Below, in pieces: positions 1 to 64,000 of a stretch of 64,000 nucleotides of DNA. Location of the stretch: positions 248,001 to 312,000 of the forward strand of contig NZ_CP143889.1 of the NCBI RefSeq assembly GCF_036417355.1, given 5' to 3'. The notes under the pieces were generated by a model. It saw only the letters and a program-made list of their open reading frames with translations. It made no database searches and was not told the origin of the DNA. Position numbers and translations under genes: made by a program. The stretch is from Akkermansia sp. RCC_12PD. GTDB taxonomy: Bacteria > Verrucomicrobiota > Verrucomicrobiia > Verrucomicrobiales > Akkermansiaceae. Within the stretch, counting starts at the first letter, position 1; the number at the start of each line of letters is the position of its first letter.

Positions 1-3000
1 GACGGGTCCGTGCTGCCCATCGGGGTGGACACGTCGGGCGGAGGGCGCGCGGCTCTGGCCACGGTGGAGGGGCAATCCTGCCTGCAATGGACCGTCATGG
101 ATGGCAGCGCCTACCTCTTCTCGGCGGAAACAGGAACGCTCCTCACCTACACCACGGCCGACAGGCAGGTCATCTCCAATGTCGCCACTTATCTGGACGT
201 CAGGCATGCCCAGGACGGCTCCCTCAGGCAAATCTGGAACCTGTGGGACGGCCTGCTCAACGTGGAAAACGTCACGGCCGCGGGCTACCTCATCGCGCTC
301 TACACGCCGGGGCAAATCACCGGAACGGACGAACAGGGATTTTATAGCGTTACAGGCGTTCCCTTCAAAACGTTTGCCCTCTCCCTTTCCACGGACGGCC
401 AATTCACCATCACGGAGCAGACGCCGGCCAGGCAGCCCTATGCCGTCACCTGGTGGAAAAACGGCCTGGCGTGGAACATGCGGAGGGGGACGGGAGAAGA
501 GGCGATTACAACCACCCGCACGCGCACGGAGGTGGAACCGGAAGACTCGGTCTGGCAGCTGGTGACGGAAATCTCCAAAGGGGGCATCATGGCGGCGCGC
601 ACCTGCTCCATCTATCAAACGACGGACGTAGGCGACCTGCTGCTCACCCGGGTGGAAGGCTACCAAAGTCCGGAGGCGCAAACCACGCAATACGCCTACG
701 ACCAGTGCGGACGGCTCAAGACGGAAACGGCTCCCGACGGCAGCCAAATTCATTACGCGTATGACCTCTACGGCCGGCTGCTTACCCGCGACGAACCGTG
801 GGCGGAAAGCGGCAGGCGCATCACGCGCTACACCTATGCCTATTCGGGAGAAGCCGACTTCAACGACGAACCCGCCACGGAAACGGTAGACCTGCTTCCA
901 CTGGAAGGGCACATCAAAACGCTGGCGTCCACCGCCTGGAAATACACGACGGCCAACCACGTCAAGAGGACGGAAAAGAGGGTCACGGGGTCAGGTGTGA
1001 CGGGCACGCACCTGACGGCCACGGAACAATGGCTGGCCGGCGCGCCCGATGTCTACGCCCGCGGACGCACCCGGATGACCCGGGACCTCAACGGCGTGCA
1101 AACGTGGCACGACTACGCGGCCACGACGGAACACGGTGCCCTCTACACGGAAACGGTTGAAACGCGCCTCAACGGGGAAACCGTGCCGGGACAGAGCACG
1201 CGCACCATTACCTGGATCACGGCGGAAGGGCAGCGCGTCAGGGAGGAAAGCCACGTTCTGCTCAGCAGCGGGGAATGGGCCATCACAGACAGCGCCTCTT
1301 ACGAATTTGACACGCAGAACCGGTGGGTGAAAAAGACGGCTGGCAACGGCCGGGTGACGCAGCGCGAATTGATGTGCGACGGGCGCCTGCTGTGGGGTAT
1401 TGATGAAGACGGCGTCAGAACGGACTACGCCTACGACACGGCAAGACAATTGATGGAAACAACCCGCTCCGGCGTGACGGACGGGGAAACCGTCGTCACG
1501 CCGGAAACCATCACCACCTACACGAGGGACGCCCAGGGGCGTGTGCTGCAAACACGCACGGACACGGGAGCGATGACTACGCAGGAAAGCACGGCATATG
1601 ATCTTCTTGGAAGAACAATCTCCACCACGGACGTCCTGGGCCGGGTCACCACCTACGCCTACAGCCAGGACGGTTTGACGACCACGCGTACCATCCCCTC
1701 CGGAGCCACATTCATCACGCGCAGCGCCCCGGACGGAACGGTCCTGGAAGAATCCGGCACGGGACAGCGTCATGTCATCCATTCCATTGACTTGGCCAAT
1801 GACGGCGTTCGGACCTTCACGAAAGCCATCTGTGGTGAGACGGAAATCGAGCTGCAAAGAATGATCGTCAACGGAGCCGGGGAAACCCTGCGCACGGGCG
1901 TCCCCAACACCGTCGGCGGGTTCATGTACACGAGAAACACCTACAACGCCAAGGGACAGCTCACCAAAACACAGACGGATGCGGAAACCGCGGCCACAAC
2001 GATGGCCCCGACCCTGTGGGAATACGATGCCTTCGGCAACAGAACGAAAGAAACCTGGAAGCTTGCCGATCCGGCCACCGTATCCAACTCGCGCATCACC
2101 GCGTGGAGCTACGGCGTGGAGCAGGCAGAAGATGGCGTGTACCGTGTCGTCACGGCAACCAGCAACAACGGCCAGGGCACGACCTATGACGAGACGCAAA
2201 AAACGCTTCTCTCCTCCCTCTCGCCCACGCTGGAAAGCAAGGTCATTTCCATCGACCCCAGAGGAAATATATCCACGCAGTGGAGCGAATACGGCGCGGG
2301 CGCTCTGCGGACGCAGAAAAGCAACATTCCCACCTCCAGCATCACGGCTACAGCCACGGTTATCGACGGCTTCACCACCGCGCAGACCGACTACGCAGGC
2401 ATCGTAACCAGCCAAACCCGCACCTATGCGGAAACCGGCATCGTCTATACCCAAACCGACGGCCGGGGCAACACGACCACGACGAAGACCGATATTGCGG
2501 GGCGCACCGCCTCGGTGACGGACGCGGCGGGCAACACGACTTCCACCGCCTACAGTCCTTATTTCGACCAGCCTTCCGTGGTCACCAACGCCCTCGGGAA
2601 TGCAGCCCATTACAAGTACGACGTCCGGGGTCGCAAGACGGCGCAATACGGCACGGGCGCCCAACCCCTGATCTTTGCCTACGACGAAGCCAACAGAATG
2701 GTAAGCCTCACCACGTTCAGGGAGGACGCGGGGGACATCACCACCGATCCCACGGGACGCACGGACGGGGACCTCACCACCTGGAGCTACGATGACGCCA
2801 CGGGCCTGCTCATCCGCAAAACCTACGCGGACGGCACCCATGAGGACACTACCTACAATGCCCTGAACCTCAAATCAACGCTCACCGACGCGCGGGGGAT
2901 CGTCACCACCTGGGGCTACAACCTGAAAAAGGGGGTCAACACCTCCGTCTCCTACAGCGACTCCACGCCCGGCATCCAATACGCCTACAACTACCTCAAC

Positions 3001-4908
3001 CAGCTGATGAGGGTGACGGATGCTTCCGGTACGCGCACCATCTCCTACAACCAATACAGCGAACCGGACACCGATAGCATCACGATAGGGGGAGCCTCCT
3101 ACCAGCTCCAGGAAAACTACGATATCTACGGCCGGTCCTCCGGCTACGCCTTAAAGCAGGGAACCACCGTTCTTCAGGAAGTCAGCCAGGGGTATGAAGC
3201 CAACGGGCGGCTTGCCAGTGCCGGAATCATGCACGGAGGAGAAGAACAGACATTCGCCTACAGCTATCTGGCAGGAAGCAGCCTGCTCTTCAGCCTGGCG
3301 ATGCCCAACGGCATCGTCAGGGAACTTGCCTATGAAGAACACCGCGACCTGGCAACAGCCATCAACTACCATCTGGGAGAAACCGTGCCGGTCTCGTGCA
3401 CCCAGAGCTACGACGCATTGGGACGCCCGGTCACCCGCACCCGGCAGCGGGGAACCGAAGCTGCCCGCAATGACAGCTTCAGCTACAACGGCAGAAATGA
3501 ACTCACCGCAGCTACCCTGGGCACCGCCCCCTACGGTTACAGCTACGACAACATCGGCAACCGCAAGACGGCGCAGGAACTGGCCGAGGAACTCGCCTAC
3601 ACAGCCAACGAACTCAACCAGTACACCCGCATTGAAGAAAGGGGGGAAACGCCTTTTGTGCCGACGTACGACGCCTCGGGCAACCAGACGCTGATCAAAA
3701 CATCAACGGGTATCTGGACGGCCGCTTACAACGCGGCCAACCGGGCGGTGAGCTTCACCAGCCGGGACGGCGCTACGGTGGTGGAATGCGGGTACGACTA
3801 CCAGGGCCGCCGCTACATGAAGAAAGTAACCGTCAACGGAACGGTCACCAGCCATGAACGCTACCTGTACCGCGGCTACCTGCAGATAGCTGCGCTGGAC
3901 ATGCTCAACAGCCGGAACGTGCTTCGGACACTGTTGTGGGATCCTCTGGAACCGGTGGTCACACGGCCTCTGGCTCTGGTGCAGGATAATGCCCTGTACT
4001 GCTATGGCGTTGACTTTAACAAGAACGTGACGGAGGTGTTCGACGCGCAGGGAACAATCGCGGCGGCTTACGATTACTCACCCTATGGACAGGTTGCTTC
4101 CACGGGAGACCTTGTCCAGCCCGTGCAGTGGTCCAGCGAGATGAACGACGAAGAACTCGCCCTGGTCTATTACAATTACCGCTATTACAACCCGGCTGAT
4201 GGCAGGTGGATTAATCGCGATCCCGTCGCCGAAGAAGGGGGATGGAATCTTTATGTCATGATCAATAATAATGCTATAAGTTGGATTGACATTCTAGGAT
4301 CGGAATTTAAAGCTAATCAAACCGAAGGCTCATTAGCTCAAGGTAATATGCCTGTTGGTTGGTATGGAAAAACCACTCGGCCTATACCAAAACCTGAAGG
4401 TGAAAATGAGATTTCCGAGGAATGCGTGGAAGGAAAACGAAAGAAAACATATAAAGTTTCTATAAAGAAATCAAAAAAATTTAATGTTACTGTTGATTCA
4501 TATGTAGCCAACGATCAAACCGGGCGAGCGTACACGGCTAATGGATTGGTTGAAATTCGAGCACACGAGCAAAGACGGGTTGATGTTTATCAAAAGGCCT
4601 ATGACGTCTATCTCAAAATATTTGAAAAAGAAATCACCGATAAATGTTCTAAATCAGGGTTGAACAAGTCCCAGGCGACTATTTATAAACGTAAGTTAAA
4701 AACTTGGTTGGAAGGAAAACAATCCCTTGCTAAAGGCAAGTTTTTAAATTGGTCGAGTAAACAGCAGCAGAAGATTACAAATGAAAATCAAACATATTTT
4801 AATGAAGAAGGAGGCAGATGGTTAGAAGCTGGGGGACTGTTTGACTCCATTGGATCTCCACATCTGGTTGGAGAGCCTGAACCTATAGATATGAGTTGCC
4901 CACAATAA
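1..4908 (+). CDS. Rhs/YD-repeat polymorphic toxin, 5' partial
   Basis: The frame is open from base 1, so the true start lies upstream; a GTG at base 10 is internal. About 1,400 residues carry YD-type repeats (YAYD..GRL, YDLLGRT), which in this family form a shell that encloses a toxin. The Rhs-associated core ends the conserved part: YYNYRYYNPADGRW near residue 1390, then DP, GGWNLY and an Asn-rich stretch to about residue 1431. The last ~200 residues differ: base composition drops to AT-rich, the sequence is lysine-rich, and it contains AHEQRR, which resembles an HExxH zinc site with the second His missing. This tip is probably the toxin; its activity is not recognisable. The stop overlaps the region of the next gene's start, as expected for toxin-immunity pairs. 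Delivery route is unknown because the N-terminus is outside the window. Confidence 0.93.
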   Translation, partial: DGSVLPIGVDTSGGGRAALATVEGQSCLQWTVMDGSAYLFSAETGTLLTYTTADRQVISNVATYLDVRHAQDGSLRQIWNLWDGLLNVENVTAAGYLIALYTPGQITGTDEQGFYSVTGVPFKTFALSLSTDGQFTITEQTPARQPYAVTWWKNGLAWNMRRGTGEEAITTTRTRTEVEPEDSVWQLVTEISKGGIMAARTCSIYQTTDVGDLLLTRVEGYQSPEAQTTQYAYDQCGRLKTETAPDGSQIHYAYDLYGRLLTRDEPWAESGRRITRYTYAYSGEADFNDEPATETVDLLPLEGHIKTLASTAWKYTTANHVKRTEKRVTGSGVTGTHLTATEQWLAGAPDVYARGRTRMTRDLNGVQTWHDYAATTEHGALYTETVETRLNGETVPGQSTRTITWITAEGQRVREESHVLLSSGEWAITDSASYEFDTQNRWVKKTAGNGRVTQRELMCDGRLLWGIDEDGVRTDYAYDTARQLMETTRSGVTDGETVVTPETITTYTRDAQGRVLQTRTDTGAMTTQESTAYDLLGRTISTTDVLGRVTTYAYSQDGLTTTRTIPSGATFITRSAPDGTVLEESGTGQRHVIHSIDLANDGVRTFTKAICGETEIELQRMIVNGAGETLRTGVPNTVGGFMYTRNTYNAKGQLTKTQTDAETAATTMAPTLWEYDAFGNRTKETWKLADPATVSNSRITAWSYGVEQAEDGVYRVVTATSNNGQGTTYDETQKTLLSSLSPTLESKVISIDPRGNISTQWSEYGAGALRTQKSNIPTSSITATATVIDGFTTAQTDYAGIVTSQTRTYAETGIVYTQTDGRGNTTTTKTDIAGRTASVTDAAGNTTSTAYSPYFDQPSVVTNALGNAAHYKYDVRGRKTAQYGTGAQPLIFAYDEANRMVSLTTFREDAGDITTDPTGRTDGDLTTWSYDDATGLLIRKTYADGTHEDTTYNALNLKSTLTDARGIVTTWGYNLKKGVNTSVSYSDSTPGIQYAYNYLNQLMRVTDASGTRTISYNQYSEPDTDSITIGGASYQLQENYDIYGRSSGYALKQGTTVLQEVSQGYEANGRLASAGIMHGGEEQTFAYSYLAGSSLLFSLAMPNGIVRELAYEEHRDLATAINYHLGETVPVSCTQSYDALGRPVTRTRQRGTEAARNDSFSYNGRNELTAATLGTAPYGYSYDNIGNRKTAQELAEELAYTANELNQYTRIEERGETPFVPTYDASGNQTLIKTSTGIWTAAYNAANRAVSFTSRDGATVVECGYDYQGRRYMKKVTVNGTVTSHERYLYRGYLQIAALDMLNSRNVLRTLLWDPLEPVVTRPLALVQDNALYCYGVDFNKNVTEVFDAQGTIAAAYDYSPYGQVASTGDLVQPVQWSSEMNDEELALVYYNYRYYNPADGRWINRDPVAEEGGWNLYVMINNNAISWIDILGSEFKANQTEGSLAQGNMPVGWYGKTTRPIPKPEGENEISEECVEGKRKKTYKVSIKKSKKFNVTVDSYVANDQTGRAYTANGLVEIRAHEQRRVDVYQKAYDVYLKIFEKEITDKCSKSGLNKSQATIYKRKLKTWLEGKQSLAKGKFLNWSSKQQQKITNENQTYFNEEGGRWLEAGGLFDSIGSPHLVGEPEPIDMSCPQ

Positions 4909-4913
4909 TAATC

Positions 4914-5465
4914 ATGATGAACGCAAACGTTTTTTTACTTTTTTTGTTCTTTGCTTCCTATGCTTTATGTTCAGAAGTGAACATTGAGGTAGGCGCTCGG
5001 TTTGAACCTACCAAAGTTATACATGATCCCGATATATTTTTCATTATAGATATAGTCAATGAAAGCCAAAAAGATATAATGATAAAAAAATTGAACGGCG
5101 AAATCATGGACTGTGGAATTGAATTGTGGATATTCGAAAAAGCTGTGAAGCTTTGGCCCCGGGCTGATGCGGAAGGAAAAAGAGAGGATGCGTTCATCTT
5201 ATGGGACAGAGAAACAATAAAGGCTGGAGAGAAGAAAAGAGTTGTATTGAAATTGAGGGATCTTATGAGCGGGTATTCTGAAAATGACGATCTTGCCCGC
5301 ACAATAAAGGAAGAAGTCTCATTCTTAAGATCAGGAACGGGACGCGTAGTGCTTAAATACTACGATGCTGACGAGGAGGAAAAAATAGCTGAAGGCAAGT
5401 TCGATTTGGAAAAACTCAATGAAGAACAGAAGAGGAAAGCCTTGCCCCCGGCCAAAAAAACGTGA
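4914..5465 (+). CDS. Probable immunity protein for the first Rhs tip, secreted
   Basis: A 183-residue protein that begins 5 bases after the Rhs stop. An in-frame TTG at 4896 would overlap the Rhs gene, but ATG 4914 (or 4917) gives a clean hydrophobic signal peptide ending near ALCSE, so I use 4914. The body is a charged beta-rich-looking domain with no family I recognise. Its C-terminal stretch (IAEGKFDL then EEQKRKA) recurs as a detached fragment near 9,907-10,033, so this gene's 3' end has been copied together with the Rhs fragments. AT-rich composition matches the toxin tip before it. Immunity function is inferred only from position directly behind a toxin tip; a signal peptide would place it in the periplasm. 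Confidence 0.7.
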   Translation: MMNANVFLLFLFFASYALCSEVNIEVGARFEPTKVIHDPDIFFIIDIVNESQKDIMIKKLNGEIMDCGIELWIFEKAVKLWPRADAEGKREDAFILWDRETIKAGEKKRVVLKLRDLMSGYSENDDLARTIKEEVSFLRSGTGRVVLKYYDADEEEKIAEGKFDLEKLNEEQKRKALPPAKKT

Positions 5466-5626
5466 ATCAGGAATCATTCAAAAAAGTTGGCTTTTGTATG
5501 ACTGGATCAACGATCACTTTCTTTGGCTGTTGAAAAATCAGTGTATGAAAACTCACCTCAGGCGAGCCCCCCTTCACATCACGAACCCTCCCCTGAGGCC
5601 GGATGCGCCCCCCCCACGCTGTGGGC

Positions 5627-6960
5627 ATGAAACGCATTTCCTTCAATGCCGGGGAGCTCTCCCCGGAACTCTTCCAGAGCGCCGATCTCAACGCCTTCCA
5701 CCGCGGCGCCTCCACCCTGGTCAACAGGAACGCCTCCCAGATGGATTCCCTGCGCCGCCGCAGGGGCATGGCCCCCTTCGCGGAGGCCGGGGACCACTCC
5801 CGCCTGGCCCCTACATCTACTCCAATTCCGGCAACGAGCGCTTCCTCATGGAAATCTCAGGGGATGTCCTGCACGTCCTCTCTCCGAATTCCGGCGAAGA
5901 ACTCGTGGAGGAACTCGCCTACACGGCCAACGAACTCAACCAGTACACCCGGATTGAAGAAGGGAGGGAAACTCCCTTCGCACCGCAATATGACTCCAAC
6001 GGCAACCAGGTATTCATCAAGGCCGCAACGTATACAATGTGCCAGCCGGGACGGCAATACGGTGGTAGAATGCTGCTATGACTACCAGGGCCGCCGCTAC
6101 ATGAAGAAAGTAACCGTCAACGGAACGGTCACCAGCCATGAACGCTACCTGTACCGCGGCTACCTGCAACTAGCGGCCCTGGACATGCTCAACCGCCGGA
6201 ACGTGCTCCGGACACTGTTGTGGGATCCCCTGGAACCGATGGCCACGCGGCCTCTGGCTCTGGTGCAGGATAATGCCCTGTACTGCTATGGCGTTGACTT
6301 TAACAAGAATGTGACGGAGGTGTTCGACGCGCAGGGAACAATCGCGGCGGCTTACGATTACTCTCTCTATGGACACGTGGCTTCCACGGGAGACCTTGTC
6401 CAGCCGGTGCAGTGGTCCAGCGAGATGAACGACGCGGAACTCGCCCTGGTCTATTACAATTACCGCTATTACAACCCGGTTGATGGCAGGTGGATCAACA
6501 GAGATCCCATCGCTGAAGAAGGGGGTTGGAATTTGTACGGGTTTGTTAAGAACGACGCCATAAGTAAAAATGATTTATTGGGGATGGCTGTAACTACTTT
6601 GGATACGCCTGCAGGGATACAAGCTATAATAAATTTGGCTAAAGTTACAGGAGCAGGAGTTGAATTACGGCCAATCAATTAAACAATGAATGTACAATAG
6701 TCCATCAAGTAACAGATCCTCCTGTTTTGTTTAATGTTGAGTGTGAACAAGAATGCTCTCGTCAGAAATGGTATTATTTGCCATGTTTTAATAAAGAAGG
6801 AACAGGTTTTAGAATGGGAAGAATGGTGTGTACTCAAGGATTATTCAAAAAATATTGGAAATTTATTGGTTGGGAAGGTGCCCCTTATGGTTGTAGTGCT
6901 GCTGGTCAATGTGGTTCTTGTTGTGATAATGGCACTGTAACTTATGAAGATAAACTGTGA
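5627..6960 (+). pseudogene. Rhs copy A: phage-tail-like start fused to Rhs core and a Cys-rich tip, frameshifted
   Basis: ATG 5627 begins about 60 residues with FNAGELSPELF and a DLNAFHRGASTLVNRN stretch, resembling the start of phage tail/virion proteins that carry an FNAGELSP motif. The frame then shifts near 5810, where one C seems lost in GCCCCTAC, and continues as YIYSNSGNERF in another frame. At EELAYTANELNQ it joins sequence nearly identical to the main Rhs gene (3,586 onward). A second shift near 6045 precedes VTVNGTVTSHERY, then the core is intact to GGWNLYGF. A third shift near 6670 leads to a Cys-rich tip ending at 6960. At least three frame changes make it non-functional as one protein, although the final core-plus-tip portion (about 6,060-6,681) is open. 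Confidence 0.8.
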
Positions 6961-7349
6961 TGAATAATGCGATTAAAGTTATTGTTGCGGCAAAATACTA
7001 TATTATAGGAGTTTTATTAGGGATTTTTTTATGTTGGCCGTTTGATTACCTTCAACTGGAGAATGCTGATGGGTATGCCGAATATAAAAAAGCCAGATCA
7101 GCATATGAAAGTTATTTGAAAAAATACGGTAAAGAACCTTGCAATATTAATTTCCTTCCCGAAGACATCAGGGAGAATATAGGAAAACACGATTATCCTA
7201 TTAAATTTATCGAGGAAACAGGAAATTTAACATATAAGTATCCTAGGCCATATCCTTATGGAAAATCCAATTTGATTGATTATATCTTTTGCAAAAAAAT
7301 GGTAGTAGGCAGTATTATAGGTCATATAGATGATAGGAACTGCAAATGA
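6960..7349 (+). CDS. Small membrane-anchored protein, candidate immunity for tip A
   Basis: A 129-residue product. ATG 6960 overlaps the stop of the Cys-rich tip by one base (TGATG), a typical coupled start; an in-frame GTG at 6957 is the alternative. One N-terminal transmembrane segment (YYIIGVLLGIFLCW, about residues 12-26) is followed by a hydrophilic, tyrosine- and lysine-rich domain of about 95 residues with two late cysteines. No family recognised. AT-rich like the other array genes. The position right behind a toxin tip supports an immunity role; nothing in the sequence proves it. Confidence 0.6.
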   Translation: MNNAIKVIVAAKYYIIGVLLGIFLCWPFDYLQLENADGYAEYKKARSAYESYLKKYGKEPCNINFLPEDIRENIGKHDYPIKFIEETGNLTYKYPRPYPYGKSNLIDYIFCKKMVVGSIIGHIDDRNCK

Positions 7350-8081
7350 TACTGACAGTTCATAAAAAATTCGACTTTTTGTCTAATAGAAAAAGGCATT
7401 TGTTCCGGGCTACTTGGAATTGAGAATCAATCGTCTTAAGAATCAAAATACTACCTCTCATACTAATTTGTGGCCTTATTCCAGTGGATTGTTATTGTGG
7501 TCTCACGAGCGAGGTTTATGGACAACAGATTAAGTAATTTGACTCTATGGGGATTGTTACAAAAATAGAAATAGTAATCCTCCGGGAAGATGGTCTAGAG
7601 TTATAATAACGTACCCTTTTTGATCAATGAAAATTAATTATAAATTTAAAAAGCATTTTATATATATTAAGAGAATATAAAAGAAAAACATATAATGAAT
7701 TATTAAAACATGAATACCCAATAACTGATCTTGTCACTATTGAAAAAGATACATTAAGTATAGAAATAATTCTTCTTGAAAAATATAGAGATCATCTCCT
7801 ATTAGGGTTAGACGTTACTTTGCTTGGATCGAAAAAAATATGTTGTAAAAATTCAATTAGAAGAACTTTTACTGTATATAATAAATAGGTCCAATACAAT
7901 TTAAGAAGGAAATTTCTGAATAAAGAAAGTAATAAATAGCACTGTTCAAGAGACAGGAACTGGTTAATAACGCTAGTCCGCTTTTGTTTCCCTTCACATC
8001 TTGTTCCCTTGCGTGCGCTATGTGTAACAGACTTTTCAAAATTACCCCGTTTACCTGTATACTATGATTCAACTCAAATAA
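7350..8081 (+). other. AT-rich degenerate stretch between array modules
   Basis: No intact gene. Short open pieces in several frames (for example 7,436-7,533, and the immunity-like fragment entered separately at 7,631-7,888) look like remnants of a tip-immunity pair. Around 7,960-8,040 the base composition is locally more GC-rich than its surroundings, and the minus strand has an 87-residue open frame without any convincing protein signature, which I do not call. Confidence 0.4.
7631..7888 (+). pseudogene. Fragment of a small array gene without a start
   Basis: An open frame of about 85 residues follows a stop at 7,628-7,630 and has no usable start codon. It reads REYKRKTYNELLKHE, then ITDLVTIEKDTLSIEIILLE, and ends with a TAG at 7,886. 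The nearest ATG (7,627) is in another frame and runs into a stop after about 17 codons, which suggests one frameshift destroyed the gene. Composition and size match the other candidate immunity genes. Function unknown. Confidence 0.35.
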
Positions 8082-8282
8082 ATTCAATGCACTAAAACAG
8101 TAGTTAAATTCACTACAAAAGTTAATATTCATAATTCATATAATTTTAATCCTGAATGGTTTTCAACGCATCGCACAATTATGAATGAGTTGAAAACAAT
8201 AGATGTTGCAATGCTTCAGTCAATATGTGGATGGTCTGATTTTAATCATGACGGAACATGGGAAGAAACTGAAGAGCTTTAA
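8082..8282 (+). pseudogene. Orphan toxin-tip fragment
   Basis: An open frame of 66 residues with no start codon, running from a stop at 8,079 to TAA at 8,280. It contains FNPEWFSTHRTIMNEL and ends in a hydrophilic WSDFNHDGTWEETEEL. It sits 6 bases before the start of a membrane protein gene, the same geometry as the intact Rhs tip and its partner. I read it as the last part of a toxin tip that has lost its Rhs carrier. Activity not recognisable. Confidence 0.45.
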
Positions 8283-8288
8283 TTATAT

Positions 8289-8810
8289 ATGAAAAAAACA
8301 AGTATTATTTCTATATTTTTGCATATATCACTATTACTTGTAGTATTGAATATCTTAAGAGCTAATACTAGCGATTTAAATGTAAGAATAGTTATAGTGC
8401 TAGTCGTTTTAAATTTGATATCTATAACTTCAGCATTCTTGATTATTTTTTGTGTAAAAAATAATAGAGTAAATGTAAAAAACGCATTAATAAATAAGTC
8501 AAATATTTCATGTAAGTTATTAATATTTGCAATATTTACGATGTTCTTTTTGTACATGAAAAATATATTTGAACATCTATTTGCTAATTTTTCAAATGAA
8601 GCGATCAATATATCTTATTTAATTATCATATCTACTGTTTTTTTATTGTGTGTATTATATTTTTTTATCAAAATATTAGTTTTTAACAACTTGTATAAGA
8701 AAATCATTGTTTCTATCTTTTATCTAGTTTTATTGATATCTTTATTGATTGGATGGATATTTTATCTAGCATTTTCTATTGGTAACTTTTCTGAAGTATT
8801 TATCAATTAG
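8289..8810 (+). CDS. Four-helix membrane protein, candidate immunity
   Basis: A 173-residue, very AT-rich protein with four hydrophobic segments at about residues 5-23, 31-53, 74-90 and 109-130, plus a fifth weaker one at 143-165. Charged Lys/Asn loops separate them. No family recognised. It begins 6 bases after the orphan tip at 8,082-8,282. Multi-pass membrane immunity proteins are known for pore-forming or membrane-active toxins, so this arrangement would suit a membrane-targeting tip, but that is inference from position and topology. Confidence 0.6.
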   Translation: MKKTSIISIFLHISLLLVVLNILRANTSDLNVRIVIVLVVLNLISITSAFLIIFCVKNNRVNVKNALINKSNISCKLLIFAIFTMFFLYMKNIFEHLFANFSNEAINISYLIIISTVFLLCVLYFFIKILVFNNLYKKIIVSIFYLVLLISLLIGWIFYLAFSIGNFSEVFIN

Positions 8811-8989
8811 ACGGCGCAGTCACAAGACGAGTCCTGAAAAAGACAAAATATGTTTATCATCAATTAATCGATGCATTAATGAACAGAATACTTTAATCTT
8901 GCCTTGCCTAATCTCCCTAGCTCACTCATCTGAAATCATTGATAAACAACTTTAAACTTCTGTAGTTGCCATTCGAATACCGTTGGTAG

Positions 8990-9220
8990 AAAAAAAATGA
9001 CGTTACAAGATTATTCTGTATAATTCCGATTTGTATTAATGATCTTAATAAAGATGGGAAGCTATGTAAGGGATTTGGTTGTTGCATAGGAGAAAATAAA
9101 ACAAAAATTCCTCATACTGTGGCTGTACAACAATTAACTGCGGAAGTGAATAGGTTGCTTAACAGCGAAGATTGCCCATGCAAGAATGTTTGCATTTTAT
9201 CCGGACCAATAAATCAGTGA
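8990..9220 (+). pseudogene. Orphan Cys-rich toxin-tip fragment
   Basis: An open frame of 76 residues without a start, from a stop at 8,987 to TGA at 9,218. It has a cysteine-rich stretch (KLCKGFGCCIGE), a middle part AVQQLTAEVNRLLN and a second cysteine cluster (CPCKNVC). It ends 11 bases before the ATG of the next gene. Cys-rich ends also occur in tip A at about 6,740-6,957. Probably a displaced Rhs tip. The 180 bases before it (8,811-8,989) hold nothing I can assign. Confidence 0.45.
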
Positions 9221-9231
9221 AGATTCCATCT

Positions 9232-9876
9232 ATGAATATATTTTTATTTTGTTTTTTAACTTTATTTTTTTCTTATAGTCTATTCGGGAAAAATTCAGAA
9301 AAAGAGGTAGTTGTTAATATTTCTAATATGTCCGATATAGAAAAAGCTAATTTTTCTAGCATTTTATTATATATTGATGATTCCAATGTTTCTTGGAATA
9401 ACGTATTAATATACCTAATGAAAATTAATTCAATTGGTGTAAAAGATATCAGCATGGGCAAAAATGGTGATATTATAAATATATCATCGAATGGGATTGA
9501 AGATGACATCAAGGTAGTTAGGTATTCTGTCGATAAAAAAACAAAAATAAATTTTAAAAAAGAAATTAATATTGACAGCATCAATCATTCGATAGGTCAA
9601 TATGTATTGATATATTGGCCCATAAATGCATGGAGGAATGACTGTCTAAGAAAAATCAGCGTAATGATTTTTAAAACAAAAATAGACTCTTTAAAAGATA
9701 AGAAAATAGGATTGAATTTTTGTATTGATAAAAACGTTTCCATTGGTGATGTTTTCTGTTATCTATCTGTACTATCTCAACATCGTAATTGTGTAGGAAT
9801 AGTTTTTTCATACAATTTTATCTTCAATCCTGAATATTATCAACTCTCTCCAAATATCAGTTCTGAACTTCCTTAA
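9232..9876 (+). CDS. Secreted protein of unknown function, candidate immunity
   Basis: A 214-residue protein. The frame opens earlier, with TTG 9172 inside the preceding tip fragment, but ATG 9232 gives a good signal peptide (MNIFLFCFLTLFFSYSLFG), so I take that. The mature part has two similar-looking halves, each with a hydrophobic beta-strand pattern followed by a stretch like VSWNNVLIYLMKI or VSIGDVFCYLSVLS. This hints at an internal duplication loosely reminiscent of ExbD-type periplasmic domains; that resemblance is weak. Immunity role is inferred from the tip directly upstream. Confidence 0.6.
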   Translation: MNIFLFCFLTLFFSYSLFGKNSEKEVVVNISNMSDIEKANFSSILLYIDDSNVSWNNVLIYLMKINSIGVKDISMGKNGDIINISSNGIEDDIKVVRYSVDKKTKINFKKEINIDSINHSIGQYVLIYWPINAWRNDCLRKISVMIFKTKIDSLKDKKIGLNFCIDKNVSIGDVFCYLSVLSQHRNCVGIVFSYNFIFNPEYYQLSPNISSELP

Positions 9877-9906
9877 ATGTTTTCTTGCAGCCCCAGGCTT
9901 ACGCCA

Positions 9907-10033
9907 GGGCGCGTGTTGCCTGAATACTACAATGCTGGCGAGAAGGGGAAAATAGCTGAAGGCAAGTTCGATTTGAAGAAACTCAAAGAAGAGCAGAAGA
10001 GGAACACCTTGCTCCCGGCCCAAAAAGTGAATC
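9907..10033 (+). pseudogene. Detached 3' end of the first immunity gene
   Basis: Encodes EYYNAGEKGKIAEGKFDLKK and an EEQKRN stretch, matching the last ~40 residues of the gene at 4,914-5,465 with substitutions. It has no start of its own. It forms the left edge of the second large repeat (copy B). The same order occurs before copy A, so both copies carry an immunity-gene tail, a phage-like fragment and the Rhs core. Confidence 0.6.
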
Positions 10034-10114
10034 AGGAATCATTCAAAACCAAGGTGCCCCTTTCATATCACGAACACTCCCCCGAGGCCGGATGCGCCCC
10101 CCCATGCTGTGGGC

Positions 10115-10727
10115 ATGAAACGCATCTCCTTCAACGCCGGGGAGCTCTCCCCGGAACTCCTCCAGCGCGCCGATCTCAACGCCTTCCACCACGGCGCCTC
10201 CACCCTGGTCAACAGGAACCCTCCCAGATGGGGTCCCTGCGCCGCAGCAGGGGCATAGCCCTCTTCGCGGATGCCGGGGACCACTCCCGCCTGGCCCCTA
10301 CATCTACTCCAATTCCGGCAACGAGCGCTTCCTCATGGAAATCTCAGGGTATGTCCTGCGCGTCCTCTCTCCGAATTCCGGCGAAGAACTCGTGGAGGAA
10401 CTCGCCTACACGGCCAACGAACTCAACCAGTACACCCGGATTGAAGGAAGTAGGGAAACGCCCTTCGTACCGCACTATGACTCCAACGGCAACCAGACAT
10501 TGATCAAGACCGCAACGTATACAATGTGCCAGCCGGGACGGCAATACGGTGGTAGAATGCTGCTATGACTACCAGGGCTATCGCTATATGAAGGAAGTAA
10601 CCGTCAACGAAACAGTCACCAGCCATGAACGCTACCTGTATCGGGATTATTTGCAAGTAGCGGCCCTGGACATGCTCAACAGCCGGAACGTGGTCTGGAA
10701 TCGGTAGCCACGCGGCCTCTGGCTCTG
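10115..10727 (+). pseudogene. Rhs copy B, first part: phage-tail-like start and Rhs core, frameshifted
   Basis: ATG 10115 starts the same FNAGELSPELL fragment as copy A. It differs by loss of one base near 10,215 and shares the missing C in GCCCCTAC near 10,297. The Rhs join at EELAYTANELNQ is the same. A deletion near 10,692, between NSRNV and the following core sequence, adds another frameshift and removes about 13 residues present in copy A. It is therefore more decayed than copy A over this segment. It continues without a gap into the open 3' part at 10,728. Confidence 0.75.
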
Positions 10728-11510
10728 GTGCAGGATGCCTCTCTTTACTGCTATGGCGTTGACTTTAACAAGAATGTGACGGAGGTGTTCGATGGGCAGG
10801 GAACTGTTGCGGCGGCTTACGACTACTCTCCCTATGGACAGGTTGCTTCCACGGGAGACCTTGTCCAGCCCGTGCAGTGGAACAGCGAGATGAACGATAA
10901 AGAGTTAGAGCTGATCTATTGCAACTACTGTTCTTACAATCCTGCCGATGGCAGGTGGATCAATCATGACCCCATCGCTGAAGAAGGGGGATGGAATCTC
11001 TATCTTTCAAATGGTATAACATATTTATCGGATTATATAGGGCTTAACAGATATATTACACATTTTGATATAGCAGGGTATGGAGGATCTGGAACAACAA
11101 CACTACATGTTGGAGTAGCAGTAGATCAATGGATTGAAAAAGAGGGGAAATATATTAAGAATGGAATTGTAACATATGATTTTGCGGCTGTTTTAACAGA
11201 GAAAACGGGGTTTTGGTGTTCTGTTGGGAATATTCTGAATTGCATATCTTCTATTGTAATTGCAAAAGGAAAAATGGTATCATCAGAAGGTTTAAATCTT
11301 GAATCTCCCATTACAATGAATTCATCTCCATGCCAAGATATCGAGATGCTTTCTAAATTGAAGGAGGATGAAGCAGATCCGCCATTATATAACTTGATAT
11401 TCAGTAGTTGTATAATATGGTCTAGTAATGCTGCAGCATATGGAATGGATAAACCAGGAATTGGGAAATGTTGCAATCCGGACGGAACAATATTTAAATC
11501 CAATGAATAA
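10728..11510 (+). CDS. Rhs copy B, open 3' part: core plus papain-like tip
   Basis: A 260-residue open frame that starts at a GTG, which is an internal Val in intact Rhs proteins, so it may not be translated alone. Residues 1-95 are the Rhs core (YCYGVDFNKNVTEVF, GGWNLYLSNG). From about residue 100 an AT-rich tip begins. It has a His in TTLHVGVAVDQW, then TYDFAAVL, and late a Cys in YNLIFSSCIIWSSNAAAYGM. His before Cys-x-x-W is the order of permuted papain-fold (NlpC/P60-like) enzymes, so the tip could be a peptidase or amidase. This is a pattern-level guess. Confidence 0.65.
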   Translation: MQDASLYCYGVDFNKNVTEVFDGQGTVAAAYDYSPYGQVASTGDLVQPVQWNSEMNDKELELIYCNYCSYNPADGRWINHDPIAEEGGWNLYLSNGITYLSDYIGLNRYITHFDIAGYGGSGTTTLHVGVAVDQWIEKEGKYIKNGIVTYDFAAVLTEKTGFWCSVGNILNCISSIVIAKGKMVSSEGLNLESPITMNSSPCQDIEMLSKLKEDEADPPLYNLIFSSCIIWSSNAAAYGMDKPGIGKCCNPDGTIFKSNE

Positions 11511-11786
11511 ATTATCTAAAAATCCGTTAACATACATTTTAGTTTTTTTATTTTACTGTCATTATTTGCGATACATGACTATATGGTAGTATACTGTAAA
11601 ATGCAAAATTTGATTGTAGACAGCGTATGGAAAAATATTCATATATTTATTATTTTTCTAATATTATTCTTTTATATATCTTTGTTATTTTTATCAAACA
11701 GAAAAGTAAGAAAGTGTATAATTATTAGCATTTTTATATTATTATTGTTTCTGTTTATGACATTAACGGTAGTTTGTATACCCTAA
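11503..11786 (+). pseudogene. Two-helix membrane gene behind tip B, split by a frameshift
   Basis: ATG 11503 overlaps the tip B stop by 8 bases and encodes MNKLSKNPLTYILVFLFYC before a stop at about 11,588. The next frame, from about 11,583, carries a second and third hydrophobic segment (IFIIFLILFFYISLLFL and CIIISIFILLLFLFMTL) to TAA at 11,784. Joined by one frameshift, probably in the T-rich run near 11,540-11,555, they would give a roughly 95-residue membrane protein, the expected immunity slot for tip B. The downstream part alone (from 11,583) could also be a separate 67-residue protein. Confidence 0.45.
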
Positions 11787-11828
11787 TAAGTCTGGAATTA
11801 TACTCGTATTTTTTTACTTATTATTTAT

Positions 11829-12050
11829 ATAAAAACAGATGAAAAAATTGCTTATCAAAAATTTTATGAGGCAGCGAAACGATATCAAACGCTGAAAAAA
11901 AAGACATATTCAAGTTGTTTTGAATTATGTCTGGCTATGGCAGAATATGCAAAGGTATTTTTAAAAAGTGATTTAGGAAAAGGAATGATTGAAATTTCTG
12001 CTAGATATTGTATTACACGTTGTAATAAAATGCACAAAGGATTAGATTGA
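11829..12050 (+). pseudogene. Orphan toxin-tip fragment, alpha-helical
   Basis: An open frame of about 73 residues without a start, ending at TGA 12,048. It is predicted helical from its pattern: KIAYQKFYEAAKRYQTLKKK, then CFELCLAMAEYAKVFLK, and a final CITRCNKMHKGLD. It ends 6 bases before the next ATG. The frame is open back to 11,790, but the first part looks unrelated. Probably a displaced Rhs tip. Confidence 0.45.
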
Positions 12051-12056
12051 TAAAAC

Positions 12057-12860
12057 ATGAACCATATCATCAATATAGCTATATTCAGTGTTATGATTAT
12101 AAATGTTGCCCAGGCACGGGATGATATAGCAACCTTGAAACAGATGGTTCAATCTATAGATTCATTTCAAGATTGCGATGTGATGAAATTTATAGATTCC
12201 AATCCGGATTTGAACGACATTGCAAGATTTGCGCAGATTCCATATTATCGGGATAGGTTTGAAGCGTGGAAGAATGCTAAGACAGTTACCTCTGGTGTTA
12301 TCAAATTTAAAAAAGACAATATAGCCGGGAGGTCCAATGATATTATTGGAATAGATAGGCAAACCAGAAAACCTGTTCCGAGTTTCTGTATGTTTGGCGG
12401 TCGAGATGCTGCAATTTACATATATCAAGTTTTAAAAATAGGGCAAACCATGTATTTGTGCCACCAATGGTATAATGAATCATGGAAGCCTGCCCATAAT
12501 GAATGGGGAATGTCCAGCGTAATAATTAAACACGATTCTCCGCAAAACAGGGCCGTTATGTTTTTTTTGGATGAAGAAAGAAAACCATATTTCTTACCAT
12601 GTGGCGTTGCTTCAATCTTGTATGAAAAAAAAGATCAGAAGATTGTATTAACATTTTTTGATCGAAAGAATCAGCTTGCTGAATTAAATAATGCAGGATA
12701 CCGTATTTCTAAAATAGAAGCTTCATATGGCACTGATGACGTAACGTGTTATTTGAATGATGAAAGAATTGATATGCAATGGTTCAAAATGGGAAATTGG
12801 AGAGAAATGATGATTTATAATTTGTGGACTTACGGTAATGGAATCGACTGGAAGGACTGA
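12057..12860 (+). CDS. Secreted protein of unknown function, candidate immunity
   Basis: A 267-residue protein with a signal peptide (residues 1-20, ending VAQARD). The mature part has several paired cysteines (DCDVMKF, FCMFGG, LCHQWY, PCGVAS, TCYLND), suggesting a disulfide-bonded periplasmic or surface protein. No family recognised. AT-rich like the rest of the array, and placed 6 bases behind an orphan tip. It is the last intact gene before the array decays. From 12,861 to about 13,008 I see nothing assignable. Confidence 0.6.
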   Translation: MNHIINIAIFSVMIINVAQARDDIATLKQMVQSIDSFQDCDVMKFIDSNPDLNDIARFAQIPYYRDRFEAWKNAKTVTSGVIKFKKDNIAGRSNDIIGIDRQTRKPVPSFCMFGGRDAAIYIYQVLKIGQTMYLCHQWYNESWKPAHNEWGMSSVIIKHDSPQNRAVMFFLDEERKPYFLPCGVASILYEKKDQKIVLTFFDRKNQLAELNNAGYRISKIEASYGTDDVTCYLNDERIDMQWFKMGNWREMMIYNLWTYGNGIDWKD

Positions 12861-13007
12861 CGAGTTAATAAATTGTGCGATTCATGGACATCGTTTCAAT
12901 TCTGAAATAGAAAGGAACAATGAAAATGGATTCCAATCAGTACATTCCCATCTCCTATGCCACTTTCAAAGCTCTGCACCGGAATAACATTTCGTGCTAC
13001 AATATAA

Positions 13008-13480
13008 TGCCCTTGGCAATCAGATCTTGGTCAAAACTTTAATAAGAGTCTGGATAGTCGTGCACAACGCTGTCAACCGGGCGATGAGTTTCACCAGCCA
13101 GGACGACAATATAGTGGTAGAATGCTGATATGACTACCAGGGCTGCCTCACATGAAGAAAGTAACCGTCAACGAAACAGTCACCAGCCATGAGCGCTACC
13201 TGTACCGCGGTTATTTGCAAATAGCGGCCCTGGACATGCTGGGCAACCGGAACGTGCTTCGGACACTATTATGGAATCCCTTGGAACCCATTTCCACGCG
13301 GCCTCTGGCTCTGGTGCAGGATGCCTCTCTTTACTGCTATGGATGGGACTTCAACAAGAATGTGACGGAGGTATTCGATGGGCAGGGAACTGTTGCGGCG
13401 GCTTATGACTACTCTCCCTATGGACAGGTTGCTTCCACGGGAGACCTCGTCCAGCCGGTGCAGTGGAGCAGCGAGATGAA
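13008..13480 (+). pseudogene. Rhs copy C: degenerate Rhs core 3' end, cut off by the decamer repeat
   Basis: Begins as a decayed version of the core (remnants of YNALGNQ, NRAMSFTSQD and VVEC with stops). From ATG 13152 it is open as VTVNETVTSHERYLYRGYLQ through YDYSPYGQVASTGDLVQ to SSEMN. The homology stops exactly there, where the intact gene continues with the YYNYRYYNP core, and the tandem repeat begins at 13,481. The open frame continues through the whole repeat to 13,781, adding about 100 residues of the repeated decapeptide. No core end, no toxin tip. Confidence 0.75.
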
Positions 13481-13740
13481 CTCTCCTTCACTCTCCTTCA
13501 CTCTCCTTCACTCTCCTTCACTCTCCTTCACTCTCCTTCACTCTCCTTCACTCTCCTTCACTCTCCTTCACTCTCCTTCACTCTCCTTCACTCTCCTTCA
13601 CTCTCCTTCACTCTCCTTCACTCTCCTTCACTCTCCTTCACTCTCCTTCACTCTCCTTCACTCTCCTTCACTCTCCTTCACTCTCCTTCACTCTCCTTCA
13701 CTCTCCTTCACTCTCCTTCACTCTCCTTCACTCTCCTTCA
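13481..13740 (+). repeat. Perfect tandem repeat, 10-bp unit x 26
   Basis: The decamer CTCTCCTTCA is repeated 26 times without a mismatch (260 bp), followed by a degenerate CTTTCTTTCC. Because 10 is not a multiple of 3, three units make one 30-bp period, and every plus-strand frame reads the same decapeptide (SPSLSFTLLH) with no stop. On the minus strand each frame meets TGA within 30 bases. It lies exactly between the Rhs array and a truncated glycosyltransferase gene. Copy number is likely to vary between cells or isolates; read length and assembly may also have fixed it at 26. Confidence 0.97.
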
Positions 13741-14131
13741 CTTTCTTTCCTGCATGGGGAAACATGACGCACACGGCCTGATGAGGAACCCGGCGGAGCA
13801 ATTCTTTCAGTTTCAAGTTCAGGGAATCCGTCAGCTCCGCATCATCCTGCAGGATGAGCACCCAGTCCTCCGTGCAGGAGGCAGCCTGCTCAATGGCGCG
13901 GCGCATGACCTGCTTGCACCCGGTCACGCGGCAGACGTATTCCGGAGCCTGTCTGAACCGTGCTACGCCATACGCTTCCCAATCATTCCGTTCTTCCGGA
14001 GGAATATCTTCCATGGCGGCGATGCGCACGCCATCCACCCATTCCCAGGCAAGCCCCTGAACGGAGAGACGCTGTGCCATGGTTTTGCGTTTTGGAGAAT
14101 CTGGAAGACTGACTACGAGTATCTTGTACAT
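13718..14131 (-). pseudogene. Glycosyltransferase family 25, C-terminally truncated
   Basis: Starts at ATG 14131 with YKILVVSLPDSPKRKTMAQR, the opening of family-25 glycosyltransferases (LPS galactosyltransferase-like). The sugar-nucleotide motif follows as VLILQDDAEL around residues 91-100, where the family usually has LEDD. The protein then runs into the decamer repeat at base 13,740 and stops in it at 13,718, giving 137 residues where the family usually has about 230-280. Both its end and the Rhs copy C end are lost at the same repeat. It may retain no activity. Confidence 0.8.
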
Positions 14132-14436
14132 TCCTAGGAATATGAGCCTGCGCCGCGGAAGTCAACAAATCCTACAGGTAATAAGGAAGATGCCCATGTC
14201 CTTCCCAGGCTTGCAACCCATGACCGTTTGATTAACAGCATGATTAGGAAAAACATAAGGATAAACATTTATTCCGTGTGCAAAGACATGCCGCGGGCGA
14301 CGAAAAATGCTGCAGAATAAAACAATGCCGGCGACGATAAAAAAGAATGGGAAAAGGGCGCTTTTTCCATTAACATTTCCGTACCGTTTCCCCACTCTGC
14401 CCGCCCCCTCCGGAAACGGTATCCATTCTCCCTCCC
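14132..14436. other. Intergenic region, no gene seen
   Basis: Separates the divergently oriented glycosyltransferase remnant (minus) from the AddB-like gene (plus). It presumably holds both promoters. I see no convincing RNA gene, repeat or strong promoter match. Confidence 0.4.
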
Positions 14437-17316
14437 ATGCACCGCTTTTTTCTATCCTGGGACAAACCAGCCTGCCGCGCCGTGGCGGAACGCCTGCTTG
14501 CCGTGGAAATGGACTTCTACAAGCACGCGGTACTGGTTCCCACCCGTGAATCTGGCAGGCAGCTCAGGGAATTCCTGACGGCCTCCTGCCCCGGGAAAGC
14601 CGTGTTCCCTCCGCGCGTGCTTCCGGCGGACCAATTCATCCAGCCGGAAGAGGAGGAAAACGAAGCCACCCGCCTGGAGGAACTGGCGGCCTGGATGCAA
14701 TCCCTTGGAGACGCCCCCCACCGGCTCTATCCGCGCCTGTTCCCCAAGCGCATGCCGGATGACTTCTCCAGCCTTCTGGACATGGCGGCGGCCCTCCAAG
14801 CCCTCAGCCATTCCATGCTGAACCAGGGCGTCACCTGCGGGCAGGCCGCGGACGCCTGCGCCGGCATGGACGAACGCTGGCCGGACCTGTCCCGCCTCTT
14901 TTCCCGGTGCGGCGAACATCTGGACGGATGGCAGCTCCGGAACCGGACGGAATCCTTTCTTCAGGCAGCCGCCCCTTCCCGCCTGGCGGCCACCCTGCTG
15001 GAAACGGGCGGTCAAATCATCGTCGCCTGCGTGCCGGACATCCCCCGGCCGCTGAAACACGCCCTCCGCCATGCGGAAGAACAGGGCATTCCCGTGCAAA
15101 TATGGGTTCACGCTCCGGAAGAGGAACGGGACGCCTTTGACGATTGGGGCTGCCCCAGACCGGAAATCTGGGCTGAACGCGCCATCCCCGTCCGCGAGGA
15201 ACAAATCCGCGTAACGCCCGGCCCCGGCAGCCTGGCCGTGGAAACGTGCCGCATCATCGCGCAAACGGCGGAATCCGGAAAAACGGACCTCGCCCTGGGC
15301 GTATGCGACCCGGACATGAACGTAGCTCTGGATGCACGGCTCAGATCATACGGCTGGGGCTTGTACAACCCGGAAGGCAGGCCCTTTGCCGGAACAGGCA
15401 TCATGGACCTGCTGCGCCACCTCCTGCTGGCCATGGAGGAAAACGGAAAAGCGCGGCCCGTGTTCAACCTCATGCGCTCTTCCCTGCTCTGCACCTCTCT
15501 GGGCATTCGGGACCAGCAATACTGCTGCGCCTCCCTGGACAGGGTGCGACAAAAATACCTGCCAGAAACGGAGGAATACCTGGTCAAGCGCCTCCGTACC
15601 GACTATCCGGGCGCCATCCCGTCCGTGTGCAAAATTCTGGAATGGAGGGACTGCATGAAAGAGCCGGGACGGCTGGGAGAACGCCTGCTCGCGTGGCATC
15701 CGGCGCTGGCGGACGCCTATGGGGCGGATACGGAAGCGGCGGAAGTCTTCCATTCCTGCATCTCCGGCCTGGCCCGCCTCCAGAAAAAAAGCGGCCTCTT
15801 TTCCGCTCCGGCCACGGCCCTTCAATTGCTGATGCGGTGTCTCCACGCCGCCCGCGTCAAGAACGGCAGAAAGGAACACGCGGTGCTGGATGCGCTAGGG
15901 TGGATGGAACTCCATTTCCGCCCGGAAAAAAACCTCATCGTGACCGGACTGAATGAGGGCATTGTCCCGGAAGGAGGCATGGCGGACCAATTCATGCCGG
16001 AACCGCTCCGGGAATCCCTGGGCATGGACTCCTTTTCCCGGAAAAAGGCGCGGGACAGCTTCCTGCTCACGGCCCTGATCCACTCCCGGGAACGGGAAGG
16101 AAGCCTCTTCTTCATCCTGTCCCGGACGAGCAGCAGGAACGATCCCCTGACGCCTTCCTCCCTGCTGATGCGCTGTGCTGATGAAGAGCTGCCGCGCCGC
16201 GTGGAACTGCTCTTCCGTGAATGCTCCGCGCCGGAACCGCCGCTGCCCTACCGCCGCGGAGGCTGGCACATCCAGCCGGCGGAAGGCTGGAAAACGGCCA
16301 CGGACATCACCTCCATGGCTCCCGGGTACCGGAACCCGTGGAAAGAACGGGAAAAACCCTTTTCCCCCACCACGCTGAAAAACTTCCTGGCCTGCCCCAT
16401 GCGCTTCTGGGTGAGGGAGGCCCTGCACCTGAATGCGGACGAATTCCAGCCGGACAAGGAAGACATGGCCGCCAATGAACTGGGAACCATGCTTCACGAC
16501 GTGCTGGAACAATTCTGCCGGCTTCACCCCTCCCTGGAAGACGGAATGACCACGGCCGCCCTGCAAAGGGAAATCGGGGAAATACTGGATGAAACATTCA
16601 CGCGCCAGTATGGCAGCCGCCCTCTCATGCCCCTGCTCCTGCAGAAGCGCTCCATGGAACAGCGGCTGAATGTGTACGCGGAACAGCATTTGGAGGACCT
16701 CCGGAACGGATGGACATGCATCGCCTTTGAACAATCGGTGGAAAACTGGCGGCTGGAGGACTTCAGCATGAGGTTCCGCATTGACCGCATTGACCGCCAC
16801 GCGGACGGCTCCCTGCGGGTCATTGACTACAAGACCGGCAAGACGGACTCCTGTGAAAAAAAGCACCTGGGGTCCATGAAGCGCCCGGATGCCCTGCCGC
16901 TGCTCTCCCCGGCCCTGCACCCTTACACCAGACGGCAGAAAAACGGAAAGGCGGTCCACTTCCGCTGGAAGGACCTGCAACTGCCCCTCTATGTCCTCTG
17001 GGCCATGGAAGAATACCGCGGCCGTCCTTCCGCCGCTTATTACGCACTTCCCGCCAATCCACTGCACATCGGCATCTCCGCATGGGACACGCTGCATGAT
17101 CCCCAGCCTGGATGCGACATGTGCGCCCTGGAAAGCGCACGCTCCTGGATTCTGGAACTCATGCGCCTCATCCGCGAAGGGCGCGGCCTCATCACGGCGG
17201 AAGAACTGGGCTGGGATACCCCTTCCTATGACGTCTTCAAGGACCTTGTCTCCTCCAGCCATGAAACCCTTCAGGATCTGCTGGGACTGAACATCACGCC
17301 CCACCTGCCGTTCTGA
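14437..17316 (+). CDS. AddB-like PD-(D/E)XK nuclease, partner of the next gene
   Basis: A 959-residue protein. The N-terminal half has the inactive-helicase style of AddB (VLVPTRESGRQLREFL near residue 30). The C-terminal third is a RecB-type nuclease: FSPTTLKNFLACPMRFW near residue 642, GTMLHDVLEQF following, and the catalytic DYKTGKTD near 795. The single Cys in the ACPMRFW stretch and CDMC near residue 890 may be remnants of the AddB iron-sulfur ligands, but the full four-Cys set is not obvious. It ends one base before the ATG of the helicase gene, so the two are surely co-translated. Role: processing of double-strand DNA ends for recombination. The symbol is withheld because the sequence is far from classical AddB. 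Confidence 0.85.
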   Translation: MHRFFLSWDKPACRAVAERLLAVEMDFYKHAVLVPTRESGRQLREFLTASCPGKAVFPPRVLPADQFIQPEEEENEATRLEELAAWMQSLGDAPHRLYPRLFPKRMPDDFSSLLDMAAALQALSHSMLNQGVTCGQAADACAGMDERWPDLSRLFSRCGEHLDGWQLRNRTESFLQAAAPSRLAATLLETGGQIIVACVPDIPRPLKHALRHAEEQGIPVQIWVHAPEEERDAFDDWGCPRPEIWAERAIPVREEQIRVTPGPGSLAVETCRIIAQTAESGKTDLALGVCDPDMNVALDARLRSYGWGLYNPEGRPFAGTGIMDLLRHLLLAMEENGKARPVFNLMRSSLLCTSLGIRDQQYCCASLDRVRQKYLPETEEYLVKRLRTDYPGAIPSVCKILEWRDCMKEPGRLGERLLAWHPALADAYGADTEAAEVFHSCISGLARLQKKSGLFSAPATALQLLMRCLHAARVKNGRKEHAVLDALGWMELHFRPEKNLIVTGLNEGIVPEGGMADQFMPEPLRESLGMDSFSRKKARDSFLLTALIHSREREGSLFFILSRTSSRNDPLTPSSLLMRCADEELPRRVELLFRECSAPEPPLPYRRGGWHIQPAEGWKTATDITSMAPGYRNPWKEREKPFSPTTLKNFLACPMRFWVREALHLNADEFQPDKEDMAANELGTMLHDVLEQFCRLHPSLEDGMTTAALQREIGEILDETFTRQYGSRPLMPLLLQKRSMEQRLNVYAEQHLEDLRNGWTCIAFEQSVENWRLEDFSMRFRIDRIDRHADGSLRVIDYKTGKTDSCEKKHLGSMKRPDALPLLSPALHPYTRRQKNGKAVHFRWKDLQLPLYVLWAMEEYRGRPSAAYYALPANPLHIGISAWDTLHDPQPGCDMCALESARSWILELMRLIREGRGLITAEELGWDTPSYDVFKDLVSSSHETLQDLLGLNITPHLPF

Positions 17317-17317
17317 C

Positions 17318-20300
17318 ATGTCCGCCCTGACCAACATCCTCATTTCCGCCTCGGCCGGCACGGGAAAAACCTACCAGCTCTCCCTGCGCTTCCTGGCCCT
17401 GCTGGCGCTGAACCGCGGCAGCCATCCGGAGCGGCTCATCGCCGTTACCTTCACCCGGAAAGCCGCCGGAGAATTCAAGGACCGCATTCTAACGGACCTG
17501 GCGGCCGGAGCCACGGACTCCGCAGGAGCCGCCCGCCTCAGGGACCGCCTCTGGACCGTCATCAAGGGCACTCCGGAAGAACCGGGGCTCTGGCCGCAGG
17601 CCGCGGAGGCCTGGAAGAAGGAACACCTTTGCCAGGAACGTTTCCGGCACATGCTCCGGCTGCTCGTCCAGCAGCTCTCCCGCCTCAACCTCTGCACCAT
17701 TGACAGCCTGTTCGCTCAGATTGCCGCGACCAGCACCTTTGAACTGGGAGTCAGCGGATTCAGCATGATAGACACCACTGCGGAAAAACTTGCCCGCCGG
17801 GAAGCCCTGCTCACCCTGTACCGGGAATGTTCCCTGAACCCGGAACAGGAGCAAAGCTTTGAAGACGCCTTCCTTTCCGGAGCGGACTCCGACGCTGAAG
17901 CCGCGGACGCGGAAGACTCCATGACCCGCAGGCTCAACACCTACCATGAACTCTTCCTGGATGAGCCGGACGCCGGAAAATGGGGTAATCCCGCCACACT
18001 GGGCTTCACGCCGGAAGAACTTCTCCCTCCCGTTCCGCTGGAACGGTTCAACGCCGCGCTGCACGCCCTGATGGACCGGGCGCGGGACATGCCTGCGCCG
18101 GAAGGCAGGAACGGGGCAAAAAACAAGGAAATGTTCCTGCGCTTTCTGAACGGATTCTCGACATACGTCAAGCTGGGACGGTTGAAATTCCACGATACGG
18201 AAAAAAAACTCACCATGGAAGAGGCGCGGGAGAAATTCCGGGACTTCTGGTCTCCTCCCCTGGATGAACTTATTCAAAGCTGGCTGCGGATGGAAACTCT
18301 TCAGGCGCTGCACCGTACCCGCTCCACGCACGGCCTGATGCGCATCTTTGAGGACAAATACTCCGCCCTGGTCCGGAACAAGGGCAGATTCCTGTTCCAC
18401 GACGTCACGCGCATGCTGGGGAACGGAGCCGTCACTCCGGAACTGAAAAGAGACCTCCAGTACCGCATGTACTGCCGCTACGACCACTGGATGCTGGACG
18501 AATTCCAGGACACCTCCCAGTCCCAGTGGCGCGTGATCAAGCCGTTCCTGGACGACCTGACAGACACCCGGGAGGAGCAGGAAGGCAGCATCTTCGTGGT
18601 GGGGGACCTCAAGCAAAGCGTGTACCAATGGCGGGGGGGGGACCCGGAACTTTTCCGCTCCGTCGCCGGGCAGCTCCATCTGGAGGAGCGCGGCATGGCC
18701 ACCTCCTACCGCTCCGTGCAGCCCGTGCTGGACATGGTCAACGACATCTGCGACTACGCCCGGACGGCAGCGGACTGCGGACAGGCGGCGCTGGAACAGT
18801 GGGGGGACTACCCGTCCCACGTCTGCGCAGCCGCCCTGGCCTCCCGTACGGGATGCGCCCGTATCTGGCAGACACCCAGGACGGAGGAAACTTCCGCCAA
18901 TGACCTGGTGTGCCAGGCCCTGGCCGATATTCTGGAACAGGCAAACGCCCTGCGGCGCGGCCTGGACGTCACCGTTCTGGTCAGCACGAGAAACCAGGCC
19001 CTGATCGTCCGGGAATGGCTGACTTCCCACGGCTGGCCGGCGGAAGTGTGCGACGACGTGCCCGTGGGCCAGGACTCCCCACTGGGAAAAACCCTGCTGT
19101 CCTTCTTCCGGTGGCTTCTTTCTCCGGGGGACGCCTTTATCTCCGGGCTGCTTTCCCACTCCCCCCTCCATCCCCTCATCAATCCGGAGCGCAGGCCGGG
19201 CATGGACTGGAACGAATGGCATATGGTGCTGGAGCGCGAGGGATACGCCGCCGTCATGACGGAACTGGAAAAAAGAATGGCCCTGGCAGGGGTGGAACTG
19301 ACGGACTTCCACCGGGACCGCCTCTCCGTCTGGATGAACGAGGCGGAACAGGTGGACGAACACGGCGCATCCCTGGACGAATGGATACGCCATATGGAAG
19401 ACCTGACGCGCCGGGAGGATCCCTCCGGAGGAATCGTCCGCATCATGACCATCCATAAATCCAAGGGGCTCGGATTCGACATGGTCATCCTGCCCCAGAT
19501 AGGCAAGGACGCCCCCTTTGCGGACAGCCGCCACTTGACCCACTTTGTGAAAAGGGACGGAAACGGCCTCGTTGAGGGTATCGTCATGGCCCCCTCCAAG
19601 CAGGTATACACCGCCGTCCCACAATTTCACGCCCTGTACGAATCATGGAAGGCGACACAGCAATTCGACGGATTCTGCAAACTCTACGTAGCGCTCACCC
19701 GCGCCAGGCGCGCCTGCCATATCATCCTGCCCGGCCGGGAAAGCAAGGGAGAACTCAAAACTGAATCCATGTGGAAAATCATCCGGTACGCCGCTCTGGC
19801 CGTTTCATGCGGTACGGAAGACACGCTGCCGGAATCGGGGGCGGAATGCCTCTACTCGCGGGGGGAACCGGAATGGTATGCGGAACTTCCCGAAACGGAC
19901 ATCCGGACCGGACTGGAAAACGTTCCCGAATGGCCCGTTCACAAGCCGCTTCTCAGGCAGCGCGTGTCCCCTTCCGGCCTGGCCATGGAAAACGACTTTT
20001 TCCGGAGCATGCAGAATGCCGCTCTGCGGGAATCGGCCGCATTCGGGTCGACCGTCCATGCCGTCTTTGAACGGATTACCCGTTGGAATCAGGAAGACAG
20101 GCCACACTGGGCCCTTCACCCCGCCACGGAGGCGGAACGCACCGTGGCGGCATGCTTGAATGTACCCGCCATCAGGGAACTCTTCATGCCGGCGGAAACG
20201 GCTATTGTCATGAAGGAGCAGCGCATTGAAGCCATTGACGGGAATATCTGGATTTCCGGCGTTATTGACAGGCTGGTCATTGACGGCGATTCCGCCTGCA

Positions 20301-20470
20301 TCGTGGACTTCAAGACGGACCATGCGGACACGGCGGAACAGCTCCGGGAACGCCACGGGGTTCAGCTACAAGCCTACGCCCGCATCGTTTCCAAAATAAC
20401 CGGCATCCCCACCAGCCACATCAGGCGTGTGATTGTTTCAACGCACTTGAAAACAGTTATTTCGGCATAG
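17318..20470 (+). CDS. AddA/RecB-like UvrD-family helicase-nuclease
   Basis: A 1,050-residue superfamily 1 helicase. Walker A is SASAGTGKTYQL (residues ~10-21), motif II LDEFQDTSQSQW near 392, motif III GDLKQSVYQWRGG near 428, motif V TIHKSKGLGFD near 711 and motif VI YVALTRARRA near 790. A C-terminal nuclease motif IVDFKTD sits near 997, followed by QLQAYARI. This is the order of AddA and RecB. ATG 17318 follows the previous stop by one base. Together the two proteins should form an end-resection complex acting on double-strand breaks and foreign linear DNA; recognition of a Chi-like site cannot be judged. Confidence 0.92.
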   Translation: MSALTNILISASAGTGKTYQLSLRFLALLALNRGSHPERLIAVTFTRKAAGEFKDRILTDLAAGATDSAGAARLRDRLWTVIKGTPEEPGLWPQAAEAWKKEHLCQERFRHMLRLLVQQLSRLNLCTIDSLFAQIAATSTFELGVSGFSMIDTTAEKLARREALLTLYRECSLNPEQEQSFEDAFLSGADSDAEAADAEDSMTRRLNTYHELFLDEPDAGKWGNPATLGFTPEELLPPVPLERFNAALHALMDRARDMPAPEGRNGAKNKEMFLRFLNGFSTYVKLGRLKFHDTEKKLTMEEAREKFRDFWSPPLDELIQSWLRMETLQALHRTRSTHGLMRIFEDKYSALVRNKGRFLFHDVTRMLGNGAVTPELKRDLQYRMYCRYDHWMLDEFQDTSQSQWRVIKPFLDDLTDTREEQEGSIFVVGDLKQSVYQWRGGDPELFRSVAGQLHLEERGMATSYRSVQPVLDMVNDICDYARTAADCGQAALEQWGDYPSHVCAAALASRTGCARIWQTPRTEETSANDLVCQALADILEQANALRRGLDVTVLVSTRNQALIVREWLTSHGWPAEVCDDVPVGQDSPLGKTLLSFFRWLLSPGDAFISGLLSHSPLHPLINPERRPGMDWNEWHMVLEREGYAAVMTELEKRMALAGVELTDFHRDRLSVWMNEAEQVDEHGASLDEWIRHMEDLTRREDPSGGIVRIMTIHKSKGLGFDMVILPQIGKDAPFADSRHLTHFVKRDGNGLVEGIVMAPSKQVYTAVPQFHALYESWKATQQFDGFCKLYVALTRARRACHIILPGRESKGELKTESMWKIIRYAALAVSCGTEDTLPESGAECLYSRGEPEWYAELPETDIRTGLENVPEWPVHKPLLRQRVSPSGLAMENDFFRSMQNAALRESAAFGSTVHAVFERITRWNQEDRPHWALHPATEAERTVAACLNVPAIRELFMPAETAIVMKEQRIEAIDGNIWISGVIDRLVIDGDSACIVDFKTDHADTAEQLRERHGVQLQAYARIVSKITGIPTSHIRRVIVSTHLKTVISA

Positions 20471-20832
20471 GTACTCTGGACGAAAAAACAGCCGCCGACA
20501 GAAAGAGGGGCTGCCCTTCCCGGCCATCATCTTCACGGTCTCTCCATTCCCTTCCGAAACAGGCGGTTCTTATCAATGCGGCGGGTACCTGCCAGCAGAA
20601 ACGTATCAATTTGCTCATGCTGCTAAAAAGGATAGTTGATGAATCCTTTCAATGCCGGGCTCCATCCGGAGGGGAGTCCCATGCGCGTACGGCAATTGTA
20701 TTACAGTCAAATGGCGATGCCGCATGAACTTCCCATCATCCGGCAAAATCGTGGCCCCCGTGTCAACGCATCCGCCACGTTTCACACAAAACTCCATGCG
20801 CCGGACACGTCATGCAGCCATTTCTCCGGGTC
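20471..20832. other. Intergenic region between convergent genes, nothing recognised
   Basis: 362 bases between the AddA-like gene (plus) and the polytopic membrane protein gene (minus). A short minus-strand open frame (20,615-20,797) has no convincing protein features. No clear terminator hairpin was found. Confidence 0.4.
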
Positions 20833-22266
20833 TCAATCCTGCTCCCCGGAACTTTCAAAACAACACCGGGACGAGGGTTCCCGGTCGCCGCATATATCCA
20901 CACGGATGCTTTCAATCCCCAGGTAACGCGCTACCGAGCTGTTGATAAACTCATCCGGATCTGCGCTGCACATCCGCCACATGACGGAAACGTAAGGAGC
21001 CAGCGGAACCGGTTCGTACGGAGGAACCACAATGCTTCTTTTCCCCTCCGCCAACTCATGACGAATGAGGGCTTTCCTCTCCTCGCACTGGCGGTGGATG
21101 CGCGGAAAGGCGTCCAGATACCCGGCACATACCCACAGGGCCAGCCCTCCGGCCGCCGCCAGGATGCAGGCGGGAACCCAGGGCCTGGGCGCCCGGTCCA
21201 TCCACACGCCGTACAATCCGAGCACGCCCGTCATCATCAGGACAGTGGCGGAAAACATGGCATGCCATGCCGGAACAACGCGCACGAAAAAGCTGACGGC
21301 CATGGCATGGGCCACCAGAATGAACAGCAGGCTGGCGGAAACACGGCGCCCCGCCGTCCCACTCCATACACGCCGCCCCTGCCGCCACGCGAGCAAGGCC
21401 AGGGCCAGTGCGGCGACGGCAAGCAGAACCTTCGGCAACCGCATGAACTCGTAAAAGGCATTCAACAATTCAGGAATGGAACCGAAGCGTTCTCCCCAGG
21501 ACTGAAGAACGGCCGCCCCGCCTGCAGTCTCCGAATGCAGGCGGGCCGTATTGCCGGGCGCCAGCAGAAGGCAGGCTCCCCCTATGGCATGGGCGGCCCA
21601 TCCCGCAAAAAACCACCGGGGCAGGCTGCGCCCCTTCCAACGGGCATGCAGCCAGAACAAAAACAGCATGCCCAGGGAAGCCGGGACCTGGTTCTCATTG
21701 GTCATTCCGGCGGCAAACCCTGCCGCGCCAATCCAGAACCAGGAAAAAGGCCTGTCCTGAATCCGGGAACTTCCCGCCCACAAGCCGCGGTACAGGCACA
21801 GAAATCCCAACCATACGGCGGCCGCCCACGCGTAATTCGTCCCTCCGGACAGCCAGAACATCGTGATGCCCGGCCTGGAAGAAGAAGTCAGAAGCAGCAG
21901 CCCCCCCACAGTAAACAGCAGCACGTCCCGCCAGTCCCCAGGACGTACCCGCCTCCCCCGCGCCAAATAAAACATCATCAGCGCCAGGGAGAGAACCACA
22001 AATGGATTAACCAGGCAAAACAGCCACTTCCCGGCCGTCGCGGTAAAAATAGCCAAAAACTCCCCCAGCCTGGGATTCCAGTTCATGTAGGACCACCAGC
22101 AGCGTTCCAGCACCGGCCAGAAGGAAAGGCGGTGCTGCGCCCCAAAGACGGAATGCATGAAACTGTCCCCGGTAAACGGAGTCCACCAGGTCAGAAGCAT
22201 GGCATAAACCAGGAACGCCAGCACCACGCACCGGAACAGGACACGCACAGCAAAGGAACCCTTCAT
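20833..22266 (-). CDS. Polytopic membrane protein, DUF6056-like
   Basis: A 477-residue protein with about ten transmembrane segments. The N-terminus (TWWTPFTGDSFMHS after the first helix, then WNPRLGEFLA) resembles the DUF6056 group, which has a GT-C-like layout with a conserved acidic residue in the first large periplasmic loop. A soluble C-terminal part of about 90 residues follows. It lies 41 bases downstream of rseP on the same strand, so the two may be co-transcribed. Function unknown; a role in transferring a lipid-linked sugar is possible from the fold type only. Confidence 0.7.
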   Translation of the reverse strand: MKGSFAVRVLFRCVVLAFLVYAMLLTWWTPFTGDSFMHSVFGAQHRLSFWPVLERCWWSYMNWNPRLGEFLAIFTATAGKWLFCLVNPFVVLSLALMMFYLARGRRVRPGDWRDVLLFTVGGLLLLTSSSRPGITMFWLSGGTNYAWAAAVWLGFLCLYRGLWAGSSRIQDRPFSWFWIGAAGFAAGMTNENQVPASLGMLFLFWLHARWKGRSLPRWFFAGWAAHAIGGACLLLAPGNTARLHSETAGGAAVLQSWGERFGSIPELLNAFYEFMRLPKVLLAVAALALALLAWRQGRRVWSGTAGRRVSASLLFILVAHAMAVSFFVRVVPAWHAMFSATVLMMTGVLGLYGVWMDRAPRPWVPACILAAAGGLALWVCAGYLDAFPRIHRQCEERKALIRHELAEGKRSIVVPPYEPVPLAPYVSVMWRMCSADPDEFINSSVARYLGIESIRVDICGDREPSSRCCFESSGEQD

Positions 22267-22307
22267 ACCAGAAAGCCGGGAACCGCAGCCCCCCGGCCAG
22301 AGGGAAA

Positions 22308-23753
22308 TTAATCCGTTACGGCCCTGAACACCGGATCAGGCAGTTTGGAAGGCTTCTTGCCGAAAAACTCTCCCACATCCTTGAACGTCACGAACAGGAA
22401 AAAGCCCATCAGCAGGAAGACGAACCCGAACTGGACGAACTCCAGCACCTTCACATTCAGAGGACGCCGGAAAATCAGCTCAATCGTATTCATCACCACG
22501 TGGCCTCCGTCCACCACGGGAAGGGGCAGGATATTCAGAATGGCCAGGTTCACGTTCAGCACCACGGAAAACCACAGTGCCAGCTTCCACCCTTCATCCA
22601 GGGAAAACATCCTGTAAAACTGGTTGGCGATTCCTACGGGACCGGAAAGATGCTCCACGCCCACGTTGCTGCCGGGCGCAACAACTTTCGCCAGGGTATC
22701 CCCCATCCATTTCAGGCTCTGCCTGATCTGGGCCCACGGCGTAGGATGCACGGTCACATCGCGGCCTACGGCGCTTAAATCCCAGACCACCCCCAGGATG
22801 GGCTGGGCGCCCTTCAGCAGGGAGCCGTCCTGGCTGTTATGCCAATTCTCAGGCAGCCTTCCCTGCACGGTCACCTGGCGCACGGCTCCATCCTTGCCCG
22901 TTACATCCAGCATCAGGGGTTCTCCCTTCTTCAACGGAACATCCAGAGCGGACGGATTCCAGACATGCACGCCGTTGACGGCGGTGATGGAATCCCCCGC
23001 CTTCAAGCCGGCCTGGGCCGCAGGGGAATTGGGCAGAACTTCCCCCACCACGCAGGGAATGGCCTGCATCAGCCCCACCTGGCGCATGCCGGAACGCTGC
23101 CACCACTCCGTTTCCGGAATCCTGAACCCGCAGGCGATATCCAGCTCGCCCGGCGTTCCGGGCCTTTGAATCGTGAACGTCACCTTGTCCTTTTCTCCCA
23201 GCATGATCAGCTCGCGCACGCCTTCCATGTTGCCCGCCCACTTGGTCACAGGGCGGCCGTCCACCTTCACGATCTTGTCGCCGGGCAGAATGCCGGCCTG
23301 GGCGGCGGGACTGTCCGGCGCCACGAATCCGACGGTGGTTACGCCCATCTCAAAATCCGGCTTGCCCACCAGCCAGACGGCTACGGCAAAAAGCACGGCC
23401 AGCAGGAAGGAAGCGACGGGTCCGGCGGCGGCCACAATAATCTTGTCCAGCGGCTTGACGGGCTTCAAATCCTTGGGAAGTTCCACGGAACCTTCAATGG
23501 CCTCCATGGGAGCCATCTGCGGCAGGGACACGAAGCCCCCCGCCGGAATCCAGCCCAGCCCCCACTGAACGCCGTTGATGGTCTTCTTCCAAATGGGACG
23601 GCCGAACCAGATCTGGAACCTGTCCACATAAAGGCCGCGCCAGCGAGCGGCAAAAAAATGCCCCAGTTCATGAACGAAAATCATGAAGTTAAACAACATC
23701 ACCACGCCAAAAATAATGCCGATGGTGGTAAGAACGGAAAGTACGTTATCCAT
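22308..23753 (-). CDS. rseP: RIP metalloprotease (site-2 protease)
   Basis: A 481-residue inner-membrane zinc protease. The HELGH zinc motif lies at residues 28-32 in the first helix. The substrate-gating loop GWIPAGGFVSLPQM follows near residue 70, and two PDZ-like domains cover roughly residues 125-330 (each with PAAQAGxxxGDKI or GDSI signatures). LPLPVVDGGHV near residue 415 supplies the third zinc ligand (the LDG-type motif). Known members cut anti-sigma factors or remnant signal peptides within the membrane. The usual length is about 450, so the slightly longer form with two PDZ domains is normal. Confidence 0.95.
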   Translation of the reverse strand: MDNVLSVLTTIGIIFGVVMLFNFMIFVHELGHFFAARWRGLYVDRFQIWFGRPIWKKTINGVQWGLGWIPAGGFVSLPQMAPMEAIEGSVELPKDLKPVKPLDKIIVAAAGPVASFLLAVLFAVAVWLVGKPDFEMGVTTVGFVAPDSPAAQAGILPGDKIVKVDGRPVTKWAGNMEGVRELIMLGEKDKVTFTIQRPGTPGELDIACGFRIPETEWWQRSGMRQVGLMQAIPCVVGEVLPNSPAAQAGLKAGDSITAVNGVHVWNPSALDVPLKKGEPLMLDVTGKDGAVRQVTVQGRLPENWHNSQDGSLLKGAQPILGVVWDLSAVGRDVTVHPTPWAQIRQSLKWMGDTLAKVVAPGSNVGVEHLSGPVGIANQFYRMFSLDEGWKLALWFSVVLNVNLAILNILPLPVVDGGHVVMNTIELIFRRPLNVKVLEFVQFGFVFLLMGFFLFVTFKDVGEFFGKKPSKLPDPVFRAVTD

Positions 23754-23875
23754 GGTAGTGCTTTGTTTGTGAGTATATCATGACACTTCCCGGCGAACAA
23801 GCTTCAAGGATGTCCTAATGACAAAGGGCGGGTTTAATTCTGGACAAACGGCAGAAAACACCATAACGATAGAAT

Positions 23876-24673
23876 ATGATTGTCTCTAAATTTTCCATGC
23901 CAAGTGTTCTGACGGCCATATTCCTAGCCTTTCCCCCCTTTCTTCACGCGGCGCATCAGGAAGAGCCGGATATCCCTTCCATGACCCGGACCTGGACAAA
24001 CAAGGAGACGGGCGCCACCTTCCAAGCCAGGCTGGTCGGGCTGAACAGCGTCAACGCGATCATGCAGAATATCTTTACAAAAAAGAAAATCCCCTTTCCC
24101 CAGAAAAAGCTTTCCAAGGAGGACCTGGAATGGATTGACTTCCACAAGGAGCTGATCGGTAAGACGGACGCGGAGCTGGCTAAAATGGTCATCCCGAAAG
24201 GCATTCTGGGCAAACAGCTGAAAGGGCTGACCTACCGGGAAAAAGACGGCAGGTTCATTAAAATGGACGGCAAATGGAACGCTAGGTATTTTATCCTGTA
24301 CTATTCCGCCAGCTGGTGCGGGCCGTGCAGGGCCTCCCTCCCGCGCAACCTAGAGGTGTACCGGGATAAAATCGCATCCCGCAAGGATTTGGAAGTAGTC
24401 CTGTGCAGCATGGACCGCGCGTTGGAAGGAGCCCAGAAATGGGCCGTTTCCAACAAGATGCCGTGGCCGGTCTTCCTGTTCGGCTACCTAGACAACCTCT
24501 CCAAGGAAAGCCCCCTGATCCGCAAAAACTATCCCGGTCCCATCCCCTCCTTGGTGCTGGTGGACGCCAACGGGAACAAAATCGCTTCCGGCAGCATGGA
24601 TGGACTGGTACGGAAGGTGGAAGAACTGGCCAGCGCGGAGAAGGAAAAGCAGACGGCTGCCGAACCCAAATAA
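23876..24673 (+). CDS. Secreted thioredoxin-fold protein (TlpA/thiol-disulfide type)
   Basis: A 265-residue protein with an N-terminal signal peptide (to about FLHAA, residue 24). A proline- and lysine-rich linker region precedes a thioredoxin fold that starts near residue 130. The active site is SASWCGPCRASLP with cysteines 148 and 151, and the cis-Pro region is GPIPSLVLVDANG near 222. Likely a periplasmic disulfide reductase. It is divergent from rseP, with the 122-base gap holding both promoters, and convergent with the truncated rplT copy, with a shared hairpin terminator between. Confidence 0.85.
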   Translation: MIVSKFSMPSVLTAIFLAFPPFLHAAHQEEPDIPSMTRTWTNKETGATFQARLVGLNSVNAIMQNIFTKKKIPFPQKKLSKEDLEWIDFHKELIGKTDAELAKMVIPKGILGKQLKGLTYREKDGRFIKMDGKWNARYFILYYSASWCGPCRASLPRNLEVYRDKIASRKDLEVVLCSMDRALEGAQKWAVSNKMPWPVFLFGYLDNLSKESPLIRKNYPGPIPSLVLVDANGNKIASGSMDGLVRKVEELASAEKEKQTAAEPK

Positions 24674-24730
24674 CGAAGCCTTCCCGCCGGAATTTCCACG
24701 GCTTTTTCCCGCCTCTGGACATAAAAACGT

Positions 24731-24765
24731 AAACAGCCCCGGAAGGTTAATTTCCGGGGCTGTTT
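24731..24765. terminator. Bidirectional hairpin terminator, copy 1
   Basis: A perfect 14-bp stem (AAACAGCCCCGGAA and its complement) with a 7-base loop and flanking A/T stretches. It ends the thioredoxin gene on the plus strand and the truncated rplT copy on the minus strand. A near-identical hairpin lies at 30,790-30,820 behind the intact rplT, showing that the duplicated segment includes the terminator. Confidence 0.85.
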
Positions 24766-24801
24766 GTTAATGTTTACTGAACAGATGGACTCTGTTGCGT
24801 T

Positions 24802-24990
24802 TTAGGCGCGTAGAGCGGCGCCGTCCTTGGCTTCAATAGCCTTCTTGGCTTGCGCGAAGATGGCGTCGAAAGCCTTTTCGTCGGAGACGGCCAAATCGGC
24901 AAGAACCTTGCGGTCCAGGTCGATGTCGGCGGCTTTCAGGCCTTCCATAAAGCGGGAATAGGTCAGACCGCGGTCACGCACGGTAGCGGA
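24802..24990 (-). pseudogene. Truncated second copy of rplT (C-terminal 62 residues)
   Basis: Nearly identical to the last 62 codons of the intact L20 gene at 30,858-31,241, ending DGAALRA and a TAA stop. Its upstream part is missing: the sequence switches at GCGGAA to the region just downstream of rpmI. In the intact locus the matching points are near 31,048 and 31,362, both carrying GGAAA, so a deletion of about 315 bases through a short repeat explains it. No start codon remains. Confidence 0.9.
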
Positions 24991-25020
24991 AGCTCGGCGT
25001 GGGTCGAGCGTTTTCGCGGT

Positions 25021-25230
25021 TCAGGCGAAAGGCAGGTTCTGCTTGACTGCCCAGACTTGCGTTTCATCCACCAGAGCCACCTTGCCAAGCTGACGCTTGC
25101 GCTTGCTGGACTTCTTCTGGAGAACGTGGCGCTTATCCTGTTTGCGGCGCAGTACCTTGCCCGTGCCGGTAACCTTGAAACGCTTGGCGACTGCCTTGCG
25201 GGTTTTGTTGATACCACCTTTGCGGGTCAT
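25021..25230 (-). CDS. rpmI: Ribosomal protein L35, extra copy
   Basis: A 69-residue L35 (MTRKGGINKTRKAVAKRFKV). ATG 25230 is taken because upstream codons are not family-like. It differs from the other copy (31,393-31,602) at RRKQDKRHVLQ versus RRKQGKRHILQ. It is full length and could be expressed, but the region 25 bases upstream of its start is replaced by a fragment of the secreted paralog gene, so its native promoter is probably gone. The intact copy next to full rplT is the likelier working gene. Confidence 0.85.
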   Translation of the reverse strand: MTRKGGINKTRKAVAKRFKVTGTGKVLRRKQDKRHVLQKKSSKRKRQLGKVALVDETQVWAVKQNLPFA

Positions 25231-25257
25231 GGTGGAAGAAGTATAGTCCCCAATCCT

Positions 25258-26067
25258 CCGGCGTCGCAAGCGGCAGGCCATCCACTGTCTGCAGCTCAAT
25301 GCTGCGAATGCTCAGCGGAACATCCACTTCCAGCTCCAACAGCTTTTTACCTCTTTCCCCTTCAGCTTCGGCAGGCAGGGCATCCCGGTACTCGTTCACC
25401 ACAAGCCTTGCCTTCACGTCCTCCACGCTGCCGTCCTTCCCCAAATCGCCTCCCTTCAACACAAGCGGAGCGGAAGCCCCCTCCACAAGTTTTACCGTTA
25501 CCGGGTCTGCTCCGGCCTGCTCCCGGGAAACGACAAACGAAATTTCCCCGTTCATCCTCACCCATTGAGCTCCGGCAGACGGCATCCAGCCCAGGGACTC
25601 CACCATTAAAACGCTTCGGAACTATTTACTTTAGTCTTGTATCAGTCGTTTTGGCTGCCTCTCCCGCCAATTTATTACCGAATATCAGCGTTAGCAACAA
25701 TGCAATATTCTAACAAGGTTATTCTACATAATTCCGAAACGCTTTTGTCTTCAGAAACCAAAAAATGATACTGCACATCCGGAAACTTCATATCCGGCGT
25801 CGTCTTCCTTTTGGAATCCTCCATCCTCACCCGTACTGACCTGCCCTCCCACCAGTCGAGTTTCCAGCCGGGCGCATGGGATACAGCCCACGACAAAATA
25901 ATATTCCAACCTTTTTTCGTATCTTTATCCCGAATATTCTTTTCCACACTCAAAGAATTCAATGCCAATTGCAAAGATGGCGGAGGAATCTCTTCAGCAG
26001 CAGGAGGGGAACACAAACCGGAAAAACCGGTCACGGCAGACAGTAACAGCAGAATGGATTTTTTCAT
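25258..26067 (-). pseudogene. Truncated member of the secreted two-module family, interrupted by a small element
   Basis: Starts at ATG 26067 with a signal peptide (MKKSILLLLSAVTGFSGLCS) and follows the larger neighbours: GWNIILSWAVSHAPGWKLDW, then YHFLVSEDKSV. There a 120-bp insert (25,617-25,736) breaks the frame. After it the protein resumes as LMVESLGWMPSAGAQW and runs through VKLVEGASAPLVLKG to LQTVDGLPLAT, where it is cut off at the rpmI duplication near 25,258. Without the insert it would read continuously, so it was intact over this part before the insertion. Only about the first 235 residues of a ~600-residue protein remain. Confidence 0.85.
25617..25736. mobile_element. 120-bp MITE-like element with 8-bp target duplication
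   Basis: The ends are CGGAACTAT and, inverted, CGGAATTAT (one mismatch). The element is flanked on both sides by AAACGCTT (25,609-25,616 and 25,737-25,744), an 8-bp direct duplication. Removing element plus one flank restores the reading frame and family alignment of the host gene. No coding capacity, so it would need a transposase supplied in trans. No second copy was found in this window. Confidence 0.75.
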
Positions 26068-26217
26068 CACAGGATAGGTTGAATATAAAAATTCAGAAAT
26101 CGTAATATAAACAGCAACAACATATTCCATCAAAGAAAAGACCGCGTTTTTTTCCAGAATCTCAGGCAGTCCGGAACCTTGAAGCGGAAGGCGCCGTAAT
26201 AATTGGATATCTCTCCA

Positions 26218-28053
26218 TCACGGCTGCTTTACGGCAAAAGTCTGCGGCAGAAGACCTCCAAGTCCGATTTTACAATCCACGGGCACATCCACCGTTTCCA
26301 TATCGGCCTTGTACTTCAGACGCACCCGGAGTTTTTCCATGCCGGCGGCATTCCCGATTTTAAAATTATGGTTCCAAGACCTCTTTTGATCTTTGGGACT
26401 GAATGAACGTCCGGTTCCGGCAGACTCAATGTTTTTCAGGGGAACACCGTTGCCGTCCACCAATTCAAAACACTCCAGGTCAAACGGCACGCCTTCCACT
26501 TCCAGAGCAACCGTTACCTGCACGCCTCCATGTTCCTTCTCCTCCACGTTTGCCAGGCTCAACAGGCAATTAGCGGTATCCCCCACAGCCGCCACATCAT
26601 GGACATTCTCACCGTCATCAGCCCTCCCCGGCACGGGAATCTGCAATTCCGCCTCTTTCTGCAGCGGCAATTCATACACGGGACCATCCCGCACGACGGC
26701 TACAGGCACGCGCAAGGTTCCTTGGACACGCAGCCATTCCGCTCCTGGAGAAGCCAGTCCTGAACATTCGCCGGAAAATCTGCTCCATGTCATCCCTTCC
26801 TCTCCGGCCCCGGAAGACAGCCATGTCAGGTCAAACACGGCCTGGCCCACTACATGCCCCAGGGAATCAGACACCTCCAAACTTTGTTTCTCCACATCGG
26901 CACGGTCTCCGAAAACAGCAGGCTGTTTTACTGCCAGATCAAGATCCATCCATATGGAATCGGCCCCGGACGCCGACACATCCCGGCTTCCAACACTTAA
27001 AAGGGACAGCCAGGCCGAAACCTTTTCTCCCTCCGTTTTAACAACGCCGGAAAAAGGCTTGGCGGCATCATCCGAAGCTGGCGGCCTTTTAGAGGAAGAC
27101 TCGCATTTGCCGTCGAACTCCTTGATTTCCTTCCCCTCAAACAATCCGGACAGAGATGCCTTGTGGTCAATCAAAATCCTGTATCTCCTCAAGCCCTGCG
27201 AATACCTGACTGACACTTGTAATTCACCCTCCTCCACAGGATCAATATCCCATGCCCGAACCGTTGTTTTGGAACGCCAGCCCATCGGTTCCGGCTGTTC
27301 CGGAAATGTTTCGTCGCGGTCAACATCAAAGTCCAGCAAAAAATCAATAATTCCTCCCAGCGCCAGCACTTTTATCATACTTAGGTCACTCTCTCCCGTC
27401 ATTACCGGCATTCCTTCTACTGTCTGCAACTCAATATCGCAAATGCCTACCGGCGCCTCCGATACTACTTTCAGAATCAACTTCTTTTTTTTCCTCTCCT
27501 TTCCGGAATGCTCCCCACCATAGTAATCCACCACCATGTCCGCCTTTACATCCTCTGCCCGGCCATCCTTCCCCATTCCCGCATCTTCCAGCACCAGAGG
27601 CACGGAAGCCCCCTTCGCCAGCTTTACCCTGACGGGCTCCGTCACGGCCTCCCGGCAGGAAATGACAACCGGAAGCTCCCCCTTCGCTTCCACCCACTGC
27701 GCCCCGGCGGACGGCAGCCATTCAGGAACATCCATACGTCCGAAAATCCTGTCCTCAAGATTTAAGAACATGCTCTTCACATCCGGAGCCTTCCGGCCCA
27801 CGGAATCCTTCAGGGTCACACGGACCGGTTCATCATGGCAGCAATAAATTTCCCAACCTGGTGCCTGCGGCACCAGCCATCCCAGCAGTATGTTCCAACC
27901 TTTCTCACGATCCGCCGGGCGGCGTTTTCCCTTCAAAACCATCTGCTTCAACTCCAGGCGCAATGGAGGCGGTGAAATTTCCTCCCCGGAAGAAAGGGAA
28001 CCCAAACCGGAAAAACCGGTCGCAACAGACAGCAGGAGAGCAGGTATCTTCAT
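26218..28053 (-). CDS. Secreted two-module protein of unknown function, paralog 2
   Basis: A 611-residue protein with a signal peptide (MKIPALLLSVATGFSGLGS). Two homologous modules of about 290 residues follow. Each has a predicted beta-rich domain with VKLAKGASVPLVL or LPLQKEAELQIPVP, then IELQTVEGMPV or CFELVDGNGVPL, and closes with a strand pair and a small-residue turn (YRILIDHKASLSGL or VDVPVDCKIGLGGL). No catalytic motif or known family is visible. It belongs to a local family with the genes at 25,258, 28,117 and 37,292. Likely exported to the periplasm or surface. Function unknown. Confidence 0.85.
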   Translation of the reverse strand: MKIPALLLSVATGFSGLGSLSSGEEISPPPLRLELKQMVLKGKRRPADREKGWNILLGWLVPQAPGWEIYCCHDEPVRVTLKDSVGRKAPDVKSMFLNLEDRIFGRMDVPEWLPSAGAQWVEAKGELPVVISCREAVTEPVRVKLAKGASVPLVLEDAGMGKDGRAEDVKADMVVDYYGGEHSGKERKKKKLILKVVSEAPVGICDIELQTVEGMPVMTGESDLSMIKVLALGGIIDFLLDFDVDRDETFPEQPEPMGWRSKTTVRAWDIDPVEEGELQVSVRYSQGLRRYRILIDHKASLSGLFEGKEIKEFDGKCESSSKRPPASDDAAKPFSGVVKTEGEKVSAWLSLLSVGSRDVSASGADSIWMDLDLAVKQPAVFGDRADVEKQSLEVSDSLGHVVGQAVFDLTWLSSGAGEEGMTWSRFSGECSGLASPGAEWLRVQGTLRVPVAVVRDGPVYELPLQKEAELQIPVPGRADDGENVHDVAAVGDTANCLLSLANVEEKEHGGVQVTVALEVEGVPFDLECFELVDGNGVPLKNIESAGTGRSFSPKDQKRSWNHNFKIGNAAGMEKLRVRLKYKADMETVDVPVDCKIGLGGLLPQTFAVKQP

Positions 28054-28116
28054 GATGGTAAAAGCGTACGATAGTTTATTGTAAAAAATTATAAGCCGAT
28101 AAAAATAAGATATTTT

Positions 28117-29844
28117 CTATAATAACGGACCTCCCGGGCCGATGGTGCAATCCACGGGCACGGCCACCGTTTCCGCATCCGCCCTGTACTTCAGCCGCAC
28201 ATGCAGCCTTTCCGTGTCCGCGCCTCCCTTAAACTTGAACCTTTGGAGCCAGAACCGCTCCTGTCCCAAAGGCCCCATGGAGGCGCCGACACCGGCAGAT
28301 ACGGCGTTTTTCAAAGGCAATCCCTTGTCATCCACCACTTCAAAACACTCCAGGTCAAACGGCACGCCTTCCACTTGCAGAGAAACCTGCGCATGCAAGT
28401 CCCCGTTTCCCTGTTCTTTCACGCCTTCCAGTTTCAACCGACAGACGGGCACGTCTCCGGCAGCAGCTACATCGTCCCCCTCTTCTCCGGAATCGGACAT
28501 TCCCGGCACGGGAATCTGCAGTTCCGCCCCTTTCTGCAGCGGCAATTCGTAGACGGGACTTTCCCGTTTGACGCCCACAGGCACGTGCAGCGTTCCCCTG
28601 ATGCGTATCCATTCCGCTCCGGGTGAAGCCGGCTCCGGACTTGTGCCGCAAAGGGATATCATCGCCTGCCCCTTCTCCAGGTTCCAAGACTTCAACCATG
28701 TCAGGTCAAACATGGCCGGGGATAACACACGCCCTGTAGAATCGGTCACTTCCAGGCTCTGTTCCCTCATATCGGCTCCTCCCCCGAAAACCGCCGCAGT
28801 CTTTGATGTCAGTTCAATCTCAAAAACCATCTGCATGACATCCTCGCCAGCCTCCTCTGCATCCACTCTCTCCACAATCAATCGAGTCACTTCCGCCGCA
28901 ACAGATGGGCGGCTCTCGTCGACCGGAAGCCCACCTTCAGAAGAAGAAATACCGCCGGATTTCATGGCTGAATGCCCCGTTTCAGAAAACCCGCTGCCAG
29001 GACCGCGCCCCTTTCCGGTCTTCCCTTCGCGGAAACCGGCCAGTGACGCCCTGCCATCAATCAGAGCCTTGCACCGCTGCAGGTGTTGCGAATACCGGAC
29101 GGCCACTTGAAGCTTCCCTTCCATCACAGGATCAATCTTCCATTCTCTGCCCAGCGTGCTCCATCCACACATCTCTGCCGCCACCGGCGTTCCATCCACT
29201 GCCTGCAATACAAAATCACGGATGCCCAGCGGTTCATCAGCGTCCACTTCCACCTCCAGCATTTTCTTATTCTCCCATTCCCTGCCCAGCGCGGCATCCC
29301 CATATTTCCGTATGACCAGCTTTACCCTCACATCCCGCGCCTTTCCGTCCTTCCCGATGCCTGCACCTTTCAAGACCAAAGGCACGGAAGCGCCTTTCTC
29401 AAGTTTTAACGCCACAGGCTCCGACACGGCCTCCCGGCAGGAAATGACAAGCGGAAGCTCCCCCTTCACTTCCACCCACTGCGTCCCGGCGGACGGCAGC
29501 CAATCCTGGGGTTCCACAAGCAAATGAGCAGTCTTGCGGTCAAAACTACTGGAATAACATTTAGCCCTGGAAGCCTTCCGGCCTGTGGAATCCTCCACTG
29601 CCACGCCCATCAGCTCATCCCCCACCCAATCGATCTCCCAGCCGGACGGAACAGCAACAACACCCCCCAGCCTCATCCTCCAATTCCGTTCCGGATCATC
29701 CTCCGGATGCTCCCGGCCCACCTCCAGCTTCTTCCACGCTACCTGCAGGGATGGAACCAAATCATCTTCACCAGGCGGCAAGGAACACAAGCCGAATCCA
29801 CCGGCCACGGCAGCCAATGACAGCAGAGAGAGAAACTTCATCAT
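28117..29844 (-). CDS. Secreted two-module protein of unknown function, paralog 3
   Basis: A 575-residue relative of the gene downstream on the same strand, which it precedes by 63 bases. ATG 29844 (or 29841) gives the signal peptide MMKFLSLLSLAAVAGGFG; an earlier in-frame start at 29,898 would add a poor N-terminus. Same order of landmarks: DWLPSAGTQWVEVKGELPLV, VLQAVDGTPVA, CKALIDGRASLAGF, then FELTWLKSW-like middle part and the closing VAVPVDCTIGPGGPL. Conservation is strongest at these landmarks; the loops differ. No enzyme motif seen. Confidence 0.85.
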   Translation of the reverse strand: MMKFLSLLSLAAVAGGFGLCSLPPGEDDLVPSLQVAWKKLEVGREHPEDDPERNWRMRLGGVVAVPSGWEIDWVGDELMGVAVEDSTGRKASRAKCYSSSFDRKTAHLLVEPQDWLPSAGTQWVEVKGELPLVISCREAVSEPVALKLEKGASVPLVLKGAGIGKDGKARDVRVKLVIRKYGDAALGREWENKKMLEVEVDADEPLGIRDFVLQAVDGTPVAAEMCGWSTLGREWKIDPVMEGKLQVAVRYSQHLQRCKALIDGRASLAGFREGKTGKGRGPGSGFSETGHSAMKSGGISSSEGGLPVDESRPSVAAEVTRLIVERVDAEEAGEDVMQMVFEIELTSKTAAVFGGGADMREQSLEVTDSTGRVLSPAMFDLTWLKSWNLEKGQAMISLCGTSPEPASPGAEWIRIRGTLHVPVGVKRESPVYELPLQKGAELQIPVPGMSDSGEEGDDVAAAGDVPVCRLKLEGVKEQGNGDLHAQVSLQVEGVPFDLECFEVVDDKGLPLKNAVSAGVGASMGPLGQERFWLQRFKFKGGADTERLHVRLKYRADAETVAVPVDCTIGPGGPLL

Positions 29845-30789
29845 AGGATATGTTGGAGTGTTAACACAAATACTTTGATGCACAAGAAGAAATAACATTT
29901 TTCATAAAGAAGGGTACCGTGCATACAAGAAAAAAATGCACGCAAATCTTCCGCCCTCAGCACCCCAATAAATAAAAAAGCTCACGGAGGGCAATCATGA
30001 AATTAAACGTCCTCATGACATGGAACACCATCAAAACGGCTGCAAATGGAAAATATATGAAAAACAATCATAAAATATTATATATGAAACATTTATAACA
30101 TTGAATAATACTTTTGTTCAATCAACTTTGATCGAAAAACTATTGATGATGATTCCGGACAATAACAAAAGAGGCAATAACAGCCCGGAACGGCTTGTCC
30201 CATGCTCTCCGTTTCAGCCATTCCGATAGCCGGATTCAAATCTTGTACCCTCTTCCGGTCTGAATTCAGGAAAACTGGAAAATGCGCCTGCTGTAAGAAA
30301 CGCAGGAAAAACAGAGGAAGGAAGAGGATTGCGAAAAGAGGAAGGAAAGCGGAACAGAAGCAGACGGCAAATGAAAAACATGACCGTTCATTCTCCATCA
30401 TCCGCCAGCCGGGAAGGATACCCTGTGCCTCTGCCTCTAAAACAGGGAATGCACCGGAAAAAAAACAGGCTGCAAGGATGCGGAAATGTCCACGGGCGCC
30501 ATGAAGTACAGCACGGACCAAGCCGGAAATGGCCAATCTCCGTTAAACAGACTGCCCTTTTCCCTGGCTGTCAGACTGCACAAGGCATCCAACAGGGGCC
30601 CTGGCCCACAAGACATCCGAACTCCTGCCCTTTCCCGGTACAGGCAAACACCAACGGACACAATACTTCTCCCGGCAGGTGAAAAGCTGAAGAAAAAGAT
30701 GAATATACCGGACACCGCCGGACAAATATCCGGAACCACGGCCCGGTTGCACCATGAACAGCCGCAGCCATCTCCGTTATATAAACAAA
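29845..30789. other. Long region with no confident gene
   Basis: About 945 bases between the paralog cluster and the rplT terminator. The part from 29,900 to 30,180 is AT-rich; the rest is composition-neutral with only short, unconvincing frames on both strands. A minus-strand frame of 147 residues (30,093-30,536) lacks any protein-like pattern or good start. The region may be a decayed gene or carry promoter sequences for the paralog operon. Confidence 0.4.
29997..30098 (+). CDS. Possible 33-residue small protein
   Basis: ATG 29997 is preceded 5 bases upstream by GGAGGG, a strong ribosome-binding site, and the frame encodes a basic peptide (MKLNVLMTWNTIKTAANGKY and a Lys-rich end). No homolog known to me. 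The strong binding site is the only support; it may be chance. Confidence 0.2.
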   Translation: MKLNVLMTWNTIKTAANGKYMKNNHKILYMKHL

Positions 30790-30820
30790 ACCAGCCCCGG
30801 AGATAAACTCCGGGGCTGGT
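30790..30820 (-). terminator. rplT terminator, copy 2
   Basis: A perfect 13-bp stem (ACCAGCCCCGGAG and its complement) with loop ATAAA, followed on the minus strand by TTTTGTTTAT. It ends the rpmI-rplT transcript and matches the hairpin at 24,731-24,765. Confidence 0.85.
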
Positions 30821-30857
30821 CTGCTAATGTTCGTTGAACTGCGGGCTCTGCTGCGTC

Positions 30858-31241
30858 TTAAGCGCGGAGAGCGGCGCCGTCCTTGGCTTCAATGGCCTTC
30901 TTGGCTTGCGCGAAGATGGCGTCGAAAGCCTTTTCGTCGGAGACGGCCAAATCGGCAAGAACCTTGCGGTCCAGGTCGATGTCGGCGGCTTTCAGGCCTT
31001 CCATAAAGCGGGAATAGGTCAGACCGCGGTCACGCACGGCAGCGGAAATACGGGCGATCCAGAGACGGCGGAACTGCCCCTTCCTTCTCTTGCGGTCACG
31101 GTATTCATACTGCCAAGCTTTATAAACAGCATCCTTGGCGTAGCGGAAGAGTTTGCTGCGGAAACCGCGGAAACCCTTGGCACGCAAAAGAATGCGCTTA
31201 CGGCGCTTGCGGGAGGCCGGTCCATTAGTGGCACGTGGCAT
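30858..31241 (-). CDS. rplT: Ribosomal protein L20
   Basis: A 127-residue L20 with the family start MPRATNGPASRKRRKRIL, the YAKDAVYKAWQYEYRDRKRR stretch and the [11 protein letters not shown] motif. It binds 23S rRNA early in large-subunit assembly. It lies behind rpmI on the same strand, the usual order. infC, which normally precedes rpmI, is not here. A truncated second copy lies at 24,802-24,990. Confidence 0.97.
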   Translation of the reverse strand: MPRATNGPASRKRRKRILLRAKGFRGFRSKLFRYAKDAVYKAWQYEYRDRKRRKGQFRRLWIARISAAVRDRGLTYSRFMEGLKAADIDLDRKVLADLAVSDEKAFDAIFAQAKKAIEAKDGAALRA

Positions 31242-31392
31242 AGCTTATTTCTATTTCTATCTTGAACAGACTGTTCTTCCTCACCTCCCTGCAGTCTCGC
31301 CTGTTCTTTATCTTCCTCTTCGGAAGAAGGCTGCATGAAGGCCCCCCGTTCAGCGGGAGGAAAGCTCGGCGTGGGTCGAGCGTTTTCGCGGT

Positions 31393-31602
31393 TCAGGCGA
31401 AAGGCAGGTTCTGCTTGACTGCCCAGACTTGCGTTTCATCCACCAGAGCCACTTTGCCAAGCTGACGCTTGCGCTTGCTGGACTTCTTCTGGAGGATGTG
31501 GCGCTTGCCCTGTTTGCGGCGCAGTACCTTGCCCGTGCCGGTAACCTTGAAACGCTTGGCGACTGCCTTGCGGGTTTTGTTGATACCACCTTTGCGGGTC
31601 AT
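31393..31602 (-). CDS. rpmI: Ribosomal protein L35
   Basis: A 69-residue L35 starting MTRKGGINKTRKAVAKRFKV and ending QVWAVKQNLPFA. ATG 31602 is used; an open extension upstream to 31,662 is not family-like. It precedes rplT by about 150 bases. This copy keeps its own upstream region (31,603-31,709) and is probably the main expressed gene. The L20-type autoregulatory leader known from other bacteria cannot be seen clearly. Confidence 0.95.
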   Translation of the reverse strand: MTRKGGINKTRKAVAKRFKVTGTGKVLRRKQGKRHILQKKSSKRKRQLGKVALVDETQVWAVKQNLPFA

Positions 31603-31709
31603 GGTGGAAGGAGTATAGGCGCCAATCCGTCCTTGGCAAGTGGAAAATATCCTTGGAATCATTTTCTTTCACTATTCCATGCACAAAAACTCCTTCCGGC
31701 AATACCGCA

Positions 31710-33293
31710 TCACACGGCAGCCTTCCCGGAAGCGCTCCTTGCGGTAGCATCCGGAATACTCCTTCTTTTGGCGCAGCCAATGGAATAAAGCAGCAGAATA
31801 GGGAAAAGAAGCTCTACAGGCAGCAAATACCTGACTTCATAAGTGGTAGCTGCTGCGCCTATAACAAGCACTACTCCTAAAAACGGCACAAACGGAATCA
31901 GACAAGACCATTTCCTGAACATCCCGTATACAAGAAAACCAAGAACTCCTCCGTAAAAAATAAAAAGCTGGGGCATATCCCTGATTCCCCTGGCAGGCAG
32001 ATTCCAAACCATCTGGCTGTTAAGAAAAAGAATCTTTGCCGCAAGCAGGGGATTATCCGCCGACAACGATAGAAACAGCTTTCGAACAACTTCACCCTTA
32101 TCCCCCAAAGTCCAGGCAAAACCATACTTCATGCCGGTTTCCCAAGAAGAGAACGATCCCGTATGAATGTATTTTTCTCCATGCCCCGTTGATACTACGG
32201 GATGCATGGAATCCTGATAAAGATGATATTGCCTCATGATCACTTCCCTGGGCATGATTTCCCGTTCAATCAGGGCCATGTCATCCTCGCTTACTTCCCC
32301 TCCCTCTGCAACAATATCACAAACCACCTGCGCCATCTTTGCATACTTTGTGCCGGAGGCTCCCGGCTCCGCATGCATTAGTACAGGAAGCAGAGCAAAA
32401 TTAAACAACCAGCAAACAATCCCGGCTGCAACAGGAATCCATAAGCGCCGAACTTCTTTTCTCCGGAAAAACATATACGCAATCAACGCCACAACAGTCA
32501 GGAAAAACGGAACATAACCGTCATAACGCAGACTCCCTGTTCCCATCAGTCCCAGACCAATCAGCCACAAACTGGAAATGCGTTTCTCAAGCATGTAAAC
32601 GCATAATCCGACCGTCAGGGCCATCATGGAAATGGCATACGGAACATCCTTGATGATCCTGGTCACTATCGTAAACTGGGTTATGCATAATAAAACTGCC
32701 CCGAAAACGATAACGACTCGTATTCTTTCACGCGCTCCCCATGAAAAAATCATGAAATAAACAAGTAGCAACAACACCATATGAACCAGAATGATAGCGT
32801 GGAAATTATTCCAGATGCTTAAAACTCCCTTGCACATCAAAGTATGGGACAAAGTGTGCATCAAATCATACTTTCCGCTGATAATCTGCGGATATTGGCG
32901 TTGGAGAAAATCAAAGGAACATTGAGTGCCCCAAAGCCACCATGCCGCAACCATCATAAGAGTGGTTGCAGCCATAAGAACCCATTTCTGCCACGCCTTC
33001 CATACTGTCGCATTCCCTGCTCCGTACCACACGATGCAATTCAATGCCTGCATAGACAGGCACAAGGCCGCCAGAAAAACAACATACTGCACAACGGCAG
33101 GCATGGCACTTCCCCATTCCCTGAAACATACGCCGTCCGTACAAAAAACCAGCCCCAAAGGGAAAAGCACAATACTGCAAATTCCAGAAGATAGCACAAC
33201 TTTCTTCCATGAAAGCATCCGGCTATCCACACGCCAGAGCCACAACACAAACAAGGAAGCCAAAATAACAAAAAATAAAAACACTACAAACAT
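31710..33293 (-). CDS. Polytopic membrane protein, DUF6020/GT-C-like
   Basis: A 527-residue protein with about twelve transmembrane segments and one larger extracytoplasmic domain (roughly residues 310-420, with VVSTGHGEKYIHTGSFSSWE). The layout, with KDVPYAISMMALTVGL and GSLRYDGYVPFFLT, recalls the DUF6020 family of polytopic membrane proteins, often near glycan genes. No catalytic residues can be named. Its stop lies 107 bases before the rpmI start on the same strand, so read-through into rpmI-rplT is possible. Confidence 0.65.
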   Translation of the reverse strand: MFVVFLFFVILASLFVLWLWRVDSRMLSWKKVVLSSGICSIVLFPLGLVFCTDGVCFREWGSAMPAVVQYVVFLAALCLSMQALNCIVWYGAGNATVWKAWQKWVLMAATTLMMVAAWWLWGTQCSFDFLQRQYPQIISGKYDLMHTLSHTLMCKGVLSIWNNFHAIILVHMVLLLLVYFMIFSWGARERIRVVIVFGAVLLCITQFTIVTRIIKDVPYAISMMALTVGLCVYMLEKRISSLWLIGLGLMGTGSLRYDGYVPFFLTVVALIAYMFFRRKEVRRLWIPVAAGIVCWLFNFALLPVLMHAEPGASGTKYAKMAQVVCDIVAEGGEVSEDDMALIEREIMPREVIMRQYHLYQDSMHPVVSTGHGEKYIHTGSFSSWETGMKYGFAWTLGDKGEVVRKLFLSLSADNPLLAAKILFLNSQMVWNLPARGIRDMPQLFIFYGGVLGFLVYGMFRKWSCLIPFVPFLGVVLVIGAAATTYEVRYLLPVELLFPILLLYSIGCAKRRSIPDATARSASGKAAV

Positions 33294-33353
33294 AATTCAA
33301 GATAAATACAAATAAATTAAGCATAACATAATTTATCCTGAAAAAGAAACTAT

Positions 33354-33672
33354 CGGATTGTAAATCCGGGTGGTTTCTTGAAGAGTGACCTGATTCCTTT
33401 CCGGTTTAATCCAGAACACCCTACTCCGGTGAATCAACAAATCCGCCCCGTTTCTACAAGGACGCAAGCCCCTGGGAGTAAGAGCCTCCCGGCCCTTGTA
33501 AAACCTTGGACGGTAAAAAGAGAAAAAATTCCCCTCAGCTCTGCTTTGGAAATGATTTAACTACGAAAGGCAGGAGCCTTCCGTTCCCAGGGGCGAGGCT
33601 TCCAATCCGTGAAAGGTTATTTGACGGAAGGGAGTTTTTTAAATTTTAGATTGACTCCGGATTTACAATCCG
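33354..33672. repeat. 319-bp element with perfect 16-bp inverted ends
   Basis: CGGATTGTAAATCCGG at 33,354-33,369 is the exact complement of 33,657-33,672, and each arm is itself nearly palindromic (CGGATT-GTA-AATCCG). Inside, GCCCCTGGGA near 33,470 and its complement near 33,580 form a second, inner pair. No coding frame. The same arm design occurs at 42,534-42,727. It could be a non-autonomous element, a structured RNA or a paired terminator. The rest of the gap (33,294-33,353 and 33,673-33,927) shows nothing else. Confidence 0.7.
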
Positions 33673-33927
33673 GTCTTTCCTTTACTTGCTTTCCGGAAAA
33701 CCGTTACTTCATTGATCCCGGACCTGCGCAGATATCTTTCAGAATACTTGCGGAAACTTTTACCTCAACCATGCAGTGAATGATTACAATCCCTCTGGTC
33801 ATCATTCAAACCACTGCCCCCGGAACATCTGGAACAGAAAAGGGGCACCCTCTAAACCAGTCTACAGCTGCATGGCAAAAAATCATCAGGAACATCCGCA
33901 GCCCAGACAAGCCGACTCCCCCTGCCA

Positions 33928-36066
33928 TTACCTTTTGCCGCCTTCCCTCAACTGCCGTATTTCATCCCGGATCAGGGCCGCGCGTTCGAACTCCAGATGA
34001 GAGGCGGCCTCTTTCATCTCCGCTTCCAGCTTGGCAATACGGTCTTCCAGACCATATGGAGCCTCGTTTTCCGCCACGCGGAAAGACTCTTCATCCTCTT
34101 CCGAGTACAGCTTCAACTGGCCCTGTTCCGGCCGGCTCACGGTCTGGGGAACAATACCGTGTTCGCGATTGTACTCTTCCTGAATTCCCCGGCGGTAATC
34201 GGTCAGTTCAATCAGGCGCTTGATGGAATCCGTCATCACGTCCGCAAACAGCACGCATTCCCCATGCACATGGCGCGCCGCGCGGCCCGCCGTCTGCACC
34301 AGGGACGTTTCATTGCGCAGGAACCCTTCCTTGTCCGCATCCAGAATGCACACGAGGGACACTTCCGGCAGGTCCAGGCCTTCCCGGAGCAGGTTGATGC
34401 CCACCAGCACGTCTATCTTCTGGGCACGCAGGGCGCGCAGGATTTCCACACGCTCAATGGCGTCCACATCCGCATGAATATAGGAAACCTTCAGGCCCAC
34501 GCCCCTCAGGTAATCCGTCAAATCCTCCGCCGTCTTCTTGGTCAGCGTCGTCACCAGAACGCGCTCATGCTTGGAAACGCGTTCGTTGCACAGAGCGATC
34601 GTCTCGTCGATCTGCCCTTTCAGCGGGCGTATGGTAATCTTCGGTTCCACCAGCCCCGTGGGACGGATAATCTGCTCCACAATAAGCGGCGTGGAGCGCT
34701 TGGTGGGATCAAACTGCTCCACGGGCTGGGAGGAAGGGCTGGGACTGACGCGTATCTCCTTGGGGGAGGAAAACAAAATCCCCTTGAAGCCTTCCGGAGC
34801 CTTCTCCCCGGAGCGGGCGGCGCGCTTGACGGGAATGTAAGTCTTGTTATCCGCACGGCAGTTGATCAACTCAAACGGTCCTGGCGTGGCGGAAGCATAC
34901 ACGATCTGGTTCTGCCTCTCCATGAACTCATGGAACTTCAACGGCCTGTTGTCCAGGGCGCTGGGCAGGCGGAAACCGTGATCCACCAGAATATTCTTGC
35001 GGCTGCGGTCTCCCTCGTACATGCCGCCTATCTGGGGCACGGCCGCGTGGCTCTCGTCAATCAGGGTCAGGGAATCCTTGGGAAAGAAATCAAGCAGCGT
35101 GGAAGGAGCGCTGCCCGGCAGGCGTCCGGACAAATGGCGGGAATAATTCTCAATCCCCTTGCAGAACCCCAGCTCCTCGATCAATTCCAAATCGTAATCC
35201 GTGCGCAGCTTCAGCCGCTGCGCCTCCAGCAGGCGCCCCTCCTTCTCAAACCAGGCAACGCGGTCGGCCAGCTCCTGGCGGATGGCCTTCAACGCCGCGG
35301 CCCTCTTCTCCGGAGCGGCCACATACTGCTTGGCCGGGAAAAACGTATAGCTCCCCAGCCGTTCACGCACACGGCCGGACACGGAATCTATCAGGGAAAC
35401 CCGTTCCACCTCGTCGCCGAAAAACTCCACGCGGATAGCCTCCCCCTCGGAATAGGCGGGAAAAACCTCCACCACCTCGCCGCGCACGCGGAACGTGCCG
35501 CGGAGGAAATCGAAATCCTGCCGTTCGAACAGGCGTTCCACCAACTGGCGCAGGAACACGTCCCGGTCCATGATATCCCCCTCCCGGATGCGCAGGGTCA
35601 GGTTTCGGTAATCCTCCGGAGTGGACAAGCCGTAAATGCAGGAGACGGACGCCACCACGATCACGTCCCTGCGGGTCATCAGGGAATTCATCGCGTTCAG
35701 ACTCAGGCGGTCCAGCTCGTCGTTAATGGCGGAATCCTTCTCAATATAAGTATCCGTGCTGGCGATATACGCCTCCGGCTGGTAATAATCGAAGTAGGAG
35801 ACGTAATAATCCACTGCGTTATTCGGAAAAAAACTCTTCAGCTCAGAATGAAGCTGGGCCGCGAGCGTCTTATTGTGGGAAATCACCAGCGTGGGCCTGT
35901 TCATCCGGGCGATCAGATTCGCCATCGTAAACGTCTTGCCGCTCCCCGTCACGCCCAGCAGGGCCTGATGCTTGTTGCCGGCCTCCAGAGACTTGAGAAG
36001 CTTGCCAATAGCCTGCTCCTGGTCCCCGGACGGCTTGAAGGAGGAATTCAATTCAAAAGACGACAT
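33928..36066 (-). CDS. uvrB: Excinuclease ABC subunit B
   Basis: A 712-residue UvrB when started at ATG 36066 (MSSFELNSSFKPSGDQEQAI); the frame opens at 36,123 but that extension is not family-like. Walker A GVTGSGKTFTMANL near residue 38, the beta-hairpin DYYVSYFDYYQPEAYI near 87-100 that probes DNA, DESHAAVPQ (motif II), and VGINLLREGLDLPEV with QTAGRAARH (motifs V, VI). The C-terminal UVR domain (LEAEMKEAASHLEFERAA) binds UvrC. A ~55-residue acidic insert precedes that domain. Acts in nucleotide excision repair. Not adjacent to uvrA or uvrC here. Confidence 0.97.
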   Translation of the reverse strand: MSSFELNSSFKPSGDQEQAIGKLLKSLEAGNKHQALLGVTGSGKTFTMANLIARMNRPTLVISHNKTLAAQLHSELKSFFPNNAVDYYVSYFDYYQPEAYIASTDTYIEKDSAINDELDRLSLNAMNSLMTRRDVIVVASVSCIYGLSTPEDYRNLTLRIREGDIMDRDVFLRQLVERLFERQDFDFLRGTFRVRGEVVEVFPAYSEGEAIRVEFFGDEVERVSLIDSVSGRVRERLGSYTFFPAKQYVAAPEKRAAALKAIRQELADRVAWFEKEGRLLEAQRLKLRTDYDLELIEELGFCKGIENYSRHLSGRLPGSAPSTLLDFFPKDSLTLIDESHAAVPQIGGMYEGDRSRKNILVDHGFRLPSALDNRPLKFHEFMERQNQIVYASATPGPFELINCRADNKTYIPVKRAARSGEKAPEGFKGILFSSPKEIRVSPSPSSQPVEQFDPTKRSTPLIVEQIIRPTGLVEPKITIRPLKGQIDETIALCNERVSKHERVLVTTLTKKTAEDLTDYLRGVGLKVSYIHADVDAIERVEILRALRAQKIDVLVGINLLREGLDLPEVSLVCILDADKEGFLRNETSLVQTAGRAARHVHGECVLFADVMTDSIKRLIELTDYRRGIQEEYNREHGIVPQTVSRPEQGQLKLYSEEDEESFRVAENEAPYGLEDRIAKLEAEMKEAASHLEFERAALIRDEIRQLREGGKR

Positions 36067-36152
36067 ACGTGATGCCTCCAGTATAATGCACCCCCTGCTC
36101 CGGGCTAGGACAATGTTTGACAATTCCCCCCGGCTGACCCAGTATATGCGGC

Positions 36153-36533
36153 ATGTACATCCCCACGCAGGAAGAACGGTACGCGAAAAAAGGACTCCTG
36201 TCCCTCATCCTGTGCGTCGTGGTCCCCTCCTGCCTGTACCTCTCCCTCCTCTCCGAACAACTGAACATGGTGCGCGGCCACGAATGGGAGGCCATCATGA
36301 AAATCTTCCTGGCGTTCTCCTATCCTCTGGCCGCCCTCTTCGCCATGATGGGCGTCTCCTTCTTCTGGTGGGCCGTAGGCATCTCCGCGGCCGTTCATGG
36401 CGGCATCATCGCCTGGCTGAAAATGACGCCGCGCCTGGCGCCCAAGCAGGCGATCTGCGCGGCGCTCTGCCTGGGAATGCTGGACTTCCTCCTGGTGAAG
36501 CTCTTTCCGTTCCCGGCGGGAATCCTCAATTGA
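36153..36533 (+). CDS. Small membrane protein of unknown function
   Basis: A 126-residue protein with four hydrophobic segments (about residues 15-33, 48-68, 70-88 and 98-116) and a charged N-terminus (MYIPTQEERYAKKG). No family recognised. Divergent from uvrB, with the 86-base gap between starts holding both promoters. Confidence 0.6.
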   Translation: MYIPTQEERYAKKGLLSLILCVVVPSCLYLSLLSEQLNMVRGHEWEAIMKIFLAFSYPLAALFAMMGVSFFWWAVGISAAVHGGIIAWLKMTPRLAPKQAICAALCLGMLDFLLVKLFPFPAGILN

Positions 36534-36564
36534 CCTTCCTGAGCCGGAAAAACAGCCTCCGTCT

Positions 36565-37020
36565 TTATCCCTCCTTTTTGGACAGGGCTATAATCTGTTT
36601 TTTAATCTCGCGGCTTGTTTTCTTGGAATCGGCCTTGTATGCCTCATAAGTGAAGCACTGCGCCCGGCCTCCGTCCGTGTCGGTCAGCACCAGCTTGGGA
36701 TAATACTTCCCTTGCTTCAGGGCAGTCTTCACGGCATCGCTTATGCCGGACTTTTTTCCGTCCTTCACCGACAGGTAAACCAGCACGCAGCGGCGCCCCA
36801 CGGCCTCAAGAAACCCCTCGGACGCGCCTGAAGCCAGGGGACAGGTGGTGGCCGTATTCGTGTAAAGGTACGCCACAGGCTTCTTCTGCTCGCGGGCAGT
36901 CTTCAGCGCTTCCTCCAGCCGATCCGTGGTAAAGGAACCTTTTGGCAGTTTCACGTCCGCCCATGCCTGGGACAGGACAGACAGGGAGCAGACGGTCAAC
37001 AGGGTAATTAACTTTTTCAT
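36565..37020 (-). CDS. Secreted thioredoxin-like protein without CxxC
   Basis: A 151-residue protein with a signal peptide (to QAWA, residue 21). The pattern EALKTAREQKKPVAYLYT, then a strand-rich core and YYPKLVLTDTDGG with a cis-Pro-like position, fits a thioredoxin fold. The usual CxxC is replaced by TTCPLASG with one cysteine, so it is probably not a disulfide reductase. Convergent with the gene at 36,153. Confidence 0.65.
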   Translation of the reverse strand: MKKLITLLTVCSLSVLSQAWADVKLPKGSFTTDRLEEALKTAREQKKPVAYLYTNTATTCPLASGASEGFLEAVGRRCVLVYLSVKDGKKSGISDAVKTALKQGKYYPKLVLTDTDGGRAQCFTYEAYKADSKKTSREIKKQIIALSKKEG

Positions 37021-37124
37021 CGGCTTTCACTATAAGAAGCTTCCAATCAATGTCAAAGAAAAAGCCGCCTGTTTAGCCTTGAACGCCGGAACGGGACATG
37101 GCAGAGTACGCCCACGCATTCGTC

Positions 37125-37209
37125 GCGCCTGTGGCGAAATTGGTAGACGCGCCAGACTTAGGATCTGGTGCCGAAAGGCGTACAGGTTCGAGTCCTGCCA
37201 GGCGCACCA
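37125..37209 (+). tRNA. tRNA-Leu (anticodon UAG)
   Basis: An 85-base cloverleaf. The acceptor GCGCCTG pairs with CAGGCGC, followed by an encoded CCA end. D-arm with AAATTGGTAGA, anticodon stem CCAGA/TCTGG with loop CTTAGGA (anticodon TAG), a long variable arm (TGCCGAAAGGCGT) typical of class II tRNA, and T-loop TTCGAGT. Reads the CUA and CUG codons by wobble. Confidence 0.97.
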
Positions 37210-37291
37210 TTTTTCCTTTCCGGCTCATCTTCTTTCAGCTTGATCATTCCTTTAGCCGGAGGGATGATGGCAGATAAGCCCCCATCTGCCC

Positions 37292-39024
37292 ATGAAAGCA
37301 ATCCTCCCTGCCCTCTCTCTCCTCTGTGCACTTCCATGTCCGGCACAACAAACAAAAGACAAACCGTCGGAGCAGCCTGAGATAAAGGTCCGTCCAGACT
37401 ACTTTTACATCTCGGAAAATCATGCAAAACAGGGAAAACGCGATATCACCCTGTTTCTACATCCCTTCCTGAAAGGCAGCGGAACATTCACGGAACAGGA
37501 AGGTCCCCACCAACTGACTCTGTCGGATCCGGAAGGGACATGGAGCGTTCCGCTTGATACGGAAATGAAAACTGACCAGCATGAACCGCTTGCCGCCAAA
37601 TTGACGCAAATGCCTTTTCCTCCCTTTAATCCCGAAAAAGGAATCAAAAACTGGTCCGTACGGCTCACCTCCTCCCCATTCCACCTGCCTCCCTCAACAA
37701 CAAAATTCAGAATCAAGGGACATCTCGTCTTCTACATTGCCAAACAAATCCATACGCTGCCCTCTTTCAACCTTCTGCGGGAAGGAAAAGGATGGACGCA
37801 GGATATTCCCCTCCCATCCTCGGAACAAGGTGAAGGTGACCTGGCCTTCTCCGGTACGCCGGACACCGCTACGTTTACTTCCTCCACCCCGTCTTCGGAC
37901 TGTTCGTCCATGACTTTGAAGTACAATCCGTCACGGTTCCAATTTGCACAATTCCTCCTTATGGACAAGAAAGGGAAGCCGGCAGAGGCGCAACCGGCCC
38001 GGTTCTCCTTTGATTTCAACAATCAAGAACATCAGGAATATGTCTTTAAACGGCAATATTACTCCAAACAGGACTGGAACCTTCTCCAGGTAAAACTTTC
38101 CTACGTCAAGCCGGAAGAAACGCAGCGCATCGTGGTTCCGGTGGATATGGAAATGGACCTTGCGCGCAAAGGCCCCGCTGTCCGCCATTCTCACCAGGGG
38201 CTCACCGTATTGCCTGACCCGCCCCCTGCTCCTTTCGTCCATGAACCACATCTGCCGGAGGAAAAAGTACATTTTGAGCTGCATTACTTCCATCAATGCC
38301 AAAACCGCGGGTCCAACGGACCTACCCTGATCAACGACGGGCCTTCGACCAGAATCGATTTCCGGCCCGAGACGCCGGAAAACGGACCGGTGGCAATCAG
38401 TATATCGCCTGAAAATCCACTGACCCTGAAGGGAAATGAAACGTTACCCCCGGTTTCCGTCGCCGCTTCCAGCCATATGCACTCCTCTCCCTGGAAAAAA
38501 GAAGACCCTGTCCCCATCCTGAACCTGAACATCCCGGATCTGCTGCCGGAAACTTCTTCCTGCTGGACTCTCTCCGGAACGGCAAACATGATCATGGCCA
38601 GCAGCGCCTGCCGCATATCCTTCCCGCTTCCTACCGTCAGGGGAAGCACCGTTACTCTTCCCCTTCAGGATATTCCCGGAGTCAAACTGCCGGAGAATGC
38701 AAAGGCGACGCTTACCGTCGCCGACATGCAATCGGAATCCTCCCACGGCTCCCTGCTCCTGCACGTCCGCAGCACCCTGCCTTCCGCCAGTTTTGGTTCC
38801 CTGACTCTCATTGACGCCGACAACCGCCACTATTCCCCGGCGGAACCGGTCGTTCATGACCATCCCCCCAGGGAGTAACACGCACTTACCAGCCTTATTG
38901 GGAACCTGCGGACCGGAAAATTACGGCGGAGCTGATCATTTACATCAATCCCCGCACGGTACGGGTACCGCTGAATCTGAAATTCGGAGCCGGAGGAATT
39001 GTCCCGGCTCCGCCATCTGAATAA
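37292..39024 (+). pseudogene. Secreted two-module protein, paralog 4, frameshifted at a C tract
   Basis: ATG 37292 opens a signal peptide (MKAILPALSLLCALPCPAQQ). The first frame runs to a stop at 38,876, giving 528 residues. The next frame continues, without a start, for about 50 more residues: RTYQPYWEPADRKITAELII then VPLNLKFGAGGIVPAPPSE, which matches the closing landmark of the paralogs (VPVDCKIGLGGL). A run of six C at 38,864-38,869 is where one C more would join both frames. So the gene is either a recent pseudogene, phase-variable through the C tract, or a sequencing artefact. Distant from the other family members (module one ends IVVPVDMEMDLARKG). Confidence 0.8.
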
Positions 39025-39247
39025 GGACTCAAGGACACGCCGCCCCAAAATTTTCCGCCTTCCCCAAACAACGAGGGCAATTCCCCCTCAATCAGATCAT
39101 ACGGCTGCAGCGGCAAAAAAACATTTCACAGGCAACGGCCACCTCTCCTTGCGGGGAAAGAACCTCCCCCGGCAAACCTCCGGAAAAACGGGGATGAACG
39201 AAATCTTCCGGCATGCCGTACCCCCGGAAAAGCGGGCATTCCCTCCG

Positions 39248-40408
39248 TCATCTGAACTTCTTCAGGAACGGGGCGATCAACGCCGTTCCCAGACCGACCA
39301 GGGCAATGAGGGAGAACGACCATCTGAGAGAAGACGCATGGGCAATATGCCCGATGACCGGAGGTCCCAGCAGAAAGCCCAGAAAGCCGATCGTGGAAAC
39401 GGAGGCCAGAGCCACGCTGGGAATCATCTTTTTGGACTTTCCGGCCATGCTGTAGCAGAGGGGGACAATGGAAGAGGTGCCCAGCCCCACCAGAAGGAAG
39501 CCCAGCGTGGCGGACCACAGCACCGGGAACAGAACGGCAACCAGAAGCCCGGCGGCAATCAGGATGCCGCTGGCACGCAGCACGCGCACGGCTCCGAAGC
39601 GCATCACCATGCGGTCCGCCGTAAAGCGCCCCAGCGCCATCGTGCTCATAAACGCCACATACCCCGTCTGCACCAGGCCCGGGCCGGGCTGAACCACGCT
39701 TTCAAAATACACGCCGCTCCAGTCAAACATGGTCCCCTCGCTGACCATGCTTCCGAACGCAATCAACCCGATGAGCAGCACATAGGCGTCCATGCTCCGG
39801 AACATGCCCCCGCTCTGGGAACTGGAACGCCGGGCGTCCCGCGGCAGGAGGAAACGGGAAAACACGGCCAGAATGGCCATGCAAATCAGGAAAATGGCGA
39901 GGAAGTGCGTTTTCGTGGACACGTTCCAGTCCACCATGAAAGCCCCCAGCAGCGCACCAAAGAAACCTGCCAGACTCCACAGGCCGTGAAAGCGGGCCAT
40001 GATGCTGCACTGGTACAGCCGCTCCACGCCCACCCCCTGCGTATTAACGGAAATGTTCGTCAGATTGGCGGCCACACCAAACAAAAACAGCCCTCCGGCC
40101 AGTTCCCAGAAGGAGGAAACCAGCCCCAAGCACACAAGTACGGCCGGGTAAAAAACGGAAGACGCCATAAGTATCCTCCGGCTGCCAAAACGTCCTACCA
40201 GGTAGCCGGACAAGGCCATGGCTGACATTTGCCCGACGGGCACTGCAAAGAGAACGGACCCCAGATCGGCATCGTTCATCCCCAGGGCGCTCTTGATGTC
40301 GGGAATGCGGCATGCCCAGCTGGCGAACACCAGGCCCTGGAGAAAATAGAAGGTGCTGACCGACAACCGGTAAACGCCCTGAGGCGTTCTGGGAAGAGAG
40401 AGATTCAT
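39248..40408 (-). CDS. Major facilitator superfamily transporter
   Basis: A 386-residue, 12-helix transporter. The helix 2-3 loop GYLVGRFGSRRIL carries the MFS motif-A pattern, and a second one appears as RFTADRMVMRFGAVRVL in the C-terminal half. MARFHGLWSLAGFFGALLGA is typical of the fucose-permease/YfkF-like branch. Substrate not predictable; a sugar would suit a mucus-degrading lifestyle but that is guesswork. Stands alone between the frameshifted paralog 4 (convergent) and nuoA (same strand). Confidence 0.85.
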   Translation of the reverse strand: MNLSLPRTPQGVYRLSVSTFYFLQGLVFASWACRIPDIKSALGMNDADLGSVLFAVPVGQMSAMALSGYLVGRFGSRRILMASSVFYPAVLVCLGLVSSFWELAGGLFLFGVAANLTNISVNTQGVGVERLYQCSIMARFHGLWSLAGFFGALLGAFMVDWNVSTKTHFLAIFLICMAILAVFSRFLLPRDARRSSSQSGGMFRSMDAYVLLIGLIAFGSMVSEGTMFDWSGVYFESVVQPGPGLVQTGYVAFMSTMALGRFTADRMVMRFGAVRVLRASGILIAAGLLVAVLFPVLWSATLGFLLVGLGTSSIVPLCYSMAGKSKKMIPSVALASVSTIGFLGFLLGPPVIGHIAHASSLRWSFSLIALVGLGTALIAPFLKKFR

Positions 40409-40588
40409 TCTGGATTTTCCGGATCGCGCAAAAAGCTATCTTCATTTGCCGCCCCTGGCAAGAGAAATCATATCTTATACAAGAAGATTTGACCATCCAG
40501 AACCGACAAAGGAGCAAGGATCTGCCATTTCCAGGAGGCCCTTCATGATTCTCACCCTTTATCGTAAAAACTCCTCTCTGCAAACAAA

Positions 40589-40619
40589 AAACGCCGTCCT
40601 CACAGACAGGACGGCGTTT
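40589..40619 (-). terminator. nuoA terminator
   Basis: A perfect 12-bp stem (AAACGCCGTCCT and its complement) with a 7-base loop, followed on the minus strand by TTTTGTTTG. It lies 24 bases behind the nuoA stop. Confidence 0.85.
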
Positions 40620-40642
40620 CTTCAAACAAAACGGTAATTTTT

Positions 40643-41023
40643 TCAGCGCGGATCGCGGTGCCAGTTCAGGGCGCCCTTGCCCAAGGCATAGAGGTAGGCT
40701 ACCAGCAGAATGCCGATGAAAATACACATGGCCGTGAACGATTCCGGATTCAGCATCACGTAATCCCGGAAGTTGACGGCCCAGGGATAGAGGAAAACCA
40801 CTTCCAGGTCAAAAATCACGAAAAGCATGGCCACCATGTAGAACTTAACGGAAAACATGGGAGCCCCTTCACCCACGGGAATCATGCCGCATTCGTAAGG
40901 AATGTCCGCAGGCTTGCGAACGGAAGAACGCTTGCCCATCAAGATACTGAGCAACAAAATAATGCCGGCCAGCCCCAAGGCTGCCACCACCTGCACAAGC
41001 ACTGAAAAGAATTCCTGATTCAT
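40643..41023 (-). CDS. nuoA: NADH-quinone oxidoreductase subunit A
   Basis: A 126-residue, three-helix NuoA. Landmarks: KPADIPYECGMIPVGEGAPM with the conserved Cys loop, SVKFYMVAMLFVIFDLEVVF and the LYPWAV stretch. ATG 41023 (MNQEFFSVLVQ) is used; the open frame extends to 41,137 but without family similarity. Subunit A closes the junction between the membrane arm and the quinone site of complex I. It is alone here, followed at once by a terminator, so the other nuo genes must lie elsewhere. Confidence 0.95.
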   Translation of the reverse strand: MNQEFFSVLVQVVAALGLAGIILLLSILMGKRSSVRKPADIPYECGMIPVGEGAPMFSVKFYMVAMLFVIFDLEVVFLYPWAVNFRDYVMLNPESFTAMCIFIGILLVAYLYALGKGALNWHRDPR

Positions 41024-41199
41024 GACGTCTGGCACGGGTGTACCACACCCATCCCGGAAAAGCAAAACTAAAAAGGGCCCGCGGTTCCCATGCTGACATG
41101 GACGCCCATTTCCCTGAAAAGGAGGAAAGAGCGCCATTTACGGAACCTCTCCCTCTACTTCCCTGCTTCATCCGGTCACGGTTCCGGCATACGGCGAAT

Positions 41200-41388
41200 T
41201 CACGCTCCCAGCCAACCGGCCGCCCAGCTCCATAACCAGGAGCATAAATACCATCCTCCCATCAGCACGAAAACAAGAAGCCCCAGCAATTTCAGCAGCA
41301 CAACGCCTCCGGCCAAGGCTAACCCGGCTGCACAGGCCACAACCAGGCCGGCGAGCATGGAAAAGAAATCGTACATAAACGCCAACAT
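41200..41388 (-). CDS. Possible 62-residue small membrane protein
   Basis: Almost entirely hydrophobic with two predicted helices (about residues 10-32 and 35-55) and a Trp-rich C-terminus (WYLCSWLWSWAAGW). It lies between nuoA and the HAD gene on the same strand, 84 bases from the latter. Composition supports translation, but there is no family match. Confidence 0.4.
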   Translation of the reverse strand: MLAFMYDFFSMLAGLVVACAAGLALAGGVVLLKLLGLLVFVLMGGWYLCSWLWSWAAGWLGA

Positions 41389-41471
41389 GACTCCTGCAGG
41401 CAGTACACCGACTGGCTGCCTCTACGGCAAGAATAAACCGTGGCCATTTCTACAAAAACGGCCCCACTCTC

Positions 41472-42287
41472 CTAATTCCGGCCAGCCAGCACCTTCCTGA
41501 GCACCTGAATCACTCCATTGTCCTCATTGGACGGAGCCGTAAACGCAGCTATTTTCCGGATTTCCGGAACGGCATTGGCTACCGCATAGCTGAATCCGGC
41601 CTGCCGCATCATCTCGGCGTCATTCATCTGATCGCCGAAGACCATGGTCTCCTCCGCAGAAATCCCCAATCTCCGCTGAATCAGCTCCAGGGCATTTCCC
41701 TTGTTGGCTCCCTTCCGGCTGATATCCATCCACCGTTCACCGGAAACGGCCACCTGGAAACGGTCCGCCAAATGCTTCAAATATGGATAGCTGTTATTTA
41801 CGGCTCCCTTGAAATCGTAAATGGCTATCTTCAACAGCCTGTCGCCTTTGACGGAAAGCAGGTCATCCACCTGTTCGCAGCGCGTGTAGTACCTGCGGGC
41901 TTCCCGGACAAACTCGGGAAGAGAATCCTCTATATAGGCGGAATCCCGGCCCGCCAGCACGATGCAGGCCCCTTCAACATCCCGTATCTGCACAATCAGC
42001 CGCGCTGCGGTTTTCCTGTCCATGTCCTCCACCAGCCATTCATTCCGGCCGTCAGCCACATAAGCCCCGTTTTCCGCGATGAACAGCATCCTGTCCGCCA
42101 CAGGAGAAAAAGTTTTCCTCAACCCGTCATATTGCCGTCCGCTGGCAGCCGCAAAACGGATTCCGTGCCTTTGCAGTTGTTCAAAGACAATGAAAAAGTC
42201 AGGGTCCAGTTCTCCCCGTCCGTTGAGCAGAGTACCATCCATGTCGGATGCAATGAGTCTGACGGAATCCATAGCTGCAACCATCAT
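41472..42287 (-). CDS. HAD-superfamily sugar-phosphatase-like hydrolase (Cof type)
   Basis: A 271-residue member of the IIB (Cof) branch. Motif I LIASDMDGTLLN with the two catalytic aspartates near residues 14-16; motif II as FAAASGRQYDGL with the conserved Ser/Gly; the cap domain follows; KGANKGNALELIQ contains the conserved Lys; motif IV VFGDQMNDAEMMRQAG. An alternative start at 42,272 (MDSVRL) would remove five residues. Acts on small phosphorylated metabolites; substrate unknown. Confidence 0.9.
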   Translation of the reverse strand: MMVAAMDSVRLIASDMDGTLLNGRGELDPDFFIVFEQLQRHGIRFAAASGRQYDGLRKTFSPVADRMLFIAENGAYVADGRNEWLVEDMDRKTAARLIVQIRDVEGACIVLAGRDSAYIEDSLPEFVREARRYYTRCEQVDDLLSVKGDRLLKIAIYDFKGAVNNSYPYLKHLADRFQVAVSGERWMDISRKGANKGNALELIQRRLGISAEETMVFGDQMNDAEMMRQAGFSYAVANAVPEIRKIAAFTAPSNEDNGVIQVLRKVLAGRN

Positions 42288-42533
42288 CAGGCGCCTCTTC
42301 CTTCAAGGCAAGCGTGTGCTGCGCCAGTCCAGAGGCAGAAAACCGGAAAAACCTCAAAGGTCTGCTCTAAAAACCATTCGCCAACCGCATGCTCTCCCTT
42401 AATGCGCCTTTCACATTGAAAAATCCGCTGCAAAGCCGGATGCGGGAACCCTGGATATTCTCTCTTGCCAGAAACGTTGAAAAACCGATTTTTTAATTTT
42501 TTATCCACATGCTCAATGGATAAGACGGCATGC

Positions 42534-42727
42534 CGGATTAGAAATCCGAAATAATCGAAAATATTTGAACTTGAAATAAATGTAAACAATGGACCTGATG
42601 AATGCGGCGGAATGAAAGCAAAAAACAGCATGACACAATCTTTCCATCTGCATCCGGGAAAGCTTGTATTTCCTTGCATTCGTCCTTTTCCTGCAAGGTT
42701 TCTCATTCTTTTCGGATTTCTAATCCG
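42534..42727. repeat. 194-bp element with perfect 18-bp inverted ends
   Basis: CGGATTAGAAATCCGAAA at 42,534-42,551 is the exact complement of 42,710-42,727. Each arm is nearly palindromic (CGGATT-AGA-AATCCG), the same design as the element at 33,354-33,672. An inner hairpin (CCTTGCA...TGCAAGG) lies near 42,673-42,699. It sits in the 555-base gap between the HAD gene and the ankyrin gene. If the long upstream frame of the ankyrin gene were coding, it would run across this element, which argues against it. Confidence 0.7.
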
Positions 42728-42851
42728 CAACCCATTCTTCGGGATTTTTTCTCTCTGCCCGGAGGCAGATGAAAACCGTTCTATTTTTTCATTGCTCCCG
42801 GTTCCAGATTGCTGCATCATCATGCCTTGCAGTTCCCTGCTTATGATACAC

Positions 42852-44204
42852 ATGACATTTGGAAAAAAGGCTCTCTGGTTTCTTGGTGCTCTGAGTGTTT
42901 TTGCGGCCCTCGTCGCCGGATCATCCATTTTTTGGTTCCTGCGGGATGAACCATCCCCCCGCGAATGGAAATTCAGTCCCCTGTGGTCGGAAACGGAAAA
43001 AGAACAAATCCTGATGGTGGCGGACTATATGGAGCGCCACGGTCCGGAACGTTTCCTGCTCCGGTCCCTGTCCCCCAATTCCCGTCATATTGACTGGCAC
43101 CTGTTTTCCGAATTTTCCATGAGCCAGTACATGAAGGATGAAATCCGTGAACGGCTCCAGATGATACGGAAAACCGCGGAAAGCGGAGATGGCCGCTGCC
43201 GCTCTTCCCATCAAGAATCCCTGCTGCACCTGGCTGCCGGTCTGGGGCATGTCCAGCTTCTGAACCGCCTGCTTCAGATGAACGCAGACCCGAACCTCCA
43301 GATCATCATGTCTCCGCAGAAGGCACAGCTCCTGAACGGTTCGGAACTGGGAGACACACCCATGACATACGCCTGCTATCCGGGCCTGGGTGACGACTCT
43401 CCCCTTCCCGTAAGCAACAGGCTGACGTGCCTTTCCCTGCTGATCCGGAACGGAGCCAGCGTGGACAAAATCGGCCCCGCAGGATGGCCGCCCCTCGTCA
43501 TGTCCTGCGTAGCAGGCATCGGGGGAGCCCCTTATGAGGAAACGGCGCTTCTCCTGCTCAAGCATGGAGCGGATATTTCCATTTGCCCGGAACTCAGGGG
43601 GAAAAAAACCAGCCTGCTTTCCTGGGCGGTCGCGGCCGGTTACCCAAATGTTGTCCGCAAGCTCTGTGAAGCGGGGTACGATCCCAATTTCCGCGGAGAA
43701 ATGAGCCCTCCCCTTCTCTGCCTGAACCTGCATACTCCGGACACCGCTCTCCGGATAACCCAAATACTGATTCAATACGGAGCGGACGTCAATGCCGCCA
43801 TGCCCGCGGGCACGGCGCCGCCAGATTCCGCAGGAGACACAGCCCTCCTGAACCTGTGCCGCCAGCTGAGTGTCATTGATGAAAAACTGCTCCCCCAAAT
43901 GCGGGATCTGGTCAATCTGCTGATTAACGAAGGAGCAGACGTCAACCACCAGAACTCCGTCGGGGAAACTCCCCTGATGCTTTGTTGCCGCGACATGCTG
44001 CTGGGCGACGGAAGCCTGGACATCGTGAAACTGGGAATAGCAAGGCTCCTGCTGGACCGGAACGCCAAGGCGTCCCTGCGCGACAGATATGGCCGCACCG
44101 CCCTCCAGCAAATAGGCAGTCAGGAAAACGAACACATCCACACGGTGCTGAAAAGCCTGCCGGAGCTGAGCGCTTCCCCTTCTATCCGCCAGGTCCTCCA
44201 TTGA
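42852..44204 (+). CDS. Ankyrin-repeat protein with N-terminal membrane anchor
   Basis: A 450-residue protein from ATG 42852 (MTFGKKALWFLGALSV); ATG 42843 is equally possible, while the open frame back to 42,612 crosses an inverted-repeat element and is not used. One transmembrane segment (residues ~7-27) is followed by at least six ankyrin repeats: SLLHLAAGLGHVQLLNRLLQ, LLLKHGADIS, WAVAAGYPNVVRKL, ILIQYGADVN, LLINEGADVNHQNSVGETPL and LLLDRNAKASLRDRYGRTAL. A role in protein-protein binding in the envelope is likely; partner unknown. Confidence 0.85.
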   Translation: MTFGKKALWFLGALSVFAALVAGSSIFWFLRDEPSPREWKFSPLWSETEKEQILMVADYMERHGPERFLLRSLSPNSRHIDWHLFSEFSMSQYMKDEIRERLQMIRKTAESGDGRCRSSHQESLLHLAAGLGHVQLLNRLLQMNADPNLQIIMSPQKAQLLNGSELGDTPMTYACYPGLGDDSPLPVSNRLTCLSLLIRNGASVDKIGPAGWPPLVMSCVAGIGGAPYEETALLLLKHGADISICPELRGKKTSLLSWAVAAGYPNVVRKLCEAGYDPNFRGEMSPPLLCLNLHTPDTALRITQILIQYGADVNAAMPAGTAPPDSAGDTALLNLCRQLSVIDEKLLPQMRDLVNLLINEGADVNHQNSVGETPLMLCCRDMLLGDGSLDIVKLGIARLLLDRNAKASLRDRYGRTALQQIGSQENEHIHTVLKSLPELSASPSIRQVLH

Positions 44205-44389
44205 AAACCTTTCCATTCAACTTGGAAAGGGCTCTTCCCCTGCCTTCGCCGTTCTACGGAAAATTTCTGGACGCAGCCGGATCATTTCCAAAGCGCCGCG
44301 GAAAAGCCATTCTCCCGCATCTTTGACAGTCTCCAAATTCTGTGGAACGGCCAGCCCCGGAGGAATCCCCTCAACGGCTTCCCGGCGGA

Positions 44390-46177
44390 TCACTTCACAC
44401 GGGTGCTTACCGTATCCAGGAGCACCCCGGAATCAGGCTTGGAACCCGTACTGATGAAATGGATGTAGCTGGCTCCGTTGGGAGACTGGTTGGCCATCTT
44501 CAGCGTTCCCGCCTTGGCGCCGTCCATAGAGACGGTGGCCTGGCTTCCCTGAAACAGGATGGAAACCTCATGCCATGCTCCCGGCGTGACGGGCACCTTT
44601 TTCATGCCCAGCAACAGATGGGGGGCGGGTTTCAGCTTGATAGGGAACGTAAACAGGGCATAATCCTTCGTCGTGGTGTCGCAGGCGTTGAACAAACGGT
44701 CCGTCAGGGACACCTGAAGGCCGGAATCCTGCGCCTGCTCCCCGTCCGCCACACGGAAGCGGAACTTGACCAGTCCCGTGGTTCCGTTCGGGAAATTCCA
44801 GGTAGCGCCCCCGTTCTGATAATCCACATTGGACTTTTCATTCACCAGTTCCGGATCATTCAAACGCTTGATTTGAAGAACCTTTTTGGAACCGTCCGCG
44901 GGGTCCGGCACCAATTCGGCGGATGGCTTGCGGTTGTAGCTGCAATGCCCCTTCTTCTGCGGGATATAAGTATGAATGGTCCATTGGGAATCCAGATCCC
45001 TGCCCGTCTGGGAGGAACGCGTTTTGGCGGCCACCCAGCGGCGGTCCACGATCATCAGGCGGCGATGATTCTTGTGCTGGCCCAGGGAAACCAGAATGCG
45101 GTTCTTATCCAGCTGCACCATTTCGCTCTGGTGCTTTCCTCGGTCTTCCGGACCGTCAAGAGTGGCGTATCCCGGATGATTGCGATGCTCGTCCAAAATA
45201 ATTTCCCGGAACCCGTACCAGGTCTTTCCTTCATCGCCGGACATGGCGATGTGGTGGGAATCACGGTTGGTGAACACATCCTCCCATGTGCCGTTGCCTG
45301 CCGTGGCGTTTTCAGGCAGGGCCATCGTGTTGGTCCACAGGGAAACGATGGTGCCGTCATCCAGGCGTCCCAGCGTATTCATAGTCAGGGTGCCGAAAAA
45401 GCGGGACGGTTCGGGCTTGCTCCATGTTTCCCCATGGTCCTTTGAAAAAGCCTGCCACGCCTGGTCCTGGGAAGTGCGTGCAAGCGCCCACAGGGTGCCG
45501 TCCTTCATTTCCAGCACCGTGGCTTCTACGGCATTGTTGAACCATCTGACGCCCTGGTGGGGCGGCTTGGCCTCATGCCTGGGGGAGGTAACGCCATTCT
45601 TGGACACGCGCCAGGTCAGGCCGCCGTCGTCGGAAATATGGAACTTGGTGCCCCCGCCCATGTTATGGAACGGCACAATCACCCTCTTTCCCTTGTTGAC
45701 AAAGGTGGGCGTGCGCATGATGCCGCCCAGTTTTTTCAGATTTTTCTGCTTCTCCGGGTTCTTCCAGTCCTCCTCCAGCTTGCCGTCGTTCGTGACGGCA
45801 AACCACTTGCCGTCCAGGCCTCCCTTGGAAAGGAAGATAAATCCTCCGATGGGCTGCACGCGGATGAATTCCTTGGTGAGGGGGTTGCGTGCAATCGCCG
45901 GGGATTCCTTGGGAATGCCTCCGTAGTTGGGCGGGTAGCCGGAGGGGGCCGTCTTCATTTCCCATGTTTTCCCGTTATCTTTGCTGACCAGGTAATCCGG
46001 CTCCTTGCGGGTGCCGGAATAATGGCGGATTTCACGGGAATTCACGCGGATGAGGCCGCGCCCGGCATCGGACGGCGGCGTAGCTACAACTTCAGGCTCC
46101 GGAGCCGGAGCGGCGGTCTGCTGGGCATAACAGCAGCAGACAGAGCCGGCAAGCAAGGCAAACAACAGGTTTTTCAT
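44390..46177 (-). CDS. Secreted sialidase-family (BNR/Asp-box) protein
   Basis: A 595-residue protein with a signal peptide (residues 1-19, Cys-rich before AQQ). Four Asp-box repeats mark a six-bladed propeller: SKDNGKTWE (65-73), SDDGGLTW (182-189), SKDHGETW (245-252) and SGDEGKTW (313-320). The C-terminal ~190 residues (FRFRVADGEQAQDSGLQVSL, WHEVSILFQGSQATVSMDG) look like a concanavalin/LamG-type sandwich. The canonical sialidase RIP motif near the N-terminus is not obvious, so the exact glycosidase specificity is open. In a mucus degrader it would act on host or dietary glycans outside the cell. It lies next to a secreted SGNH esterase on the same strand. Confidence 0.8.
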   Translation of the reverse strand: MKNLLFALLAGSVCCCYAQQTAAPAPEPEVVATPPSDAGRGLIRVNSREIRHYSGTRKEPDYLVSKDNGKTWEMKTAPSGYPPNYGGIPKESPAIARNPLTKEFIRVQPIGGFIFLSKGGLDGKWFAVTNDGKLEEDWKNPEKQKNLKKLGGIMRTPTFVNKGKRVIVPFHNMGGGTKFHISDDGGLTWRVSKNGVTSPRHEAKPPHQGVRWFNNAVEATVLEMKDGTLWALARTSQDQAWQAFSKDHGETWSKPEPSRFFGTLTMNTLGRLDDGTIVSLWTNTMALPENATAGNGTWEDVFTNRDSHHIAMSGDEGKTWYGFREIILDEHRNHPGYATLDGPEDRGKHQSEMVQLDKNRILVSLGQHKNHRRLMIVDRRWVAAKTRSSQTGRDLDSQWTIHTYIPQKKGHCSYNRKPSAELVPDPADGSKKVLQIKRLNDPELVNEKSNVDYQNGGATWNFPNGTTGLVKFRFRVADGEQAQDSGLQVSLTDRLFNACDTTTKDYALFTFPIKLKPAPHLLLGMKKVPVTPGAWHEVSILFQGSQATVSMDGAKAGTLKMANQSPNGASYIHFISTGSKPDSGVLLDTVSTRVK

Positions 46178-46281
46178 AAATCGGATATTCAGACTAAAAA
46201 TAGTATATTCTTATGGAACAAGCCTGTCCTTCAAGCCCAAATTGATCCTTATTAAAAAAGACCACTGGAAAAAGACCGCTG

Positions 46282-47067
46282 TCAGGCCTGCTTCCCGGCG
46301 GGTTTTCCGCCGCGGAACCTCGCATCCATTTTTTTCAGCAGGGCGGCCAGTTCCTTTTCCAGCACCTCGTACCCCCTGGAATTGGGATGCACCACATCTT
46401 TCATGAATTCATTCTTTGGAGAAACGCCGTCCGCGGAAAGGAGTGCCTTCCCCGGATCGGCAAAAAAGATGTTTTTTCCATTCTGCAGCTTCGCCAGCAG
46501 TTTGTTCGTCTCCTTCACCGGGCCGGCCAGGTTTTTCTCTTTCCTGGGCAGAACGCCCAGCAGCAGGATTTTGGAGGAGGGGCATTTCTGGCGCACCAGG
46601 CGCAGGAACGCCTTGATATTATCCGCACATGCCTGCGGCGTATCTTTCCGGTGGCCCAGGTTGTTGGTTCCCAGCAGCACGATGATGACCCGCGGGGAGA
46701 TGCCATCCAGTTCCCCGTTCTGCACGCGGTAATAGGCATTGTCCACATAATCAAAACCAAAGCCCATGTTGGTCACCGCATGGGATCCGAACAGTTGCTC
46801 CCAGGACGCCTCGCCCGCCTTCCTGCTGTCCCCGGAGGGCTCCCCGCCCCAATGATGGGTGATGCTGTCCCCTATCATCACGTATTCCGGCTTGACGGAC
46901 TGGTTCCGCTTCCTGACCGCTTCATGACGGGCATTCCAGTCATACGGATCCCGCTGGTGGGGTTCCGGCTTCAGGGTGGAAGGCAGTGCGCGCTCCGGAG
47001 CGGAAGATGCGGGGAATGCCAGAAAGGCGCCCAGCAGCACGGTAAACGTATACATCAGGAAATTCAT
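46282..47067 (-). CDS. Secreted SGNH/GDSL esterase
   Basis: A 261-residue protein from ATG 47067 (MNFLMYTFTVLLGAFLAFPA, a signal peptide); the frame is open upstream to 47,160 without family-like sequence. Block I is MIGDSITHHW with nucleophile Ser68, block III is LLGTNNLGH, and block V is DVVHPNSRGY with the catalytic Asp and His. The layout matches platelet-activating-factor-acetylhydrolase-like esterases that remove acetyl groups from sugars. It lies 104 bases upstream of the sialidase-like gene on the same strand, which makes sialate or glycan O-deacetylation an attractive but unproven role. Confidence 0.85.
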   Translation of the reverse strand: MNFLMYTFTVLLGAFLAFPASSAPERALPSTLKPEPHQRDPYDWNARHEAVRKRNQSVKPEYVMIGDSITHHWGGEPSGDSRKAGEASWEQLFGSHAVTNMGFGFDYVDNAYYRVQNGELDGISPRVIIVLLGTNNLGHRKDTPQACADNIKAFLRLVRQKCPSSKILLLGVLPRKEKNLAGPVKETNKLLAKLQNGKNIFFADPGKALLSADGVSPKNEFMKDVVHPNSRGYEVLEKELAALLKKMDARFRGGKPAGKQA

Positions 47068-47199
47068 GACGGAACGGGGGAATTGAAACCAGTGTAAGGA
47101 AATCCTCCCGCGCATCAAGACCACATGCGACGGTGCCCTTTCCCGGATGGAAAAGACCACTGCTTGGACGGATGGTCCTGCCGCGGGATACCGGGACCC

Positions 47200-47298
47200 T
47201 CACCGTTCCATTCCCATTTTACCGGACCACGGAACCTCCCTTGTACCTGCCGTCCATTTTTTCAGAAGCAAACTCAGTTCCTTTCCCAGCACATCTTT
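47200..47298 (-). pseudogene. Remnant of a second SGNH esterase 3' end
   Basis: The minus strand reads [20 protein letters not shown], matching the end of the intact esterase (EVLEKELAALLKKMDARFRG). The nucleotide similarity continues around it, with the AAAGACCACT stretch near 47,152 corresponding to 46,257. It is placed upstream of the esterase gene on the same strand, as expected if a tandem duplicate has decayed. The rest of the 47,068-47,471 gap shows no gene. Confidence 0.5.
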
Positions 47299-47471
47299 CC
47301 TTCCTGGGCAACATCCCAGCAGCCGGATGCCTGAAACAGGCCGGGCCCGGAAGAATTGGCCTTGTTGCCCCTGCAAATTCCGGGTATAATCAAGCGGCGC
47401 GGAGTTTCGCCGTTTCCGGCCTTTCGGAGGCCGGGGCCGTAATCTCCGTTTTTCCACACCATATCCTATTT

Positions 47472-49739
<2,268 letters not shown>

Positions 49740-49755
49740 CCCAGCCAGGAAGCGG

Positions 49756-50535
49756 ATGCCCCAGCCCTTTCCCCAGAACCCGGTCCCGGGTGGTGAATCC
49801 GCCGCCGCTGGTCTGGTCCATTCCGTGGAATCCTGCGGCACGGTGGACGGCCCCGGCATCCGCTTCGTCCTCTTCCTGTCCGGGTGCAGCCTGCGCTGCC
49901 GCTATTGCCACAACCCGGACGCCTCCTGCGTGCGCCGGGGCCGGAACAGAAGCGCGGCGGACGTTCTGGAAGAAATAGCCCGTTACCGGGATTTCCTGCT
50001 GGCGGCGGGCGGAGGCGTCACCCTATCCGGAGGCGATCCCCTTTTTCAACCGGACTTTTCCAAAGCCGTGCTGAAGGGATGCAAAGGCCTGGGCCTGCAC
50101 ACCTGCCTGGACACCTCCGGCCACCTGGGACGGAATGCGGATGAAGACATGCTGGCGGACACGGACATGGTCCTGCTGGACATCAAGGCATGGAACCCGG
50201 AACAGTACAAGGCCCTGACAGGCGGGGAACTGCGCCCTACCCTGCAATTCGCGGAACGCCTGGCCGCCCTCCGCAAACCCGTCTGGCTCCGGTACGTGCT
50301 GGTTCCCGGCCTCACGGACAACATGGAAGACATCGCGGAGCTCTCCCGCCATGCGGCGCGCCTGGGCAACGTGGAACGCGTGGACGTGCTGCCCTTCCAC
50401 CAGATGGGACGCTTCAAGTGGGATGAACTGAATCTGGAGTACACCTTGAAGGACGTTCCGGAACCGTCCGCGGAACTGACGGAACAGGCGCGCCATGTTT
50501 TCCGCCGGGAAGGGTTCCCGGACTGCGTGCATTAA
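49756..50535 (+). CDS. pflA: Pyruvate formate-lyase activating enzyme
   Basis: A 259-residue radical-SAM enzyme. The iron-sulfur motif CSLRCRYC (Cys44, 48, 51) is followed by the SAM-binding GGVTLSGGDPLFQ near residue 85. It generates the glycyl radical on PflB. AGGA sits 6 bases before ATG 49756, and the short gap to pflB indicates one transcript. Confidence 0.95.
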   Translation: MPQPFPQNPVPGGESAAAGLVHSVESCGTVDGPGIRFVLFLSGCSLRCRYCHNPDASCVRRGRNRSAADVLEEIARYRDFLLAAGGGVTLSGGDPLFQPDFSKAVLKGCKGLGLHTCLDTSGHLGRNADEDMLADTDMVLLDIKAWNPEQYKALTGGELRPTLQFAERLAALRKPVWLRYVLVPGLTDNMEDIAELSRHAARLGNVERVDVLPFHQMGRFKWDELNLEYTLKDVPEPSAELTEQARHVFRREGFPDCVH

Positions 50536-50537
50536 AA

Positions 50538-50774
50538 TCATTTCTGTGTAAAATCACGGCGGCACGGCATCAATCCGTGCGGAAAGACGATCTTCCCCGA
50601 ACGTTTTACTTCCTCCAGATGCGTATCCGCATCATCTGCCGCAAACACATCGCAACGCAAGGCCGCCGTATAACGGGAACCATACGCTTTCATCTCCTCC
50701 AAAAGCGTTCTGTCCCCATCATTCCCCCACCCCGGACAGGAAAGGAGCGCCATGCACTGTTCACAAAAATCCAC
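50538..50774 (-). CDS. Possible 78-residue protein at the end of the lipid operon
   Basis: Starts at ATG 50774, 10 bases after the stop of the next gene upstream on this strand, so it would be the last gene of that operon. The sequence is charged with several cysteines (MDFCEQCMALLSCPGWGNDG, then ALRCDVFAADD). No family recognised. It is convergent with pflA, with only two bases between stops. Confidence 0.45.
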   Translation of the reverse strand: MDFCEQCMALLSCPGWGNDGDRTLLEEMKAYGSRYTAALRCDVFAADDADTHLEEVKRSGKIVFPHGLMPCRRDFTQK

Positions 50775-50783
50775 ATAATGGAA

Positions 50784-51464
50784 TCACAATCTTGCGTCAA
50801 TTACTACAAACAGTTCAACCAGTGGATCTTCCGGAGAAAGGGAGGAAAACATTTCCTCGCACTTGCGCGCCACACACACCATTTCCTTTTCATGATTCCT
50901 GACCCATTCCCAATGCTTCTTCAAGCCTTCCACGGAAGCCCTTCCGCATATTCCAGCCATGCGACGCAAAAAAAACTCCATTCTTGAAATCCTGATGGAG
51001 ACCTGTCCACTGAATGCCAGCCATTCCTCCTGCTCACGGTTTAACGGCAACCCGGAAAAATCATCCAGAAGGGAACTGTAAGGCTTCCTCATTGCCGTAA
51101 GTTCAAGAAGGAAGGCATCCTTAATGTCCGGACGCCCACCATCTTCATCATGGAGATAAACGCAATCCATCACCTCGTTCCTGGCCTGATCATCAAACAG
51201 CCCCTTTAATTCAGGGCGCCTTTTCAGAAAAAAATCCCGTTGTTCCCCCTCCAGCTCCAGTACATTGAATTCAAATAAAAGATCGTTGACCCGCTTCAAC
51301 AGGAAATGATATTCCACAAGCATCCCGGGTGCGGCAGGATATCCGGCATCCAGAATATCCAGCATCAGCTTGTTCAGGCGGTTGGAAGACAGCATCAAAT
51401 CACGGTAGCATGCCGCCGCTGTTTCCGCGTCAGGAATGGAAAAGAAAACCATCTTATTACTCAA
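50784..51464 (-). CDS. Helical protein of unknown function
   Basis: A 226-residue, soluble, mostly helical protein (LMLSSNRLNKLMLDILDAGY, HFLLKRVNDLLFEFNVLEL, RMEFFLRRMAGICG). No catalytic motif, signal peptide or known family. It starts 29 bases after the three-domain membrane protein on the same strand, so it is probably co-transcribed with the lipid genes. Confidence 0.65.
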   Translation of the reverse strand: MSNKMVFFSIPDAETAAACYRDLMLSSNRLNKLMLDILDAGYPAAPGMLVEYHFLLKRVNDLLFEFNVLELEGEQRDFFLKRRPELKGLFDDQARNEVMDCVYLHDEDGGRPDIKDAFLLELTAMRKPYSSLLDDFSGLPLNREQEEWLAFSGQVSIRISRMEFFLRRMAGICGRASVEGLKKHWEWVRNHEKEMVCVARKCEEMFSSLSPEDPLVELFVVIDARL

Positions 51465-51493
51465 GGAGGAAGTTTTTCTTCATCTCTCCCCCC

Positions 51494-53479
51494 TCACGAA
51501 GTAAGCCGGGCAAACCTCTTGTTGGAGTCGGGAAAATCCGTACTCATGCAGAACGCATAAAGCAATCCCAGCAATACTCCCGGAAGCAGGGAGGAAACGT
51601 GCCATTCCGGTGCCGGAACGGGAATCATGGAAGAGGGAATGTTCCAGAAAACAAAGGCCAGTACCGCGAATCCGACAGAGAGCCACTGATAGTCGGAAAG
51701 CCCCGCATGGCGAAGGGTCTGAGGCTCTCCGCGGTAAGCTTCTTCCACGAACCGGGAAAGCCCGGAGAGCATGAAATAAAGCCCAATCAGCAGCCCGGCA
51801 GGCATCCCGCCATACCACAGGCGCACCAGAATCCAGCCGGAAAGGAGATTAAAGCCTATGGAATACAGCGGTGTGGGATGAAGCGGAATTCCCCTCCATT
51901 CCGTCAATCTGCATACGCGTGAGGCCGGATTTTCATGGACAATACCCCATGAGGCGTGTTCAGGAGAGACGGGATGTCCGTGGCAGCATCCCTGGACAAG
52001 GCAGCGCAGCCGCCCGATGGCCTGGACCCACGGGGAGGACACGGCCATGGCTCCGAACAGGACCCAGCCGTTGAAGGGCTCCCCTGGAGACATGAGGGGC
52101 TGCAGAACGGCGGCGAGAGCCACTCCGGCCAATCCCCCGAGAACAGAGCCGTAATAACCAAAAGGCCTCAACAGCCTGGAAGACCCTTCGACGATTTGTG
52201 CCCACAGCCCGGCTCCGGCCAGAGAGCACAGCGCCACGACAGCAACGGCACCTCCGTAGGCTTCTCCGGCCAGGGCTGTAGAAAGAACATACCCGAAAAA
52301 GGCGGCAAGAAATACGTATACGGCATGATTGATGATGCGGTAGGGGCCAAACCTCCAGCTGGTCCAGGAATTGGCAAGGCGTTCAGCAAGCTTCAGCAAA
52401 AAAGCGGCCGTGCGGCGATATCCGGCAACCAGAAGAAAGACCCCCAGGGCGCCGAGAACATCCAGCCAGCCGTGCATCCCCGTGGCAACGCAACTCCAGG
52501 CCAGGGCGGCGGCCCAGAAAAAGGCGGCAATTCCGGCCGGTCGTGAAACGTCACGCCACAGGAAGAAGGCGGTAATCAAGGCCCACAGCACGTGAAAGGA
52601 AGGAAAAGCCACGCAACAGTCAGGCAATTCCCGGCGGTCCAGCAGCAGGGCATGCCCGGCCAGCGTCTCCGGCTGGAACTCCTTAAGGGGGCAGGAAAAA
52701 GGGATCATCAGGAACAAAAACAGCCCCAGGCCAAAACAGCCGTACACCATCACCTCCATGCGCCTCAGCCTCCGGCAGGTATTGGAAAAAAACAGAAGGA
52801 CAAGAGGAACGATGATGTAAATGCTCTGGTAAACCCAGACGGCGCTTTCTGAAACCACGTTCCCGGATTCTCCGAACACGCGGCAATCCGGAGCGCCTTC
52901 CGTCACGCGCGTCAAGGCTCCGCCATAATACGCGGCAGCCCAGAACGCCCCTATCAAGACAAGGCCCGTACACCTTCTGTGCCATCCGGCCGGCTCATCC
53001 GTATTCGGCGGCAGTCCCGCCAGCGTAGGCGGAGCGGATGTTCCAAAGCGGCGGATCAAATCCAACCGCTCATAGCCCCAGACAATGGCGAGGCACCCCA
53101 TGACGGCCAGCGGAGTCATCACATACAGCCCGGCGGCCGATCCCGTCCACAGAGAGATGCCCGCACAGGCCAGGCAGAATCCCACGTAAATCGGATGGGG
53201 AACTAATCCGTAAAATCCGGAGGAGACGAACCGGGGGGGAGGAAAGGCATTCATGGGAAGACCGCCTCCCTGTTTTTTCAGGGCCATCATGGAACCTCCC
53301 ATCAGAATGGCCCCGGCCAAAACTGCGGTCATGCCCGCCGCCGTGGAATGGATGGGCTCCAGCTTCATGAACGGCTCCCACGCCCGTGCACCGCTCCAAA
53401 GCAGGCAGGGAATGAAAACGCAGAAGACGAATGCGTAGAAGCACCGCCCGGACAGCAGCTTTTTAAAAAATTGGATCAT
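51494..53479 (-). CDS. Three-domain membrane protein: methyltransferase-like, PAP2-like and Lgt-like
   Basis: A 661-residue polytopic protein. ATG 53479 overlaps the upstream stop as ATGA; ATG 53485 is the alternative and adds two residues. Domain one (to about residue 150) has LVPHPIYVGFCL, the helix motif of isoprenylcysteine/phospholipid methyltransferase-like proteins. Domain two (about 220-355) is PAP2-like: CVAFPSFHVLW and TGMHGWLDVLGA, with the His and Asp of the phosphatase site. Domain three (about 385-645) resembles prolipoprotein diacylglyceryl transferase: AIGRLRCLVQGCCHG, HPTPLYSIGFNLL and RFVEEAYRGEP. About eighteen helices in all. It likely acts on lipid substrates in the inner membrane. 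I know no protein with this exact combination. Confidence 0.8.
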   Translation of the reverse strand: MIQFFKKLLSGRCFYAFVFCVFIPCLLWSGARAWEPFMKLEPIHSTAAGMTAVLAGAILMGGSMMALKKQGGGLPMNAFPPPRFVSSGFYGLVPHPIYVGFCLACAGISLWTGSAAGLYVMTPLAVMGCLAIVWGYERLDLIRRFGTSAPPTLAGLPPNTDEPAGWHRRCTGLVLIGAFWAAAYYGGALTRVTEGAPDCRVFGESGNVVSESAVWVYQSIYIIVPLVLLFFSNTCRRLRRMEVMVYGCFGLGLFLFLMIPFSCPLKEFQPETLAGHALLLDRRELPDCCVAFPSFHVLWALITAFFLWRDVSRPAGIAAFFWAAALAWSCVATGMHGWLDVLGALGVFLLVAGYRRTAAFLLKLAERLANSWTSWRFGPYRIINHAVYVFLAAFFGYVLSTALAGEAYGGAVAVVALCSLAGAGLWAQIVEGSSRLLRPFGYYGSVLGGLAGVALAAVLQPLMSPGEPFNGWVLFGAMAVSSPWVQAIGRLRCLVQGCCHGHPVSPEHASWGIVHENPASRVCRLTEWRGIPLHPTPLYSIGFNLLSGWILVRLWYGGMPAGLLIGLYFMLSGLSRFVEEAYRGEPQTLRHAGLSDYQWLSVGFAVLAFVFWNIPSSMIPVPAPEWHVSSLLPGVLLGLLYAFCMSTDFPDSNKRFARLTS

Positions 53480-54300
53480 ACGCATGGGGGATGAAAATGG
53501 ACAACTTCGTGAATGGAAAATCCGGGGCAGGCAGCGCCCCCGTGGAGGAACAGGGCAACCCCCGCCCATTTGGTTTCTCGAAGGTGGAGAATGGACTGTG
53601 GCACCAGCCGTTTGGCCGCTCCGGGGAAATAGCGCAGGGCCGTGCGGGAAATATCTCCCGTTCGCAGCACTTTTCCCTGAGAAAACTCAAGGCTGTTTCC
53701 GGCAAACGAACCGCCGAACGCAATGCGGGAACCGTCGGCGGCAGCGCGAAGCTCCGGAGCCGGCAGGATCTGCCTGCCGCCCTCAAGCAGAAGAGACAGG
53801 GGATGTTCCCCTTCCCATGAAATCCAGGTAAGCGCTTCACCTCCATCGCCGTGAAAACGCCCCCAGTGCAGTACATCCACGGGCAGCTTCCACGGTTCCA
53901 CGTTCATGGTCAGGCATTCCACATAGCCATTTCCCGTTTCACGCTTTCCATGCAGGGAAAAACAAACCTGCGCACGGGGCACCAGGCATTGCCAAACGAC
54001 TTTTCTTCCACCCGCCTGCTCATAGAGGACAGCCTCCGGAACCGGAGAACCTCCGCCCGTCCATCTGCCGCGCGCGCCCAGAGCAGGGCAATGCCAGTTC
54101 CACCCTCCGTTCACGGACTCCGGCAATCTCCCGCGGAAAAAACTCTGCCTAGCATAAGTTCCCTCTGGTGCATTCACCAGAACGGACGACTGCCTCAACT
54201 GCATGTTCGCGAATGCCAGGTCAGAGGCATAACAAAGAATGACTTTCCCGGAGGAAGTCACGCAATCCATATAATACTTGGTGAGGGAAAACCGGCTCAT
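53476..54300 (-). CDS. Lipocalin-like protein of unknown function in the lipid operon
   Basis: A 274-residue protein starting MSRFSLTKYYMDCVTSSGKV. The aromatic- and Gly-rich beta pattern (VNGGWNWHCPALGARGRW, GNGYVECLTMNVEPWKLP, WISWEGEHPLSLLLEGGRQI) resembles the barrel of CrtC/AttH-type lipocalin-like proteins that bind or modify hydrophobic molecules. The resemblance is only in pattern. Its stop overlaps the start of the three-domain protein by four bases, implying translational coupling and a shared job. Confidence 0.6.
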   Translation of the reverse strand: MSRFSLTKYYMDCVTSSGKVILCYASDLAFANMQLRQSSVLVNAPEGTYARQSFFRGRLPESVNGGWNWHCPALGARGRWTGGGSPVPEAVLYEQAGGRKVVWQCLVPRAQVCFSLHGKRETGNGYVECLTMNVEPWKLPVDVLHWGRFHGDGGEALTWISWEGEHPLSLLLEGGRQILPAPELRAAADGSRIAFGGSFAGNSLEFSQGKVLRTGDISRTALRYFPGAAKRLVPQSILHLRETKWAGVALFLHGGAACPGFSIHEVVHFHPPCV

Positions 54301-54374
54301 GGTCGGCAGGAGTCAGGCAGAGGGGGGAAAGGCGGAAAACCCTTCACTTCCTTTAGCACGGACATGACTGACGG

Positions 54375-56300
54375 TCAAGACTTCCCGGAAATTTCGGCCA
54401 GAGCGTTCAGCACTTCCTGTACGGAAATGCTGCGGTTGCAGGGGGTGCCGCGGTCGCATTCCCTCAGGAAACACGGGGAACAGCACCGGTGGCTGTACAG
54501 GGAGCGGTGGAACTGCCCCAGCGGACGGCACACGTCCGGAAGCCTGGTGGAAAACAGAGTCACCGTCGGAAGGCCGCGGCAGGAGCAGAGAGAGGGAATA
54601 ACACCGTCCACGGCAATGGCCGCCGCCGCCGCATCCATGACGGGGAACAGATCTTCCGGCGCCCCGGCCTTCATCTCCACCTGCAGCCGTTCCGCCAGGG
54701 CGGAAGCCCGCGCGCGGTCTTCCTCCAAGGCGACCAACACCGGCCTGTCCGGCAGGGAGCGCACCAGCTCCTCCCATTGCTCCTCCCCCCATTCACTGGC
54801 AGTCCCCAGCGTGGAAAACGGAGCGACCAGAATGGGAGCGCCCTCCCCGGCATCCGCCTTTTTCGCGGTAAACATGGAAGGGTTCCAGATGTCCAGGCCA
54901 TGCAAATCCCCCAGCTGCAAATAGGGCCGGACACGGTGGACGGGAGGAGCCGCCTTCAGCACGGGAGCTTTTACCCGGAACTTGTACTTCCGGCATCCGG
55001 GATGGGTGTCCAGGCCGGAAAACATCATGGGGCCATACGGTGCCAGAGCCTTGAGGGTTTCCATATCCTGGTCCAGCATGACGCCCAGATCCAGGGGGCC
55101 TTCATTGTAAAACTCATCCGCGGCCAATGCTTCCCGGAGCTGCTTCAGGGAATCATGCGGCAGGACATGGGCCACTTCCTCAAATGTTTTCCAAACGCCC
55201 GCCTGGTCGGACGGGCAGATGACGCTCACCTGCATGTCCGGCCTGGCGCCCTTCAGCGCCCTGATCAATGGAACGGTCAGCAAGGCTTCATCCAGAGCCC
55301 TGGGAACGGCCACCAAAATGCGGTACGGCTTCAGTTCCATCTTCTCCAAAAGCCTGAACGTCTTTTCATCCCTGGGAGCAAAACGGTCGATGGACTTCCA
55401 GCGGTGGTGCATCCAGAACACGTCCAGAACGGACTTGCCGATCAACTTTTCCAAATGCCTGTTCACCTCCACAGTATCCCCGGCCAGGGAACCGTCGGAA
55501 CCGGAAAAATCCATCACATTGCCCATATCCGCGATCCAGTGGCCCGGCTTGTCCGTACGCACGGCAATCGCCACCATGTCCGCCCCGGTCCGCTTGCGCA
55601 GCAGGGCGGGCAGCGGCGTCGTTCCGGTCACCTTGCCGAAGAAGGGCACATACACCCCTTCCCAGACGAACTGGTCGCTCAGAACGCCCAGCGCGCCCCC
55701 TTCCTTGAGCATCTTCATTGGCGCCTTGATGCCGCCCTCCTTGGAAAACATCTGCGTGCCCCGCTCCGTGCGGCGCCTGTACATGTATTCCTCCATCAGA
55801 GGATTGTCAAACTGGCGGTACATGGAGCCGTAACGCTCAATCTCCGGATAAAACACGCGTATTCTCGCCAGCACCTCCCAATTTCCGGAATGGGCAATGG
55901 CGCACACCTGCCCGCGCCCTTCCAGCACAGGCCGGGCAAAGGCCTCGTGCCCCGTGATTTCCACGCACTTTTTCAACTGGTCATCCGTCAGAATGGCCGT
56001 CTTGGCGGAACACAGGAAATTGGCGATCGTCCTCTTGAAATTCTCCTTGCCCAGCTTCTTCAGCTCCCTGCCGCGCAAGGCCGGATTCAGGGCGATGCGC
56101 AGATTCCTTTCCACAATCTTCCGGCGCTGTGGCAGCAAATGCCATGCCGCGCCGCCGGCCACGCGCCCCAGGCGGAACAGCGTCTTCATGCCCACAAGCT
56201 TCAGCAGCCCCTCCATCAGCAGGAATCCCTTCATCCCCGCATAATGGACAAACGCCTTCCGGGAGGAAGGGGGAGGATCGGATGAAAGAGAGCTCGCCAT
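54375..56300 (-). CDS. Lysophospholipid-acyltransferase/heptosyltransferase fusion
   Basis: A 641-residue protein from ATG 56300 (MASSLSSDPPPSSRK); an open extension to 56,345 is not used. The N-terminal ~300 residues are an LpxL/HtrB-type acyltransferase with the catalytic AHSGNWEVL (His137, Glu142) and RYGSMYRQFDNPLMEEYM. From about residue 326 a glycosyltransferase family 9 domain follows (YRILVAVPRALDEALLTVPL). It ends in the Cys-rich tail CCSPCFLRECDRGTPC, typical of heptosyltransferase relatives. Both domains act on lipid A and core sugars, so the fusion would link acylation and sugar addition during lipopolysaccharide assembly. It is 74 bases upstream of the lipocalin-like gene. Confidence 0.88.
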   Translation of the reverse strand: MASSLSSDPPPSSRKAFVHYAGMKGFLLMEGLLKLVGMKTLFRLGRVAGGAAWHLLPQRRKIVERNLRIALNPALRGRELKKLGKENFKRTIANFLCSAKTAILTDDQLKKCVEITGHEAFARPVLEGRGQVCAIAHSGNWEVLARIRVFYPEIERYGSMYRQFDNPLMEEYMYRRRTERGTQMFSKEGGIKAPMKMLKEGGALGVLSDQFVWEGVYVPFFGKVTGTTPLPALLRKRTGADMVAIAVRTDKPGHWIADMGNVMDFSGSDGSLAGDTVEVNRHLEKLIGKSVLDVFWMHHRWKSIDRFAPRDEKTFRLLEKMELKPYRILVAVPRALDEALLTVPLIRALKGARPDMQVSVICPSDQAGVWKTFEEVAHVLPHDSLKQLREALAADEFYNEGPLDLGVMLDQDMETLKALAPYGPMMFSGLDTHPGCRKYKFRVKAPVLKAAPPVHRVRPYLQLGDLHGLDIWNPSMFTAKKADAGEGAPILVAPFSTLGTASEWGEEQWEELVRSLPDRPVLVALEEDRARASALAERLQVEMKAGAPEDLFPVMDAAAAAIAVDGVIPSLCSCRGLPTVTLFSTRLPDVCRPLGQFHRSLYSHRCCSPCFLRECDRGTPCNRSISVQEVLNALAEISGKS

Positions 56301-56617
56301 AAGAAAACCGGAGTGAATGTTATACAAATCCGCGCCGGTCCACAAACCCTTTATTCAATAGCTCCGGGCTTCATCACGACTTTCCGGCGCGCCGTTACGG
56401 AAAAACGGCTCTTTTTCCGCCATTTCCTGCTTCCTGACACCTGGTTCCCGGAGAGGAAAAGGCAGCCCATTCCTCCGCTGAAGAAGACTCCTTTTTCCCG
56501 GCGCTCCCGGGAGCGGCCCGCAACAATTTTCCTTTCGGTAAAGAAATGACTTTACAATTCTTAACCAAACGGTATATTCCGTCTCCCGAACCGAACACCA
56601 AACCGGAGTTATACACC

Positions 56618-56782
56618 ATGAAAGTTCTTTCTTCCTTAGCCTCTATGAAGCGCCGCCACGCAGACTGCCAAATCGTGAAGCGCAAGGGCACGCTGTATGT
56701 GATTTGCAAGAGCAATCCCAAATTCAAGGCCCGCCAGGGCGCCACGGCAGGTACGCGTCTTTCCAAGAAGGGCGTCAAGTAA
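56618..56782 (+). CDS. rpmJ: Ribosomal protein L36, long form
   Basis: A 54-residue L36 from ATG 56618 ([20 protein letters not shown]), with the open frame before it not family-like. The central part RRKGT-like [20 protein letters not shown] is clear. It has the Cys-poor arrangement (single DC and VIC cysteines instead of a four-ligand zinc site) and a C-terminal tail longer than the usual 37-41 residues. Followed by a hairpin terminator. Confidence 0.9.
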
Positions 56783-56803
56783 ACCCTGGCCCAACACAGA
56801 TTT

Positions 56804-56841
56804 AAAAAAGACCGCCGCCCGCCGGGTGCCGGTCTTTTTTT
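56804..56841 (+). terminator. rpmJ terminator
   Basis: AAAAAAGACCG pairs with CGGTCTTTTTT around a GC-rich loop, ending in seven T. It lies 21 bases behind the rpmJ stop and 21 bases before metX. Confidence 0.88.
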
Positions 56842-56862
56842 GGTGACCGAACTCCTTCCTAC

Positions 56863-58008
56863 ATGCCCATGCAGCTTCCCTACGTCCAAACCAGATTCCT
56901 GGACCTTCCCGGCTCCTTCCCCCTGAGGAACGGCGCCGTGGTGGAGAAAGTGCGCATCGCCTATGAGCAGTACGGAACCCCGTCGCCGGAAAAGGACAAC
57001 GTCATCCTGCTGTTCCATGCCCTTTCCGGCAGCCAGCACGCCTACGGCTATAACCCGGACGTGCCGGGCATCGGCGCCCTCTGGAAACCGGAAAACCATG
57101 AAGGCTGGTGGAACAGCATCATCGGCCCCGGAAAACCTCTGGACACGGACCGCTTCTGCATCATCTGCGCCAACTACCTGGGGGGCTGCTACGGCACGAC
57201 CGGCCCCGCCAGCACCAGCCCCGTGGACAACCTGCCCTACGGCTCCCGCTTCCCGCATGTGGAAGTGGCGGACCAGGCCCGCTTGCAGGCGCTGCTGCTG
57301 GACAGCCTGGGGATTGAACGTGTGCATCTGGTCGGTCCGTCCGTGGGCGGCCTGATTGCCCTGAGCCTTGCCTGCCAGTTCCCGGCACGCGTCAAAAGCT
57401 TTATTTCAATCGGTTCCGGCTACAGGGCCTCCATCGAACACCGCCTCTCCCTGTTTGAACAAATCCTGGCCATTGAACTGGACCCGGATTTCCGGGGCGG
57501 AGACTATTACCAGGGCCCTTTCCCCAAAAAAGGGCTGGCCTTCGCCCGCATCATCGGCCACAAATCCTTCGTTTACCAGGAAGGGCTGGAACAGCGCGCC
57601 AGAAAGGAAGTGGGCGGCCAGTCCGGCATGCTTGCGTGGCTGAAGCCCACCCGCAGCACGCAAAGCTACATGCTGCACCAGGGCACCAAATTTGCGGAAC
57701 GCTTTGACGCCAACTCCTACCTACGCATTGCGGATATGTGGGCGGAATTCGATATCCGCGACCACACGCCGGAAGGTACGTTTTCCGCCGCGCTGGAAGG
57801 ATTCCGCCGGGAAACAATTCCCGCCCTCATCTTTTCCATTGATACGGACTGCTGCTTCCGTCCGGCGGAACAACAGGACTTTGCGAACCAAATGGAAAAA
57901 GCCGGCATTCCCGCGGAATTCCATACCATCATTTCCACCAAGGGGCATGACTCCTTCCTACTGGAACCGGAACTTTACGCGAAACCGATCCGCCGCATTC
58001 TGGGATAA
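56863..58008 (+). CDS. metX: Homoserine O-acetyltransferase
   Basis: A 381-residue alpha/beta hydrolase. Landmarks: LLFHALSGSQHAYG (oxyanion side), GPGKPLDTDRFCIICANYLG, the nucleophile Ser160 in LVGPSVGGL (the family more often has GGSMGG), the Asp in IFSIDTDCC, and the His in KGHDSFLLE near the end. Acetylates (or possibly succinylates) homoserine for methionine synthesis. It stands after the rpmJ terminator, so it needs its own promoter in the very short gap. A serine O-acetyltransferase role of some relatives cannot be excluded. Confidence 0.92.
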   Translation: MPMQLPYVQTRFLDLPGSFPLRNGAVVEKVRIAYEQYGTPSPEKDNVILLFHALSGSQHAYGYNPDVPGIGALWKPENHEGWWNSIIGPGKPLDTDRFCIICANYLGGCYGTTGPASTSPVDNLPYGSRFPHVEVADQARLQALLLDSLGIERVHLVGPSVGGLIALSLACQFPARVKSFISIGSGYRASIEHRLSLFEQILAIELDPDFRGGDYYQGPFPKKGLAFARIIGHKSFVYQEGLEQRARKEVGGQSGMLAWLKPTRSTQSYMLHQGTKFAERFDANSYLRIADMWAEFDIRDHTPEGTFSAALEGFRRETIPALIFSIDTDCCFRPAEQQDFANQMEKAGIPAEFHTIISTKGHDSFLLEPELYAKPIRRILG

Positions 58009-58415
58009 TACCCGGTATGCCGCAGTCTGGAAATGCCGATTCTGCGGCCTTACGGATTTTCAGCGATATTGCGCTCCGGCCTCCGCTCCGCAACAATTCC
58101 GGGCCTCGAAAAGCGGGAACCTTCCGCTACCAAGTCCCCAGGCTCCGGAAACATAAACCGCGGTAACCCGGCGTTTTCCCTGTTTTTTTTACAACCTCGC
58201 CCGCCGGGAGCGGCAGGATTGCCGCCCTTCCCGTCCGCAATTCTTCCGGCACGGAGCTATGGTCGTCCGGAACATGAAGCATCCCCCAGAGAGATACCGT
58301 AATCACCGGAACAGGCCGCATTCTCTCCCCTTCCCTGTTTTCTTCCCTAATAATTCAGGGACAAAACTGACAAACTGCGGATGAGTCCGCACCCGGCATT
58401 TCCTGTCATACCATT
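58009..58415. other. Intergenic region, no gene seen
   Basis: 407 bases between metX and the OsmC-family gene. GC-rich, with only short frames on either strand. I see no RNA gene or clear terminator. Confidence 0.4.
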
Positions 58416-58829
58416 ATGACTGATGATAAATATACTTCCCGCACGGAAAACGTGGGGCAATTCCGCTGTGAAACCACGTACGCCCGCTCTGAGGAAAAAA
58501 CATTTACAGACCTGTCCGCCAGTTACGGAGGCAGGGAAAAATACCCCACTCCCGGCATGCTGCTGGGGGCTACGCTCTCTTCCTGCATGATGAGCCTGCT
58601 TTCCGTAATTGCGGCCAGAAAAGAAGTTGACTTGAGGGGGATGCGCATCCTGGCCCATGCCGTGGAATCTGAAAAAGGCATTGAAAAAATTGAACTGAAA
58701 GCCGTCATGCCCCTGGACGGCAGCCATCCGCTGCGCTCCATGCTGGAAAAAGCCGCCATGACCTGCCCGGTCCGCCGGGCTCTGCATCCGGATCTGGAAA
58801 CCCCCATCGAATGGGAATGGAGGAAATAG
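58416..58829 (+). CDS. OsmC/YhfA-family protein
   Basis: A 137-residue protein. The two redox-active cysteines of the family are in TLSSCMMSLLSVIA (about residue 58) and MTCPVRRALHPD (about residue 118). The N-terminal half has the beta-rich pattern with GGREKYPTPGMLLGAT. Members reduce organic peroxides or act in thiol-based stress responses; this shorter branch is poorly characterised. Convergent with the autotransporter. Confidence 0.88.
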   Translation: MTDDKYTSRTENVGQFRCETTYARSEEKTFTDLSASYGGREKYPTPGMLLGATLSSCMMSLLSVIAARKEVDLRGMRILAHAVESEKGIEKIELKAVMPLDGSHPLRSMLEKAAMTCPVRRALHPDLETPIEWEWRK

Positions 58830-58958
58830 GGAGTTCCCTTGCTCCAGGCAGGCCTGCACAGGCTGCCCGCTGATCAAGTCAGGGCCGCCCCGGTTCCTCC
58901 GGGACGGCCCTGCCAGCCATGGGAGAATTCTTCCGATTCTCCTTTTCTGAATACCACC

Positions 58959-61900
58959 CTAGAAATTGTAGCGGTAGCCGATGCTTCCGTTCAGGGAGCT
59001 GGAACCGCTGCGGATGTCCGCGTTCCCCTCCATGAAGATCACTCCCTGGTACCCTACCGGAACGCTCAGGCCCACTCCGGCCTGGAACGCCGTGGAGCCC
59101 ACCTTGGCCCCGTACACCGGGCGCGTGTAGCCCGGATCGGCCAGGAAGCCCACATTGGCCTGCCCGCGGCGGTCGCCCATGTCCTGAGAGACGTTGACAC
59201 GCACCTCGCCCAGCGCCTCGCGGCCGAAGATGTTGGAACCCACCAGGCCGGAGAGCCTGGCGCCCACGGCCAGGGCGCCCGTGGTCAATTCCTGGTCTTC
59301 CACGCGCAGCCCGGCATTTCCGGCGGAACCGCTTTCACGGTAGCCGTCCATGCGCGTCGTGACGATGGAGGCGTTGAACAGGGGCTGGAGCACCACGCTC
59401 TTGTCCTCATTCAGCGGAATGTCGTACGCCAGTTCATACATGGCCCCGAAGCCCGCGCCCGTCGTACTGCCGTACCCCTGGTAGCTGCCCGTGCCATAGT
59501 CCACCGTGCGGGTGAGCTTGGCGTCGTTCCAGCCTCCCGTAAGCACCAGCAGGTGGGACCAGTTGCGGGACTGGTAGCGGGCAAAGAGGTTCACGTAGTA
59601 GCTGTCCAGGTCGCCGTCCGCGGTATCGGCCGCGCTGGCTGACAGGCTGCCGTAGTTGGCCGTGAACGCCGCTCCCAGCGTGAAGGAGTCGCTAAAATCC
59701 ACGTCCATGCCCACGGTGCCTCCCCAGGTGGTGAGCTTGTAGCCGCTTTCATCCCCCTTGGTGTCCAGCTTGGCATAGGAACCCGTGCCCTGCATCCACA
59801 TGTGGAAGTAGGGCATGTCTTCATTGACGTAGGCGGGGTTGACCCCCATCTGTGCCACGCGGTTGCGGACCCACAGCATCTGGTCCCGCAGGGAATCCCG
59901 CTGCGCGATGCCCAGGCTGGTGACGGTGGAGCCCGCGGCGGCGGCCAGCTTGCGGGCCGCTCCGGAATAATCCCCGCTGTTCTGGGAAACCAGTACGGAC
60001 GTGTACAGGTCGCGCAGCGTGGAGCCTTCCGGCATGTTGTACCGGGAATTCCAGAGAATGTCGGATCCGGTTCCGGCATTCCTCGTCAGGGCGGAGTCGC
60101 GGAAGATGTTCTCCGTGCGCGCCTCGCCGGTGACGATGATGGCCGTCATGTTGTCATTGGTGGTCAGCTCCAGATTGTCGTACAGCGAGCTGAGGATCAT
60201 GTCCTGCAGAGTGACGTTGTCCCCCAGGGAGACCAGGGCTCCGCCCGTCGTCTTGAACAATTCCAGGTTCAGCGTGGAAGTGTCTCCGGAAACCAGCGTA
60301 TCCAGATTGCTCATGACCAGCGTGACTTCCCCCGTTCCGTCCCCCAGCACAATGCTGCCGCTGGAGGTCACGAAGGGAGCGCCCAAGCCGTCCACCGTCG
60401 TGGAGGACGTGGTGATGGTCACCGTGCTGTTCCCCGTTACGCGCAGGCCGTCCGTACCGAGCGTCAACTGGGTCTTGGGCACGTCCGTGCTGCCTATATT
60501 GAGCGTTCCGCCGTTCACGGTAATGCCCTTGTAGGAAGCCGTGGCCGGGTCTCCGCTTCCCGCGGAAGCCCCGGCCAGGGTCAGCGAACCGCCGTCGCTG
60601 ACATTCAGGTTATAGCCGGCATTGCCCGCTCCCTGGATGGTCTGCACGCTTCCGTTGCCTGATTTGAAATTAAGCGTGCCGGAAGCGCCGTCCAGGGTTC
60701 CCGTGAAGGAATGGGACGCACTGGAATTGACCGTCATTTCCGCACCGCCCAGCTTCAGCGCGCCGCCGCCCGCCAGGCCGGAAACATTGTTCGTGGAGCC
60801 GGCGGCCGTTGAAAGGGCGGAACCCTCGCGAATGTCCAGCAGAACGCCGTCCAGGGAGGAACCGTTCCCCAGCGTCAGGGAGGAATCCGTACCCGTCCCG
60901 CCCAAGGTCAATGTGCCGTCTCCGGAAATAGTGACGTCCGTCACATGGCTTCCCGCCGCCTGTCCGGTGACAACCAGCAGCGCTCCGCGTCCCAGGTCCA
61001 GCGTACCGCCGCCCGTTCCGGAAGACAGGGTTTCCACCGTCGTCGTGCGGGAGGCGCCGTCATTCCGGCCGCCCAGCGTGATGTCTCCTCCGGCCAGGTT
61101 CAGCGTGGAAAGGCTGTTGGCCGCGCCGTTCAGCACGATTTCCCCTTCCGTGGAACTCAGCATGGAATCGTTCCCCGTGAAATTGCCCTCCACCGTCAGC
61201 GTTTCCGCTCCTTTCTTGATAAAGTCCACGTGGTCCCCGCTGATGGTGCCTCCGTAGCTGTTGCTTCCGGCGTCAATATTCTGGACCAGGTCCACCACGG
61301 CGTGGTTTGACGCGGCATCCGCCGCCGTATTCGTCACCACCAGGGAGGCGTTGCTGCCGATCAGGTTGCTGACCTTCAAGCCGTCCCCGTTCCGGGAAGC
61401 GTCCGGAGCGCCCTCTAGGCTCACATGGAGCGTGGCGCCGTTGATGCCGACGGCCTTGTAGGGGTCCAGCGTCGCGTAATTGTCGATGTAGGGATTGTCC
61501 GAAGTGGGCGTCGTATCCACCAGATAAGTCAGGTCCGTATTGCCGCTGACCATCAGCGTTCCGTCCGCTCCCAGCACCTCCGTGACGGCATAGCCCAGGG
61601 AGGCCAGCAGCGGGGAGAAGGATATCTGCCTGTAATTATCCACGGACAGGGTTCCCGTGGTCAGCACCAGCCCTACGCCGTCAATGGATTCCCGGTTGGC
61701 GGCAAGCAGGTCCAGCACTGCCTGGTTACTCAGGTTGATCGTCGTGGTAGCGGAGGAAAGCGTGAGGCTGTCCGCGTCAATGACGCCCGTTCCCGTGTTG
61801 CCGCCCGTCGTCAGGCTGCCGCTGTCCAGCTTCAGGGTGACTGTCTTCCCAGTCATGTCCAGGGGACCGCTGATCCCCGTCAGGCGCGTGAAATCCTCCA

Positions 61901-64000
61901 TGACGATGGACTGCACCAAGCTGCCGGACAAGCCGCCCAGGCTGATGGTGTTCAGCGAACCCTGCGTTCCGGCGGAAGCGGCTATCTCCACATTCCCCGC
62001 GGTTTTGTTCCCGGCATTCAGCAGATTGCCCTTCGTGATCAGGATGACGTTGGCCGCATTCTGGGAAGCCAGGTCCAGAGCGCCGTTGTTGACGGTCACT
62101 CTGCCGGATCCCAGGGAATCGGCGTCCGTCAGGGTCACGGTGCCCGTGCCGGAAAGTGTCGTTGATCCGGAGAAGGAGGTATTGCCTCCAGTCAGCGTCA
62201 CATTCCCCGTGGTGTCGATCACCAGGGAGCCCGCGCCGGATATGGCCCCGGCCCATGTACCGCCGTCCCCCAGGCGCGCCGTGGCTCCGCCGGCAATCGC
62301 CAGGGAGCCCAGGAAGGTATTCGCCCCGGTGAGTTCCAATGTTCCTCCATTGACGGCCAGCGTGCTGCCCGCCGTTCCGCTGATTACTCCCGCATAGGAA
62401 AAGTCGCGGGCGAAGGCCAGCGTGGAATTATTCTGAATGTCGATGCTGTCGCCCAGCTTCGCCACCGCGGAGCTGTTCACCGTCACCGTGCCGCGGTGTA
62501 CCTTGAGCTGGCCGTCCAGATCGACGCCGCCCGTCAGCGTGATATTGCCCGCTCCCTGCGTGGAAAACGCCGTGCCGCTCAGATCGCCGCTCAGGGTGAA
62601 ATCAGTGGTGGCGAATACCTGGTTGCCCGTAAACACAATATCGTTGGCAAAGGTTCCCCCCGCCGTGCCGTTCCATTCCGTGCGGACGTTGGAATCCGCC
62701 AGCTTCAGCACGGCATCCGCCCCCATGGTCACATTGTTGAGCTGGAAGTAGCCCGCCGTAACCGCCAGGGTGCCCTGGAATTCCGTACTCATATTCAGTA
62801 CATTCAGGCCATAACTCGTGCCCAGCCCCACGGAAACGGTACCGGTTCCGGACGCATTCAGTGTCAGTGCCGCATTGTCATTCGTTCCGCTGACGGTCAA
62901 TACGGAACCTGCCGCTAGCTCCACGGTTTTTTCATGGGCCAGTTCCTTGGCGATGGTCGCCGTCACATCATCACCCAGCATCAGGGCGCCTCCCGTCCAC
63001 TCCATGGTGGAGCTGGTGAATGCCGTGGCAAAATCGCCGGAGGCCAGATTCAGGGCTCCGCTCTGGAGGGAAATCATCCCCATCCCCGCCTGGACATCCG
63101 CCGTCGCCAGCGTCAGCGTGCCTCCGGCGATAGTGATGCCGCCGGAACCCAGGGAATTGGCAACCTGCGCCACCAGTTCCCCCTGTTGGATGGAAATATC
63201 CCCCGTCCAGCCCGTATTGTCCAGGTTCAGGGTCAATTTTCCTTCGCCGCGCTTGGTCAAGGTGCCGTCCGCAATCTTCCCGGTGCCGTCGGACACGAAT
63301 TCATAATCGCTCCCGGCGGCGTTGTTCACGGTGATGGAAGCCGGAGTCACCGGACCGGAAATCGTGACGGTTCCGGCCCCGGTATTATTGAAGACGAGGC
63401 TCTTTCCTGCGGCCGTTTCCGAAGAACCGGAAATCCCCCACTGTTCCCCGGTGGTGGAATCGCTCCAATCCAATCCGGGGGTCCCCTGCCAGATCCATAC
63501 TTCTCCGGCGGAAGTCACCACCAGTTTCAGGGCGGTGCCCGTCTGCTGGAGCGCGTAAATCAGCGTTTCATCCCCGATATAACCGCTCCAGTTGAAAATG
63601 GCGTTCACGGCGTCAAGACCGCTTGCGGCGCTAATCAGCGTGTATTCCCCGGCCTCCGTAATTCCTTCCAGCCCGTTCAGGGTCAGGGTGAAGGTCCCGG
63701 GACCGAACGCTCCTCCCGCCGTGATGGCGGAGCTGATATCCAGAGTCAGGCTGGAACCGGTCGTCACATTCAGGGCGCCCGCGGTGCTCATTCTGGTACC
63801 CGCAGCCATGGTAATGTTGCCCAGGGCCACGGCGCTTGTCCCGGTGAAGGCCAGCGTGCCGCCCTGGACATCGGTAAGGCCCGTATATCCTACCGTCCCG
63901 CCCAGCGTGAGCGTTCCGTCACTGACCTTGGTCAGGGAAAGCACCCCGTTCTGGTCATAGGAAATGGCGGTAGCTCCGTAGGCAATGGCTACGCCCTTAT
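58959..64000 (-). CDS. Giant autotransporter adhesin, 5' partial
   Basis: At least 1,679 codons; the frame is open to the window edge and the signal peptide is not visible. A GTG at 63,944 is internal. The passenger (about 1,300 residues) is a parallel beta-helix-type repeat region with recurring GxLTLGG, GTLDLGRGALLV and NGxLxLAG patterns, found in autotransporter adhesins with the PATR type repeat. A linker with WVRNRVAQMGVNP leads to the C-terminal ~280-residue beta-barrel (FHMWMQGTGSYAKLDTKGD, YVNLFARYQSRNW, VGYQGVIFMEGNADIRSG). The final residues GYRYNF end in the Phe required for outer-membrane insertion. Likely a surface adhesin. Confidence 0.93.
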   Translation of the reverse strand, partial: KGVAIAYGATAISYDQNGVLSLTKVSDGTLTLGGTVGYTGLTDVQGGTLAFTGTSAVALGNITMAAGTRMSTAGALNVTTGSSLTLDISSAITAGGAFGPGTFTLTLNGLEGITEAGEYTLISAASGLDAVNAIFNWSGYIGDETLIYALQQTGTALKLVVTSAGEVWIWQGTPGLDWSDSTTGEQWGISGSSETAAGKSLVFNNTGAGTVTISGPVTPASITVNNAAGSDYEFVSDGTGKIADGTLTKRGEGKLTLNLDNTGWTGDISIQQGELVAQVANSLGSGGITIAGGTLTLATADVQAGMGMISLQSGALNLASGDFATAFTSSTMEWTGGALMLGDDVTATIAKELAHEKTVELAAGSVLTVSGTNDNAALTLNASGTGTVSVGLGTSYGLNVLNMSTEFQGTLAVTAGYFQLNNVTMGADAVLKLADSNVRTEWNGTAGGTFANDIVFTGNQVFATTDFTLSGDLSGTAFSTQGAGNITLTGGVDLDGQLKVHRGTVTVNSSAVAKLGDSIDIQNNSTLAFARDFSYAGVISGTAGSTLAVNGGTLELTGANTFLGSLAIAGGATARLGDGGTWAGAISGAGSLVIDTTGNVTLTGGNTSFSGSTTLSGTGTVTLTDADSLGSGRVTVNNGALDLASQNAANVILITKGNLLNAGNKTAGNVEIAASAGTQGSLNTISLGGLSGSLVQSIVMEDFTRLTGISGPLDMTGKTVTLKLDSGSLTTGGNTGTGVIDADSLTLSSATTTINLSNQAVLDLLAANRESIDGVGLVLTTGTLSVDNYRQISFSPLLASLGYAVTEVLGADGTLMVSGNTDLTYLVDTTPTSDNPYIDNYATLDPYKAVGINGATLHVSLEGAPDASRNGDGLKVSNLIGSNASLVVTNTAADAASNHAVVDLVQNIDAGSNSYGGTISGDHVDFIKKGAETLTVEGNFTGNDSMLSSTEGEIVLNGAANSLSTLNLAGGDITLGGRNDGASRTTTVETLSSGTGGGTLDLGRGALLVVTGQAAGSHVTDVTISGDGTLTLGGTGTDSSLTLGNGSSLDGVLLDIREGSALSTAAGSTNNVSGLAGGGALKLGGAEMTVNSSASHSFTGTLDGASGTLNFKSGNGSVQTIQGAGNAGYNLNVSDGGSLTLAGASAGSGDPATASYKGITVNGGTLNIGSTDVPKTQLTLGTDGLRVTGNSTVTITTSSTTVDGLGAPFVTSSGSIVLGDGTGEVTLVMSNLDTLVSGDTSTLNLELFKTTGGALVSLGDNVTLQDMILSSLYDNLELTTNDNMTAIIVTGEARTENIFRDSALTRNAGTGSDILWNSRYNMPEGSTLRDLYTSVLVSQNSGDYSGAARKLAAAAGSTVTSLGIAQRDSLRDQMLWVRNRVAQMGVNPAYVNEDMPYFHMWMQGTGSYAKLDTKGDESGYKLTTWGGTVGMDVDFSDSFTLGAAFTANYGSLSASAADTADGDLDSYYVNLFARYQSRNWSHLLVLTGGWNDAKLTRTVDYGTGSYQGYGSTTGAGFGAMYELAYDIPLNEDKSVVLQPLFNASIVTTRMDGYRESGSAGNAGLRVEDQELTTGALAVGARLSGLVGSNIFGREALGEVRVNVSQDMGDRRGQANVGFLADPGYTRPVYGAKVGSTAFQAGVGLSVPVGYQGVIFMEGNADIRSGSSSLNGSIGYRYNF

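Follow-up and report, generated by a model that had tools for sequence, protein, structure and literature searches.

A lipocalin-like protein and a three-domain membrane enzyme form an accessory gene pair in Akkermansia that may make a non-standard lipid

The 64,000-nucleotide stretch of DNA analysed here (hereafter the window; Akkermansia sp. RCC_12PD, contig NZ_CP143889.1) carries five minus-strand ORFs that the initial annotation read as a tight operon, possibly for an uncommon envelope lipid. Do these ORFs form a single pathway, or is the conserved unit smaller? We reproduced all five ORFs and the gaps of 74, -4, 29 and 9 bp between them exactly (Table 1). The enzyme start and the lipocalin stop share a 4-bp overlap (ATGA), and the acyltransferase-GT9 ORF has an alternative start at 56345. 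The fusion proposed for the latter was borne out by Pfam (Lip_A_acyltrans, 2.1e-32; Glyco_transf_9, 5.8e-05), as were the three domains of the membrane enzyme (PEMT, 2e-07; PAP2_3, 1.4e-15; LGT, 7.9e-18). The lipocalin-like protein matched no Pfam or NCBIfam family, yet its predicted fold agrees with the label. As for the two further ORFs, the codon score is consistent with a gene for the 226-aa ORF (0.11) but not for the 78-aa ORF, which is probably not a gene: it scored -0.004, against -0.016 for its best other frame, and matched no family above cut-off, its two Pfam matches both lying below.

Table 1. Features of the locus (window coordinates)
Feature	Coordinates	Strand	Remarks
LpxL-type acyltransferase fused to GT9	54375..56300	-	Neighbour only, outside the module; near-universal in the order
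Lipocalin-like (AttH/CrtC-type double barrel) protein, 274 aa	53476..54300	-	Module core
Fused membrane enzyme, 661 aa	51494..53479	-	Module core
PEMT/ICMT-type SAM methyltransferase domain, residues 1-158	53006..53479	-	MNAFPPP...PHPIY...E137...R144
PAP2 domain (phosphatase or phosphotransferase), residues 159-360	52400..53005	-	H296, H336, D340
Lgt (diacylglyceryl transferase) domain, GCCHG type, residues 361-615	51635..52399	-	Pfam and fold
226-aa ORF	50784..51464	-	Weakly gene-like codon use; inside the same inserted segment as the pair
78-aa ORF	50538..50774	-	No coding signal
Segment from last pflA codons to last acyltransferase-GT9 codons	50513..54399	.	Corresponds to a ~420-430-bp stretch in G004 and G017

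Loss of gene order, together with an unchanged lipid profile, had been set beforehand as what would refute the operon. The order of the five genes was lost among relatives and that of the lipocalin-enzyme pair was kept; the five-gene arrangement belongs to a single genome. Among 59 relatives, the full enzyme was found in three and the lipocalin in the same three; an alignment search detected the lipocalin in 3 of 76 Akkermansia species. The pair, which is present in A. glycaniphila Pyt, is thus an accessory element in Akkermansia. A further ten of the 13 genomes that matched the enzyme somewhere gave short matches to the Lgt or, in G056, the methyltransferase part, several being plain Lgts. 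A 64-residue lipocalin match in G032 (8.2e-5, single-protein query) was not kept by the alignment search.

The acyltransferase-GT9 gene was matched in 57 of the 59 relatives. Judged from the listed ranges, its matches spanned both domains in 46 genomes. The match ended before approximately residue 461 in seven Akkermansia (G008, G014, G016, G020, G025, G026 and G034) and in G057, and consisted of separate pieces only in G037, G051 and G054; the two genomes without a match, G007 and G023, are 84% and 90% complete. The gene is linked to the pair in one of the three pair-bearing Akkermansia species. In the other two it is unlinked (G015, 1.78 Mb vs 2.97 Mb) or lies on a different contig from the pair (G013). 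In the near relatives G004 and G017, pflA adjoins the acyltransferase-GT9 gene with neither pair gene in between, and where the pair would lie there is a short sequence (~420-430 bp) that includes a small HTH-like ORF. The 226-aa gene was found in one of the 59 genomes searched, namely the window's own. Neither end of the putative operon is therefore conserved, and the near-universal occurrence of the acyltransferase-GT9 gene, together with its lack of linkage to the pair, led us to reject it as a pathway partner.

We also searched the locus for signs of mobility or defence. PADLOC gave no match to defence families, and the PHROG search returned a single weak match for the enzyme (6.2e-4), to a PHROG of unknown function. 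A plasmid search gave no match to the enzyme at E 1e-15 or to the lipocalin at 1e-4, and the segment junctions showed no convincing repeats or terminators of a mobile element.

The conserved unit is a patchily distributed module of two genes, widespread outside Akkermansia. A contig scan with a three-row alignment yielded 52 loci with relatives of the enzyme in six phyla; a scan with the single window enzyme found none. Lipocalin and enzyme occurred in one locus in 50 of the 52, on the same strand every time. The lipocalin lay directly upstream in 49, its ORF ending at most 220 bp from the enzyme start (at most 90 bp in 48). In L130 two genes separate the two; the sequence of L124 opens within the final 21 lipocalin residues, and for L147 a lipocalin was found on another contig. 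All 16 enzyme-bearing genomes that were searched whole held exactly one lipocalin. The proposal that lipocalin and membrane enzyme act as one system thus stands on the pair, whereas its first step, the acyltransferase-GT9 protein, is not supported.

Searches were also started from the lipocalin. In Bacteroidota it was detected in 9 of 395 genomes, the search centre included; in eight of the nine the full enzyme was its neighbour, and in the ninth a methyltransferase-Lgt variant lay one gene away. In Acidobacteriota, 6 of 297 genomes held it, again including the search centre. The full enzyme adjoined the lipocalin in two of these (the search centre G461 and G907) and a methyltransferase-PAP2 variant did so in G1068, the pair genes lay at two contig ends in G1123, G1110 retained remnants of the pair only, and in G963 no enzyme was found near the lipocalin. 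Four of the genome scans scored at most 3, 6, 8 and 4 candidates per genome, so misses in them are not firm. Because the 52 loci were selected by peptides in the methyltransferase domain, the constant presence of that domain counts as independent evidence in the lipocalin-first searches only. Pairwise distances of lipocalin and enzyme over 41 loci were correlated (r = 0.85, reached by 0 of 2000 permutations), a value that shared species history alone would also yield. When the called genes were clustered all against all, every cluster other than the pair was confined to 4 or fewer of the 52 loci. The genes had been called by a crude longest-ORF method that ignored anything below 80 aa, and several of the loci are short; a neighbour of small size or weak conservation might thus have escaped notice.

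Some loci were set aside for the alignments. The enzyme alignment omits L113, L129, L135, L139, L140, L141, L142, L143 and L148 (split, cut, broken or PAP2-less) and keeps L126 and L136 with short N-termini; the lipocalin alignment omits L124 and L147 (no lipocalin ORF), L142, L143 and L148 (broken) and L127, L136 and L140 (doubtful length or start). L148 was rejected as a minimal form with a methyltransferase only, as its enzyme is cut short and is followed, as read by eye, by IS3-transposase-like and phage-gene sequences. An isolated Lgt-like ORF in G211 (L058) looks degenerate and was left out of the counts.

What might the two proteins do? The lipocalin-like protein was modelled with high confidence (pLDDT 93.9) as an AttH/CrtC-type double barrel, with Z of 17.3-20.8 to 14 entries and 8.4 for the next row. 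The closest folds included CghA (20.8), Fsa2 (20.5), AttH (19.3) and 25-phosphosteroid lyase (18.7), and Foldseek matched the model to 2ich (E 5e-10). The double barrel is shared over 237-254 residues with CghA, Fsa2, Phm7, NE1406, 25-phosphosteroid lyase and kievitone hydratase, but identity is 8-13%, the solved chains are longer than the lipocalin by ~50-105 residues, and the lipocalin has an invariant set of its own (E128, K244 and E265, in all 46 members). Sequence comparison gave no match to AttH/CrtC-type Pfam models in any of the 46 members at E up to 1, and comparison with PDB sequences gave none at E up to 10. No signal peptide was seen by eye.

The membrane enzyme was likewise modelled well (pLDDT 92.3). 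Its N-terminal domain passed the Pfam cut-off for PEMT (31.9 bits vs 25) and not that for ICMT (16.7 vs 24); among 45 homologues, all matched PEMT and 18 matched ICMT at E up to 0.01. The fold list for the model contained no ICMT or PEMT structure, although a single domain of a long model can be missed, so that the assignment rests on Pfam and motifs. PEMT/ICMT proteins usually bear an R-N/H-P-M/I-Y motif; the fused enzymes differ in having invariant MNxFPP and PIY and in the N-terminal fusion. The central domain scored 58 bits for PAP2_3 (cut-off 27), and residues ~154-354 resemble PAP2 enzymes in fold (Z: Aur1 13.0, IPC synthase 12.8, SMSr 12.8, LpxE 12.1, PgpB 11.8). H296, H336 and D340 are each kept in 43 of 45 homologues and lost in two. 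Unlike PAP2 headgroup transferases and phosphatases, this domain sits fused between two other lipid domains. Classical PAP2 phosphatases have an N-terminal KxxxxxxRP motif, which inspection by eye of residues 200-300 did not reveal in the window protein. L139, L140 and L170 lack the PAP2 domain and L178 lacks the Lgt domain; therefore, not every step is universal.

Lgt is the first enzyme of lipoprotein maturation, and the window's genome encodes a canonical Lgt elsewhere, so housekeeping lipidation is covered there. The Lgt domain of the fused enzyme scored 65.1 bits for Pfam LGT (cut-off 24.9) and missed both NCBIfam Lgt equivalogs (NF000778, 50.8 bits vs 334; TIGR00544, 28 vs 118.9). Residues 362-616 share the fold of E. 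coli Lgt (PDB 5azb; Z 15.6, 233 aligned, rmsd 3.8). R490, C493, G501, R576 and R583 are invariant in all 45 homologues; by E. coli numbering, the equivalents of R143, G154, R239, E243 and R246 are kept in all 45. One study lists Y26, H103, R143, N146, G154 and R239 as essential to the E. coli enzyme (PMC13251419). Three of these six residues are changed in the window enzyme (Y26 to H385, H103 to Y443 and N146 to C493). Over the homologues, the Y26 position holds H in 43 and Y in two, the H103 position Y in 33, F in 11 and H in one, and the N146 position C in every one. The fused enzymes further differ from E. coli Lgt in reading GCCHG for GELWG and in being joined to two other domains. They resemble stand-alone GCC-type Lgts, which also have C at the N146 position and Y/F at the H103 position. 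MSMEG_5408 of M. smegmatis shows Y26H and N146C too, and is presumed in the same study to have low Lgt activity (PMC13251419).

What is observed is the pair, how widely it is conserved, which folds are predicted and which residues never vary; from this we infer catalysis and its sidedness, the order in which the steps run, and both substrate and product, as follows. The cytosolic AttH/CrtC-fold protein would be an enzyme, or an enzyme-like binder, of a hydrophobic substrate; it would modify a hydrophobic precursor and pass it to the methyltransferase at the cytosolic face. At the periplasmic face, PAP2 would remove or exchange a phosphate-linked headgroup, and the Lgt domain, with phosphatidylglycerol as its diacylglyceryl donor, would alkylate an acceptor. 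This route would end in a methylated lipid of a non-standard kind, either placed in the envelope or secreted. Judged from the models, the pair most likely starts from a hydrophobic precursor and turns it into a lipid that is methylated, headgroup-exchanged or diacylglyceryl-transferred. Overall we favour, with modest confidence, the explanation that the barrel protein and the three-domain membrane enzyme together make a methylated non-standard lipid. The folds of both proteins point to the uncommon lipid that had been proposed for the locus, but not by the five-gene route. More tentatively, and with a good deal of doubt, the Lgt domain might diacylglycerylate a non-protein acceptor, such as a hydroxylated isoprenoid, amine or thiol metabolite readied by the barrel protein, to give a methylated hybrid lipid of an undescribed class, joined through an ether, amine or thioether link.

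A specific form of the favoured explanation, which we consider rather unlikely, assumes an isoprenoid substrate: the barrel would hydrate, cyclise or eliminate on a polyprenyl or terpenoid chain, PAP2 would dephosphorylate a prenyl phosphate, the methyltransferase would methylate, and the Lgt domain would couple the product to a glycerolipid. The barrel fold does include a sterol side-chain enzyme, 25-phosphosteroid lyase, and in the divergent Bacteroidota loci L130 and L168 a protein with two Asp-rich motifs is encoded directly upstream of the lipocalin. The motifs (LDD[VI]VDGD and YQ[YF]D[IL]ED) resemble, by eye, those of head-to-head prenyl synthases, and the L130 protein matched Pfam SQS_PSY below cut-off (E = 0.0081, 16.3 bits vs 26); the L168 protein, however, has no Pfam match or convincing PDB match, and such a gene occurs in 2 of the 61 loci searched. 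L170 encodes a cytochrome P450; the two NCBIfam models that fit it best are for terpene P450s, at scores far below the cut-offs (174/700 and 150/800 bits). Canonical SQS_PSY genes were present in 36 of 37 relatives irrespective of the pair, so their co-occurrence does not discriminate. Less probable still is a bacterial analogue of the CaaX system, in which the Lgt domain lipidates a protein or peptide cysteine and the ICMT-like domain methylates. The Lgt fold, the invariant equivalents of R143 and R239 and the ICMT matches in 18 of 45 homologues are consistent with it, and a gene for a CPBP/Rce1-like membrane protease lies just upstream of the lipocalin in L164, but in that locus only. Crude ORF calls of at least 80 aa show no gene for a peptide or protein that recurs next to the pair, and a small soluble barrel with a conserved polar set would suit a metabolite better than a protein. 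The HGGL motif of Lgt, proposed as the prolipoprotein binder (PMC4728403), has its H replaced by Y or F in 44 of the 45 fused enzymes, which argues against a lipoprotein-type substrate.

That all five genes make one pathway, from an acylated sugar carrier through a ligand binder to membrane modification, we regard as very improbable. Co-directional genes and short gaps speak for it in this genome; against it are the contrast between 57 relatives with the acyltransferase-GT9 gene and three with the pair, the separation of the two in both other pair-bearing Akkermansia, the pair-free site in G004 and G017, and the 226-aa gene confined to one genome. Gene order has largely refuted it, and evidence that the genes share a transcript would not by itself restore it. 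It is also very improbable that the membrane protein is a non-catalytic fusion, such as a lipid-binding or structural protein, despite the three changed Lgt residues and the loss of the PAP2 or Lgt domain in some homologues: 44 columns are invariant over the 45 homologues, including many polar residues in positions of a catalytic type, and the PAP2 His, His and Asp are each kept in nearly all.

Among the open-access papers listed by literature searches, judged by titles and abstract openings, we found no description of the lipocalin-enzyme pair. That a GCC-type Lgt is fused and travels with the barrel protein, a normal Lgt being kept (as seen in the window's genome), suggests that Lgt chemistry has been recruited for another lipid; as the same pair occurs in six phyla, this may well be an undescribed lipid. 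If the hybrid-lipid reading is true, Lgt chemistry would contribute to making natural products or membrane lipids in no fewer than six phyla, some gut Akkermansia included. The module also distinguishes a few Akkermansia species from the others through a lipid predicted to be part of the envelope or secreted.

The lipocalin-like gene and the gene for the fused membrane enzyme constitute a real conserved unit, and the five-gene run containing them is no conserved operon. The initial annotation had read five minus-strand ORFs, with gaps of 74, -4, 29 and 9 bp, as one operon. The ORFs and their spacing are as reported, Pfam confirmed both the acyltransferase-GT9 fusion (Lip_A_acyltrans + GT9) and the three-domain membrane enzyme (PEMT-PAP2_3-LGT), and the lipocalin-like protein agrees with a predicted double barrel of the AttH/CrtC type. 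The single operon did not hold. Among 59 relatives (37 in the genus Akkermansia, the window's own genome counted), the acyltransferase-GT9 protein was matched in 57, the enzyme and the lipocalin in three and the 226-aa protein in one. Gene order is thus not conserved for the five genes, but is so for the pair, as detailed below.

The three genomes carrying the full-length enzyme are the same three that carry the lipocalin: the window's own, G015 (69% enzyme identity) and A. glycaniphila Pyt (51%). Across the whole genus, the lipocalin was found in three of 76 Akkermansia genomes, and a phylum-wide draw of 387 Verrucomicrobiota, with at most three candidates scored per genome, yielded the full enzyme only in the window's genome (3.17 Mb, single contig) and G015. 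In G015 and A. glycaniphila, the acyltransferase-GT9 gene lies far from the pair or on a different contig. In two pair-free relatives, G004 and G017, pflA adjoins the acyltransferase-GT9 gene (95% and 83% identical to that of the window, respectively) with ~420-430 bp between them, and DNA similarity to the window breaks off and restarts around the pair; the pair therefore sits in a segment absent from these two genomes. In both, a small XRE/HTH-like ORF (identified by eye) occupies the pair's place; the window has no such ORF at this position. The seemingly unusual fusion of an LpxL-type acyltransferase to GT9 is itself near-universal in the order, the match spanning both domains in 46 of the 57 genomes.

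Neither Pfam nor NCBIfam matched the lipocalin-like or the 226-aa protein, and nothing in Pfam reached its cut-off for the 78-aa ORF. Codon scoring marks the 226-aa ORF as gene-like (0.11) but not the 78-aa one (-0.004); the pair scores 0.06-0.09, lower than the 0.24-0.39 of the flanking genes. GC content is ~0.48 around the 226-aa ORF versus 0.60 nearby.

Scanning a three-row enzyme alignment against the contigs of 84,980 species genomes, we obtained 52 loci, mostly from MAGs. As drawn in the tree, these span six phyla: Verrucomicrobiota, Planctomycetota, Acidobacteriota, Myxococcota, Bacteroidota and Pseudomonadota. A lipocalin profile matched the same locus in 50 of the 52, invariably on the same strand, and the lipocalin lay no more than 220 bp upstream of the enzyme in 49 loci (no more than 90 bp in 48); three of these 49 are frame-broken or cut (L142, L143 and L148). 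In L130, two genes separate the partners; in L124, the contig ends within the last 21 lipocalin residues; and in L147 (Hymenobacter montanus) the lipocalin is on a different contig from the enzyme, L152 and L147 representing a natural split of the pair. All 16 enzyme-bearing genomes searched whole contained exactly one lipocalin. Searches starting from the lipocalin found it in nine of 395 Bacteroidota genomes, the search centre among them; the full enzyme adjoins it in eight, and in the ninth (L170) a methyltransferase-Lgt form lies beyond a P450 gene. Of 297 Acidobacteriota, six had the lipocalin and three the enzyme, the remaining three lipocalins being accompanied by a methyltransferase-PAP2 variant, by a remnant pair, or by no enzyme that we could find. 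Decayed copies of the pair were also observed.

Coordinates of the pair, its neighbours and related loci (window positions unless a locus is named)
Location	Coordinates	Strand	Feature
Window	50538-50774	minus	78-aa ORF
Window	50784-51464	minus	226-aa ORF
Window	51494-53479	minus	fused membrane enzyme, 661 aa
Window	53476-54300	minus	lipocalin-like protein, 274 aa
Window	54375-56300	minus	acyltransferase-GT9 fusion
Window	50512-50513		similarity to G004/G017 stops
Window	54391-54399		similarity to G004/G017 restarts
L051	~6870-7290		XRE/HTH-like ORF
L052	~9320-9730		XRE/HTH-like ORF
L130	1203-6159		prenyl-synthase-like gene directly upstream of lipocalin; ABC-2 exporter genes between lipocalin and enzyme
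L168	8962-12630		prenyl-synthase-like gene directly upstream of lipocalin
L148	9239-10700		decayed pair, seemingly cut by mobile element (by eye)
L179	8298-8800		fragments of both genes
L170 (Bacteroidota)	9417-15860		lipocalin, methyltransferase-Lgt protein, PLP decarboxylase, P450, ABC-2 exporter
L178 (Acidobacteriota)	6953-10701		lipocalin, methyltransferase-PAP2 protein, PLP decarboxylase

Pairwise distances of the lipocalin and the enzyme correlate over 41 shared loci (r = 0.85; 0 of 2000 permutations as high); shared ancestry by itself would produce a correlation too. The tree unites the three Akkermansia with full support and places them next to two MAGs, one from Verrucomicrobiales and one beta-proteobacterial (94/80); five Opitutae-type Verrucomicrobiota group beside Planctomycetota. 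These placements, together with the sporadic presence of the pair, suggest its horizontal spread, with loss as the alternative explanation.

The enzyme model is confident (pLDDT 92.3, pTM 0.91). In this predicted structure, E. coli Lgt aligns with residues 362-616 (Z 15.6), and the segment 154-354 resembles Aur1 (Z 13.0), IPC synthase and SMSr (both 12.8), with LpxE and PgpB within about one Z unit of these, so that the PAP2 part may be a phosphatase or a phosphotransferase. At E values up to 0.01, Pfam detected PEMT and LGT in all 45 homologues and PAP2_3 in 42. Invariant in all 45 are M76, N77, F79, P80, P81, P96, I97, Y98, E137 and R144 of the methyltransferase part and R490, C493, C498, C499, H500, G501, R576, E579, E580 and R583 of the Lgt part; PAP2 residues H296, H336 and D340 are each kept in 43. 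The fusion is modular, since L139 and L140 lack PAP2 with both flanking domains intact, L170 couples a methyltransferase to Lgt and has no PAP2, and L178 couples one to PAP2 and has no Lgt.

The third domain appears Lgt-like by its modelled fold and donor-site arginines. Under a strict definition, however, it would not count as a prolipoprotein Lgt: of six residues essential in E. coli Lgt (PMC4728403 and PMC13251419), three are kept and three are replaced (Y26 to H, H103 to Y/F and N146 to C). PMC13251419 reports Y26H together with N146C in a second mycobacterial Lgt homologue, whose activity is presumed to be low, and, for Leptospira Lgt, N146C. A canonical Lgt is encoded elsewhere in the window's genome. 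Other Verrucomicrobiota hold stand-alone GCC-type Lgts, GRIGCFLNGCCYG and similar sequences occurring in 21 of the 28 loci L058-L085.

The partner protein was modelled with pLDDT 93.9 and pTM 0.91. Its predicted double barrel matched the fungal Diels-Alderases CghA, Fsa2 and Phm7, AttH NE1406, 25-phosphosteroid lyase and kievitone hydratase at Z 17.3-20.8, the next match scoring 8.4; the barrel family corresponds to no Pfam family. All 46 sequences share E128, K244 and E265, and D12, R148 and E242 are kept in 45. Such conservation probably marks a catalytic or ligand-binding site, not just a hydrophobic pocket. No signal-peptide-like start was seen by eye in six barrel N-termini.

Neighbouring genes offer some leads on the substrate, each seen in two loci: L130 and L168 (of 61 loci) carry a prenyl-synthase-like gene, L130 and L170 share an ABC-2 exporter (44% and 33% identity), and L170 and L178 share a PLP decarboxylase (33%). 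We modestly favour a reading in which the pair makes an unusual lipid. The barrel enzyme would act in the cytosol, methylation would take place on the cytosolic side, and phosphate or headgroup chemistry as well as diacylglyceryl transfer would follow on the periplasmic side, the sidedness of these steps being suggested by the protein families. Among the literature matches listed (titles and abstract starts), none concerned the pair, the three-domain fusion or the barrel family. The folds are known; what appears new is the Lgt/PAP2/methyltransferase fusion together with its dedicated barrel partner.
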